Notes under the pieces: model-generated
Told to the model about the DNA's origin: nothing
Databases searched by the model: none
What the model saw: only the letters and a program-made list of their open reading frames with translations
Assembly: GCA_015143295.1 (NCBI GenBank)
Contig: CM026552.1
Span: 62,986,944 to 63,050,943, forward strand
DNA: 64,000 bases
Origin: Tetracentron sinense
Taxonomy: Eukaryota > Streptophyta > Magnoliopsida > Trochodendrales > Trochodendraceae
Reading direction: 5' to 3'
Shown here: positions 1 to 64,000 of the stretch, piece by piece
Position numbering within the stretch: the stretch's first letter is position 1
Layout of the letters: every line of letters starts with the position of its first letter
Program-made: the position numbers and the translations under genes

Positions 1-89
1 AAAGGCTCCTCGACGTACTCCTCTTCCACCCATGGACCAGGAGCACAAACATCAAATGGAGCAGCAGCTCCCTCAGAACCTGTCGACAT
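1..89 (-). CDS. LTR micro-ORF, copy E (3' end outside window)
   Basis: ATG at 89-87 opens a frame that stays open to the window edge. It encodes an acidic peptide with the core APFDVC and PWVEEEYVEEP. The same frame is found at the same place in the LTRs of A, B, C/G, D and F. A conserved hairpin lies just upstream (100-120). The function is unknown; it could be a peptide, an upstream ORF in the leader, or a terminal exon. Confidence 0.4.
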   Translation of the reverse strand, partial: MSTGSEGAAAPFDVCAPGPWVEEEYVEEP

Positions 90-471
90 AAGAAGTACGG
101 CTGAGCATGGAATACTCAGCGGGTACCAAATACTAACCAATAGTCATAGCATAAAAATGGCAATACATAAATCAGGAGCAATTTATATATGTTAGACAGA
201 AACAATTCATATCATACAAGGAAGTAAAGCAATTTATAATCATGCTTGTATTTCATAGAAAGCCGATGAAACCTCTTGAAAACATCGTGCACTTGACTTG
301 GCTTGAAATATCTTTTCGTACTTGAAAGCTTGTCGTGTTTGTCTTACTTGATCTTGTCGAGCGTGTCGTACGTGTCATGTCATGCATGTCATGCGTGCTT
401 GCTTGTGATCATGTAACTTGTGAGATACACTTGTGAGATATCCTTGTGAGATGCGCTTGAGAGATGCCTTG

Positions 472-606
472 AGAGGGAAGGGAGACCCTTCTTTATGCAA
501 TGCACTTGCGAGGGAAGGGAGACCCTTCTTCATGATATGTATGTACTTGCGAGGGAAGGGAGGCCCTTCTTTATGATATGCACTTGTGAGTGAGGGGAGA
601 CCCCTA
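472..606 (-). repeat. Array of short TCT-loop hairpins in LTR E
   Basis: Four spaced copies of a minus-strand stem-loop of the form GAAGGG-TCT-CCCTTC or AGGGG-TCT-CCCCT, each followed by a CTCACAAG-like or CTCGCAAG-like string. The same array occurs in LTR G (50880-51020) and in B. Confidence 0.6.
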
Positions 607-1523
607 GTGGAATGTTGGTTCTTGTTTTCTTGTGAAAAGCGAGGTAAAACATATCGTAGGATATGTCCCACCTCTAACCATGTTCTTGAAAACCTCGATA
701 AATGATGTCATGCATGCCGTGCTCGTGGGAACCGTGTACATACTTGCATTTAAATTTAAATATGACATTTGGGTAATTTCACAACACATATAACATCAAA
801 GATTGAGCAATGTAATATTCATATCATTTAGGGAAAGCAAGAAAACACACTATCATAGGCCCTAGCAATTTCCATAATTTATTAGGCATGCATTTTCTAA
901 TTTACAACTCACTTTATTCACCTTGGCATTTCATCAAACATGGTGTGTTCATTATTCATTATTCATTTAAACCTAAATCATGCTTTTCTAGGTGAGTTTA
1001 CTCACATCATAAAGGTGTGTTTATTATGGATACAATGCCCTCCCCATTTTAATCATCACAACACAACCCTTGGCATCCAATCGCCCATTCCATCTCCATT
1101 CACCATTCACAACCATCCATCTCATAGCACATGTGTAAATGAAAGAAAATCAAAAGAAATAAAGGGAAAAGAGGAACTATAACTAGGAGGGTAGTAAGAA
1201 GTACCGACCTTGAAGAAATGAGGAAGAAACCCCTTCCAAGAACGACCGTGAGGTGCTGCCCTAGCTTGGGGAACGCTCTCCACAAGTGCTTGAGCCGTGA
1301 TCTTGAAGAAAAACCGGACTTGAAGTGATCTAAGGTCTCAAAACCCCTTTGATTCTTCTCCAAAAGCAAAACCCTAGCTTAGGAAACTCTTTCTCCTCTC
1401 TTCTAATCCCCCAAATCCTCTAAGTGTTGAGAATGAGCCCTAAAGGCTCGGGTTAAACTCTTAAGGTAAGAGTGAACCGACCAAAAGACCATAATACCCT
1501 TACTGAAATTTCTGCAAAAACAC

Positions 1524-1800
1524 GAGTGCCGAACACGTTGAGCTGTGAATAGTGCCAAACACGTTGTGCTGTGAATAGTGTCGAACACGTTGTGCTGTGA
1601 ATAGTGCCGAACACGTTGTGCTGTGAATAGTGCCAAACACGTTGTGCTGTGAATAGTGCCGAACACGTTGTGCTGTGAATAGTGCCAAACACGTTGTGCT
1701 GTGAATAGTGCCAAACACGTTGTGCTGTGAATAGTGCCGAACACGTTGTGCTGTGAATAGTGCTGAACACGTTGTGCTGTGCATAGTGCCGAGCTCGTTG
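1524..1800. repeat. 26-bp minisatellite in LTR E, about 10 copies
   Basis: Near-perfect tandem copies of a 26-bp unit (GTGCTGTGAATAGTGCCGAA plus CACGTT). The block sits 400-680 nt inside the LTR start, the place where LTRs A, B, D and F have GATCGATC-type arrays. All three minus frames are open across it because the unit lacks stop codons, so the ORFs here are by-products of the repeat. Confidence 0.9.
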
Positions 1801-2200
1801 TCCATTGTCTTATCTACAACGTGCCCGTTGTGAGCTGTACAATGTACACGTTGTTTGCTGTACAACGTACCTGTTGTCTGTTGCACAACGGCTGCACAAC
1901 GTATACGTTATCAGAGCTAGAGCTACGTTATCAGAGTACGTCCTTAGTGCCTTCCGAGCTACGTCCTTAGTGCCTTCCGAGCTACGATTGCCTGCAGGTC
2001 CAGACTGTTTTGGCCATATCTTTTGACTCGTTCGTCCGATTTTGACGATTCAACTTGCTTTGGGTTCGTACTTCGAAAAGGAACATTTTTTATGTTTCAG
2101 AATTTCCAATTTCTTCCTTATTTATTAATTATACCTCTTTAAAGGCAAAATGGCAACGAAAGTGTCATGCATAAAATGTGAAAAGGTTCGGGGCTCTACA

Positions 2201-3654
2201 GTAAGGTTTCTTGGTCATCTTTCCTTCGAGACAACTACCTTGAGAAATTCAAGGGGGCCATCTTTTACTAACCTCTTGATCCTATCAAGATTAGTGTGAC
2301 CAAGTGTCTTATTCCAAAGATAAGTAGACTCAGTGCAATGTCTCTTCGTTCCAGACATTCTAGATGATGAGACATTGTCACATTGCAGACATTCATTATT
2401 TACCAAAGGAAATATTAAATAAAGACCATTAATGAGATTACCAATAATCAAGACTATTCAATCTTTCTTAATTTCAACAATTGAATTAAAATTGATAGAG
2501 AATCCACAAAGTAAAAGTCTAGATACTGAAATCAAATTACGATGTGCAGAAGGCACATAAAAGCAGTCTTCTAAAATTAATGTATTTCCATTAGGTAAAT
2601 AAAGAGTGAATAAGCCAATTGACTTCACTGCAACATTTGCACCCGAGCCAACTTTAAGCTTCTACTCCTGTTTAGTCGGCTTTCTGGTTTCCTTGAACCC
2701 TTGCAAACAATTGTAAACATGTACAATGGATCTAGAATCCATGCACCATGAGTTCGGAGGACCATCCAGAAAGTTTGACTCAATAGTAATCAATACTTCA
2801 AAGCATCTCATACCTTGAGTATTGCCGCCACCCTTCCTAAGAGTTGTGAGGTAAGTCCTACAGTTCCACTTCCAGTGACCTATTTTACCACAGTGGAAAC
2901 ACTTTTCATTGCCTTTGTTTTCTTTGCCAGCTTTTCTTGAATAACCTTTGATAACTCTTGCCTTACCCTTATTGTCTTTAAACTTACCTTTGCCTTTATT
3001 CCCTTTTCTAAACTTTTTAGATCTCTTGGAGGTATCAGGTTTATCGACAATTAAAGTTTCACCCTTAGTTGACTTTTTGATCAAATCTTCTGCAGTCACA
3101 AGTGAGTTCATAAGCTCACTTAGTGACATTTCACTCTTGTTCATGTTATAATTTAACACAAACGCATTGAAGGACGAAGGGAGTGACTGTAGAACAGTGT
3201 CAACCTGAGTGATGGCATCCATCTCTCCACCAAGAATTTCCAACTCATTTAATAATCCCATCATCTTTATGATGTGCTCTCGGACTGGAATTCCCTCAGC
3301 CATCTTGGTGTTAACAAGGTATTTCAACTTTACTTGTCGAGCTGACCTATTTTGCTCACCAAACATCTCATAAAGGTTTTGCAAAATGTCAGAAGCCTTA
3401 TCATGCTGGCTTTGCAAAATGTTAGACATCAAAGCCAGTATGTAACACTTGGTCATCTGATTGGACCTCTCCCATTGCTCTAACTCAGCCTTTTGGGCCA
3501 GTGAAGCATCTGGAGGAATTTCGGGTTTAAGTGTCTTAAGATCAAGGTTATTCGCGGCAAATACTATTCTAATCTTTCTTTTCTAGTCTACATAGTTAGT
3601 TCCTACTAAATTTTCATCATGAAGAATTTCAGTCAATGGGTATAGTCCTGTCAT
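2201..3654 (-). pseudogene. Ty1/copia gag-protease-preintegrase fragment (element K)
   Basis: A single frame can be followed from ATG 3654-3652 to the left boundary at LTR E. It begins with a UBN2-type copia Gag: conserved LNYNMNKSEMSLSELMNSL, then a Lys-rich linker and the zinc knuckle CFHCGKIGHWKWNC. A protease segment follows, whose catalytic D-S-G reads D-S-R. Last is a GAG-pre-integrase motif (LGHTNLDRIKRLVKDGPL). In-frame stops at 3585-3583, 2664-2662, 2460-2458 and 2217-2215, plus the lost protease glycine, make it inactive. Integrase, RT and RNase H would lie left of E, outside the window. I do not assign a copia lineage. Confidence 0.85.
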
Positions 3655-4881
3655 GATCTAATCAAATGACAAATAAGATAGTATTAGGGATCTATTGTAT
3701 TTCTTTATATACACATGATATATAAAGGGCAATTATTTCAACAGAATAATTAAACATATTTAAACAGATATCATCTCATACTAAAATAAACAAATATCAT
3801 CTCATGATAATTAAACAATAATAAACATTATATGAGATTAATCGATATGAGTCAATTAAAATTAAAATGCATGGATGCAAGAGAATGAGATAAAAATAAA
3901 GGCAGCTCGCAAACTCCTTCATGATCCTTCCTTTATCATCTTATCGAGATCATCATCGTAGTATCCTCCTTAACAGCATCTCCACCAATGCATAATATGG
4001 AATTTAAATGGCATTAGGGAAACCAGGATTCCATTCACCCTTTTCAGGCAAACCGAATGAATCTGCCCTTTACAGATTGTCAAAACCTACTACATATTAT
4101 CCTCTAATATGAATGCATGAATGATAAACAATTTATCATAAATTTGACCCATAACTATAATCTCATATAATTTAGATGCAACATGGTAATGGAGTACTTT
4201 TTCTTATTTTAAAAGGATTTAAAATTTGATAACAATTATCAATTTGCTCGATAAAATCTATATCTTATATAGATCAAATCCCGGAGAATAAAACAATTGT
4301 ATTTTCCATAAAATTATTTTCATAAAATTATTTTTAAAAATATATGATAGAATTTTTTTAAATCTCTACAATATTTTATTCTTAACTTGAATGTAAGATC
4401 CTTTCTCGAATGCAAGATCCTTTCATAAAGATTGATTCTACTATTATTCAAGATTAAAATAAAAATTAGGAGAATCGAAAATCCTAAATATGGTCTCATC
4501 ATAAAATAGGGTTTTATAATTTTTCGAATAAAATCTTATTTATAGGAAAAATCATTCATTAATTATTTTAAAAAATTAATAATAGATATTAAATGATCAA
4601 ATCATTTAAAAGGAAATTTCAAAATAAACTCTTTATTTCGAAAATAATTATATCACATATAATACTAGTTTTTAAACTTATTTAATTATCATTATCAAAT
4701 CTCATTCGATAATACAATAAAAATAATTATTTATTATTCATCTCATGAAAAAATAAAATCAAAAACTATGAGCATCGTTAAATAAATAGAATTAAATTCA
4801 TCTCATGAATTAATTCATCTATCTAATTATCCTTTAACATAAACAAAAAAATACTCCCTAACCATAAGCTCTGATAGGACT
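3655..4881 (-). other. Leader and primer-binding site of copia element K
   Basis: AT-rich leader between the 5' LTR and gag, without a convincing ORF. Immediately inside the LTR (about 4864-4879, read on minus) is CCTATCAGAGCTTA, a decayed match to the initiator-Met primer site TGGTATCAGAGC. I see no other structure in this 1.2-kb stretch. Confidence 0.6.
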
Positions 4882-7093
4882 TGTAGGGGGATCCGGATAA
4901 AAATTTATGCGGAAACTGGATCCCGATGATCTTTACACCATAGAAAGCAACTAAAATTATTTAGGAGTTTTAGTCATATTACCTTGATGAATGATGTTCA
5001 CCGATGAAGCTAATATCCACTCGAACTGTCAGGACTTTTTGTCGAGATTTCTCGAATAAATACTCGAAGCTCGATCCTTGTTCTTCGTTATCACCACGAA
5101 GCTTTAGAATCTCTACTTGGAATTGAAGACGCAAGAAGAAGAATATGAAATAATGGTATAAACTTTCTATGACCCAAAACCCTAGGGTTCAAAACCCTTG
5201 AATTGAAAAACCCAACTTAGATGCACCCTTGTTGCTCACAAAAATCACTAGGGACTCTCCCTAGGGGCTCACGGTTTGGAGAGGAGGAGAAGGAGAGAAA
5301 AAAATTATGGAGAATTTATGAGAATCCTCCTCCATACGTTTTAGGTGTTGGGGTATTTATAGATTGGATCAAATCCAAATCCTACTCCAACTACAACTTA
5401 TCCTTTTAGGAGTTATTTATTAATAATAACTTATTATTAATTTAAATAAATCTTAGTTTAACTATAACTACTTTAGTTATAGTAATCCTACTAATTAAAG
5501 AGTCATTTTTTCCAAAAGGGATTCCTTAATTAAAGGGATTAGTCAACAACCAACAAATCCTAATCCAATTAGGATTTCTCCAAAGAGGGGGGGGGCATGA
5601 GCCAAGGATGGGCGTGAGCTATAGGGGAGTTAAAACTCCTAATTTTAATCCAATTACAACTCTTTTTAATCCTACTTGCATTCCAACCATTAGAATTTAA
5701 TTCCATAGTAAATAGAGTTATTATTCAAGTAACCAAGTCCTAATCCAATTAGGATTACTAAAGTGGGCACCCTATTCATGGGTTTAATCCATGGGTTTAG
5801 GCCTATATTAAAGGTTCATCCTTACAAATTTATGGATATGGGTCAAACTCATTTCCCCTTTAATTAGGTTACTTAAATAATTACTAATATAACCTCTTAA
5901 TTTAAATTAACAATTAATTTAAACCATAGATTAACATTTAATCTATTTAAAAGTGATTAACATTTAATCAATTAAATAATTTATTAACTTTTAATCAATT
6001 TATGAGCTTGTATTTCTAATGTGAGCATCTCCACAGATTGCTCTGGGACATTCAAACCATGGCTTACCCAATGTTATCTCATTTACCCTAAATAGGAATT
6101 TCATTGGAATTGCAAGTTACGTGAGATATCCATGTTGCAATTGAATCCCAGTGTACGGACATTAACCAATATGGATCCCACCACATGAACTTTTTAATTC
6201 AATTGATCCTTCCAAATACATTATCCCTAATGGGCCTTTGAGATTATTTATACTATCTAACTCATAGCCCATTGCACATCATCCGGGTTTCCAAGTCTTC
6301 TGATGAAGCCATGAGAAATAATTTCTCATGTAAAACATTTTGAGAAAAACCTTTTGTAATTATAATATATTTTAAATAAAATATATTTCACACTTGTTTT
6401 GTTTCAAAATCACCTGCGCAGGATTTAAGCTTAATCGACTGTCTTACTCAGAACTTGGATAATCTCTCAAATTAATGAGTATGGATTTCTTGTTTGAAAT
6501 TCATTATGACTCAAACAGCTTTCTGACTATCCAACTGTCACTGTATCGTATTCCCTAAGGTAGAAAATACTTTGGTGGAATCAAAATAGTCAGATTACTG
6601 TTCAATTATAAATGAACTAATCAGATCTAAGGATCATTGAAACTGTTCAATATAAATGAGAGACCAACTATCTAATAGTATGTTTATGCAAGAGGTCTCT
6701 CATTGAATGCAATCAGTCAGTGTACATTCAAGCACTCATATGCTGATGTGTAGTCTCCACTACAATAGTTCGAGATAGAACTACATCTCAACTATTGAGA
6801 ACATCTTAGCATAGTGGCAACCATATAAGTGAAGTGTCCAGCTTCACCCATAACTGTGACTATATAAGGTATAAGGAACTGGAAAGTTATATCTGCCTGT
6901 GATAATCCAATCACATAACTTTCCTACAATACATCCTAAGGACCTTAATCGATATCTCACATCGTATAGATCATCTCATGATCATGGTCAATTATCCATA
7001 ATGAATGCACAATAGATAAAGAAGAAGTCTATATTAATCAAATTAATAAGAATCTTACAATCTAAATGACTTTTCTAGGCATTATGTCTAACA
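4882..7093 (-). mobile_element. 5' LTR of Ty1/copia element K
   Basis: On minus it starts TGTTAGACATAATGCC at 7093 and ends CCCCCTACA at 4882, next to the decayed primer site; length 2212 bp. It is AT-rich and carries no protein signal. Its right boundary breaks the J reading frame: the acidic run EPDTEAEAEP starts at once at 7094, so K inserted into J. The right-hand target duplication would be TGAGC (7094-7098); the left copy is outside the window. Confidence 0.75.
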
Positions 7094-7835
7094 TGAGCCC
7101 GATACAGAGGCAGAGGCTGAGCCTAAGTGACCAGATGTGATGGTTGAGGCTGAATATCCTGAGTCTTCCCACAGACAGGACTCACCTCACTTTGATGATT
7201 CCATGCCTGTATTTGAGCCCCCCTCCAGGGCAGCTGCATTAGATGATCAGATGAGCCTTATGGCTGGTCAAATTGCTTCCATGGCTTCTAGCATGGAGCA
7301 ATTTCAGAGGGAGATGAGAGAGAGCCAGATTCAGTTTCAGACTTCAATTAGAGAGAGTTTTGAGAGCCTCCAGTTCAAGACTAGAGACAGACTACCATCT
7401 CTAGATTCTAGGATGGATGGTATCCAAGCTGAGCTGAAAGGGAGAGATGAGCAGATTAAGCCCTGACTTGAGGAGATAGAGATTGCAGGAGAGGTGATCA
7501 AGAACAGAGTAGACTCCATCTTGTCTCTGAATGAAAGGAAGGCAGTGGATGCTTCTGTGGTGAGTGAGAGGCTGAGTGATGATGTCACCAACATTGGGAA
7601 GGTTGTGAATATATAGGCTAGCTACCTTCATCAGATGTCCACTTTGCTAGATGCTCAGGCTCCTGTTGTGAGTGAAATGGCTTCTAAAGTTACTAAAGTA
7701 GCCATTGAGATGATGAGCATAAGGAACAAGTTGTCTCACATTCCCATTCCTATTGATGTGGATGTCCTAGCTCCACCTCAAGCATAGCCAGCAGAGCAAC
7801 CTAAAGAAAAATTAGCAGAGCAAGTGATTTCCAGT
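7094..7835 (+). pseudogene. Env-like/ORF3 C-terminal region of Sirevirus-like copia J, part 1
   Basis: One plus frame runs the whole length with four stops (7128 TGA, 7464 TGA, 7614 TAG, 7785 TAG), each explicable by a C-to-T change of CGA or CAG. It begins acidic (EPDTEAEAEP). A long stretch rich in Gln, Glu and Leu heptads follows (LMAGQIASMASSMEQFQREM onward) that looks like coiled coil. The frame is interrupted at 7835 by element H and resumes at 36043. Its position after pol and before the PPT fits the env-like third ORF of Sireviruses, some of which have coiled coils. No homology search was possible, so 'env-like' is inference from position. Confidence 0.55.
7831..7835. repeat. Left target-site duplication of H (CCAGT)
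   Basis: CCAGT directly left of H pairs with CCAAT at 36038-36042, one transition apart. Removing H and one copy restores a J frame ending in a basic tail. Confidence 0.75.
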
Positions 7836-10368
7836 TATGAGTGTGGATTTCTGTGACACTCACTAGGATGTGTACCTATACCCTCATGGGTGTGAAAGGG
7901 TTTGATTAAGAGTCGCCACCTATTCATTCAAAAGAGATAAGTCCCCCGAGTTTGGATAAGGTCTTGATCTGGGAGCGAGATCAGGGTAAGGGGTTCAGTT
8001 AAGTCCGGGGAAGGTGTTAAGCACTCCGAGACTTCCGTTTTACAATGGTTCTATACTCCTCAGGTTTAAGCCAATTAAAGTCAATCTTGTTAAAATGCCA
8101 GAGTGTTTAAGTTAACACTAATCAAAGAAAAGGGAAAGCTAATTGGGGTCGAACCCAGGTTGGGTTGCCAACGTATTCACAGGGTGAGATCAGACCGAGC
8201 ATAGTTCTGGCACGTGAGCTTGTGCCGAAGCTAGGGGCGTGTGTGTGTGCACCAAAGGTGGCTAACATGGACTAGTCCGGTAGACTAGGATTTGGTTGAC
8301 TGAGGAGGGTCAAGTGCAAGGTATAAACCTGGTAGGCTTAGGGGTAGTTCGGTAGACTAGGGCGGAGTCTGACCAAGGTTAGGGTTGCTAACCAGGGTTA
8401 GGCCAAACTAACCATGGTTAAGGTTGCTAACCACAGTTAAGGGAAAATGAGATTTAGCCTGGTAGGCTAAGGGGAGGTTCAGTAGGCCGAAGATAAGTCC
8501 GGTAGACTTGGTTTTTAGGCCTGGTAGGTCGTAAACCGAAAGTAACTGTGATTAGGTTTGCTAACCAGAGTTACGGAAGATCTAACTGTGGTTAGGGTTG
8601 CTAACCAGGGTTAGGAAGGGGACCAAAGTCAGTTTTATGGTCCAGGTTGATTTTTAGTATTTTTCAGATTATTTTCCCAAAATTTATGAAGTTAAGGGGT
8701 ACTTAACCGTGGTTAAATAATAACCAGAGGTACATTTAATTGCAGTTAAGGGTATGGTTAAATCTGAAGTGGGCCCAAGGGGCTAGGCGGGACCTAAAGT
8801 GGCCTCCTACCAGGCCTGGGCCCCAGTAAAAGCCCAAAATTAAAAAATAGTTAATGTCCATAATAGGATTACCGACATTTAGAACAGTGATTTCAACTGA
8901 GGTTTTGACACTATTTAACTAGTGTTAAGGTGCAACCCAGGGTGGACTAAGATCATGGGGACCAAGAGGAGAGTCCAGGGAAGAGTTCCAGCATTGTGTG
9001 GGCCCCACAATGGTTCAAAATTGTTGTACCTACAAGTGTATATTGGCGGTAGATGGTTTACCGCCAATACTGAAATAGGCAAAATAATTATTGACGGTAG
9101 AAGGATTACCGCCAATATACACAGTGCTCTTTTTCATAGATTTAACCATGGTTAGGCTTAACCCAAGCACCTGGAAGGACCAGGTGTGGCCAAGGGAAAT
9201 GAGAGGGGTTCATTTTGGGCCCTGGACATGGACCAGGGCCCACCCAAGTAGGCAAACATGCTTGAATCAGTAGAGGCCAGGAATGGCGGTACTGAGATTA
9301 TCGTCATTCCTGGTTTTGCTCAAAACCAGTTTTTTGTCCATATGGGCTGTGCACAGAGGTAACCAGGGGTTCCCTCATGATCTGAGGAACCCCTAGAAGG
9401 TCTGTGGTGGTCTGCAATGCTTAATGGAGTGGTATACACCCTTAGGGGTTCACCACACCTATGAACAAGGTGGGTGAACACCCTGTTGGGTTTGTACTAA
9501 GGCTAGAAACTGTGAATAAGCATAGAAAAGTCCCCTGGAGATGACCAGGGGCTAACATTATGGATAGATTGAAAAAAAAGGAGGGTAAGGGAGTCCCTAC
9601 CCTGATACTCTATTCACTTACCGAGAGTGGGGGCTGCAACAGTGGGGTGGTGCTACAGTAATGAGTCGCAACAACTGGGGGAGCTTAAGGTAGGTCTAGG
9701 GGAGTCTTGGGATCACGACCAAGGTGTTTGAAGAGGCTGAGGGAGAGGATTTCAGACAGGGCTTCACCTATGTGATTTTTCAGGATTTGCCAACCGTTTA
9801 CAGTGGAGGGGAGTTGGGATTTTATAGGGAAAACTCTAGAGACCTAGGAGGGATTAAGGAGAAGGCCTAAGAGGGGGTTGGACCTGGTGGAGGTCGAGTG
9901 AGAGGCCTGAAGGGAGAGTTTGTGGTGAAGGGTGGAGTGTGCAGGGCGTTTGCAGTGCTACAAACCAGAAATTAGACAATAGCGGTAGATGGTCTATCGC
10001 CCTTGTCAAAACAGGCCAAATACTAATTGATGGTAGTCCATCTACCGACAATAAGGAAATTTTAAAAGAATGGGCCAGGCCCATGCACACTCAGGCTTGG
10101 GAGCTTAGGCTTAGGGGTTTTGGGCCTTGTGGTCCCAGTTTAAGGGTTGCCCTAGGGGCTGTGGACTTTTAGGGTTTAAGCCCTAAGGGCTCTAGGGCTA
10201 GTCTAAGGCTTCGGCTAGGGTCACTTAGGGTTAGGATTTTTGGCACATGGATTTTACACTAGGGTTTGATAAGGGTTAAACTAGGGTTTAGGGGACTTGG
10301 TAGGGGGTAACCATGGTTAAAAATTTCTAACCATGATTAAACAGGGGTATAAAAATTGGGTGCTTACG
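7836..10368 (-). repeat. 3' LTR of H
   Basis: Pairs with 33480-36037 along its whole length. Its terminal bases have decayed: the LTR start reads CGTAAGCACC instead of TGTAAGCACC. It contains many TAACCANGGTTA-type dyads (8340-8620) and four inverted-repeat motifs built on GGCGGTAGAT...TACCGCC (9042-9068, 9090-9116, about 9980-10005 and 10026-10050). No coding capacity. Confidence 0.85.
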
Positions 10369-10372
10369 GCTA

Positions 10373-10381
10373 CCCCTCTTT
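10373..10381 (-). other. Polypurine tract of H
   Basis: AAAGAGGGG on the minus strand, 4 nt from the start of the 3' LTR; the expected plus-strand primer position. Confidence 0.6.
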
Positions 10382-10659
10382 GCTGGAGAATGCCAAGGTT
10401 GGCGATTTGAACGGCAAAACTGGAATTATCCTATTTTTACACCGAGCTCGAACATTTAGGGATGCAGTATGATGACATATATGCATGCTGTGCAAATGGT
10501 GAGTGCAATGAAGCAGTATGGCCACTGGTGGGGGAGAACGAGTAGTTCAGACCACTGACTAGGGATTTGATGGATGCAGGGATGGCACAGCCCGGAGGCG
10601 CTAGCCAGAAGGATGTGTCACTCGGAGGTGGCAGGTGGCTTAATTGAAACAGTGTTTCT

Positions 10660-11225
10660 CGAGGGATATTGACTGAACCGATCGGACACACGGGATGTCA
10701 AAGAGGGGGACATGCAAGTGTACACTGAAACGGTAGATGCGGGATGTCGAGGACACACACAACGGTGTTGCAAAGAGGGGGACATGCATGAGGTAATGCT
10801 GCGATATGGCGAGATTGCCAAGGAGCACCCAGGATGCCGAAGACACGCGGGGGTGTCGAAAAAGGTGACATGCAGGAGGTAATGCTGCGGTATGGCGAGA
10901 TTGCCAAGGAGCACACAGGATGCCGAAGACACGTGGGGGTGTTGAAAAGGGTGACATGCAGGAGGTGATGGTGCGGTATGGCGAGATTGCCAAGGAGCAC
11001 ACCAGATGCCGAAGACATACGGGGCTATCGAAAAAGGTGACATGTAGGAGGTGATGCTGCGGTATGGCGAGATTACCAAGCAGCACAAAGGATGTCAGGG
11101 ACACGCAGGGGTGCCGAGAGGGTGACATGCAGGAGGTAATGTTGCGGTATGACAAGATTGTCAAGGAGCACACCGGATGCCTAAGACACTCAAGGGTGTC
11201 GAAAAAGGTGCTGCATGCCCGAGAA
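10660..11225. repeat. 86-bp tandem repeat in the 3' untranslated region of H
   Basis: About six copies of a unit containing TATGGCGAGATTGCCAAGGA. Landmark GGCGAG sites fall at 10808, 10894, 10980 and 11066, with the decayed copy at 11151, giving a period of 86 (once 85). Minus-strand ORFs of 84-177 aa here are artefacts of this repeat. Tat/Ogre elements are known for tandem arrays in this region. Confidence 0.85.
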
Positions 11226-11887
11226 GCACTAGCCGGATTGATTTGAAGTGGCCGAGAGGCGCTGAGTTTTGATCAGGAATAATGTTGGAAAGTTTGGTCA
11301 CACAGGGTGTGATGCTATGCAGGGATGTCATACAGGGGAAAAAGGTGAGGATGCTTTCCCATGACTCAGATGATCACAACTTGTAAAGATGCATGGTGTC
11401 GGCTTCTTCTGCTTTGTCTTGTCGGGGCTGCTCAGCGCAGGCTGGTATGACCAAGTCTAGATACCGGAAGGTCTGTTTTGAAAACACTTTTATAAAAGGT
11501 TTAAGACTTTTGTAAAAAGTTTTTGATTTCAACAGACAAAATGTTCAACTAGCTATTAGTTTTCCTAGGAAATTGCCTTAGTCAGGGCTTGGGTATCTTG
11601 TAATCTACCTTTCACTCTTGGAGAGCAGAGTATGACACAGAAGAGGTTTCGTCACCGCTGCGGATATTCATGGGCAGACCTGCTTGTCTTGTCATGGCTG
11701 GAGATTAAACTTTGGTTGGGGAGAAGCTTGCTAGGGGAGCAAATTGGATGCTTCTATACTCTTGCTGGGGAGAGTGCTTGTAGAGAGTGATCAGAAGCTT
11801 CTACTGGGGATCTACCAGGGAATGTAGTACCATTGTAGACCGCTATTAGGGACTTCTAGGAGATATGTCACTGTTGTAGATCACTAT
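11226..11887. other. Non-coding 3' region of H, left of solo LTR L
   Basis: Degenerate G-rich sequence with repeated CTGGGGA and CTACTGGGGA-like strings. It continues at 24446 after L. No ORF or RNA signal seen. Confidence 0.5.
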
Positions 11888-12896
11888 TGTTGCGCCCCGA
11901 ACCCGTGCCTTGGGAATCAAGTTCCGAGACGCCCGTCCGTTCGTCAAATCACGCAAGCGGAAGACTTTACCTGTGAAAATATGGGAAATTTAAATATTTA
12001 TCAGATGCTTCCCAAAAAGCAAATAACATCTGTCATCACAATAGCCATCACACAAACCATATACCTGTATTATTTACAAGAAGTTTGTTTTACAAAAGTA
12101 GGCGCCTCTATCATGCCGGGTACAGTTTGTACAAGCTTCCAAAATGTCCAGTTGGACTTTTCACTTACTGGTCAGCAGCTCTGAGATCTGCTAACATAAA
12201 AAGTTAGTGAGCTATGAAGCCCAATAAAACCACAATCCTTCTAAACTATTTTCTTCATAATAAAATGCATCAATAATGATATAATAAACAGTTCAATTTG
12301 CAGGTTACAGTAAAATAGAACAGTATTTAAATAAACTGTGACCCAAGGTCACTTAGGGTTACGTCACCCTAACAAAGGTTCACACCCTCACATTACTTTC
12401 CAATTATGGGGTTCAGTTATGAATGTATTCATATTACAAAATTATCATCTCAATCATCAATCATGTTTCATTTCGAGTCCTGAGACTCTATTATTTGGCC
12501 ACAGCCCACAAAATCTTAAAGTCTCTAATAATCATACATAGAGCCATTTAGACTCACACACACTATTCCGGCTTTCACCCGAATACGACCAAATCTTAGG
12601 CATACCAATCCAACTCACCTGGAATCCGACGATTCCATACCGAACTTTGAGTACACCAACTCAGACAATTACACAAACCCTGAGTATACTGACTTAGACA
12701 ACTTCGTATACGAAGCTTAAACACACAACATGGGCATTCACCCAATAAGGACATACTTTTTCATTCAACTGACTGGCAACATCTACCGTGTATCCACCGT
12801 CATCGCCCTGGGTATCAGTCAAGAAGGAACCCCGACCAACCTGCCTATTGTCATCTTCTGGCTAGTCTACGGAGGAACCCCGACATCTTTACCAAT

Positions 12897-12901
12897 GTCG
12901 T
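12897..12901. repeat. Left target-site duplication of A (GTCGT)
   Basis: Identical to GTCGT at 22723-22727, directly flanking A. Confidence 0.95.
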
Positions 12902-13126
12902 TGTCACGCCCCAAAATACCCCCTAGGAGTTAAGGGATACTTTAGAGGTAACTACGTGTACCTGCCAAACCATCCTGTAATGCAAGAGGCTAAACATAAT
13001 ATAATTCAATGAAAATCAGAGCGCGGAAACTAAACATAAGTGCGGAAGCATAATCCAACTTTTCTTTTCTTCTATAACTCCAAATAGTATTCCAAGTTAA
13101 CATATACCAAAATACAATCAAAGTAA

Positions 13127-13144
13127 AGGTGGACATGCCCACCT
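13127..13144 (-). other. LTR hairpin 2, copy A
   Basis: Perfect 6-bp stem AGGTGG/CCACCT around GCATGT. Other families have GCGG/CCGC or GTGG/CCAC stems at the same place, so pairing is kept while bases change. The second A copy is at 20605-20622. Confidence 0.6.
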
Positions 13145-13181
13145 ATCAAAATACAAAAAGGAACTCTCTAACCCTCTCCTC

Positions 13182-13322
13182 TCAACAGTAGTCGAGGTAT
13201 GGCCACACATCCAAGTCCCCATCCTCCTGAGACTGCCATGGGATAGGTGGCTCCCTCTCCTCTACATACTCCTCCTCGACCCAAGGCTCGGGGTCGAGGA
13301 CATCCACAGTACCTGCCGACAT
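13182..13322 (-). CDS. LTR micro-ORF, 46 codons (A, 3' LTR)
   Basis: ATG 13322-13320 to TGA 13184-13182. Encodes an acidic 46-residue peptide with core EPWVEEEYVEE at residues 12-22 and ending LDYC. The homologous frame in D ends FDFC, and those in B, C/G and F share the core but stop earlier. A CGGCAG/GT splice-acceptor-like junction lies at codons 2-4, so the frame could instead begin as an exon. No known domain recognised and no expression evidence. Confidence 0.45.
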   Translation of the reverse strand: MSAGTVDVLDPEPWVEEEYVEEREPPIPWQSQEDGDLDVWPYLDYC

Positions 13323-13331
13323 AAAAGTACG

Positions 13332-13352
13332 GCTGAGCATGGAATACTCAGC
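13332..13352 (-). other. Conserved LTR hairpin 1 (A, 3' LTR)
   Basis: Nine-pair stem GCTGAGTAT/ATGCTCAGC with loop TCC and one G-T pair. It occurs in every LTR of this group about 420-460 nt from the LTR 3' end: 100-120, 20810-20830, 39016-39036, 46483-46503, 51344-51364, 54966-54986 and 58714-58734. Copy D changes the closing pair from G-C to A-T. Confidence 0.75.
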
Positions 13353-13595
13353 GAGTACAAACTACTAGCTAACCATAACAATAGCGAAAGCATAACAACA
13401 GTGAGCAATACAAGATATTAATTTAAAGCAATAGTGAAAGCATAAGATACATAGCCATATCTTGACATGCGTGTATGAATGCAAAAACCTCGGTAAAACT
13501 CATGTCTCGGAAACCCTTTTCGTGTCTCGGTCAAATCATGTATATGTGTCGTGTCTTGTCTTGTATTTCATGTCTTGATTTGTTCTTGACTTGTA

Positions 13596-13862
13596 TACTT
13601 GTGAGCCAGAGGCTAGCACCCTTCCTTGGGCTACCAACCTCCTTGTCATGTTCTGGTTCCATTTCTCTTGTGAGCCAGAGGCTAGCACCCTTCCTTGGGC
13701 TACCAACCTCCTTGTCATGTTCTTGTTTCATTTCACTTGTGAGCCAGAGGCTAGCACCCTTCCTTGGGCTACCAACCTCCTTGTCATGTTCTTGATTCAT
13801 TTCACTTGTGAGCTAGAGGCTAGCACCCTTCACTTGGGCTACCAACCTCCTTGTCATGTTTC
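13596..13862. repeat. Four 69-bp tandem repeats in 3' LTR of A
   Basis: Unit contains GAGCCAGAGGCTAGCACCCT; starts at 13603, 13672, 13741 and 13810. Being 23 codons long without stops, it creates 60-140 aa ORFs in several frames that I do not call genes. On minus the unit holds AGCC-TCT-GGCT followed by CACAAG. Confidence 0.9.
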
Positions 13863-14847
13863 ATTTTCTTGTTTGCTTTATTATGCACAATTACTCTTGG
13901 AAAACCCAATTCATGCATGCATGCGTGCTTGTGTGCTTGTCAATAGTGGTAATCATGATGACATACTTGAATGGGCGGATCACATGAATATGGCATTTCA
14001 ATCCTTAACATAGTGGTATGAGAATTTAGGCAACATATAGCACATTTGAGCAATTTATCATTCCCAAGAAAATTTACACAATTTCTATTTCCATTTTCTT
14101 CATTAAGTCCGTTTATCCCTTGTTTAGTCATTTTATCAAACACACGGTGGGCCACATTTCTTAGTCCTTCCATTTCCCTTATTTAGTGCGTATTTTTCAT
14201 CAAGACATCAAGGTACATTTGTTATTTGTAAAGTGCCCATCTTCCATTTTCCATTTCACACATCACACAACATCCATACGGCATCCAATCGCCTCAATCG
14301 ACATCCCATCCACACATCCATACCTTTTTCTTATCTTGTTTATATTTAGTGGAGATAATACATTTTATAAGGAAGTAAACATACTACCAAGAGTCACATT
14401 TCACAATAGAAAATCTAGACTATTGCTAAAGAAAGTTAGTAGAGTGTACTAACCTTGAATCAAGGCTTGATCCTTGGTAGGGGCCTTGATTGAAGCTCCA
14501 ACTTGAAAGATGAAGCCTTTGCTTGAAAGAAGCTTGAGTTGGGGGAGAAACCCCTTTCAAAAACGTGCTTGGGTTGCTGCCCTAGCTTGGAGAATGAGTC
14601 CCCACACGAGCTTGAGCCTTGAACTTGAAGCAACTCGAGTTGGGGTGAGCTAGGGTTCTTAAACCCCTTTGATTTCTTCTCCAATGGAAAACCCTAGTTG
14701 CAAATCCCCTTCTCCTTTCTCTCTATCTCTCAAAATCCCTTAAGTTCTGTGAATGAAGCCCTAAAGGCTCGAGCAAGCCTTAAGGAGGAAGGGTTTAACC
14801 CCCAAAAGACGAAAAAGCCCTTAATGAAAATTCTGAAAAACACGAAG

Positions 14848-15031
14848 ACCGAGCGATCGGTGGTTATGACCGATCGATCGGTTGCCTACCGAGCGATCGG
14901 TGTTTATGACCGATCGACCGGTCAAAAACTCACTCTCTGGAAAATTTCCCCATACAAATTTCTGACCGCGCGATAGCTACCGATCGATCGGTTATGGACC
15001 GATCGATCGCTGACTGGACCGAGCGATCGGT
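14848..15031. repeat. Dyad-symmetric GATCGATC array in 3' LTR of A
   Basis: Seven or so spaced copies of ACCGATCGATCGGT or close variants (ACCGAGCGATCGGT), roughly 210-400 nt inside the LTR start, the expected U3 promoter area. The perfect copies are 14-bp palindromes. The 5' LTR copy is 22326-22510. Confidence 0.85.
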
Positions 15032-15243
15032 TCTCTATATGTCTGGACTGTTTTGACCATATCTTTTGACTCGCTCGTCGGATTTCGACGATTCAACTTG
15101 CGTTGGGTTCGTCTTTCGAAAACGCACATTTCTGACGTTTCGGAATTTCCGATTTCTTCCTTATTTATTAATTAGACTACAAAAACGGCCAATTGGCTAC
15201 GAAGGTGCTATTCATTAAGGATGAAAAAGTCCGGGGTGCTACA

Positions 15244-15256
15244 TTCTCCCCCCCTT
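15244..15256 (-). other. Polypurine tract of A
   Basis: AAGGGGGGGAGAA on minus, abutting the 3' LTR. It primes plus-strand DNA synthesis. Confidence 0.9.
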
Positions 15257-15352
15257 ACAAAAATTTCGTCCCCGAAATTTGGACAGTGCGTGCTTTACAA
15301 TTTAACAACTTAGCATAACAATTTGAAACAAAATTACAAGTCATACATAAAA

Positions 15353-18300
15353 TCATTCAAACAACTCGGGGTACTTCGCCTTGACTTCGGCCTCACGTTC
15401 CCATGTAGCCTCTTCTCGAGCGTGATGTTGCCATTGCACGAGAACTAGCGGAATAGTCTTGTTGCGAAGTACTTGGTCTCTTCGATCCAAAATATGAACC
15501 GGCTTCTCAACCAAAGTGAGATCCTCTCGAATCTCAACCGGATCAAGCTCGATGACGTGAGAAGGATCCGGGATGTACTTCCGAAGCTGGGAGATATGAA
15601 ACACGTTGTGGACCGCCGCCATGTGAGCGGGCAAAGCAACACGGTAAGCCACCTCGCCAACTCGAGTAATGATCTCGAACGGACCCACATATCTCGGGCT
15701 AAGCTTGCCTCTCTTCCCGAATCGCATAACACCTTTGGTCGGTGAAATCCTTACAAACACAAAATCACCGACTCGGAATTCAAGATCCCTCCTTCGGTTG
15801 TCGGCATAGCTTTTCTGTCTATCTTGTGCGGTCTTCAACCTCTCCCGGATAAGCTTGACCCTATCCGCGGTTTGTTCAATTAACTCGGGGCCCAAAATCT
15901 TTCTTTCTCCCACTTCATCCCAATACAACGGGGATCTACAACTTCTTCCGTACAAAGCCTCGAAAGGCGCCATTTGTATGCTTTCTTGGTAACTATTGTT
16001 GTAAGCGAATTCCACCAAAGGTAGGTGATCTTCCCAACTTCCCTTGAAGTCTAGCATACATGCTCGGAGCATATCTTCAATAACCTGATTCACCCTCTCG
16101 GTTTGCCCGTCGGTCTGTGGGTGGAAAGCTGTGCTAAAGTCTAATCGGGAGCCCATTGCACCTTGAAAACTTTTCCAAAACCTGGATGTGAATCTTGGGT
16201 CTCTATCCGACACAATACTCACTGGCACCCCATGCAATCGGACTATTTCTTTGATGTATAGTTCTGCTAACTGGTTGGAGTTGAATGTAGTCCGGTATGG
16301 TAAGAAATGAGCGGACTTCGTGAGTCTATCAATAACTACCCATATAGCATCAGTCTTCTTGACCGTCTTCGGCAATCCCACGATAAAGTCCATAGAGATA
16401 TGTTCCCATTTCCACTCGGGAATAGGGAGAGACTGCAAAAGACCTGCCGGTCTCAAATGCTCCGCTTTCACCTGTTGGCACACCAAACACCGTGCCACAT
16501 ACTCCGCAACCTCCCTCTTCATGTTTCGCCACCAAAAGTGACTCTTGAGGTTCCGATACATCTTTGTCCCTCCGGGATGCACTGTATACTTAGACCGGTG
16601 AGCCTCGTCCATAATCTCTCTCCGAAGGTCTACATTGGCTGGGACACAAAGTCTTCCCTTGAATGTAATAGCACCTCGGCTAGTGAGAGAGAAGTCCGTA
16701 CTACCCTTGGCCACTTCCTTATCCCTGAAAGCCAACAAGTCAGTGTCTGTGGCTTGATACTCCTGGATCAAGTCTATAAGGTACGGCCGAACTGTAACAT
16801 TTGCCAAAATCGGACTGCGGACAGAATCGTTCACACTGATGTCTAGATTTGCCAAATCGTCTAACAGTCTCCATTCCCGCACCAACATGTGAGCCAACAA
16901 CCCCGATGGTTTCCTACTCAAAGCGTCTGCCACCACATTTGCTTTTCCCGGGTGATATTGGATCGTGCACTCATAGTCTTTTAAGAACTCAATCCAACGC
17001 CGTTGTCGTAAGTTTAACTCTTTTTGAGAAAAGAGATACTTGAGGCTCTTGTGGTCCGTGTACACATAGAACTCCACCCCGTACAGATAATGTCGCCAAA
17101 TTTTAAGTGCAAACACGACCGCCGCAAGCTCCAAGTCGTGAGTGGGGTAGTTCTTTTCATGCTCTTTCAACTGTCTTGATGCATAGGCAATGACTTTCTT
17201 GTGTTGCATTAGGACACACCCGAGTCCGACGTGCGAGGCATCACTATACACCTCACACCCAAAAGGTCCAGATGGCACAGTAAGGACAGGGGCTGTGGTG
17301 AGGCGTTTCTTCAACTCTTGGAAACTTACTTCACATCGGTCACTCCAACTGAACTTTGCATTTTTCCTTGTCAAGTAGGTGAGAGGTGCAGCCAAACTGG
17401 AGAATCCCTCCACAAATCTCCGGTAGTAGCCTGCCAACCCGAGGAAACTACGTATCTCCGTGACGCTCTTGGGCCTCTCCCAACTCATGACTGCCTCAAC
17501 CTTGGCTGGATCTACAGAAATGCCCTCGGCCGACACCACGTGTCCAAGAAATGCGACCTTCTCTAACCAAAACTCGCACTTACTCAATTTGGCATATAGC
17601 CTATGCTCTCTCAACATCTCCAGAGCGAGGCGGAGGTCTCGTGCGTGATCTTCCCGTGTCTGGGAATACACCAAAATGTCATCAATGAATACAATCACGC
17701 ATCGATCCAAGTAAGATCGGAACACCCGGTTCATCAAATCCATGAATGCCGCCGGTGCATTCGTCAGCCCAAAAGGCATGACAAGGAACTCGTAATGCCC
17801 ATACCGAGTCCTGAAAGCCGTCTTCGGAACATCTTCCGCCTTGATCCTTAATTGATGATACCCCGATCTAAGATCAATTTTGGAGAAGAATCTCGCTCCC
17901 TTCAGTTGGTCGAACAAGTCATCGATCCTTGGCAAGGGATAACGATTCTTGATAGTTACCTTGTTCAACTGACGGTAGTCTATACACATTCTCATCGACC
18001 CGTCTTTCTTCTTTACAAAGAGGACCGGAGCTCCCCACGGTGACACACTTGGTTGGATGAAACCAAGTTGTTGTAACTCCTCAATTTGCTTCTTCAATTC
18101 TTCAAGCTCTATCGGGGCCATTCTATATGGGGCTCTTGAAATCGGAGCGGTGCCCGGAGTAAGCTCTATAGCGAACTCAATCTCCCGATTCGGAGGTAAC
18201 CCGGGAAGTTCTTCCGGGAACACATCTAAGAACTCACTCACAACTGGAATAGCCGATGAGTTTTGTGCTTCTGGGTGTGCTATACTCAAGGCTGCGAGGC

Positions 18301-18684
18301 GAGCAATGTCCCTCTCTCTTAATCCTCGGAAGTGAAAAGGCTTACCCCCTTCCGGCTTGAAATTCACCATCTTTTCAAAACACGCAACATGCCCGTGATG
18401 GTTTGCCAACCAATCCATACCAAGAATGACGTCAAAGTCTAAATCTTGGAAATCCAAAATGATAAGATCGGCCACTAGTTCATTCTCCCCTACTTGAACC
18501 ACACAATCTCTGAATATCTTGTTCGTGTCAACTGACTTACCGAGTGGAGTTAAAATGGTCAACTCCCGCTCTAACGGAATAGCCTCAGTCAAAAATCCCT
18601 TCGCGAAACTAGGTGACACAAAGGAGTGAGTGGATCCTGTGTCGATCAACACTCGGGCGAGACACTCGTTCACTAATAAAGCGC
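15353..18684 (-). CDS. Pol polyprotein of A (PR-RT-RH-INT, chromodomain-like tail)
   Basis: Frame open from the proposed 3' splice site at 18684; the conventional ORF starts at GTG 18673 and encodes 1106 aa ending at 15353. Approximate residues from 18673: protease DTG at 11-13; RT with [10 protein letters not shown] near 265 and FIDD at 329-332; RNase H acidic residues near 476, 513, 538 and 581. Integrase has an HHCC finger at 690-730 and D760, D821 and E857 (D-35-E spacing). A GPF/Y module lies near 995, then a tail with [16 protein letters not shown] resembling a degenerate chromodomain. All catalytic residues are present and no stop interrupts it. It lacks its own strong ATG and starts directly at the protease, which fits production by splicing to gag. 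It copies element RNA and integrates the cDNA. Confidence 0.93.
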
Positions 18685-18816
18685 CTGTGCGATTAAGTGA
18701 CTACTATTAGTAGATTTCAAACAACAAGCATCATACATAGGTAACCCTTAGTATAGAAACTCACAAAGCAAACCATAGAAATTTTACACAATTTAAATTC
18801 TAGAATTCGTGCGTAC
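18685..18816 (-). other. Predicted gag-pol intron of A (132 bp)
   Basis: On minus the boundaries read CAAG/GTACGC and CGCACAG/GCGC. The segment is AT-rich and has CTACTAAT-like and CTTAAT-like branch candidates near the 3' end. It carries an in-frame TAG nine codons in, which ends Gag when the segment is retained. Splicing joins codon 'G' of VQG to the pol frame (LLVNECLAR before the protease). Introns at the same place in B (44315-44460) and D (60777-60914) differ in sequence and length. Confidence 0.7.
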
Positions 18817-20053
18817 CTTGCACGACATCGTCGGATGCACGTGCGTCTCTCTCGGATAAGGCAAAGACTCGGCCCTGTGTGGCTGGGCGAGGAGGCCGGG
18901 TAGACTGTGAGGCCCTCGAAGCCTGAGAAGAGCTAGGCTGAGATGTCTGCCGAATCGGGGGCCTGCTCCCCGAAGACTGAGCTGGCATCAGACGTCGGGG
19001 ACAATCCCGAATCATGTGGCCCTGGTCGCCACAATGAAAACAGCCTCCTGTAGCCTTCCGACATTCCCCTGCTGGATGCCTCCTTCCACAAAGGGTGCAG
19101 ACATCATGTGAATAAGTGGGAGGAGTATAACCCGTAGCCTGAGTCACTGCGGGGCGAGGAGCATACGAGGTAGCCGGGCGAAAAGCCGGTGGAGAAAAAG
19201 GGCGGGGGGCCTGTGGTGCCGAGTACCTCCTCTGTGACTGAGCCAGCCCTGCGGACTGATAAGACATAGTCCTAGCTCTCTTCTCCCCTGAACTACTAGA
19301 CTGTCCCTTCTCTATTCCTCTTCTCTTAAAGAACTCTTCGGAATTAGACTCGGCCAACAATGCTTTGTCCACAACTTCTGAATACGTCTCATGTCGGAAC
19401 ATTGAGACACGATCCTTGAGGTAGGCCTTCAACCCCCTCTCGAATTTCCGGGCCTTCATAGCCTCGGTAGCTATCATGTGTGGAGCAAATCGGGATAGCT
19501 CTGAGAACTTGGCTTCGTAAGCCGCTACAGATATATTACCTTGCTCCAAGGTAATAAATTCAATTTCTTTCTTTTCTTTCATCCCAACCGGAAAGTATTT
19601 CTTGTAGAAAACGTCTAAGAATTCTCCCCATGTCCATTCTTGGCCTTGCCGGGTCAACTCTCGGGTCCGAAGTGCAGACTTCCACCAATGGTCGGCCTCG
19701 CCTTCAAGCATAAAGGCAGCCCATGTGACCCTCTCTACTTCCGTAGGTGCCAAAACCGAGAATATCTTCTCAAGTTGCCGAATCCAACCCTCGGCAATAA
19801 GTGGATCAATGCTTCCACAAAAAGTTGGAGGCCTCATCCTCCGGAAAGCTTCTATCCCGGCTTGGGCTCGATTAGGAGGAGCCGGTATAAGTGCCGCATT
19901 AGGCGGGGTGGCCGGTTGCCTTGCCGCCAACATAGCCAAGGTCTCGGCTATGGATGCGAATGCTTGGGCAAAATCGGGTTGATCATCACCCGATGGAGCA
20001 TCACCTCCATTACCCCTCGTGTTGTACCCGCGACCCCGGGTATTGCGTCTCAT
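18800..20053 (-). CDS. Gag of A
   Basis: Capsid/nucleocapsid protein that packages element RNA. ATG at 20053 (MRRNTRGRGY) is preferred over the upstream in-frame ATG at 20074, because D and B align from this Met. Arg/Gly-rich start, Ala/Pro linker, then the retrotransposon gag domain (EADHWWKSALRTRELTRQG through RFAPHM and FERGLKAYLKDRVS). The C-terminus has two zinc knuckles: a short CX2CX3HX4C (CTLCGRRHPAGEC) and a canonical CX2CX4HX4C (CFHCGDQGHMIRDC). The last residues (THEF) are encoded by the retained intron. Intact. Confidence 0.92.
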   Translation of the reverse strand: MRRNTRGRGYNTRGNGGDAPSGDDQPDFAQAFASIAETLAMLAARQPATPPNAALIPAPPNRAQAGIEAFRRMRPPTFCGSIDPLIAEGWIRQLEKIFSVLAPTEVERVTWAAFMLEGEADHWWKSALRTRELTRQGQEWTWGEFLDVFYKKYFPVGMKEKKEIEFITLEQGNISVAAYEAKFSELSRFAPHMIATEAMKARKFERGLKAYLKDRVSMFRHETYSEVVDKALLAESNSEEFFKRRGIEKGQSSSSGEKRARTMSYQSAGLAQSQRRYSAPQAPRPFSPPAFRPATSYAPRPAVTQATGYTPPTYSHDVCTLCGRRHPAGECRKATGGCFHCGDQGHMIRDCPRRLMPAQSSGSRPPIRQTSQPSSSQASRASQSTRPPRPATQGRVFALSERDARASDDVVQGTHEF

Positions 20054-20361
20054 GATTTCTCCTGAGAACGACAATACAACATGAGTCTAACTTGGATACG
20101 CATTTAGTACAATTTCGCAATTCACTTAATACATATTCATCAAGCACATTTAATAAGTACAACACAAATAATGTACACATGGTATATAACACAATAGCAT
20201 AACATACAATTCGTGTTCCTAGCGTAGGACTCTATGTTCGGTTGAAGTTCAACCCATTTTGACTAAGACTAACTTGTTAGTCTATACTTGGAATACAACT
20301 CTCTAGGTGATTCTAATACCTTGTTCAATCATCTAAGTGACCCTAGGGACTCTAATACCTA

Positions 20362-20375
20362 GGGCTCTGATACCA
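20362..20375 (-). other. Primer-binding site of A (initiator Met tRNA)
   Basis: TGGTATCAGAGCCC on minus, 4 nt inside the 5' LTR end; complementary to the 3' end of plant initiator methionine tRNA. Confidence 0.9.
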
Positions 20376-20379
20376 CTTC

Positions 20380-22722
20380 TGTCACGCCCCAAAATACCCC
20401 CTAGGAGTTAAGGGATACTTTAGAGGTAACTACGTGTACCTGCCAAACCATCCTGTAATGCAAGAGGCTAAACATAATATAATTCAATGAAAATCAGAGC
20501 GCGGAAACTAAACATAAGTGCGGAAGCATAATCCAACTTTTCTTTTCTTCTATAACTCCAAATAGTATTCCAAGTTAACATATACCAAAATACAATCAAA
20601 GTAAAGGTGGACATGCCCACCTATCAAAATACAAAAAGGAACTCTCTAACCCTCTCCTCTCAACAGTAGTCGAGGTATGGCCACACATCCAAGTCCCCAT
20701 CCTCCTGAGACTGCCATGGGATAGGTGGCTCCCTCTCCTCTACATACTCCTCCTCGACCCAAGGCTCGGGGTCGAGGACATCCACAGTACCTGCCGACAT
20801 AAAAGTACGGCTGAGCATGGAATACTCAGCGAGTACAAACTACTAGCTAACCATAACAATAGCGAAAGCATAACAACAGTGAGCAATACAAGATATTAAT
20901 TTAAAGCAATAGTGAAAGCATAAGATACATAGCCATATCTTGACATGCGTGTATGAATGCAAAAACCTCGGTAAAACTCATGTCTCGGAAACCCTTTTCG
21001 TGTCTCGGTCAAATCATGTATATGTGTCGTGTCTTGTCTTGTATTTCATGTCTTGATTTGTTCTTGACTTGTATACTTGTGAGCCAGAGGCTAGCACCCT
21101 TCCTTGGGCTACCAACCTCCTTGTCATGTTCTGGTTCCATTTCTCTTGTGAGCCAGAGGCTAGCACCCTTCCTTGGGCTACCAACCTCCTTGTCATGTTC
21201 TTGTTTCATTTCACTTGTGAGCCAGAGGCTAGCACCCTTCCTTGGGCTACCAACCTCCTTGTCATGTTCTTGATTCATTTCACTTGTGAGCTAGAGGCTA
21301 GCACCCTTCACTTGGGCTACCAACCTCCTTGTCATGTTTCATTTTCTTGTTTGCTTTATTATGCACAATTACTCTTGGAAAACCCAATTCATGCATGCAT
21401 GCGTGCTTGTGTGCTTGTCAATAGTGGTAATCATGATGACATACTTGAATGGGCGGATCACATGAATATGGCATTTCAATCCTTAACATAGTGGTATGAG
21501 AATTTAGGCAACATATAGCACATTTGAGCAATTTATCATTCCCAAGAAAATTTACACAATTTCTATTTCCATTTTCTTCATTAAGTCCGTTTATCCCTTG
21601 TTTAGTCATTTTATCAAACACACGGTGGGCCACATTTCTTAGTCCTTCCATTTCCCTTATTTAGTGCGTATTTTTCATCAAGACATCAAGGTACATTTGT
21701 TATTTGTAAAGTGCCCATCTTCCATTTTCCATTTCACACATCACACAACATCCATACGGCATCCAATCGCCTCAATCGACATCCCATCCACACATCCATA
21801 CCTTTTTCTTATCTTGTTTATATTTAGTGGAGATAATACATTTTATAAGGAAGTAAACATACTACCAAGAGTCACATTTCACAATAGAAAATCTAGACTA
21901 TTGCTAAAGAAAGTTAGTAGAGTGTACTAACCTTGAATCAAGGCTTGATCCTTGGTAGGGGCCTTGATTGAAGCTCCAACTTGAAAGATGAAGCCTTTGC
22001 TTGAAAGAAGCTTGAGTTGGGGGAGAAACCCCTTTCAAAAACGTGCTTGGGTTGCTGCCCTAGCTTGGAGAATGAGTCCCCACACGAGCTTGAGCCTTGA
22101 ACTTGAAGCAACTCGAGTTGGGGTGAGCTAGGGTTCTTAAACCCCTTTGATTTCTTCTCCAATGGAAAACCCTAGTTGCAAATCCCCTTCTCCTTTCTCT
22201 CTATCTCTCAAAATCCCTTAAGTTCTGTGAATGAAGCCCTAAAGGCTCGAGCAAGCCTTAAGGAGGAAGGGTTTAACCCCCAAAAGACGAAAAAGCCCTT
22301 AATGAAAATTCTGAAAAACACGAAGACCGAGCGATCGGTGGTTATGACCGATCGATCGGTTGCCTACCGAGCGATCGGTGTTTATGACCGATCGACCGGT
22401 CAAAAACTCACTCTCTGGAAAATTTCCCCATACAAAATTTCTGACCGCGCGATAGCTACCGATCGATCGGTTATGGACCGATCGATCGCTGACTGGACCG
22501 AGCGATCGGTTCTCTATATGTCTGGACTGTTTTGACCATATCTTTTGACTCGCTCGTCGGATTTCGACGATTCAACTTGCGTTGGGTTCGTCTTTCGAAA
22601 ACGCACATTTCTGACGTTTCGGAATTTCCGATTTCTTCCTTATTTATTAATTAGACTACAAAAACGGCCAATTGGCTACGAAGGTGCTATTCATTAAGGA
22701 TGAAAAAGTCCGGGGTGCTACA
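20380..22722 (-). repeat. 5' LTR of A
   Basis: 2343 bp, matching the 3' LTR at offset 7478 except for one inserted A near 22436. As the upstream LTR it would drive transcription of the element. It repeats the 69-bp block (21074-21340), the GATCGATC array (22326-22510), hairpin 1 (20810-20830) and hairpin 2 (20605-20622). Confidence 0.95.
20660..20800 (-). CDS. LTR micro-ORF, 46 codons (A, 5' LTR)
   Basis: Identical to 13182-13322. In the 5' LTR this copy would lie in the untranslated leader if transcription starts upstream of hairpin 1, and would then act as an upstream ORF for gag. Confidence 0.45.
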   Translation of the reverse strand: MSAGTVDVLDPEPWVEEEYVEEREPPIPWQSQEDGDLDVWPYLDYC

Positions 22723-22727
22723 GTCGT
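22723..22727. repeat. Right target-site duplication of A (GTCGT)
   Basis: Matches 12897-12901 exactly. Confidence 0.95.
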
Positions 22728-24445
22728 CATCTCCTGACGTTCCACCAAGAAGGGACCCCAATAGACGCGGTGCTGACATCTTTTGACCCACCCAGAGAGG
22801 AACCCCGGACTATACACTATCTGATGTTCGGCTACTTTAAACTCCCTAGGACTTCAACACCTCCCGACTATCAGTCACGGAGGAACCACGGGCCATATCG
22901 GACACCGCCACTCCTGACCTAGTCCAAGAGGTACCACGGACGACCTAGACAAACAGATCGACATCTCCCGACTATCAGTCACGGAGGAACCCCAGGCCTT
23001 ACTGGACACCGACTCTCCTAACCTAGTCAAAGAGGAACCACAGACTATACTTGATCGTGGTTATATTTTCTAATCATAGGTTAACTCCAGTTAACCCAAG
23101 TCTCGCTTGATTAACTGAAATACTTGGGCCTCGCGCCCATGAACCAACTCTAGTAACACACCATCCCGTTAGGGAACGTTTCCAGGCTAATAGATGTCTC
23201 TATAGCCTTATAAGACATGCAAAACAACTTTTTGTCACCCTAGAGTGGTGATACAGTTTAGCCGGGACCCGAACTAGGCTCCCTAAAAATCCACAAAAAT
23301 CACAATATCACATAAGGGACTGTGACCCTTTTTCATTCACGCCAAAAGACATACATATACTTCAGATAAAAGAATATAGCAAAATAAGGGAAAAAAGAGA
23401 AAAAAAAAAAAGAGGGGTTTTACCTGCTTCATGCGTTTCGAGGTCTCACAAGCAAAAATGGATGTCGCCAACGCGTTCCCTACGACGAACAACCCCGGGG
23501 TAAAGCGCATGCAACTTTCTCTCTCTACCTTTTTCTCTCTCTCGACACATAAATCGAGACATCAGGAAAAGAAACTGACGTCACCAATGCGTCAGGAGCG
23601 TCGAAAAACCCCAAGGGGACCTCCTTTTCCCTTTCTCTCTCTTCCTTTCTCTCTCCTCACTTTCTCTCTCTAAAATATTCTGTGGCAGAACCTCCCCCTA
23701 TCTACAGAACGTGAGAAATGGGGAAGACTGGCCTCCATTATATAGATAAGGTCATGTGCTATGCACATGACCATAATAAATGGTCCCGTTGACCAAGTCA
23801 ACAGTTTGACCATTTGACTAATTTTCTGCCTTCTCTCGTGTATACGGCCTTTGTAGTCCTACTTAATGACATCTGATTTTGACGAAACTTTAGGTGACCA
23901 AACTTGGGATAATCCGACATCCGCTGTAAAATTTTTGGAAAAAAATACTGAGTTTTGACAGCTGCACTTTAGTCTGGAAGAAAAATGTAAAACCCACTAA
24001 TTTCTTGATTTTAGACACAAAACACACTGTCATTTGTTCGTTTAAGATGATTAACTGCTGAAACGACAGACGGTCGTCCTCACGATCAACCAGCACGCTG
24101 TGGTACCAGCCGCACAGATTTCTATTAGAATCCCCAACAATTATGGAGTCCCACTAAATTCCAGAAAAATCTGAAATTTCCTGGTTTTCTTCATTTTCTT
24201 ACATTTAAGACTCCCGCGATCTCGGAAATCGAAACACGATGGAATTGGAACGATAAGTGATCGTCCAGATAGTCGACCTACACATGGTGCACGATTTTTG
24301 AGAAAAAACACTGAAGTTTTACCAGTACAATCCAATCCTGAACAAAACCCACTTTTTACCAATTTAACAAATAATTAACTAATTAACCTCTATTAAGGAC
24401 CCATAAACGCACAATTTTATTATATTAAAATTTCGGGTTGTTACA

Positions 24446-26038
24446 GCTACTAGGGAGCTGAACTCTCTTGGAGATTAGTGTCAGGGAGGCTGCTCTTTCA
24501 TGTCATCTACTGGGGACTGCCGCAGGGGATTTATCTGGCTAGACTGACTGCTGTCGGATTCCGTTACCAAATTGCTCCTCAGCTTTTTCTCTCTTTTTTA
24601 CCCTTGGAATAACCAAGCATGGGGTTCGCATAATTTTTTTGCGATGAGGCCGTCACCATTTTTCCTCACGCCTACGAAGTTGATTGATTTTTCATCCATT
24701 TTTTGCCCCTGGTAGCAAGACTAGGTCTAGGGATCACGTGGTTTTTGCACAATGAGACCATTTACCAGTTTTCACTCATGCCCGCGACTTACTGAGGAAA
24801 CCTCTATTTTGCTGGGGAAATCTGCATTTGATGAGGAAAATGGATCTTCTCCTGTCATTGCCCGGAATGGCATTCCTCTAGGGTCGAGGATGATATTTCC
24901 GCTGGGGGATACAGATGTGATAATACGCTTGCACATGTAGCTTCTAGGGGATCTAGAAGGACTTGGAGTAGGACGAAATGTATGTTGGGGGCCGAAGCTA
25001 TTTGTTGTTGATTTACACTCCCTCGAAGGTTTTGGTTTTTTAATATAGTTGATTTTCACCTTCTAGGAGGATTCTTCTATTAAAGACTTGTGCCTTTGGT
25101 TTCCCGGTGGGCTTGCTCTCTTTTTTTCCTTTTTTTTTGTGCTCCGCTAGAGAATGTTGAGAGAGGTTGTCTCTGCTAGGAAGGGTAAGAGAGGTTGTCT
25201 CTGCTGGGGATAGAGAGGTTTTCTCTGCCCGGAGATTGTTCTTCAGGAGAGGTTATCCCTGAAAGGTTTTTCTGTTGGGGAAAGAGTCCGAAGAGATTGC
25301 CTCTGTGGGGAGTCTTTGACTTTTTGAAATGTTTCAACTTCTATTTTGGGTTTTCCTTTGATGGAAAGTTTGCACCCTCAAGAGTCGACTCGCCTGGGGA
25401 GTTTTGAGAGGATTTTTGCTCAGTTGGACTTTGTGGGAAGAGGTTTTTAGAGAGGCTTTGATCTCACTAGGGGTGATTGACTCTGTATGGGGAAACTGGA
25501 AGGGAGATTTCGACTCTTCTGGGGAGTAAATGATTCCGCAGGGAAAGCTTGGGGAAGTGTGATTTCCTTTTTGTGACCACACCTGATTTTGTCAGGTCAC
25601 CTACGTACCTTTTGCAGGATCAGGTCATGACGTAGTTCAGGCAAGTGCCGCTGAGGGCAAGGGAGGGTGTCCCTAAAAATGTATAATGAAAGAAGGGTTG
25701 TTAGGCTCAAAAGGGCTAACTAGCGGATTTCTTTTGATATGCAAAAGTACATTGAAAGGAATAAGGAGTGTGCCAAGGATGGCCTCCTGTTATTTCCCGG
25801 AGAAGCTACAAGTGCCAAACGCCTATCAGATCTAGACCCTAAGCGTAGTATCTTTTAACTTTGCCTATGTTGACGAGCTCTAGGAGATCTTCATCATCTA
25901 TACGTCCGAGTCGAAGGGCACCGCTTGAGAATTTGTTTCGGACGATGTATGGGCATTCGTAGTTGGGAGTGAACTTGCACTTGGGTCAGGGCGGTTTGGC
26001 AATATTTTTCAGAGAACCAGGTCGTTGACCTCGATGCT
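24446..26038 (-). other. Non-coding 3' region of H between integrase and solo LTR L
   Basis: Degenerate sequence with many GCTGGGGA and GAGAGGTTNTCTCT strings on the plus strand (strongest at 25150-25300). Short ORFs look fortuitous. No RNA gene seen. Confidence 0.5.
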
Positions 26039-29000
26039 TCATGGCTTGAATTTCTTGTTGAATGCCTTGGTCATACGCCTCTGATAGGCCTGAGAGCGAT
26101 TGATGGCTTTCAGTCGCCGTTCTTCAATCAGATTCAGCTGTTCATACCGGGTCTGTGCCCATTCTATTTCTGAGAGCCCTGCTTCCATTAACACCCGGAG
26201 TGATGGAATTTGTACTTCAATGGGGAGAACTACTTCCATATCATAGGTTAGAGAAAATGGTGTTGCTCCAGTTAAGGTTCGGATTGACGTTCTGGAGGCC
26301 ATGAGTGCGTATGGGAGCATCTCATTCCAATCAGAGTACTTGGTGGCCATCTTCTCAATGATTTTCTTTAGATTTTTGTTGGCGGCCTCAACTGCACCGT
26401 TGGAATATGGCCTGTATGGCGTAAAGTTGTGATGTTGGATTTTGAATTTCTGGTAGAGATCAGTCATCCATTTGTTGCAGAAGTTGAGAGCATTGTCTGT
26501 TACAATTTCATACGGGACCCCATATCAGTAGATATCCCTTTTCAGAAAACGCTGAACCACTGAGGCTGTGACGCTGGTATAAGAGACGGCCTCGACCCAT
26601 TTTGTGAAGTAATTGATTGTTACTAGAATTAATCGATGTCTGTTAGATGTTTTCGGAGCTATGGGTCTGATGACGGCGATGCCCTACGCTGAGAATGGCC
26701 AAGGAGCAGTCAGATTATATAGCCTATTTGGTGGTGCATTTACCCTATCGACATAGATTTGGCACTGGTGGCATTTCTGCACATGCTTGCAATAGTCTGA
26801 TTCCATGGTGGACCAGTAGTAGCCCAGTCTGAGAATTTTCTTAGATAGCATTAGCCCATTCATGTGTGAGCCATAAGTTCCTACGTGAACTTCTTCGACT
26901 ACATATGCTACTTCACTAAAGTCAAGGCATCTGAGCTAGAGTAGGTTTGATGACCTTTTATACAAGATTCCTCCAGAGAGGACAAACTGAATTGCCAGTC
27001 TTCTAATTACCCGGTAGTCTATTTTGGTAGCATCGAGTGGGAAGGTCCCGTCCTTAAGGTATTCTTGATGTCTGCTGTACCAAGGCTTGTTGTCTAACAC
27101 CTCTTCAATCTGAAGGCAGTAGGCAGGCTGATCCTGTTGCTAAATTTCGATTGGCCAGAGCATGATGCCCAAAGGGATCTGTACCATAGAAGCTAGAGTA
27201 GCCAGTGCATAGGTGAATCTGTTTTGGTTCCAGGACCTGTGGCTGAAGCTGATTCTTCTGAACTGAGTGATTAACAGATTGAGGTAGGCCAAGTATGAGA
27301 CTAGCCTTACTTCATGGATGGTCCAAGATTCATTTGCTTGACAGATTACTAGAGACGAGTTACCGTAGACGTCTACCACTTCAATTCCGATGTCCAGGGC
27401 TTCTTTCAGTCCGGTGATGCATGCCTCGTACTCTGCTTCGTTGTTGGAGCATTTGAACCACAGTTTGACTAAGATAGGGAGGTGTGCTCCCTTGGGAGAG
27501 ATCAGGACTGCTCCTACCCCGTGCCCATGACTATTAGCAACTCCATTAAAGTATAACTCCTAGTCAGAGTACTCTTGTTCATCCGTTTTTGTATACAGGA
27601 TGACTTCGTCTGGAAGCTGATCATGTACAGACACATAGTCCTGTGTTGGACTGTGGGCAAGGTGATCTACTATCGCCTGCCCCTTGAGTGACTTTTGAGT
27701 CATGTACGTGATGTCAAATTCAGACAACATCATAAGCCATCGGCAGTTCTTCCGATGGTGGCTGGCTTTTCTAGTAGGTACTTGAGTGGGTCCATCCGGG
27801 AGATCAGGATTACCGGGTAAGAAAGCAGGTAGTGCCGGAGACGCTGAGTTGCCCAGACCAGTGCCAGACACGTCTTCTCAAAAGGGTTGTATCACTCTTT
27901 ATACACTAGCAGGTGCTTGCTGATGTAGTAGATGACTTGCTACGTCCTGCCAGTCTTGTCATGTTGTGCCAGGATGCACCCCATAGAGGTTTCTTGTACT
28001 GAGATGTACAGTAGCAGCAGCCATCCCAGTGAAGAAGGCACAAGTACGGGAGGATTGAGAAGATACTGCTTTATTCTATCAATGGTTTCCTGGCACTCGA
28101 CTGTCCAGACTGTAGGTGTATTCTTTCGGAGAAGCTTGAAGATCGGCTCGCAGATCGGAGTTAGCTGAGAGATGAACCGACTGATATACTGAATTCTGCC
28201 CAGGAAACCACAAATTTCCTTTTCAGTCTAGGGTGCTAGCATTTCAATGATAGCTCTAGATTTAGCTAAATCGATCTCAATGCCTCTCTTGCTGACGATG
28301 AAGCCGAGGAGTTTTCCTGAAGAGGCTCCAAAGACACATTTGGCCGGATTCAGTCTCAGGCCGAACTCTCTGAGTCTGTCACAGTCTTTTCAGGTCTTCC
28401 GGGTACTGTCAGGCAGTTGGGATTTGACGATCATGTCATCTATATAGATTTCAGTTGACTTGTGAATCATGTCATGGAACAATGTTGTCATGGCCCTCTA
28501 GTAGGTTGCCCCTGCGTTCTTGAGTTCAAAGGGTATGACCTTGTAGCAGAAGATGCCCCAAGGTGTAATGAAAGAGGTTTTCTCCATGTCCTCTTCTGTC
28601 ATCCTGATTTGGTTGTATCCGGAGAAACCATCCATGAATGAGAGTGTCTCATGCCCTGCAGTATTATCGACCAGAATGTCGATGTGCGAGAGAGGAAAGT
28701 TATCCTTAGGGCTTGCCCTGTTCAGATTCCTGTAATCTATACACATTTGAATCTTGCCGTCCTTCTTCTGCTCTCTGCTGAGGCTTCATGCTTGTGCCGA
28801 TCTTAACTAGCTGGGGGTTGTCTGCGAATCCCAGATTGACTGTCTTAGTGTCTTCCATGTTTGACTACAGTAGTCTTTTGTTGTGCTTAAAGAGGTCCAG
28901 AATTTCTTAAGGTGGTTCCTCTTCCTGTTCTGAATCATACTCTACTTCGAAGAGTTTAAGGAAGGTTTGAGGGGTAGACCTGTCAGAGGTAATTTCCTGG

Positions 29001-30514
29001 CAAATCAATTAGCTTCAGTTTAGCATGTTTTTGTTTTTGTTGGCTTCAGGGCACTAGGCCTTCCAGGGGAAGAGTCCGTGTGATTTCGTCATCAGGCGAT
29101 ATGAAATGTTTTTTTGAAAACATGATTTTTGAGTCAAAACATCTGATTTTCATTAAAAGAGATGACTCCTTACAAAAATGACTCAAACAAAAAGAGGCTA
29201 AAAGTGGCCTGACTTTTGGATTTTACAAATGGGAGCAAAGAGAGATAGATGAAGGAGAATGGTGATGCTTGGTCATTGCTATTTCAGACCAACCTGTCCT
29301 GCACTGTGCTTGCCCCGGCCCTGAGCGGCCTCGATGGTGAGAGCCTCAGTCCACTAACGGATTAGGGGCTAGCGACTGGAGGACGCTTCAGCGTTGTTGG
29401 AGAGAGTACAAACCTGCTCTCCTACTGGATATTCTACTTTGGCAGCATCTTCGACAATCAGCTCATCGAACATCTGGGCCATGCTGAACACTTCTGGATC
29501 TAGAATACCTGAAGATTCGTCACTGGGCTGGGGAATTAAGGCAACGGGTGCAACAGAGGAATCTGGATAGGTTTCAAAGAGTCCCATGGGGAATGTTATA
29601 GAGATGTGGGGTCGGGGTTCAGGTTTTACCGATTGTCTGCTCTTCTTAATCAGCTTGGAGAGGTAGTCCTCGTATTTAGGCTTGTATCCCAATCCAAAGG
29701 GGGATGTGTAGCGAGGAGGCGTGTATCTCTTCTTCATACCCTAATTCCTGGCACCCAGACCATTCCCTAGCTGGTAGTTCATTTTGGCCATCATCTTGAC
29801 ACATAGTGGTACTGCTTGCTTGCCTTGCTGTTCTACCTGGACGATAGAACTAACCTATTTGAACTGGAATGTCATGAAGGCAGTACCATGTCCTAGCTCT
29901 TGGACACCCTGAATGAACTTGCCAACTCCTCAAAAGGAATGATGATCAGGTGGTCATCCTGGATGAACTTGATTCTCTGGTGCAAAGAGGAGGGAAATGT
30001 CCCCGGCCGCGTGGATCCACGACATCCCTAAGAGAATGGTGAATGAGACTGGTACATTCACGACCTGAAAGTTTGTGGAGAACTGAGCTGGTCTGACCCA
30101 GATGGTAAAATCGATGCCACCCAAGTTTTGCCTGGTTGTGTTGTCAAAAGCCCTGATGGTCATGGGTCTCTTCTTCACTTGACTAAGGTTCAGGCCCAGG
30201 TTTTACAGTGTAGAAAGTATGCAGACATTCAAGCCGGAGCCATTGTCGATGAGCACTGAGGATAATGTCCTGTCCTTGCACTGAACTGCGATGTACAAAG
30301 CCCGGGGTATGATCCAGTCACTGTCCAATATTTCCTCTTCTGTGAAGGAAATGATTCTAGATTCGAAGACTTGCCCTACCATTTGCCACAGTTTCTCGGG
30401 TGTTATGTCTAGTGTTACGTGGGCATTGCCGAACACTTGGAGCAATTGTTTCCTGTGGTGCTCTGATGTGAGAAGAATACCCAAGATAGAAATCCGTGCT
30501 GTGACGTTGCTCAT
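26039..30514 (-). pseudogene. Pol of H (protease-RT-RNase H-aRNase H-integrase), decayed
   Basis: Read on minus from 30514: protease with LIDNGSGLNV (catalytic Thr/Ser replaced by Asn) and, after a break, the flap/C-terminal part ending in LGMSWIHAAG (to 29954). A linker follows, then RT with MCIDYRNLNRASPKDNFPL and FMDGFSGYNQI (28746-28498), and after a stop YIDDMIVKSQ (YIDD at 28446-28435). RNase H has RWLMMLSEFDITYMTQ (about 27740), and a second archaeal-type RNase H has DVYGNSSLVICQANESW (27379 on). Integrase has YRPYSNGAVEAANKNLKKII and RTSIRTLTGATPFSLTY (26467-26039). These signatures fit the Tat clade. Multiple stops and frameshifts show it is inactive. Confidence 0.85.
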
Positions 30515-31409
30515 TGTTGAGTGATATTAAACTCCTCTGCTTTCTCTAGGATCTTCAACAAGACTGATGAATCAGCTGCTTCCTTCTGTAGGTCTGACAC
30601 GCCTGTTCCCTTCGCCTTTACCAGCTCAGTCGCGGGAGGTTGATATACCCGTCCAAATCTGGTTAGGTTGGCTATGCTCTCGCTCTCAAGGATGAGAGAG
30701 TGGGGAGTAGGTACTTGATCGTTACCTGGTTATTATACTAATTCTGAAGAATTGTAGCAAGTGTGGAGGGTGTCAACCCACGAGGACTGCGCTAGTTATT
30801 TTACTTAAAATTCAAACATAGATTTTTGATGTAAAGATAAACACATGGAATTGGGTTATTGATTTAATGTCCTAAATTAATCTAACTATTAAAGAAAATA
30901 AAAGTGATTAAGAATCTGGATAAAGAAATCTAAGGTATCGAATCTACCTTTAACCTCCTAACATTGATTTACTAAATTCAATCTAAGGTTTATTATTTGC
31001 AATTGCATTTGATTAATTGAGACCAAAAATCTTAATTAAATACATTAAAAAGATTAAGTACTTGAATCCTGGGCATCATCTATCTTTGGTTGGCACGGAT
31101 CATCCACATTACATAAACTAACCTAGGGTTATGGCCACGATCCATCCATCCATCCTAAGCATAGACTATCCGAAAATTAGAATACTTATACAAGAAGCTC
31201 TATTGCATATCATTCATGCATAAAATCACAGAATTTATGCCTGAATCGATTTCAATCAAGAAAGGAAATAATTCCTAAGACAAGGAATAACTCTATTGAA
31301 GATTGAATATTTATTTGAAACTCGATTACAAAAGTAATCCTCAAAAATATGCAATTGTTATTACAAATAATCAAAACCCTAGAGAGAAATATAGAAAATA
31401 CAACATTAC
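30515..31409. other. Unassigned segment inside H between gag and protease
   Basis: About 30740-31405 is markedly more AT-rich than its surroundings and carries no retrotransposon protein signal. It is flanked by TTACCTGG (about 30725) and TTACTTGG (about 31406). It may be a secondary insertion or a non-coding H segment; I see no terminal inverted repeats and cannot identify it. Confidence 0.35.
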
Positions 31410-32413
31410 TTGGCTATGGTAAACCCACTGTTAGTATGCTGAGTCGGTCGGTGGCCCTGACATAACCATGAAATTTGGCCACTGGTCCCGTCTGGAGCTA
31501 CGCCAAGCAGACTTGAAGGTCGGGTGAGGCTGTCGGAGTGCACTGAGAAAGTGATCCAATCATTTTCATGTTCGTCTATCACTGGGATATGCTGAGGGAA
31601 TCCAAACTATCGAAGCACTCGAAGTGGTGTATAGATTGCGGAGCCTATTAAACCAGCAAGAATCATGCATCGTCTGCCGGTGATGACAACGCGGGGTAGC
31701 CTATTCAGTACGAGCCATTCGCAATGCCATGTGATCTCTTTCTCTAACAGGGTTTGGAGAAGCTAATAGAGCTCTCCAACGTCTATCCCTAATTCTGAGA
31801 AATCTTTCGGGGTAGATTGTAGGCGTCACGGAGACCATCTGGCACTAATATGATTGTAGGTAAATGACTTACCAACCACAGGTGTAGAAGAGGCGTATTG
31901 GCATGGAAGATGCCCTTTCTACGGCCTGCTACCTGGTTGAGAGCCCTGAGGAGTTCCGCTAAGATGACAGGTACGACTGAGTAGGAGTTGTGCATGTCCT
32001 CAATGATCCCAACCAGAACTGCTTCGACAAGTGAACGACATCTTGGGAACACCAGCTGAGACATGGCTATCAGTGCAAGGGTGTTAAGACCGGGGAGTTC
32101 CGCTGTAAGGGAGTCAGGGTTCCACTTGCGTTTGCACTTCTTCTCATGAAAGGACACGAGGTATCCGATCAAAAGAGCCATTATGACCGGGCTGCAAGTA
32201 GGCAGGCCTGATATGTAAGAACCTGGATAGGTCTGCCTGGTATGTTGTCTTGTAGCGCGGTACTATGGCTTCGTCGTCTATGTTTAACCCCAGCATGCGC
32301 TGAATCTCTTCCATTGTTGGACAAAGCTCGTTCTTACCAAAACAGAATACCATGTGAAATGGATTCCAACACTGGATAGCAGCGTTCATAAGGCGCAAGT
32401 CCAGGTTAACCAC
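31410..32413 (-). pseudogene. Gag/ORF1 of H with plant-mobile-domain-like region, decayed
   Basis: Minus frame from 32413 (MNAAIQCWNPFHMVFCFGKN, then ELCPTMEEIQRMLGL) shifts frame near 32181 and continues MALLIGYLVSFHEKKCKRKW to 31789, with weaker homologous text to about 31410. The FGKNELCPTMEEIQRMLG block resembles the plant-mobile-domain-like N-terminus of Ogre/Tat Gag. At least one frameshift and several stops; not functional. Confidence 0.7.
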
Positions 32414-33456
32414 AAATAGGTCTAGGATAGTCCCGGCTTTGTAATACTGAGCTCAAGTGAGACGCTGACTCGAGGTAAAGGCCCCAATTGCTTTCTGAAG
32501 GTTATCATCACATGCCCCCTGAGAAGTTAGATGCACGAGCCTTGACGGTTAACCCATTGATTGAACAATCCTTGAAGGATCTGCCATCTACCTGAATAAT
32601 ATACAGACTCTGTGAGTGTACTGTGTATGCAGATGGAATGCAAGATGATGATGCAATGATTTTTAATTTTTTTTTTTTTTTGATTGGGTGTGATGAGACA
32701 CATGTGATCCGATAGGGCAAACGGACAGAGGTCCAACGTGCTTTAGCCCAGGTTGTTGGAAACCGAGGGACCTATCAGATTAAGGTGGGGGACAGGCCTA
32801 GTGAAGACCTGTCTGCTTGGGATTTGAACCCCATATGCTATGTCAGAGAGTAAGGTTGGATGTAGTTTATTACAAGCACAAGTTTAGCTCATCACATGCC
32901 CCTGAGTGTGCAATTATCCAGGTAGAATGTGCTTAGGTAGTCAACCATGATTGGGGACAGGTATAGGGTGCAAGCAGATTAGATTTTATGGTAACTCTTA
33001 CTAGGTGGGCTGCTTGTAGACTATACCCTAACCTAGGCTATATGTATCGATGCTGGTTTGATGCAGGTGTGTTCCTAACAAGATGGGGGGATCGCCTAAC
33101 ACTGTATATGCGACTCCCCGGTATAGAACATACCTGAAAATGGACGATTGGTGAAAGCAGGAGCGTTCAGAATCCTTCCCTGAGGGTAATCACCCAACAG
33201 GAGTAACTCCGCGGACCTCCAAGATGCTTAAGCTACTGACACTGAGAATGATCATCCAGCATCCGTTAGTATAATAAACCTGTCTACTGGGTTTGAGTGG
33301 GATAATTACATTACTATGACATGTATGGATGCACAATACACAATTAACCAAAGATGTAAAATGATTAATGTTAAGTTAAATGCTTAGGCATTTTGAACAA
33401 GATTAAGTTTCAGTTGGCTTAAACCTGGGTTCCCAGTTAAACCCTAGATGTAGACA
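32414..33456 (-). other. Leader of H
   Basis: Sequence between primer site and gag. It has a T15 run near 32670-32684 and no credible ORF. Part of it (33200-33456) matches 51810-52057 beside fragment I, confirming both as Tat leaders. Confidence 0.6.
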
Positions 33457-33475
33457 TTCCCCAGCAGAGTCGTTA
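33457..33475 (-). other. Primer-binding site of H
   Basis: Reads AACGACTCTGCTGGGGAAT on minus just inside the 5' LTR. The related site of I (52059-52075) reads TGGCGACTCTACTGGGG. This is the non-Met primer site I associate with Ogre/Tat elements (an arginine tRNA). Confidence 0.6.
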
Positions 33476-33479
33476 GAGC

Positions 33480-36037
33480 TGTGAGCGCGGATTTCTGTGA
33501 CACTCACTAGGATGTGTACCTATACCCTCACGGGTGTGAAAGGGTTTTGATTAAGAGTCGTCACCTATTCATTCAGAAGGGATAAGTCCCCCGAGTTTGG
33601 ATAAGATCTTGGTCAGTGAGCGAGATCAGGGTAAGGGGTTCAATTAAGTCCGGGGAAGGTGTTAGGCACCCCGACACTTCCGTTTTACAATGGTTCTGTA
33701 CTCCCAGGTTTAAGCCAATTAAAGTCAATCTTGTTAAAATGCCAGAGTGTTTAAGTTAACACTAATTAAAGAAAAAGGGAAAGCTAACTAGGGCCGAACC
33801 CGGGTTGGGTTGCCTACGTACTCACAGGGTGAGATCAGACCGAGCGTAGTTCTAGCACGTGAGCCTGTGCCGAGGCTAGGGGCGTGTGTGTGTGCACTAA
33901 GGGTAGCTAACAGGTCTAGTCTGGTAGACTAGGATTTGTTTGACCGAGGAAGGTCAAGTGCAAGGTATAAGCCCGGTAGGCTTAGGGGTAGTCCGGTAGA
34001 CTAGGGCGGAGTCTGGCTAGGGTTAGGGTTGCTAACCGGGGTTAGGCCAAACTAACTATGGTGAGAGTTGCTAACCACAGTTAAGGGGAAATGGGATTTA
34101 GCCCGGTAGGCTAAGGGGAGGCCCAGTAGGTCGAAGATAAATCCGGTAGACTTGGTTTTTAGGCCCGATAGGCCGTAAACCGAAAGTAACTGCAATTAGG
34201 TTTGCTAACTGGAGTTACAGGGGATCTAACTATGGTTAGGGTTTCTAACCAGGGTTAAGAAGGGACCCAAATTCAGTTTTATGGTCTAGGTTAATTTTTA
34301 GGATTTTTTAGATTATTTTTCCAAATTTTCAGAAGTTAAAGGGTGCTTAACCACGGTTAAATATTAACCGAAGGTACATTTAACTATGGTTAAGGTATGG
34401 TTAAGTCTGAAGTGGGTCCAGGGGCTAGGCAAGGCCTAAAGTGGCCTCCTACCAAGACTAGGCCCCTGTAAAAACCCAAAATTGAAAAACAGTTAATCTC
34501 CGTAATAGGATTACCAACATTTAGAACAGTGTTTTCAACTGAGGTTTGGACACTATTTAACTAGGGTTAGGGTGTAACCCAGGATGGACTGAGTTCATGG
34601 GGGCTAAGAGGGGAGTCCAGGGAAGAGTTCCAGCATTGTGTGGGCCCCAGGGGGTGCCTAGAGTGGGCCCCACAATGTTTCAAAGTTGTTGTACCTGCAA
34701 GTGTATATTAGCGGTAGATAGTCTACAGCCAATACTAAAATAGGCAAAATAATTATTGGCGATTGAAGGATTACTGCCAATATGCACAGTGCTCTTTTTC
34801 ATGGATTTAACCATGGTTAGGCTTAACCCAAGCACTTGGAACAACCAGATGTGACCAAGGGAGATAAGAGGGGTTCATTTTGGGCCCTGGACATAGACCA
34901 GGGCCCACCCAAGTAGGCCAAACATGCTTGAATCAGTAGAGGCCAGGAATAGCATTACTAAGATTACCGTCATTCCTGGTTTTGCTCAAAACCAATTTTT
35001 TGCCCACATGGGCTGTGCACAGAGGTAACCAGGGGTTCTCTCATGATCTGAGGGATCACCAGAAGGTCTATAGTGGTCTGCAATGCTTAATGGAGTGGTA
35101 TACACCCTTAGGGGTTCACCACACCTATGAACAAGGTGGGTGAACAACCTGTTGGGTTTGCACTAAGGCTAGAAATAGTGAATAAGCATAAAAAAGTCCC
35201 CTGAAGATGACCAAGGGCTCACATGATCGATATATTGAAAAAAAAGAGGGTAGGGGAGTCCCCACCCTGATACTCTGTTCACTTGCCGAGAGTGGGGGGC
35301 TGCAACAGTGGGGTGGTGCTACAATAATGAGTCGTAGCAGCTGGGGGAGATTGAGGTAGATCCAGGGGAGTCTTTGGATCACGACCAAGGTGTTTGAAGA
35401 GGCTGAGGGAGAGGATTTCAAACAGGGCTTAACCTATGAGATTTTTCAGGATTTGCCGACCGTTTACAGTGGAGGGGAGTTGGGATTTTATAGGGAAAAC
35501 TCTAGGGACCTAGGAGGGATTAAGGAGAAGGGCTAAGAGGGGGTTGGACCTGGTGGAGATCGAGTGAGAGGCCTGAAGGGAGAGTTTGAGGTGAAGGGTG
35601 GAGTGTGCAGGGCGTTTGCAGTGTTGCAAACCCGAAATCAGACAATGGTGGTAGATGGTCTACCGCCCTTATCAAAACAGGCCAAATACTAATTGGCGGT
35701 AGTCCATCTACCGACAATAAGGAAATTTTAACAGAATAGGCCTGGCCCATACGCACTCAGGCTTGGGAGTTTATGCTTAGGGTTTTTGGGCCTTGTGGGC
35801 CCATTTTAAGGATTCAAGCCCTAGGAGCCATGGACTTTTAGGGGTTAAGCCCTAAGGGCTTTAGGGCTAGGTTAGGGCTTCAGCTAGGGTCACCTAGGGC
35901 TAGGGTTTTTGACACATGGGTTTTACACTAGGGTTTAACAAGGGTTAAACTAGGGTTTAGGGAACTTGGCAGGGGGTAACTATGGTCAAAAGTTTTTAAC
36001 CATGACTAGACAGGGGTGTAAAAATTGGGTGCTTACA
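33480..36037 (-). repeat. 5' LTR of H
   Basis: 2558 bp, starting TGTAAGCACCCAATTTTT at 36037 and ending GCGCTCACA at 33480. Pairs with 7836-10368. Carries the same TAACC/GGTTA dyads (34020-34260) and GGCGGTAG inverted repeats (about 34710, 34755, 35650 and 35695). Confidence 0.88.
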
Positions 36038-36042
36038 CCAAT
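36038..36042. repeat. Right target-site duplication of H (CCAAT)
   Basis: Partner of CCAGT at 7831-7835. Confidence 0.75.
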
Positions 36043-36147
36043 AACAACTCTTCCTTCTCCAAAGACCTATCCAAGACTGAATCTTATAAGAGAAAGCACA
36101 CTTCTTCAAAGCCTAACAGCTCAAGGAAAAGAGAGAAACTCAACTGA
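36043..36147 (+). pseudogene. Env-like/ORF3 of J, part 2 (C-terminus)
   Basis: Directly continues the J frame from 7835 once H and one target copy are ignored. 34 codons rich in Ser, Lys and Arg (SFSKDLSKTE, RKHTSSKPNSSRKREK) end at TGA 36145-36147. The basic tail could bind nucleic acid or act as a nuclear signal; this is inference. The coherent continuation across 28 kb is strong evidence for the insertion model. Confidence 0.6.
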
Positions 36148-36694
36148 AGACCTTGTTTTTCTATCTTTCTGATGTATTGATTGTTATCTTTTTTGGAAAC
36201 AATGAATATACTTGTACCTCCATATTTGATATATATATGATCTTTTTGCAATTTTATAATGCGTTGTTTATTAATTTTCTCCGTTCTAGTTTTGATGATG
36301 CCAAGGGGGAGAAATATGTGTATATGTGAATATTGCTTATGTGCAAAATATGAAAATATGGATGAATGGCTGCTTAGAATTATGATTAATATATTATTTG
36401 ACTTGTCATGATTTAATTTGTGGTTAATATATAATTTGACTTAACTTGAAATGAAATCAAATCAAATGCTTATATCTATGGATGTTTGGACCTTTGGTTA
36501 AGACTCAATAAAATTCAAAAATTTTGAGTACTATGTCTCATTCTTGAATGATCCAAAATATGCATAAGAACTGATATCTGAACCATTTTATAGAGATGCA
36601 AATGCTTAGGGGGAGCTAACCTCAAAAATTTATTGAAATATATATAGTGAGTGGGAGCTCAATCCCAAGTCATTCACATTATTATGTCATCATC
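36148..36694 (+). other. 3' untranslated region of J with extra polypurine tracts
   Basis: AT-rich, non-coding. Besides the terminal PPT it has GCCAAGGGGGAGAAA (about 36302) and CTTAGGGGGAGC (about 36606). Multiple PPT-like motifs before the 3' LTR are a Sirevirus hallmark. Confidence 0.65.
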
Positions 36695-36708
36695 AAAAAG
36701 GGGGAGAT
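36695..36708 (+). other. Terminal polypurine tract of J
   Basis: AAAAAGGGGGAGAT directly abuts the LTR start at 36709. Confidence 0.85.
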
Positions 36709-38100
36709 TGTTAGCCTCAAGGTTACAACTCTAAGTACCCTTAATAGTTTCGATGATAAGACAATAATAGAATGATCATTATGATGCTAATGTTTCTATT
36801 TAGTTTGTGTACTTTCAGAGAAAAAGAGCATTAAGATCATCATTCAAGTTATGGAGTATTGAAAATATCAAACACTCAAGAGAATCAATTCAAAAGCCAA
36901 GTATCAATCATTTCAAGGAAAAAGCTTCAAGGACTCAAGAAAAATTATGAAGAAAAGTCAAGACTAAAGCTCCATAAGTTCAGAAAGAAGACCAACTCTC
37001 AAAGTAGTCTTATGATTAATTTTAAGAGTATCTAGGACTATGTAAAGTCCTCGAGATCTTAAAACTTCATTGCTCAAAAATACCTAGATAGACCTTAGGA
37101 TACTTAGAATAGTTTGGACATCATTCTAAGAACCTAAAAATGATTAAAATAACAATTTTATGAATGCCTTTGGACCAAGTCATCATTCCTATCAAATTAG
37201 TCTCATAAAGATGAGTTCTTTGAAAAAAAATCAAAGGACTCGTCGACGAGTCCAAGTGGCCAAAACAGTAGCTCATGTTTGAGCATTGTCTCTCCTCTCG
37301 TCAACGACTCCTCTTCACTTGTCGACAAGTGCTTGCGAGAACTGAATATAACAACTAGTTTTTCAATGGTTATTTAGCATTAAATGTTCCCACAACGGCC
37401 AAATTGATTGTTCATCTATAAATAGAGCTTACTTATGAACAAATACAAGGATCCAACACTATTCATTGATTCAGTGATTATCAAATCTATTCAAACATTC
37501 AATACTCTATTTTTTCATTAAAAACCTAGAATCCCAACCCTCTATGTTTGAGCATTCAATTCCAATCATCTTTGAGAGATTATTAGCTTTGCTTTTCACT
37601 CTTATCTAGCTCATCAAGGAGCATTCAATTTCAGATTTATTATCCAACCACTCATTGTAAAAAGCTTAATCAAGAATCTAGGATTCTTGCACTAGTGAAG
37701 AAGAGTTCTTCTTGTAGCCAAGAGAGGCACTCTCTTGAAGATGATTTATCATGAGCCTGAGAAAAGGATTGTATAAGGTGTAATCCTCACCCGTGAAGAA
37801 GGATTGTAAAGGCTTGCTCCCTACCCGTGAAAAAGAGTACGATCAATGGAATCGTGTGAAAATCCTTAAAGCGGGAAGCTTAAAGGTGGCAACGTAGGCA
37901 AGTTGCTAAACCCCGATTTCAATCTCGTGTGTGGAATCTTTTATTTCTCTCTCTCTCTCTGTGTTTAACTCAGTTATTCATTGTAGCATTCTTGTTAACT
38001 CATTTAAATTCCGCATAAATCACTTATAAATTTTTTTAATTGCCATTGACCCTAATCAACCCCCCCCCCCCCCCTTTTAGGGTCCAATAGCTGGGAAACA
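36709..38100 (+). mobile_element. 3' LTR of Sirevirus-like copia J
   Basis: Starts TGTTAGCCTC after the PPT; I place the end at GGGAAACA (38100), about 1.39 kb. It holds two perfect palindromes, GGACTCGTCGACGAGTCC (37236-37253) and CACTTGTCGACAAGTG (37316-37331), with a third imperfect one between them (about 37296-37310). A TATAAATAGAGC box at about 37418 and a C15 run (38060-38074) are also present. Conserved LTR palindromes are known for Sireviruses. The exact 3' boundary is uncertain by a few bases. Confidence 0.75.
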
Positions 38101-38581
38101 CACTCTACTAGATTTTAATTTCATAAACCGTATTTTGAAAAACAAGATAAAATCCTTTGTTTTGTGCAATGACCTAGTAGGAAACCCTACTAGTTAAATT
38201 GTGATGATGTTATGTCTTAAACCAAGGAATAAAAAGGATAAATAATTATGTTTTCATTCAACGTTCAAGATATTATGATGCAAAGATGAAAAGCATGTTA
38301 AAAGACTTAAGTTTTGGGGAAAACCAAATGAGAAAACCTTATATTTTGACGGATATAGATATGTGTGACTTCATGGTATATAGGCTATTGCTATGAATGG
38401 AATATGTGAATTATTTGCTATATGTAGAGTGTTTCTTTATGACTACCATGCTATTCACAATTGCTACACTAACACTTGTATATGCATGTTCGAGCTTTTG
38501 CTAAAAGTATGAGTATAAGAAAAAGTAAAGTATAACAAAAGGTGGAAAAGATGATAAAAGAGGAAAGTATAAGAAGAAAAA
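38101..38581. other. Unannotated sequence between J and B
   Basis: AT-rich, without ORF or recognisable repeat. One inverted repeat, CTAGTAGG...CCTACTAG, lies near 38170-38190. It is probably older host or transposon DNA into which J and B inserted. Confidence 0.4.
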
Positions 38582-38886
38582 TGTCGCGCCCGAAAACCCA
38601 CCCTAGGAGTTAGAGTGAATCTTGGATGACTCATCATGACTTGCTTGACCAAAATAACCTGCAAAAGACCTGGAGCATATACAATAGAGGACAATAATAG
38701 CGGAAACATAAACTATAAAGCACAGCGGAAGACTTAACCAAAAACCTCTATGTGTATATACATATACATGATCCAAGTTTATACACAAAGAAAATACACA
38801 AAAGAAGGTGCGGACAGGCCCGCCAAAATACATGAATATATCTCTCTCAACTCACCCATAGCTATCCACTCAGAATCTACCACCAC

Positions 38887-39006
38887 CTAATAATAACCCT
38901 CGACCAGAGGTTCCTCCACAGGCTCCTCAACGTACTCCTCCTCCACCCATGGGCCAGGAGCACAGACATTAAATGGAGCAGTAGCTCCCTCAGAACCCGC
39001 CGACAT
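38887..39006 (-). CDS. LTR micro-ORF, 39 codons (B, 3' LTR)
   Basis: ATG 39006-39004 to TAG 38889-38887. Acidic peptide with core APGPWVEEEYVEEPVEEP, ending GYY. The copy in B's other LTR (46354-46473) keeps the frame but has ATA instead of ATG and one Glu-to-Leu change in the core. Confidence 0.45.
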   Translation of the reverse strand: MSAGSEGATAPFNVCAPGPWVEEEYVEEPVEEPLVEGYY

Positions 39007-40461
39007 AAACGTACAGCTGAGCATGGAATACTCAGCGTGTACCAAATGCTAACCAACAGTCATAGTACAACAACAATGTTATATATATATATATAAAGCA
39101 GGAAACAATTCAGATCATAACTGGAAAGTAGAGCAGTTTATATTCATGCTTACATTTCGTAAAAGCCGATAAAACCCTTGAAAACATCGTGCACTTAACT
39201 TGATTCAAATCGCCCCTTTCATGTTTGAAAACTTGTCTTGTCTACCTTGTCGTATCATGTCGTGTTATGCGTATCATGCGTGTCATGCCATGTCATGCTC
39301 GCTTGGAAAATAAACTACTTCTGAGGGACGGGAAACCCTTCTTCCTAAATGCATCATGCTTGCTATGCCATATATCATACTTGCTGGGAAAATAAACTAA
39401 TTGTAAGGGAAGGGAGACCCTTCTTCCTAAATGCTCATGCTTTCCATACCATGCATCTTGCTTGCTCGAAAAATAAACTACTTGTGAGGGAAGGGAGACC
39501 CTTCTTCCTAAATGCACTTGCGAGGGAAGGGAAACCCTTCTTTATGATAATGTATGATTATCTTGTCCTTGTCAAAAGCGAGGTAAAACATATCGTAGGA
39601 TATGTCCCACCTCTAAATCTCTTCCTTGAAAATGCCGGTAAACCATATCATGCATGCCGAACTCGTGAGATCGTGTACATACTTGCATTTGGAATTAAAC
39701 ATGACATTTGGGTAATTCACAACATATATAACATCGATAATTTGAGCAAGTTAATATTCATGCAATTTAGGGAAAACAAGAAGGCCCACTATCATAGGCC
39801 CTAACAAGTTCTAATAATTAATTAAACATGCATTTCTTAATTTATAATTCATTTCGTTCAACTTGGCATTTCATCAAACATAGGGTGTGTTCTTTATTTA
39901 TTAAACCTACATCATGCTTTTATAGGTGGGTTAATGCTCAGATCATACATGTACGTTTATTATGGATGCAATGCCCTCCCCATTTCATTCATCACATCAT
40001 TCTACACGCATCCAATCACCAACATCCACCTCCATTCACACCATTCACACATCCCAACTCATAGCACATTTATAGATGAGGGAAAACAAAGAAGAGGGAA
40101 AGAAAAGAGAACACTATAACTAAGAGGGTAGCACAAGGTACCGACCTTGACAAATGAGGGAAGAAACCCTTTGCAAAACGTGCGTGAGATGCTGCCCTAG
40201 CTTGGAGAAGGTGCTCCTCACGAGCTTGAACCGAGAACTTGAAGGAAAACGAGCTTGAGGTTGATCTAGGGTTCTTAAACCCCCTTGATTTCTTCTCCAA
40301 AGCAAATCCTAGGTTTAGAAACCCTTCTCCTCTTTCTCTAACTCTCAAAATACTCTAAGTGTTGTGAATGAATCCAAAAGACTCGGGCAAGCCTTATATG
40401 GAAATGGTATAACACCCAAATACCGAAAATGCCCTTAATGAAATTCTGCAAAAACGCGAAG

Positions 40462-40626
40462 ACCGATCAATCGGTGGTTATGACCGAGCGACCGGTGATA
40501 TGACTGAGCTCTCGGTCAAAAACAAACTCTCTGAAAAATTTCCCCATACAAAATTTTCAACCAGTCGATAGCCTCTGATTGATCAGTTGTGGACCGATCG
40601 ATCACTAAATGGACCGAGCGATCAGT
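40462..40626. repeat. GATCGATC-type array in 3' LTR of B
   Basis: Decayed copies of ACCGATC(A/G)ATCGGT-like dyads at the same place as in A (14848-15031). Confidence 0.7.
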
Positions 40627-40989
40627 GGTCTGTAGGTTTTGACACTGAGTCCATTTTTCACCCATTCCTACTATTTGGACTTGTCCTACTTCTATTCTAA
40701 CCTCTTCTAAACTTGCCTAGGACACTTGTAAGGCTATAGTTTATTATTAGATAATTTATTTAATTAATTATAGTATCCTTGAGACACTTCTCTAAGTTTT
40801 CAGATTATCATTTCATGAAATTGGGCATTACAAGGTTTCATGCCTTGGCACACATTCCAGGACATGAGCAAAATTTTCGGGGCTCTACATCCTCCGCCCA
40901 TACAAAAATTTCATCCTCGAAATTTAGACGATACTTGCATTACAACCCAAAACAAAATTACAAGTCATATACAAAACCTATACAAAAAC

Positions 40990-43900
40990 TCATTCAAACA
41001 ATTCCGGGTACTTCGCTTTGACTTCGGCCTCTCGCTCCCATGTAGCCTCTTCTCGAGCGTGATGTTGCCACTGCACAAGAACCAATGGGATAGTTTTATT
41101 TCGAAGGACTTGATCACTCCGATCCAATATGTGAACCGGTTTCTCAACTAAAGTGAGATCCTCCCGAATTTCCAACGGCTCCAAGTCTATGACATGCGAA
41201 GGATCTGCAATGTACTTCTGAAGCATAGACACATGGAAAACGTTATGAACCGCGGCCATGTGAGGCAGAAGAGCTACCTTGTAAGCAACTTCACCAACTC
41301 GCATGATGATCTCGAACGGGCCAACATATCGAGGACTAAGCTTGCCTCGCCTGCCAAATCTCATAACTCCTTTGCTAGGAGATACCTTCACAAAGACTTG
41401 ATCCCCAACCTGGAATTCCAAGTCCCTACGGCGTGTGTCCGCATAGCTCTTTTGACGATCTTGAGAGGCTTTCAACCGATCCCGGATGATCTTGACTATA
41501 CTCACAGTTTGCTCAATCAACTCCGGACCTAACACCTTTCTTTCTCCTACCTCATCCCAATAGAGAGGGGACCTGCAGCTACGCCCATATAAGGCCTCAA
41601 ATGGTGCCATTTGGATACTCGCCTGATAGCTATTGTTATAGGCGAATTCAACCAAAGGCAAGTGTTCTTCCCAACTGCCCTTGAAATCTAACATACATGC
41701 CCGAAGCATGTCTTCAATGACTTGGTTCACCCTCTCAGTTTGTCCACCCATCTATGGATGAAAAGCGGTGCTGAAATCGAGTCGGGAACCCATAATTTCC
41801 TGAAAACACTTCCAGAACCTGGACGTGAATCTCGGATCCCGATCTAACACAATACTAACTGGCACCCCGTGTAGCCTAACCACTTCCTTGATATATAGTG
41901 CGGCCAACTGACTAGAGTTGAATGTAGTACGGTATGGCAAGAAGTGCGCGAACTTTGTTAAACGATCCACAACAATCCATATCGCATTTGAGCCCCTTGC
42001 CGTCTTTGGCAAGCCAACTATGAAGTCCATGGATATGTTCTCCCATTTCCACTCGGGAATAGGAAGAGACTGCAATAGACCGGCAGGTCTCAAGTGCTCT
42101 GCCTTCACCTGTTGGCACACTAAGCACCGTGCTACATACTCCACAATCTCCCTCTTCATATTCCGCCACAAATAGTGATTCTTGAGATTCTGGTACATCT
42201 TTGTACCCCCAGGATGCATTGTGTACTTCGAACGATGTGCTTCATCCATGATCTCTCGTCGGAGATCTGCATTGGCTGGAACACACAGCCTTCCTTTAAA
42301 CGTAATAGCACCTCGACTAGTGAGAGAAAAGTCTTCACTACCCTTGGCAACTTCCTTGTCCCGATAAGCCAATAATTCAGCATCCGTGGCTTGGTATTCT
42401 TGGATCAAATCTATAATGTATGGCAGAACCGTGACATTTTCCAAAACAGGACCGCGACCTGTATCATTCACACTGATGTCCAGATTTTCCAAATCCTCCA
42501 ATAATCTCCATTTGTGCACTAACATATGAGCCAACAAACCTGGAGGTCTTCTACTCAAGGCATCCGCTACAATGTTTGCTTTGCCCGGGTGGTATTGGAT
42601 GGTGCAGTCATAGTCTTTCAAAAATTTCATCCAACGCCGTTGCCTTAGATTCAGCTCCTATTGGGAAAAGAGATACATGAGACTCTTGTGATCCGTGAAC
42701 ACATAGAACTCCACCCCATAAAGGTAATGGCGCCAAATCTTGAGTGCAAACACGACCGCCGCAAGCTCCAAGTCGTGCGTGGGATAATTCTTTTCATGCT
42801 CTTTCAATTGCCTCGATGCATAGGCAAGGACTTTCTTGTGTTGCATGAGCACAATCCCAAGTCCAACATGCGAGGCATCACTGTACACCTCATAACCACC
42901 ATGTCCAGATGGCATTGTAAGGACGGGGGCCGTGGTAAGCCGCTTTTTCAGTTCCGTGAAACTGATCTCACACTTATCGTTCCACACGAATTTTGCATTC
43001 TTTCTTGTCAAATAAGTGAGCGGTGCTGCAAGGCTGAAGAAACCCTCTATGAATCTCCTGTAGTAGTCTGCCAACCCAAGAAAGCTGCGTATTTCTATGA
43101 CACTCTTGGGCCTCGCCCAACTCATGACTGCCTCTATCTTCTTCGGATCTACCAAAATGCCTTCCGCGGATACAACGTGGCCTAGGAATGCCACCTCTTC
43201 CAACCAAAACTCACACTTACTGAGTTTGGCGTACAGCTTGTGCTCTCTCAGCATTTCCAAAGCAAGACGAAGGTCTCGCATGTGATCTTCCCGAGTTTGG
43301 GAATACACCAAGATATCGTCGACAAACATGATCACGCATCGATCCAAGTATGGCCGAAACACCCGGTTCCTTAAATCCATAAAGGCTGCCAGTGCATTTG
43401 TGAGACCAAAGGGCATCACCAAGAACTCGTAGTGTCTGTATCGAGTCTGAAAAGTAGTTTTGGGCACATCCTCGGCCTTGATCTTCAACTGGTGGTAACC
43501 GGACCGAAGATCAATCTTAGAGAAAAATTTTTCTCCCTTCAACTGATCGAACAAGTCATCAATCCTAGGTAATGGGTACCTATTCTTTATAGTGACCTTG
43601 TTCAACTGTCGGTAATCAATGCACAGCCGCATCGAACCATCCTTCTTCTTGACAAACAAAATCGGGGCACCCCACGGTGAGGCACTTGGTCGAATGAAAC
43701 CAAGATCTTGCAATTCTTCCAACTGAGTCTTTAACTCCTTGAGTTCGATCAGGGTCATTCTATACGGAGCCCTGAAAATAGGAGTTGTGTCTGGTGCAAG
43801 CTCGATCACAAACTCAATCTCCCTGTCTGGAGGCAATCCTGGTAATTCCTCTGGAAATACATCCAGAATTCACTCACGACTGGAATAGTCGAAGAGTCCT

Positions 43901-44314
43901 TTGCCTCGGGGTTCGCTAGGCTCAACGCTGCAAAACGGGCAATATCTCTACTTCTCAACCCCCGAAAATGAAATGGCTTGCCTTCCACTGGCCGGAAGAG
44001 TACCATCTTTTCAAAACAAGCCACATGCCCATGATGTGTTGCTAACCAATCCATTCCCAATATAACATCAAAGTCTTGAAATCCGAGGATGATTATATCA
44101 ACCACCAATTCGTGGCTCCCCACTTGAACCACACTGTTTCTATACACTTTATCCGCCAATATTGTCTTGCCGAGAGGAGTAGAAATGGCTAACTCCGGTT
44201 CCAACTGGCTAGGCTCTGAGGAAAAACCTTGAGAGAAACTCGGCGATATGAATGAATGAGTAGACCCGGTGTCGATCAATACTCGAGCCAAACATTCATT
44301 GACTAGTAAGGTTC
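40990..44314 (-). pseudogene. Pol of B, inactivated
   Basis: Starts at the proposed acceptor (GAACCTTACTAGTCAATG) and encodes the same PR-RT-RH-INT-tail order as A, including [22 protein letters not shown], the HHCC finger and the [13 protein letters not shown] tail. Defects: about 1 bp lost near 43865 (end of protease linker), TAG at 42660-42658 (RNase H, Lys codon) and TAG at 41754-41752 (integrase, before the catalytic Glu). The catalytic motifs remain recognisable, so inactivation is fairly recent. Confidence 0.9.
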
Positions 44315-44460
44315 CTAAAATTTTAGCTAGCTAAGTCAATCCATGCATCAACAGCGTATAAATATCGGTATATATACATATAATCATGCCATATATGTAC
44401 ACAATCAAATAATACATAACAAAAATTTTAAGGATAATTAAATACACTATAACTGCGTAC
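44315..44460 (-). other. Predicted gag-pol intron of B (146 bp)
   Basis: Boundaries CAAG/GTACGC and AATTTTAG/GAAC on minus. The length is not a multiple of three, so gag and pol lie in different frames in the DNA, yet splicing joins them exactly as in A and D (VQG then LLVNECLAR). Retention gives a TAG after GTQL. Confidence 0.72.
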
Positions 44461-45706
44461 CTTGCACTACATTGTCAGATGCAAGTGCATCACCCTCTGT
44501 CAAGGCAAAAACTCGCCCCTGGTTCGCCTGGCGAGGTGGAGGTGCAGAACGTGCAGGCTGAGAGGACGCCTGGTATGATCCTGCTGGGCGTGCTGGGGGC
44601 CTAATCCCCTGAGACTGGCCTGGTAAATGCTGAGTAGGGCAATCCCTAATCATATGGCCCTGGCGACCGCAATGATAACATCCACCCGATGCTCTTCGGC
44701 AATCTCCTACCGGATGCCTTCGGCCGCATGAAGTGCAGACCTCATATGTGTAAGTCAGAGGGGCCGGAGGTGGAGCATACCTCGCCACCTGAGGTGCAAT
44801 TGGTCATGGGGCCGGAAGAGACTGAGGTCGCGGTGCCTGACGCACGTACGACCGTGGAACTGGAGGCGCATAAAATGGCCTCATAGGTGGTGTTGGCCAC
44901 GCATACTGATAAGGGTCGGTACGAGCCCGCCTATCCGGAGGTGCTGAGCTACTAGATTGGCCTCTCGCCAATTCCCTCTTCTTGGACACGGTCTCTGAAT
45001 TGGCCTCAACCAATAAGGCCTTGTCTACAACCTCAGGGTAGGTAGCATGTCTGAAAACCGACACCTTCTCCATGATAACGTCCTTGAGCCCTTGCTCAAA
45101 CCTTCTTGCCTTCATTGCCTCGGTAGCAACCATGTGAGGCGCAAATCTAGAAAGCTCCGAGTTAGCCTCATAAGCGGCCACAATCATCGAACCTTGCTCT
45201 AGGTTGATGAATTCTCTCTCTTTCTTTTCCCATGCTCCAATCAGAAAATACTTCTTATAAAAAGTATCCTTGAACTCATCCCAAGTCCAAGGTTGACCCT
45301 GCATGGTCAAATCTCGCGTCCTCAATGCGGACAACCACCAATGGTGGGCTTCGCCCTCTAGCATGAAAAAAGTCCATGCTACTTTCTCTTCCTCTGTCGG
45401 AGAGAGAACCGCAAATATCTTCTCCACTTGCAGGATCCAAGCCTCCGCAACAAGAGGGTCCACACTCTCATGGAATGATGGAGGCCTAAATCTCCTGAAT
45501 GCCTCAACCCCAGCTGCACGATGTACTGGAGTCGTAGGCGGTAGAGTAGGTGTTGCTGACGACGTTATAGTTTGCCGAGCCGCCAGGATGGCAAGAGTCT
45601 CAGCAATAAAGCCTAAGACCTAAGAGAGGTCCGGCTACTCGACCTCATCTCGAGAAGAAGACGAAGCTCTTGTATGTGGTCCACGACCCCGTGTGCCCCC
45701 TCTCAT
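44461..45706 (-). pseudogene. Gag of B, inactivated
   Basis: ATG 45706-45704 (MRGGTRGRG). TAG at 45637-45635 and 45622-45620 near the N-terminus and TGA at 44806-44804 before the zinc knuckles disrupt it. The gag domain (EAHHWWLSALRTRDL...ELSRFAPHM) and both knuckles (CTSCGRRHPVGDC, CYHCGRQGHMIRDC) are still visible. Confidence 0.88.
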
Positions 45707-46045
45707 GACTAAAGTCCTGAGAACAATAGCACCACATGAGTCTCACTTGAAACCACAATTTCTCACAGTTCCAGTTCACAATAATTCAATTTGCATTATT
45801 TGTATAATACTAATATACATTGCATCACAACCATCGGTGTATTTATAATATTATACCCTGGTGTTCTAGCATTCCTAAGACTCGTACTTGGTTGAAACAA
45901 CCATTTTGACTAAGACGAAAGTTTAGTCTTACACTTGGAGCATGACTCGCTTCTGACTTACTTCCTTCCTAACTTGTTTCCTAACATATGCTCTTGTCAA
46001 GCTGTGGTATTAGATTCTAAGTGACCCTAGAGACCTACAGCCTAA

Positions 46046-46057
46046 GCTCTGATACCA
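46046..46057 (-). other. Primer-binding site of B
   Basis: TGGTATCAGAGC on minus, 4 nt from the 5' LTR remnant; initiator-Met type. Confidence 0.9.
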
Positions 46058-46061
46058 CTTC

Positions 46062-46854
46062 TGTCGCGCCCCAAAACCCACCCTAGGAGTTAGAGTGAAT
46101 CTTGGACGACTCATCATGACTTGCTTGACCAAAATAACCTACAAAAGACCTGGAGCATATACAATAGAGGACAATAATAGCGGAAACATAAACTATAAAG
46201 CACAGCGGAAGACTTAACCAAAAACCTCTATGTTTATATACATATACATGATCCAAGTTTATACACAAAAGAAGGTGCGGACAGGCCCGCCAAAATACAT
46301 GAATATATCTCTCTCAACTCACCCACAGCTATCCACTCAGAATCTACCACCACCTAATAATAACCCTCGGCCAGAGGTTCCTCCACAGGCTCCTCAATAT
46401 ACTCCTCCAACACCCATGGGCCAGGAGCACAGACATCAAATGGAGCAGTAGCTCCCTTAGAACCTGCCGATATAAACGTACGGCTGAGCATGGAATACTC
46501 AGCATGTACCAAATGCTAACCAACAGTCATAGTACAACAACAATGTTATATATATATATAAAGCAGGAAACAATTCCGATCATAACAGGAAAGTAGAGCA
46601 GTTTATATTCATGCTTACATTTCATAAAAGCCGATAAAACCCTTAAAAACATCGTGCACTTGACTTGACTCAAATCGCCCCTTTCATGTTTGAAAACTTG
46701 TCATGTCTACCTTGTCGTATCATGTCGTGTTATGCGTATCATGCGTGTCATGCCATGTCATGCTCACTTGGAAAATAAACTACTTGTGAGGGAAGGGAAA
46801 CCCTTCTTCCTAAATGCATCATACTTGTTATGCCATGTATCATGCCATGTATCA
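46062..46854 (-). repeat. Truncated 5' LTR of B
   Basis: Matches the first 790 bp or so of 38582-40889, including hairpin 1 (46483-46503), the micro-ORF frame (46354-46473) and hairpin 2 (46277-46290). Homology ends at GCCATGTATCA, where C's RT starts. Some 1.5 kb of the LTR, including U3, is missing. Confidence 0.88.
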
Positions 46855-49314
46855 CCAGTTGAAGATTAAGGTGGAAGATGTTCCCAAAACCGCTTTCAGG
46901 ACTCGGTATGGACACTACGAGTTCTTGGTGATGCCTTTTGGACTCACGAACGCGCCGGCAGCCTTCATGGATTTGATGAACCGGGTGTTCCGGCCATATC
47001 TTGATAGGTGCGTGATTGTATTTGTTGATGACATTTTGGTCTATTCCCAGACACGGGAAGATCACACACGCGACCTATGCCTTGCTTTGGAAATGCTAAG
47101 CGAGCACAAGCTATGCGCCAAGCTTAGCAAGTGTGATTTTTGGTTGGAAGAGGTGGCATTCCTAGGCCACGTTGTTTCTGCAGAAGGTATCTCGGTAGAT
47201 CCGAAGAAGATAGAAGCAGTTATGAGTTGGGCGAGGCCCAAAAGTGTCACGGAGATACGCAGCTTCCTTGGGTTGGCAGGCTACTACAGGAGATTCGTAG
47301 AGGGTTTCTCTAGCCTTGCAGCACCGCTCACTTACCTGACAAGGAAGAACGCCAAGTTTGTATGGAGTGATAAATGCGAGATCAGTTTCACGGAACTGAA
47401 GAAGAGGCTTACTACAGCCCCGGTCCTTACTGTGCCATCTAGACCTTTTGGGTATGAGGTGTATAGTGATGCCTCACACGTTGGACTTGGGTGTGTACTC
47501 ATGCAGCACAAGAAAGTCATTGCCTACGCATCAAGGCAGTGGAAGGAGCATGAGAAGAATTATCCCACGCACGACTTGGAACTTGCGGCGGTCGTGTTTG
47601 CACTTAAGATTTGGCGTCATTACCTTTATGGGGTGGAGTTCTATGTATTTACCGATCACAAGAGTCTCAAGTACCTCTTTTCCCAAAAGGAGCTGAATCT
47701 AAGGCAAAGGCGTTGGATGGAATTTCTGAAGGACTATGATTTTACCATTCAATACCACCCGGGTAAAGCGAATGTTGTGGCTGATGCTTTGAGTAGAAGA
47801 CCTCAAGGGTTGTTAGCACATATGTTGATTCAAGAATGGAAGCTACTAGAAGATTTGGCAAATCTGGACATCAGTGTGAATGACTCTGTCCGCGGTCCTA
47901 CCTTGGCAAATGTTACGGTTCGGTCGTACATTATAGATTTGATCCAAGAATATCAAACCATGGATGCTGAATTGTTGGCTTATCGGGACAAGGAAGTTGC
48001 TAAGGGTAGTGTGGACTTCTCTCTCACTAGTCGGGGTGCTATCACATTCAAGGGAAGACTGTGCGTCCCAGCCAATGCAGATCTTCGAAGAGAGATTTTG
48101 GATGAAGCACACCGTGCGAAGTACACAGTGCATCCAGGGGGTACAAAGATGTACCGGAACCTCAAGAGTCACTTTTGATGGCGGAGTATGAAGAGGGATG
48201 TTGCAGAATATGTGGCACGATGCTTGGTGTGCCAACAGGTGAAAGCAGAACACATGCGACCCGTCGGTCTATTGCATTCCCTTCCGATTCCCGAGTGGAA
48301 ATGGGAGAACATATCCATGGATTTCATAGTTGGCTTGCCAAAGACGGCAAGGGGCTCAGATGCGATATGGGTAGTAGTGGATCGTTTGACAAAGTCCGCT
48401 CATTTCTTACCATCAAGGAAGTAGTTAGATTGCACGGAGTGCCTGTTAGTATTGTGTCGGATCGGGATCCAAGATTCACGTCAAGATTTTGGAAAAGTTT
48501 CGAGGAGGCTATGGATTCCCGACTTGATTTCAGCACCGCTTTTCATCCACAGACGGATGGACAAACCGAGAGAGTGAACCAAGTCGTTGAAGACATGCTT
48601 CGGGCTTGTATGTTGGATTTCAGAGGCAGTTGGGAAGAGCACTTGCCTTTGGTTGAATTTACCTATAATAACAGCTATCAGGCAAGTATTCAAATGGCAC
48701 CATTTGAGGCCTTGTATGGGCGAAGTTGTAGGTCTCCTCTCTATTGGGATGAGGTAGGAGAAAGGAAAGTACTTGGTTCGGAGTTGATTGAGCAAACTGC
48801 AAACACAGTTAAGATCATTCGGGATCGATTGAAAACCGCTCAAGATCGCCAGAAAAGTTATGCGGACACGCGCCGTAGGGACTTGGAATTTCAAGTAGGG
48901 GATCAAGTGTTTGTGAAAGTATCTCCTAGCAAAGGGATCATGAGATTTGGAAAGCGAGGCAAGCTCAGTCCTCGGTATGTTGGGCCTTTTGAGATTATCA
49001 CACGGGTTGGTGAAGTTGCTTATCGAGTAGCTCTTCCACCTCACATGGCCGCAGTTCACAACGTCTTCCATGTGTCTATGCTTCGGAAGTACATTGCGGA
49101 TCCTTCGCATGTCATGGACTTGGAACCGTTGGAGATTCGAGAGGACCTCACCTTGATTGAAAAGCCGGTTCAGATTTTGGATCGAAGAGATCAGGTGCTT
49201 CGCAACAAGACAATCCCTTTGGTTCTTGTGCAATGGCAACACCATGCTCGGGAAGAAGCTACATGGGAGCGTAAAGCCGAAGTCAAAGCAAAGTACCCAG
49301 AATTATTTGAATGA
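46850..49314 (+). pseudogene. Pol of C (RT C-terminal half, RNase H, integrase), inactivated
   Basis: Begins at [16 protein letters not shown] and contains [10 protein letters not shown], RNase H ([30 protein letters not shown]), the HHCC finger, integrase catalytic motifs and the [13 protein letters not shown] tail. Two lesions: TGG to TGA at 48176-48178 in the zinc finger, and a 43-bp deletion near 48410 relative to A, bounded by a CAT microhomology, which shifts frame. The first 36 nt of the nominal ORF (46814-46849) are LTR sequence from B. Confidence 0.88.
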
Positions 49315-49400
49315 GTTTTGGAATGAGTTTGTATATGACTGTAATTGCCTTTTTGATTTGTAATACAAGTAGTGTCTGAATTTCGAGAACGAAATTTTTG

Positions 49401-49413
49401 TAAGGGGGGAGGA
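49401..49413 (+). other. Polypurine tract of C
   Basis: TAAGGGGGGAGGA ends directly at the LTR start. Confidence 0.85.
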
Positions 49414-49786
49414 TGTAGAGCCCCAGACTTTTTCATGCTTCAAACATGATACTTTCGTTGTCATTTTGCCTTTTTAAGAGGTATAATTAATAAATGAGGA
49501 AGAATTTGGAAATTTCGAAATGTCAGAATTGTTCCTCTTCGAAGTATGAACACAACGCAAGTTGAATCGTCAAAATCGGACGAACGAGTCAAAAGATATG
49601 GCCAAAACAGTCTGGACCTGTAGGAAATCGTAGCTCGGTTATGCACTAAGGACGTGCTCTGACGTCGTACTTTGATAACGTAGCACGGACAACGAGCTCA
49701 GCACTATGCACAACACAACGGACTACGGGCTCAGCACTATGCATGACACAACGTGACAACGGGTTCGACACCCTTGACAACGGACA

Positions 49787-49950
49787 ACGAGTTGGCACTG
49801 TTCACAGCACCACGAGTTGGCACTGTTCACAGCACCACGAGTTGGCACTGTTCACAGCACCATGAGTTGGCACTGTTCACAGCACCACGAGTTGGCACTA
49901 TTCACAGCACCACGGGTTGGCACTGTTCACAGCACAACGAGTTCGGCACT
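49787..49950. repeat. 25-bp minisatellite in LTR G, about 6 copies
   Basis: Tandem units containing GTTGGCACTGTTCACAGCAC. Related to the 26-bp unit of E by reverse complement but expanded independently, with a different length and copy number. Confidence 0.88.
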
Positions 49951-50879
49951 CATGTTTATTTACAGGAATTTAGTAAGGGTGTTATGGTCTTTTGCCAGTT
50001 CACTCTTACCTTAAGAGGTTAACCCGAGCCTTTAGGGCATCATTCGACACTTAGAGAGTTTGAGAGGATAGGAGAAAGGGGAGAAGGCGATTCCAACCTA
50101 GGGTTTCCATTTTGGAGAGAAATCAAAGGGTTTTGGAACCCTAGATCACTCCCAGTCCGGTTTTCTTCAAGATCTCGGCCCAAGCTCGTACGAAGCTCGT
50201 GTTCCAAGCTAGGGCTGCAGCTACACAGTCGTTTTGGAAGAGGGTTTCTTCCTCATTTCTTCAAGGTCGGTACTTTTTACTACCCTCCTTGTTATAGTTC
50301 TTCTTTCCCCTCCTTTTCTTTTGATTTTCTTTCATTTACACATGTGTTGTGAGACGGTGAATGGTGAATGGAGAATGGTAAATGGTGAATGGTGAATGGA
50401 GATGGAATGGGCGATTGGATGCCAATGGTTGCGTGTGATGAACAAATGGGGAAGGGCATTGTTCCAATAATGAACGTACATGTATGATTTGAGAAAAACC
50501 CATCTAGAAAAGCATGTTGTAGGGTAAATCCATAATGAACACACCATGTTTGATGAAATGCCAAGGTGAATACAGTGAACTGTAAATTAGGAAATGCATG
50601 CCTAAGAAATTCTGAATATTGCTAGGGCCTATGATAGTGTGTTTCCTGCTTTCCCTAAATGCTATGAATATTGAATTGCTTAATCTTTGACGCTATATGT
50701 GTTGTGAAATTACCCAATGGTCATGTTTAAATTTAAATGCACGTTTGTACACGGTTCCCACGAGCACGGCATGCATGGCATGATTTATCGAGGTTTACAA
50801 GAACGTGGTTAGAGGTGGGACATATCCTACGATATGTTTTACCTCGCTTTTCACAAGAAGACAAGAACCAACATTCCAC

Positions 50880-51020
50880 GAGGGGTCTCCCCTCACTCAC
50901 AAGTGCATATCATGAAGAAGGGCCTCCCTTCCCTCGCAAGTACATACATATCATAAAGAAGGGTCTCCCTTCCCTCGCAAGTGCATTGCATAAAGAAGGG
51001 TCTCCCTTCCCTCTCAAGGC
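50880..51020 (+). repeat. Array of TCT-loop hairpins in LTR G
   Basis: Four stem-loops: GAGGGG-TCT-CCCCTC once and GAAGGG-(T/C)CT-CCCTTC three times. Each is followed by CTCNCAAG, the last as CTCTCAAGG. The stem change from GAGGGG to GAAGGG is matched on the other arm. Confidence 0.65.
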
Positions 51021-51374
51021 ATCTCACAAGTGCATCTCACAAGAGAATCTCACAAGTTACATGATCACAAGCAAGCACGCATGACATGCATGACATGACA
51101 CGACATACAAGAATCAAGCAAGATAGACAAGACAAGCTTTCAAGTACGAAAAGAGATTTCAAGTCAAGTCAAGTGCACGATGTTTTCAAGAGGATTTATC
51201 GATTTTCTACGAATTACAAGCATGATTATAAATTGCTTTACTTCCTTGTAAGATGTGAATTGTTTCCGTTTGACATATATGAATTGCTCCTGATTATGTA
51301 TTGCTATTTCTATGCTATAATTGTTGGTTAGTATTTAGTACCCGCTGAGTATTCCATGCTCAGCCGTACTTCTT

Positions 51375-51494
51375 ATGTCGGCAGGTTCTGAGGGAGCTGC
51401 TGCCCCATTTGATGTTTGTACTCCTGGTCCATGGGTGGAAGAGGAGTACGTCGAGGAACCTTTGGAGGAACCTCCCGTAGAGGGTTATCAGTAG
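51375..51494 (+). CDS. LTR micro-ORF, 39 codons (C 3' LTR)
   Basis: ATG 51375 to TAG 51492-51494. Acidic peptide with APFDVC at residues 10-15 and PWVEEEYVEEPLEEP at 19-33. Eleven bases separate hairpin 1 from the ATG. There is no recognisable domain; 13 of 39 residues are Glu or Asp and none is Lys or Arg. Confidence 0.45.
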   Translation: MSAGSEGAAAPFDVCTPGPWVEEEYVEEPLEEPPVEGYQ

Positions 51495-52817
51495 GTGGTG
51501 ATTAGATTCTGAGTGGATTAGCTGTGGGTGAGATGAGAGTCAGATTTATGTATTCTGGCGGGCATGTCCGCACTTTCTTTTGGATTCTTTTTGTATAAAC
51601 TTGGATTGTGTATGTATATACATAGAGGTTTGGTAGACTTCCGCTATACCATGTTAGAGTATATTTCCGCTGTTTTGTCCTCTATTGTATATGCTCTGTG
51701 GGTTTTGCAGGTTGGTTTGTCAAGCAAGTCAAGATTAGTCGTCCAAAGTTCACTCTAACTCCTAGAGTGGGTTTTGGGTCGCGACATCTCCATTAATAAC
51801 CGGCCTCCTTGGAGTCTCGAGGTCGCCACGGTAAGCCTCTGACACTGAGGATGATCATCCAGTAGTCGTAAGCGTAATAAGCCTGTCTACTGGGTTTCAT
51901 GGGTCATTACACTACTATGATATGTATGATATGCACAGTACAAAATACACCTAAAGAGGTAAAATAATTAGTATTAGGCTAATTACTTATGCATTTAAAT
52001 AATTTTGAGGTTTATTTGGCTTAAACCTAGGTTCCAGGTTGAATCATAGGTAAGCTCTCCCCAGTAGAGTCGCCAGAACTGTGAGCAAGGATTTTTAGCA
52101 CTCACGGGATGTTTGAGAGTTGCCACTTATTAATTCAGAAGGGATAAGTCCTCGGGTTTATGGATGAGGTCTTATGGTCTACTTGAAATTCTAGGTAAGA
52201 GGTGTGAGTACTTGAATTTTAACCGCCCGTTCCTCATCATGATAGATCCCGATGAGAAATAGCAATAAATTGCAATTGGGTTCAGAGCCGTCACCTATCT
52301 AATTCTGAGGGAAATAGGTCCCTGAAATGGTTGGATAAGGCATAGTCTAGAAATCAGAGGTCAGGGTAAGGGATTCAGTTAAGTTAGGGGAAGGTGTTAG
52401 GATCCCTAAACTCTCATCCGGAGATGGTTACCTACTGCCTAAGTCTGAATCAAAATGGGGAAACCGTAATAGAAGCTTGAAATTCCATTTATATGCTAAG
52501 CAGATATAACATCAATAATAATGAATATAATGAAATGGACATAGTAGAGATGGAATAGGGATTTCTATCCTAGGGGGAGCTGAACCCAATCAGGGTTGCC
52601 TATGTATCCACAGTCAGTGGAATCAAGCCGCACGTAGTTCCGAAGGGGAGTTGATGGTTTGATTTAATTTGATTGGACTGGATTATGGGTAATTGAAAGG
52701 CTTGAGGGTTTTTGCTCTATTTAAGGAGCGAAATGGCCTTTTAAGCTCATGCTAAGGAGCGAGTGGATTTTGCCGGTGTGAAACTGAACCAGGGTTCGGA
52801 TGAGGGTTTAGCTAGTG

Positions 52818-52822
52818 TTTGG
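52818..52822. repeat. Left target-site duplication of F (TTTGG)
   Basis: Identical to TTTGG at 55409-55413. Confidence 0.9.
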
Positions 52823-53184
52823 TGTAGAACCCCAGAACTTCTGCCCATGTATTGGAAATCATGCCAAGGATTTAGGCCTTTACAATCTTCATTTTCTATG
52901 AAATGAGAAATTTTTAAGAACTTTAAGGGTTAAGAAGTGGAATTCCTAAGTAGGATATGTTGAAAACCCGAGTTACTGAAACCCATTTACGAATCAGTCA
53001 ACTTTAGGGGCAATTTGGTCAATAAATAAATAAGAAATTCAAAATTCTAACATACCAGAAATGTTTCCCTTTGAAAGACGAATCCAACGCAAGTTGAATT
53101 GTCAAAATCGGACAAACGAGTCAAAAGTTATGGCCGAAATACCAAAGCGGGGAAACATAGGAGAAAACAACAAAATCTAGAGGG

Positions 53185-53425
53185 TGCGATCGATCGCATG
53201 CAGGCGAAATGGGTCCCAAACTCTCTGGGCCATATGCGATAGATGGATCCCCAGGTGCGATAGATCGCAGGGATCTGCAATCGATCACAAGAATGTGCGA
53301 TCGATCGTATACAGGGAAAATCAGGCGAAAAACGTTCGGGTTCATGTGCGATAGATCGCATCTATGTGCGATCGATCGCAAGGACCTGCAATCAATCACA
53401 GACAAGTGTGCGATCGATCGCATGC
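53185..53425. repeat. GATCGATC dyad array in LTR F
   Basis: About eight spaced copies of TGCGATCGATCGCA or variants (TGCGATAGATCGCA). The core equals that of A, but the outer bases differ symmetrically (TGC...GCA versus ACC...GGT), so the palindrome is kept. Confidence 0.8.
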
Positions 53426-54231
53426 GGTAACTGATGCCAGATTTGAGGGTTTTAAACCCTTTTCTTGTTAGGGATCCTCATTTGAGGCTTTTTCTAACCT
53501 AGAGGAGAGAAAGAGGGAAGAAAGAGAAAAAGATGAGGTTTGGAAAATCCTCCGAAGAGGCTTTGATTTGGAGATCAAGGGAGGTTCAAGCTTGGAGATT
53601 TGCAAGTAAGGGCCTTCCCAAAGCACCTAGAGTTCTTCAAACCAAGTGGGGGATTCTTCTCCAAGTTGGAACTCTACATCAAAGGCTTTTCTTCACCCTA
53701 TTCAAGGTCGGTACCCTATACTACCCTTCTAGTTCATCTTTCCTCTTTGTTTTCTTCATTTCATGATTTTTCCCTAAACTCTAAGCAAGATAATGAGATG
53801 GGATGAATGGATTAAGGTGGATGGTTGTATGGTTGTGAATGGGCGATTGGATACCGTGTGTATGTACTGTGATAAACAAAATGGAAAGGGCATTGTATTA
53901 ATAATAAACATACATGTGTGCTATGAGCTTAACCCATCTAGAAAAACAAGATTTAGGCATTAACCATAATGTACACACCATATGTTTGATGAAATGCCAA
54001 AGTGAAGAAAATGAATTATAAGTTAAGAAAAGCATGATTTAAAGCATATGAAAATTCCTAGCGTTCATGATAGTGTGTTATTCGCCTTCTAGAATCGTAT
54101 GATTATAGATTTACTCGCTTTCTAGAATTGCATACTTGTAGATTTAATTGCCTTAATATTAAATGTTGCCTTGAATGATTTTGAGCCTATTATGTTTTAT
54201 TTAATTCCATGAGTTAATTGTACACGATATC

Positions 54232-54530
54232 ACAAGCCATGCATAGGGGATACTAGTTGCGACGGTCTATGAATGACATCTAGGCATACCTATTCCAGCA
54301 TAGGGGTAGGGCATATCCTAAGATATGTTTTGCTCTGATATCACAAGTCCATGCATAGCGGACACTAGTTGTGACGGTCTATGAACGGCAGCTAGGCATA
54401 CCCAGTCCATGCATAGGGGATACTAGTTGCGACGGCCTATGAACGGTAGCTAGGCATACCCAGTCCTGCATAGGGGACACTAGTTGTGACGACCTATGAA
54501 CGGTAGCTAGGCATACCCAGTCCAGCATAA
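54232..54530. repeat. About 62-bp tandem repeats in LTR F
   Basis: Four to five copies containing GCATAGGGGATACTAGTTG and CTATGAACGGTAGCTAGG. They occupy the position of the 69-bp repeats in A. Confidence 0.8.
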
Positions 54531-54996
54531 GATAAGCAAAAACATAACATGACACGTGCATTGCATAAGAAGGGGTTTCACACCACCTTCTCTCACAAGT
54601 TGCATAAGAGGGGTCTCCCCTCCCTCACAAGTGCATCTCATTCCATGGCATAACAAGCATGATATAGGACATGACACGCATGACAAGCATGACACGCATG
54701 ACACGCATGACGGGCATAACAAGCATGACACGCATGACACGATACGATACGACAAGACAAGACAAGACACATGACTAGACAAGTTTCACGCACGAAAAGA
54801 GTATTTCAAGTCAAGTCAAGCACATGATGTTTTCAAGAGATTTATCGGCTTCTATGTAATGCAAGCATGAATATAAACTGTTTTATTTTCCTGTTATGTT
54901 ATAAATTGCTTCCTACTTTATATTGTTGTTGCTATGATATGGCTGTTGGTTAGTGTTTGGTACCCGCTGAGTATTCCATGCTCAACCGGACTTCTT

Positions 54997-55116
54997 ATAT
55001 CGACAGGTGATGGTGGAGCAGCCGCTCCTTTTGATATCTGTGTTCCGAGCCCTTGGGTGGAGGAGGTGTGGGTCGAGGAACCTATGGAGGAGCCTCATGT
55101 AGACGGTCACTATTAG
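54997..55116 (+). CDS. LTR micro-ORF frame (F; ATG lost)
   Basis: Same frame as 51375-51494 with ATA in place of ATG, ending TAG 55114-55116. Core APFDIC and PWVEEVWVEEPMEEP kept. An in-frame ATG exists upstream at 54934, passing through hairpin 1. Confidence 0.35.
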   Translation: MSTGDGGAAAPFDICVPSPWVEEVWVEEPMEEPHVDGHY

Positions 55117-55408
55117 GTGGTAGATTCTGAATGATTTGTGGGTGAGCACGAGAGATTTATTCATGTATTTTGGCGGGCCTGTCCGCACTTTCTTTTGCGA
55201 GTTCATTTTGTAGAAACTTGGAATATGTATATACATAGGGGTTTTGGTAGTCTTCCGCTGTGCTATGTAGTTCATGTTTCCGCCATTATTGTTCTCTATG
55301 TATATACTCCAGGTATTTTGTAGGTTATTTCTTCAGGCAGGTCATGTAGGTCATGATAAGTCGTTCAAGATTTACTCTAACTCGTAGGGTGGGTTTTGGG
55401 GCGCGACA

Positions 55409-55413
55409 TTTGG
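55409..55413. repeat. Right target-site duplication of F (TTTGG)
   Basis: Partner of 52818-52822. Confidence 0.9.
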
Positions 55414-56010
55414 CTTGGTTGAATTAGGGTTCAACTAGGGTTTAATCAGGTTTAACCATGGCTAACTGGGGTTTAATTAGGATTAACTAGGGTTTAACCA
55501 GGGTTTTTGGGTAGAGGTTCGACTAAGGTTAAACCAGGGTTTAACTAGGGTTTAACTAGAGTTAACTAGGGCTGAACCAAGGTTTAACTAGGGTTTAACC
55601 AGGGTTTCACTAGGGTTAACTGGGGTTTAACTAGGGTTTAACCAGGGTTTAACTAGGGTTAACTAGGTTTTAACTAGGGTTTAACCAGGGTTTAACTAGG
55701 GTTAACTGGGTTTAACTAGGGTTTAACCAGGGTTTAACTGAGGTTTAACTAGGGTTTAACTAGAGTTAACTAGGGCTTAACCAGGGTTTACCTAGGGTTT
55801 AACTAAGGTTAACTGGGGTTTAACTAGAATTAATTGGGGTTCAATCAGGGTTTAACTAGGATTTAGTTAAAATTAACTAGGGTATAATCAGGGTTTAACT
55901 AGGGTTAACTAGGGCTTAACCAGGATTTAACTAGGGTTAACTGGGGTTTAATCAGGATTAACTAGGGTTTAACCTGGGTTTAATCAGGGTTTTGGGCAGA
56001 GGTTCGACTA
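55414..56010. repeat. Degenerate GGTTTAAC(C/T)AGGGTTTAACTAGGG array in LTR of I
   Basis: Dozens of AACTAGGGTTTAACCAGGG-like units, 10-24 bp apart, with many mutations. Sparser versions occur in both H LTRs (8340-8620, 34020-34260). The units embed telo-box-like TAGGGTTT but do not form a TTTAGGG telomere array. Confidence 0.75.
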
Positions 56011-57020
56011 GATAAGGCTAGTTTTCAACTGGGATTTGGGCAGAGGTTCGATTAGGCAGGGCAAGCAGTCTATTAAATACTAAAAACAATGCTTTTAAAA
56101 TAGTTTAAACTACTAAAGGACAAAACAAGACAGGGTTTTAGAAAAGTTACCTTCCGGGAAGTCTGAAAAGATCTCTGAAAAGAGGTCCCGAGATTCGACC
56201 CTTCGCAATAGACGTTCTCAGGAATCTGAAGAGCTTTGAGGGGCTTTAAAGAAGAAAAGGGAGAGAGAGGAGAGTGAATAAGTGAGTTGTGAAGTGAGGG
56301 GGATGGGGTATTTATAGTTTTTAAAAATGGGGGGTGCTACTTCAAGTAGCACTCCTATTTGGATAAAAACCCCGAAAAGCAAGGCGGCAAAACGGGTCGA
56401 CACTGGGGGGCTCTGTTTGAAGCAGCGCCCTTAGCCAGGCTTTGCCGAAATGGCCTGCTGACATGCCCAATTAAAACAAGCCCCAAAAGAAGCGTTGTTT
56501 GAAGCAGCACCCCTATTTAGGGGCCAAAATTTTATAATTTTTTTACTATTGCTAACTTTGACTCGCCACGTGTCGTGCTCCGATTCGCCAAAAAGTCATT
56601 TTTCCGTTTTGAGCCCGAAAATAGTCAAAATTGAACCAAAAAATTTGTAAAATTATTTTGGGCCAAATGATAACTTATGAACACTTTTTTAGGGGCATTT
56701 CGGTCCTTTTACACCATAGGGGTATTTTAGTCATTTTTCATCATTTTAAGTCCAATTTGCTCCCGAAACCAGCCAAAATTCATCAAAAATTTTCTAAAAT
56801 CATTTTAAACCAAATGACTGATTTTTAGCATAATTTTAGGGGTATTTTGGTCATTTTTTACCTCTGGGCTGTTTTTTGAAAATCGAAGCATGTGGAAAGA
56901 GGGTTTTAAAAGTGGGTTTTTGAAAGAGTTTTTAAGAGTATAAAAATATACTAGAGGGTTTCAAAATTTGGAAGTATGCCTCTTTTTAATTTTAGAAAAA
57001 CAGTTCTTGGGGGGCATACA

Positions 57021-57329
57021 TCGAATCCCAAGATCTGACTAAGATTCTAATTGATTTTATTCAATGAAGGTAGGAATAACAATCACCTTTGCGACTTTAA
57101 AATTCTTAAGTCAAATCCAAGTTAGAATAGTACTCGCAAAACTTCACAAGTGTTAAGTCTCTTGTCGATTCACACGAACCTTCTTTTTCCTTTAAAGCTT
57201 TCTCTAATAGAAGCTAATGACCCTTCCAAATTTCCAACTCTAGGAGGTGTGACCGTACACCTTTACAAGGGGAGAGAGAGGTGTGAGATTGAGGGAGGAG
57301 AAAGGTTTCCAAAATTTTGGAAATTATAT
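57021..57329. other. Short unassigned stretch between I and D
   Basis: About 310 bp, no ORF of note and no homology noticed elsewhere in the window. D inserted at its right end; the left pentamer is TATAT (57325-57329). Confidence 0.4.
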
Positions 57330-57551
57330 TGTAGCACCCCGGACTTTTTCATCATTAATGAATAGCACCTTCATAGCTAATTGGCCGTTTTCATAGTTTT
57401 CGTAGTCTAATTAATAAATAAGGGAGAAATCGGAAATTCCGAAACGTCAGAAATGTTCGTTTTCGAAAGACGGATCCAACGCAAGTTGAATCGTCGAAAT
57501 CCGACAAGCGAGTAAAAAGATATGGTCAAAACAGTCCGGACATCACAGAGC

Positions 57552-57736
57552 ACCGATCGCTCGGTCATTACCTGCGATCGATCGGTCCACTACCGATCGC
57601 TCGATGGCTATCGCACGGTTAACTTTTTTGTATGGGGAAAAATTCCAGAGAGTGTGTTTTTGACCGATCTCTCGGTCATAACACCGATCGATCGGTAAGC
57701 CACCGATCGCTCGGTCCATAGCACCGATCGATCGGT
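57552..57736. repeat. GATCGATC dyad array in LTR D
   Basis: Alternating ACCGATCGATCGGT and ACCGATCGCTCGGT copies, directly upstream of a TATA-like box (57791). Confidence 0.85.
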
Positions 57737-57790
57737 CATACGCAGTTTTTCTTCATTATGGGTGTTTAAGACTTTAAACACCACCCCTTG

Positions 57791-57801
57791 CCTATAAAAG
57801 G
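57791..57801 (+). promoter_or_regulatory. Candidate TATA box of D
   Basis: CTATAAAAGGG about 55 bp after the last GATCGATC dyad. Typical plant TATA sequence; the start site would lie near 57825-57835. Inferred from motif and position only. Confidence 0.45.
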
Positions 57802-58754
57802 GCTGGGTTCGTGCCTTAGGGTTTCACAAACCCTTTGTGCATTGTTTTTGAGGGATTTGAAGAAGAGAAGGAGGAGAGGACTTGGTGATCGTTCAAGCTT
57901 GCGGAAGATCAAGTTCTTCCTTTCCATTTGGTGTTTTCCAACCAAGAACTCACTGTTCTTGCTTGTTCCAGCCATTGGGAGTCAAACTCATTGATTTCTC
58001 CTAGGTAGATACACTCTACTACAATCTTGCAATCCTACTAGTTAATAAATATGATTCTTCTTATCTATGCCCTATCTATATGTATTGATTTTATGTATGA
58101 AAAAGGTGTGATTACATACTTGGATGAAGGTTACTATTATGATGCACTCTAAGTGTTTGATGAAATACCTCTAAGGGATTCTATGCTTAAATATGATGAT
58201 TTCTCTTATTAAGTGCATATGCTCCCATGTCTCGCATAAACCGATGTTTTCCATGGATTTCTCAAAGTACAAACAAGGGTTTTTTCCACGAAAAGACGAA
58301 TAATGAATGATTCTAAGTAACTCTATGATTTCTCTAAGATCGTTTCACAAGCTCTAAGGATCATACCATGCTCACAAGAAAACTCTATGATAATGCTCTA
58401 AGATCGTCTCACAAGCTCCACGGATCACAATAAATGCTCTAAGATCTCTAAGGTTATGCTCTATGGAAATGCTCTACGGTATTGCTCTATGCTCTATGTC
58501 TCTACGGATCACAATGACTCTAAGTAACTCCATGAACTCACAAGAACTCATAAGGCTATGATTATCGATTGACTCACACGGTTACAGTTTTGGTTTCGAA
58601 TATTATCTCACATATGTTTTCACGGTTTCCATGATTTAAGGATTGTTCGGATTTCATTCTCCATGTCTTGTATGCTCCATGCCTAACCGCTTTATTGTTC
58701 TTAGTTTGTATACACTGAGTATTCCATGCTCAGTCGATATTGTTATGATCGGCA

Positions 58755-58889
58755 GGTGCTCGGGTTCCATTCGATTTGTGTGGCGACGAACCTTGGGTCG
58801 AGGAAGAGTACCGTGACCCGGAGCCTTCCATGGATCACTATCATGACGATGGTGCTCTAGATAGGAGTCGTGACTTCGATTTCTGTTGA
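58755..58889 (+). CDS. LTR micro-ORF frame (D; no ATG in frame)
   Basis: Open from GGT 58755, just after an ATCGGCAG/GT junction, to TGA 58887-58889. Encodes VPFDLC, EPWVEEEY and an acidic end DFDFC. A one-base insertion relative to the other LTRs removes the ATGTCG start from this frame, so here it would need an upstream exon or another start. Confidence 0.35.
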   Translation, partial: GARVPFDLCGDEPWVEEEYRDPEPSMDHYHDDGALDRSRDFDFC

Positions 58890-59197
58890 TCGACCGACTT
58901 AGAACTTGTGTCATTTTGTTATGTGAGTGTGGGGTTTGTCCACTCCACTTTTGGGTTTCTCACATATGTATACTTGTTGGTTCTTACTTGAGCCAAGCTA
59001 TAGGAGTATTCATTTTGCTTCCGCTATGTTTAGTATTTTATTTTCCGCTGTGCATTGTATTTCGTTTCCGTTATGTATATTCAGGTACTCTGACAGGTTT
59101 CCACGTGTGCCTTATGTATCATACTGGAGGTATGGTACGGCGGTCACGAGTCAACTTACCCTTAACTCCTAGGGGGTATTTTGGGTCGCGACAGACT

Positions 59198-59209
59198 TGG
59201 TATCAGAGC
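59198..59209 (+). other. Primer-binding site of D
   Basis: TGGTATCAGAGC, 4 nt after the LTR; initiator-Met type. Confidence 0.92.
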
Positions 59210-59560
59210 TAGTTATGTCTAACGACAGACTTAGTTAGGTCACTCAGGCTTGGCCTAAGCGGAAGTAATTCCTATGAGTTGAACTTAGAACTCAGAAGGA
59301 CTCAGTTGTCTTAGGCTTGTTACCACGACATGACCGGTATCAAGTGAATCTTTAGGTCAGTATAGGATCCGAGATTGATGTGGTCCTATGCGAGGTTCTA
59401 GTATAGGCTCTAAAGTATAATTATATGATGATGTATATATACCTCGATGTATACTATGTGCGGTATAGCATTTCATGATTATTGAATTGCTATATGATAT
59501 GTGAGGTTTGGTATCCAGTTAGACTCATGTTTTGCCAAATTGATGTCAGGATTCGATATC

Positions 59561-60820
59561 ATGAGACGTGGCAATCGGGGTCGAGGTTACCATACTCGGA
59601 GGGCCGAGAGTGAAGTTCCGAGAGAAGAGGAACCGTTGTACTTCACGAATGCGATGGACTCCATAGCCGAGACTTTGGCATTGTTGGCAGCAAGGCCTAT
59701 GCCTACCCCACCGTCCACGCCTGTACCTACACCGGTGCATCACACCGCGGGGCTCGAAGCTTTTAGGAGACTGCGGCCTCCTACATTTTATGGCACTCTG
59801 GACCCCATGGTGGCCGAGTCTTGGATTATGCAACTGGAGAAGACCTTCCGGGCTCTCCGTTGTACCGATGAGCAAAGGGTAGAATGGGCTTCCTTCGTGA
59901 TGGAAGGTGAAGCCGAACACTGGTGGAGAGCTGCCCAAAGGCAGAGAGATGTTGCTAAGGCAGGTGTGCCCTGGACTTGGGCGGAGTTCTTAGAGACCTT
60001 CAGGGAACAGTACTTTCCCAGGTTTATTCGGGAACAAAAGGCGAGAGAGTTTATGCTTTTGGAGCAAGGGTCGATGAGCGTAGCCGAGTATGAGGCTAAG
60101 TTCACCGAGTTGTCCAGGTTTGCTCCGCACTTGGTGGCTACTGAAGACCTACAGGTCAGGAAGTTTGAGATGGGCTTGAAGGCTTTCATCCGAGATCGGG
60201 TGTCCATTCTCCAGGTAGAGTCTTGGAGAGAGATAGTAGGAAAGGCGAAGATCGCTGAAAAGAATGCGGAAGACTTTGTGAGAAGAAGAGACAGTGGCTT
60301 CGGGAAGAACATGTCTCGGGGTCAGACGAGTAGTTCTTCAGAGAAGAGGACTAGGACTGCACCGTACCAGTTCTCCCAGCCGATTTCGGCTCAGAGACCT
60401 TCTTTTGCGCCTCAGGCACCGCATCCTACGGCATCGCAAGCTACGAGGGTTATGCCTCCGGCTTCCTCCGCATCGCAGACATTTGAGGAGTGCGCCGTAT
60501 GTGGTCGTCGGCATAAGACAGGAGATTGCCGAAGAATGTCAGGTGGATGCTTCCACTGTGGCGAGGTGGGCCATATGATTCGAGATTGCCCGCGCAAGCA
60601 GTCACAGTCTGGATCACAGGGAGTTCGGCCTCCAGGCAGGCAGAATTCACTTCAGGGGTCTTCATCTCAGGCCTCTAGATCCTTGCAGCCTACCCAGCAG
60701 CCTCGTCAGGCAAACCAGGGCAGAGTCTTTGCCATGACTGATAGAGACGCACAAGCATCTGATGATGTTGTGCAAGGTACGCGCGAACTAGTCTTTGTCA
60801 AAGTTCTAATATTGCCATGA
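59561..60820 (+). CDS. Gag of D
   Basis: ATG 59561 (MRRGNRGRGYHTRR), aligned with the starts in A and B; an upstream in-frame ATG at 59501 is less likely. Gag domain EAEHWWRAAQRQRDVAKAG to ELSRFAPHLV and FEMGLKAFIRDRVS; knuckles CAVCGRRHKTGDC and CFHCGEVGHMIRDC. The unspliced product ends with 14 intron-coded residues after VQG at TGA 60818-60820. Exon sequence proper ends at 60776. Intact. Confidence 0.92.
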   Translation: MRRGNRGRGYHTRRAESEVPREEEPLYFTNAMDSIAETLALLAARPMPTPPSTPVPTPVHHTAGLEAFRRLRPPTFYGTLDPMVAESWIMQLEKTFRALRCTDEQRVEWASFVMEGEAEHWWRAAQRQRDVAKAGVPWTWAEFLETFREQYFPRFIREQKAREFMLLEQGSMSVAEYEAKFTELSRFAPHLVATEDLQVRKFEMGLKAFIRDRVSILQVESWREIVGKAKIAEKNAEDFVRRRDSGFGKNMSRGQTSSSSEKRTRTAPYQFSQPISAQRPSFAPQAPHPTASQATRVMPPASSASQTFEECAVCGRRHKTGDCRRMSGGCFHCGEVGHMIRDCPRKQSQSGSQGVRPPGRQNSLQGSSSQASRSLQPTQQPRQANQGRVFAMTDRDAQASDDVVQGTRELVFVKVLILP

Positions 60821-60914
60821 TATATTCGTATCCATATATGTCCTATGTGGTGTTTTGCGATGTTTGTATCTATATGTACAGTTGTGTTATAACTGGGATG
60901 ATTCAAATTCTCAG
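60777..60914 (+). other. Predicted gag-pol intron of D (138 bp)
   Basis: CAAG/GTACGC at the donor and AATTCTCAG/GTTC at the acceptor, AT-rich, with several CTAAT/TTATAAC-like branch candidates. Splicing joins VQG to a frame reading LLVNECLAR and then the protease. Confidence 0.72.
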
Positions 60915-63900
60915 GTTCGTTGCTCGTAAATGAATGTTTGGCAAGAGTGTTGATAGACACAGGATCCACTCACTCGTTCGTTTCACCAAGCTTTGCCAAA
61001 GGCTTTACGTCCGAGCCAAGCAAGCTACCTAGGGAGTTGTCCATTTCAACTCCATTGGGAAAATCTATTGAGACAGATAAAGTGTATCCGGATAGTGTTG
61101 TACAAGTCATGCAGCACGAGTTGCCAGTCGACTTGATCCTTCTGGGAATTCAGGATTGGGATTTCGATGTCATCCTAGGTATGGATTGGCTCTCAACTCA
61201 CCATGGACACGTGGCGTGTTTCGAGAAGGTGGTGCATTTTAAACCCGTGGGGTTAAAGCCGTTTCATTTCAGGGGACTTCAGAGGAGAGACATTTCCCGC
61301 TTTGCAGCTCTTAGTCTCGAGGGTGTAGAAGTGCGAGACTCCACACCCATTCCAGTGGTATGTGAGTATATGGATGTTTTTCCGGAAACCTTGCCGGGAT
61401 TGCCTCCCGATCGTGCAATCGAGTTTGCGATTGAGCTAGCTCCAGGCACAGTTCCGATTTCGAGAGCTCCGTATAGGATGGCCCCTATTGAGCTTAAGGA
61501 GTTAAAAGAGCAGTTAGAAGAATTGCAAGGCCTTGGTTTTATCCGGCCAAGTGTTTCACCTTGGGGAGCTCCGGTTCTCTTCGTGAAGAAGAAGGATGGA
61601 TCAATGCGTATGTGTATTGATTACAGGCAATTGAACAAGGTCACGATCAAGAATCGTTATCCATTGCCTCGGATAGACGACTTGTTTGACCAATTAAAGG
61701 GTGCGCAGTTTTTCTCCAAGATTGACCTTCGATCTGGTTATCATCAGTTGAAGATCAAGAAAGAGGACATTCCGAAGACAGCATTCCGAACTCGATACGG
61801 TCATTACGAGTTTTTGGTCATGTCTTTTGGACTGACTAACGCACCGGCAGCATTCATGGGTTTGATGAATCGGGTGTTCAGATCGTCTCTCGATCAATGT
61901 GTGATCGTGTTCGTAGATGATATCCTTGTGTATTCACAGTCACAGGAGGATCACACGAGAGATCTCCGTCTGGTCTTGCAGACACTTCGAGAGCATAGTC
62001 TGTATGCTAAGTTGAGCAAGTGCGAGTTCTGGCTGAACAAGGTGTCTTTTCTTGGACACGTGGTATCTGCTGAAGGTATTTCAGTTGATCCTGCAAAGAT
62101 TGAAGCGGTGATGAATTGGGAAAGGCCGAAGAGTGTCACCGAGATTCGTAGTTTCCTCGGGTTGGCAGGGTATTACAGAAGGTTTGTGGAAGGATTTTCA
62201 AGTTTAGCAGCTCCGCTTACCTATCTCACACGGAAGAACACGAGGTTCACTTGGAGTGATAAGTGCGAGGCTAGTTTCTTGGAGTTGAGAAAGAAGCTTA
62301 CTTCGGCTCCTGTTCTTACAGTTCCATCTGGGAGCGGTGGTTTCGAAGTCTATAGTGATGCTTCACTAGTGGGACTTGGATGTGTTTTGATGCAGCATAA
62401 ACAGGTGGTCGCCTATGCTTCTCGTCAGCTGAAGGAGCATGAGCAAAACTACCCCACACATGACTTAGAGCTCGCTGCAGTCATCTTTGCACTGAAACTT
62501 TGGCGTCACTACCTCTACGGAGAAGAGTTCGTGGTGTTCACAGACCACAAGAGCTTGAAGTATCTTTTCCTCCAGAAGGAGTTGAATATGAGGCAGCGTC
62601 GTTGGATGGAGTTCATGAAGGACTACGACTGTTCCATCCAGTACCACCCGGGTAAGGCTAACGTGGTAGCCGATGCTCTTAGCAGAAAACCTTACGGAGT
62701 TATGGCTCAATTGAGAGTGCAAGAGTGGAAGTTATTATATGATATGTGTCATTTGGACACTACTCTCAGGCATGTCACCTATGGGCCGATAATGTCCAAT
62801 GTGGTGGTTAGGCCACAGATCCTGAGCCAGATCAAGGAGTTACAGAATTCAGATGTGGAGTTGCTTGCTTACCGAGACAAGTCGGTGAGTAACGGCAATC
62901 AGGAGTTCGCTTTAAATGGTGATGGTGCTATCACATTTAAGGGCAGGTTGTGTGTCCCCGCCGACACAGTTTTGAGGGATGAAATTTTGAATGAAGCTCA
63001 CCGATCAAAGTACACGGTACATCCGGGAGGTACTAAAATGTACCAGAATCTCAAGAAGCACTACTGGTGGCGAAACATGAAGAGGGAAGTCGCTGAGTAC
63101 GTCGCCAGATGTTTGATTTGCCAGCAGGTAAAAGCCGAGCATCAAAGGCCGGCAGGTCTTTTGCAGTCCCTTCCTATTCCGGAGTGGAAATGGGAGAACA
63201 TCTCGATGGATTTCATTGTGGGTTTGCCGCGAACGGCGAAGGGCTCCGATGCTATTTGGGTGATTGTGGACAGGTTGACTAAGTCTGCACATTTTATTCC
63301 GTACCGAACTACTTTTAATGCAAATCAGTTGGTAGCCCTATATGTTAAGGAGGTGGTTCGACTGCACGGTGTGCCAGTTTCTATCGTGTCTGATCGAGAT
63401 CCTCGGTTTACTTCCAGGTTTTGGAAAACCTTCCAGGATGCTATGGGTTCTCGTTTAGAATTCAGTACCGCCTTCCATCCTCAGACCGATGGACAAACGG
63501 AGAGGGTGAATCAGGTAGTGGAGGATATGCTCCGAGCTTGTATGCTGGATTTTCAGGGTAGTTGGGAGGAACAGTTACCGTTGGTTGAGTTTGCCTACAA
63601 CAATAGCTATCAGGCAAGCATTCAGATGGCACCTTTTGAAGCTCTGTATGGTCGGAGTTGTCGATCACCGCTATACTGGGATGAAGTTGGTGAGAGGAAG
63701 ATTCTTGGTCCTGAGTTGATAGAGCGGACCGCAGAAAGGGTCAAAATTATCCGGGAGCGATTGAAAAGTGCTCAGGATAGGCAGAAGAGCTATGCGGATG
63801 TACGCCGCAGAGATTTAGAGTTCCGAGTTGGGGATCGGGTCTTTGTGAAGATTTCGCCGAGTCGGGGAATCATGCGATTCGGGAAGAAGGGAAAGCTCAG

Positions 63901-64000
63901 TCCTAGGTACGTGGGACCATTTGAGATCGTCACAAGGGTTGGTGAGGTTGCTTACAGGGTAGCACTACCGCCTCACATGGCAGCGGTCCATAATGTATTT
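60915..64000 (+). CDS. Pol of D (PR-RT-RH-INT), open to window edge
   Basis: I read this frame codon by codon from the acceptor to 64000 and found no stop. Landmarks: protease DTG at 60956; [12 protein letters not shown] and FVDD (aspartates at 61916-61921); RNase H YSDAS, FTDHK and VADALSR; integrase HHCC finger; Asp 63209, Asp 63392 and Glu 63500 (D-35-E); GPF module near 63917. Two unusual RT residues: MSFGL for the usual MPFGL, and FMGLMN where A and C have FMDLMN. The chromodomain-like tail lies beyond the window. It is the enzyme set of a probably intact element. Confidence 0.92.

What the first reader, a model, noticed from the sequence alone, without database searches (positions are those of the whole stretch)
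60777..60914. Conserved spliceosomal-type intron between gag and pol in a chromovirus-like family
Seen: in A (18816-18685), B (44460-44315) and D (60777-60914) gag and pol are separated by 132, 146 and 138 bp of AT-rich sequence that is unalike between copies. The edges are constant: CAAG/GTACGC on the left and (C/T)AG/G on the right. Removing each segment joins VQG to LLVNECLAR in one frame in all three, although B's segment is not a multiple of three. Each retained segment carries an early stop. Known: chromoviruses usually have one gag-pol ORF or a frameshift; Ogre (Tat) elements have a partly spliced intron, but I know of no gag/protease intron in this lineage. Inference: splicing makes Gag-Pol and retention makes Gag, setting their ratio.
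Basis: partly seen in the sequence, partly recalled or inferred. Interest (0 to 1): 0.88.

Follow-up and report, generated by a model that had tools for sequence, protein, structure and literature searches.

The report
Spliced intron inside plant retrotransposon polyprotein
A large group of jumping elements in this plant genome carries a short intron between the gene for its shell protein and the gene for its enzymes, and the genome also holds copies from which exactly that intron is missing, which is best explained by real splicing.

Summary
At 60777-60914 (D), 18816-18685 (A) and 44460-44315 (B) a T-rich GTACGC...AG segment splits one Gly codon between gag and protease. Synonymous sites of the three families are near saturation and the intron bodies little more alike than shuffles, yet position, phase and donor are kept. 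In homologous proteins the same two pieces sit exactly two residues apart in 77 of 82 usable cases. A is a complete element whose LTRs show no substitution, so the intron-bearing form moved recently. In 193 kb around the window, 8 of 8 paired gag-pol junctions have the intron, 132-150 bp. The strongest result: of 4,488 exon-2 starts in the genome, 50 have exon 1 joined directly at the predicted splice site. Nine fetched copies, three per family, lack exactly the intron and are 83-98% identical to intron-bearing kin: natural cDNA of spliced RNA. Splicing is therefore very likely. That it sets the Gag to Gag-Pol ratio is inferred; there are no RNA data. Partly spliced Ogre elements are the precedent; lineage and position (gag | protease) differ.

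The parts
60777..60914 (+). Element D: 138-bp intron, GTACGC...TCTCAG, phase 1 in a Gly codon (VQ G|x LLVNE)
   Evidence: a 138-bp GT..AG segment in 30 of 30 fetched D-family loci (the query that found them contained the intron)
59543..60776 (+). Element D: gag exon (Retrotrans_gag, Ty3_capsid, zf-CCHC); unspliced reading stops at 60820
60915..64000 (+). Element D: pol exon (protease, RT, RNase H, integrase); 1109 aa open from the first whole codon, running on into L031
57330..59193 (+). Element D: 5' LTR; 3' LTR lies beyond the window in L031:3839-5705 (1 mismatch, 3 gaps), TSD TATAT
59198..59209 (+). Element D: primer binding site TGGTATCAGAGC (tRNA-iMet type, recalled)
18685..18816 (-). Element A: 132-bp intron, GTACGC...GCACAG, CTAAT at -23
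18817..20053 (-). Element A: gag exon, open
15353..18684 (-). Element A: pol exon, open, ending in a chromodomain-like stretch
20380..22722 (-). Element A: 5' LTR, 2343 bp; TSD GTCGT at 22723-22727 and 12897-12901
12902..15243 (-). Element A: 3' LTR, 2342 bp, no substitution and one 1-bp indel against the 5' LTR
44315..44460 (-). Element B: 146-bp intron (2 mod 3), GTACGC...TTTTAG, TTGAC at -22
40990..45619 (-). Element B: gag and pol exons, decayed (open frames in several pieces)
46849..49314 (+). Element C: partial pol of the same group; the gag-protease junction is absent, so uninformative about the intron

Best explanation
The segment is a spliceosomal intron, probably gained once in the ancestor of a Tekay/Del-like plant chromovirus group and kept since. 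Unspliced RNA ends gag 3-13 codons past the split Gly codon and so makes Gag only; it is also the usual template for reverse transcription, which is why most copies keep the intron. Spliced RNA restores one frame and makes Gag-Pol. Now and then spliced RNA is itself reverse transcribed, leaving intronless copies. Shown from sequence: intron anatomy, conservation across families, exact intron absence in members of three families. Inferred: the spliceosome as the agent, partial splicing, separate protein products, and control of their ratio.
For: Constant edges and phase across families with pS 0.66-0.90 and unlike intron bodies. Gag and pol pieces 2 residues apart in 77 of 82 homologues where both matched, of 145 examined. 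Pol's RVP_2 match starts at profile position 26, so the protease domain appears split. Contig length excludes a hidden intron of this size in P0093 (1504 aa on 4607 nt). No single recoding event links gag to pol in A, B or D: stops per frame are A 3, 2, 6; B 2, 1, 8; D 2, 0, 3, and D's one open frame needs a second shift to reach pol (inference). No in-frame Met before the protease DTG motif; the first is at residue 65-89. Young, complete A and young D, both with open gag and pol. 8 of 8 paired junctions in 193 kb carry an intron; L035 has open gag, at least 482 aa of open pol and a 142-bp intron (1 mod 3). 50 exact intronless junctions among 4,488 exon-2 starts, 0 in the reversed controls; 9 of 9 fetched are base-exact, 3 each of A-, B- and D-type. 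P0122, a relative from a short public contig of unknown species, ends VVQGT plus 10 further residues unlike the start of pol, the retained reading.
Against: No RNA evidence; in sunflower, Tekay elements, its largest group, were absent from the expressed set (PMC7730604 passage), so expression may be rare. The donor is good, not excellent: rank 5 of 283 GT sites in A and 8 of 308 in D, under a matrix recalled from memory. D-type introns lack a strict YTRAY at the branch-point distance (0 of 3, against 5 of 5 A/B types). L046 has TAAG at its acceptor and L036 GTAGGC at its donor. AGG at both borders would let a DNA deletion by short repeats give the same join. The pattern search could see only exact losses; imprecise ones were not counted. 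That most of the 4,488 starts carry an intron rests on samples, because the donor-side count did not complete.
Confidence: 0.9

Rival explanations
1. Gag-Pol is made from unspliced RNA by translational recoding (frameshift, readthrough) or re-initiation; the segment is a linker.
For: Known in other LTR elements (recalled). A has a TTTAAAT heptamer 19 bases into the segment.
Against: That heptamer lies after the gag stop. Stops in the frames: A 3, 2, 6; B 2, 1, 8; D 2, 0, 3, with the open D frame not in register with pol. In the 120 nt around the border, no slippery heptamer in D and none in register in B. No in-frame Met before the protease active site. Does not explain the base-exact absence in 50 copies.
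Confidence: 0.03
2. The segment is an old insertion in decaying elements and the intronless copies are the functional or ancestral ones.
For: Most usable homologues have one frame and no segment (77 of 82).
Against: A and D are young, complete and open with the segment. Of 30 D-family loci, 29 have gag open over 426 aa and 24 have pol open to the end of the locus. Intronless copies group within or beside each of three intron-bearing families and are about 1% of exon-2 starts.
Confidence: 0.03
3. The intron is real but has no regulatory role: splicing goes as far as it goes, and intron-bearing copies persist only because some transcripts leave the nucleus unspliced.
For: No data on the spliced fraction. 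The unspliced tail is unlike between copies, so it is not selected as protein.
Against: Intron-bearing copies appear to outnumber intronless ones by far, so unspliced RNA must reach the cytoplasm, where it encodes Gag. Ogre is partly spliced (PMC6317226 passages).
Confidence: 0.15
4. The intronless copies arose by short-repeat (AGG...AGG) DNA deletion, not by splicing.
For: Both borders read AG|G.
Against: The same base-exact join in three families whose introns are unlike. Other 3-bp repeat pairs must abound in such introns (inference, not counted).
Confidence: 0.04

Closest known systems
Ogre (Tat lineage, Ty3/gypsy)
   Same: A plant LTR retrotransposon with an intron between two open frames, spliced out of part of the transcripts to join the polyprotein (PMC6317226 passages; the Ogre splicing paper itself is not held).
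   Different: [quoted passage not shown] here it lies between gag and protease, 132-150 bp, in a chromodomain-type lineage with a tRNA-Met primer site.
Tekay/Del chromoviruses
   Same: Domain order GAG-PR-RT-RH-INT with a chromodomain-like end, tRNA-Met primer site, long LTRs, nearest protein relatives; the clade name is recalled.
   Different: Most usable homologues have one continuous frame (77 of 82). The reference survey's passages name Bianca and Ogre as having a gap between frames, not Tekay (its supplement was not seen). Beet Tekay element Bongo3 was picked for its intact ORF (PMC3605345 passages).
Bianca (Ty1/copia)
   Same: Two frames with a gap averaging 172 bp (PMC6317226 passages).
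   Different: Other superfamily; whether that gap is an intron was not stated in the passages seen.
EVADE/BARE short-GAG splicing (Ty1/copia)
   Same: Splicing used to separate Gag from Gag-Pol (PMC12786077 passages).
   Different: Opposite logic: there the spliced RNA makes Gag and the full-length RNA makes Gag-Pol; here the spliced RNA would make Gag-Pol.

Membership tests
Spliceosomal (U2-type) intron | GT...AG borders at a constant coding position | tested here: met
   8 of 8 paired junctions in 193 kb, one position and phase
Spliceosomal (U2-type) intron | Removal restores the frame whatever the length | tested here: met
   Lengths 0, 1 and 2 mod 3, all joining one frame by phase arithmetic; natural joined copies
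Spliceosomal (U2-type) intron | Branch-point-like YTRAY about 18-40 nt before the acceptor | tested here: inconclusive
   5 of 5 A/B-type at -22/-23, 0 of 3 D-type
Spliceosomal (U2-type) intron | Spliced RNA exists | tested here: inconclusive
   Only indirect: 50 exact exon-exon joins in genomic DNA; no RNA data
Plant chromovirus, Tekay/Del clade | Ty3/gypsy domain order with gag, PR, RT, RH, INT | tested here: met
   Pfam scan of A and D; the integrase core match itself is below the curated cut-off
Plant chromovirus, Tekay/Del clade | C-terminal chromodomain | tested here: inconclusive
   Chromo match in A at E 2.8e-4, 21.2 bits, below the curated 25.1
Plant chromovirus, Tekay/Del clade | tRNA-Met primer binding site | tested here: met
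   TGGTATCAGAGC after the 5' LTR in A and D; tRNA-Met found in most chromoviruses and not used by non-chromoviruses (PMC6317226 passages)
Plant chromovirus, Tekay/Del clade | RT tree position among Tekay references | not tested
   A, B and D form one clade (support 0.998) in a tree of 103 sequences, but no named Tekay reference was in the set; the clade name is recalled
Ogre-type partly spliced element | Gap between GAG-PROT and RT, Tat lineage, tRNA other than Met | tested here: not met
   Intron lies before the protease; primer site is of tRNA-Met type

The most novel reading that the evidence does not exclude
A chromovirus group uses splicing as its only switch between two RNA fates: unspliced RNA is genome and Gag message, spliced RNA is Gag-Pol message. 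Selection keeps the intron because copies made from spliced RNA, which cannot make Gag alone, are dead ends, as their scarcity (50 of 4,488 exon-2 starts) suggests.
Probability: 0.5. Interest if true: 0.82.

Novelty: new variant of a known kind. Interest (0 to 1): 0.74.

Why it matters
Introns should tend to be lost when a retrotransposon copies itself through RNA. Here one has been kept through divergence that brings synonymous sites near saturation, while exact intron-free copies occur in the same genome in three families. That is a natural record of how often spliced and unspliced RNA serve as template, and it makes the old question of how plant Ty3/gypsy elements make more Gag than Pol testable by counting reads. 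It also warns annotators: such gag and pol frames separated by stops need not be broken elements.

Tried and rejected
Viral contig scans gave no relative. Recoding was checked by stops, slippery heptamers and start codons and rejected. L032 was fetched in the hope of another junction next to D; it has none. Among the 265 listed proteins none contains LLVNEC, and P0122 alone shows VVQG followed by a retained-intron-like tail. The donor-side count that would give the intron-bearing total directly was asked five times and never answered. No paper was read whole and no supplement was seen.

Full report
Observation. The split is phase 1 of a Gly codon: VQ G|x LLVNE. In gag frame a stop follows 3 to 13 codons after that Gly in the eight junctions compared.

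Setting. A (minus strand, 12902-22722) is a complete LTR retrotransposon: LTRs of 2342 and 2343 bp with no substitution and one 1-bp indel, 5-bp target duplication GTCGT, a tRNA-Met-type primer site, a purine tract, and open gag and pol. With a recalled rate of 1.3e-8 per site per year, no change in 2342 bp suggests an insertion younger than roughly 50,000 years (my arithmetic). D (from 57330) has LTRs with one mismatch and three gaps, target duplication TATAT, and pol open for 1109 aa; its 3' LTR lies beyond the window. B is decayed. C is partial and lacks the junction. Pfam finds gag, zinc knuckle, protease, RT, RNase H and integrase domains, and a sub-threshold chromodomain in A. An RT tree of 103 sequences puts A, B and D in one clade, support 0.998. 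The name Tekay/Del is my reading from domain order, primer site and recalled features; no named Tekay reference was in the tree.

Age and constraint. In the pairwise comparisons pS is 0.66-0.69 in the last 300 nt of gag and 0.77-0.90 in the first 900 nt of pol, so dS is large (1.6-1.9) or undefined; pN is 0.13-0.38. B's pol is broken, which inflates its values; the A-D comparison is free of that. Intron bodies score within reach of shuffles: 51 of 200 (A-B), 6 of 200 (A-D) and 8 of 200 (B-D) shuffles reach the observed score, so A-D and B-D may keep a weak trace of common descent. Edges, position and phase are nevertheless the same. This is how an old intron behaves.

Homologues without the segment. 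Of 145 proteins from two searches, 82 matched both end pieces at the stricter thresholds, and in 77 the pieces lie exactly two residues apart. The five others are P0001, P0068, P0089, P0102 and P0143; P0102 looks like a register slip of the aligner. At a looser threshold it is 89 of 107. Some of these proteins are gene models that could themselves be spliced; P0093, with 1504 aa on a 4607-nt contig, leaves no room for an intron of this size. The pieces of A, B and D are spaced the same way if the segment is not counted. Pol alone matches the Pfam protease profile only from position 26.

Other ways to make Pol. Stops per frame in the segment are A 3, 2, 6; B 2, 1, 8; D 2, 0, 3. D's one open frame is out of register with both gag and pol, so two shifts would be needed (inference). 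In the 120 nt around the border there is no slippery heptamer in D and none in register in B; A's in-register one lies after the stop. The first in-frame Met in pol comes 51-75 residues after the catalytic DTG.

Survey in the genome. The window lies in a 1.16-Gb assembly. The 40 scored D-like hits are 99-100% identical over an 801-bp query that includes the intron. In the 30 fetched, all have 138 bp GT..AG; 29 have gag open over 426 aa (L002 has a stop 199 codons up); 24 have pol open to the end of the locus, which for L002 is only 274 aa. That query contained the intron, so it could not favour intronless copies. An independent sample, 193 kb that includes the window, has 8 paired gag-pol junctions, all with introns, of 132, 132, 138, 138, 138, 142, 146 and 150 bp; one more gag end (L033) and one pol start (L043) had no partner, and two further partial gag copies in L033 do not reach the junction. 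L035 is open in gag (416 aa) and in at least 482 aa of pol with a 142-bp intron, so its frames differ. A further 40 kb next to three other copies (L037-L040) gave no junction.

Natural spliced copies. A degenerate pattern with exon 1 joined directly to exon 2 has 50 exact matches in the genome and none in the reversed control. I sorted them by exon-2 wording into 22 B-, 18 D- and 10 A-type. The pattern for the start of exon 2 alone, which fits both forms, has 4,488 matches, control none. So about 1.1% are joined; this is a lower bound for intronless copies, since it asks for GTGCAAG exactly, and the search could see only exact losses. I fetched 9 of the 50, three per type, all from the plus strand of the list. 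In all 9, exon 1 matches to its last base and exon 2 from its first, and none of the four intron sequences searched is found there: D-type 96.6-98.4% to D, A-type 86.7-91.7% to A, B-type 83-92% to B or L035. In L057 the match to pol ends after about 210 bp, and several of the nine carry stops near the junction. L049 (D-type) and L050 (A-type), fetched far enough upstream, also match the LTR end and leader, so they look like LTR copies. D-type intronless copies sit with the D family, A-type with A, B-type with B, L035 and L036. If the shared intron is ancestral, it was lost at least three times; L052 groups with intron-bearing D copies apart from L049 and L053 in the exon-1 tree, which suggests a fourth, but branch support was not examined. 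Reverse transcription of spliced RNA explains the exact joins; short-repeat deletion at AGG could in principle give the same join and was not counted genome-wide.

Reading. Splicing at this site is very likely real. Because intron-bearing copies appear to dominate and some are very young, unspliced RNA must be the usual template, and as message it can give only Gag. Spliced RNA gives Gag-Pol. The moderate donor (rank 5 of 283 and 8 of 308 under a recalled matrix) and the lack of a strict branch-point match in D-type would suit partial splicing, but this is inference. In sunflower no Tekay element was in the expressed set (PMC7730604 passage), so finding a tissue with transcripts may be the hard part.

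Known systems. Ogre elements have a partly spliced intron between GAG-PROT and RT, and the survey of plant LTR retrotransposons names Bianca and Ogre as having two frames with a gap (PMC6317226 passages). A 2025 review says plant LTR retrotransposons generally lack introns, with Ogre and EVADE among the exceptions (PMC12786077 passages). I saw no report of a gag-protease intron in a chromovirus in the searches listed in Tried and rejected, which cover open-licence papers only and of which the last ones failed. This is a new variant of a known kind.

Noticed in passing
window 13597-13860 and 21075-21338: A 69-bp tandem repeat (3.8 copies) sits inside both LTRs of element A.
   Followed up: no
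window 7838-10367 and 33482-36036: Two 2.5-kb direct repeats, 89.7% identical, perhaps the LTRs of another, older element or two related insertions.
   Followed up: no
window 55417-55992: A degenerate array of GGTTTAAC-type short repeats, somewhat like telomere repeats.
   Followed up: no
window 2662-3582: An open frame resembling a Ty1/copia gag with a CCHC knuckle; not scanned against any library.
   Followed up: no
L033:795 (minus strand): A copy with the donor GGTACGC whose intron seems interrupted by unrelated sequence about 90 bp in; no pol start of the family was found in that locus.
   Followed up: partly
L046 and L036: Splice-site variants: L046 ends TCTAAG instead of TCTCAG, L036 begins GTAGGC instead of GTACGC.
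   Followed up: partly
L031:7512-9152: A further LTR of the D family, 96.7% identical, just downstream of element D; no gag follows in L032, so possibly a solo LTR.
   Followed up: partly
G000:C7:27045526 and 27049911; G000:C1265:24853 and 32551; G000:C9:23871899 and 23879137: Pairs of intronless junctions only 4-8 kb apart, perhaps tandem or segmental duplicates of one intronless copy.
   Followed up: no
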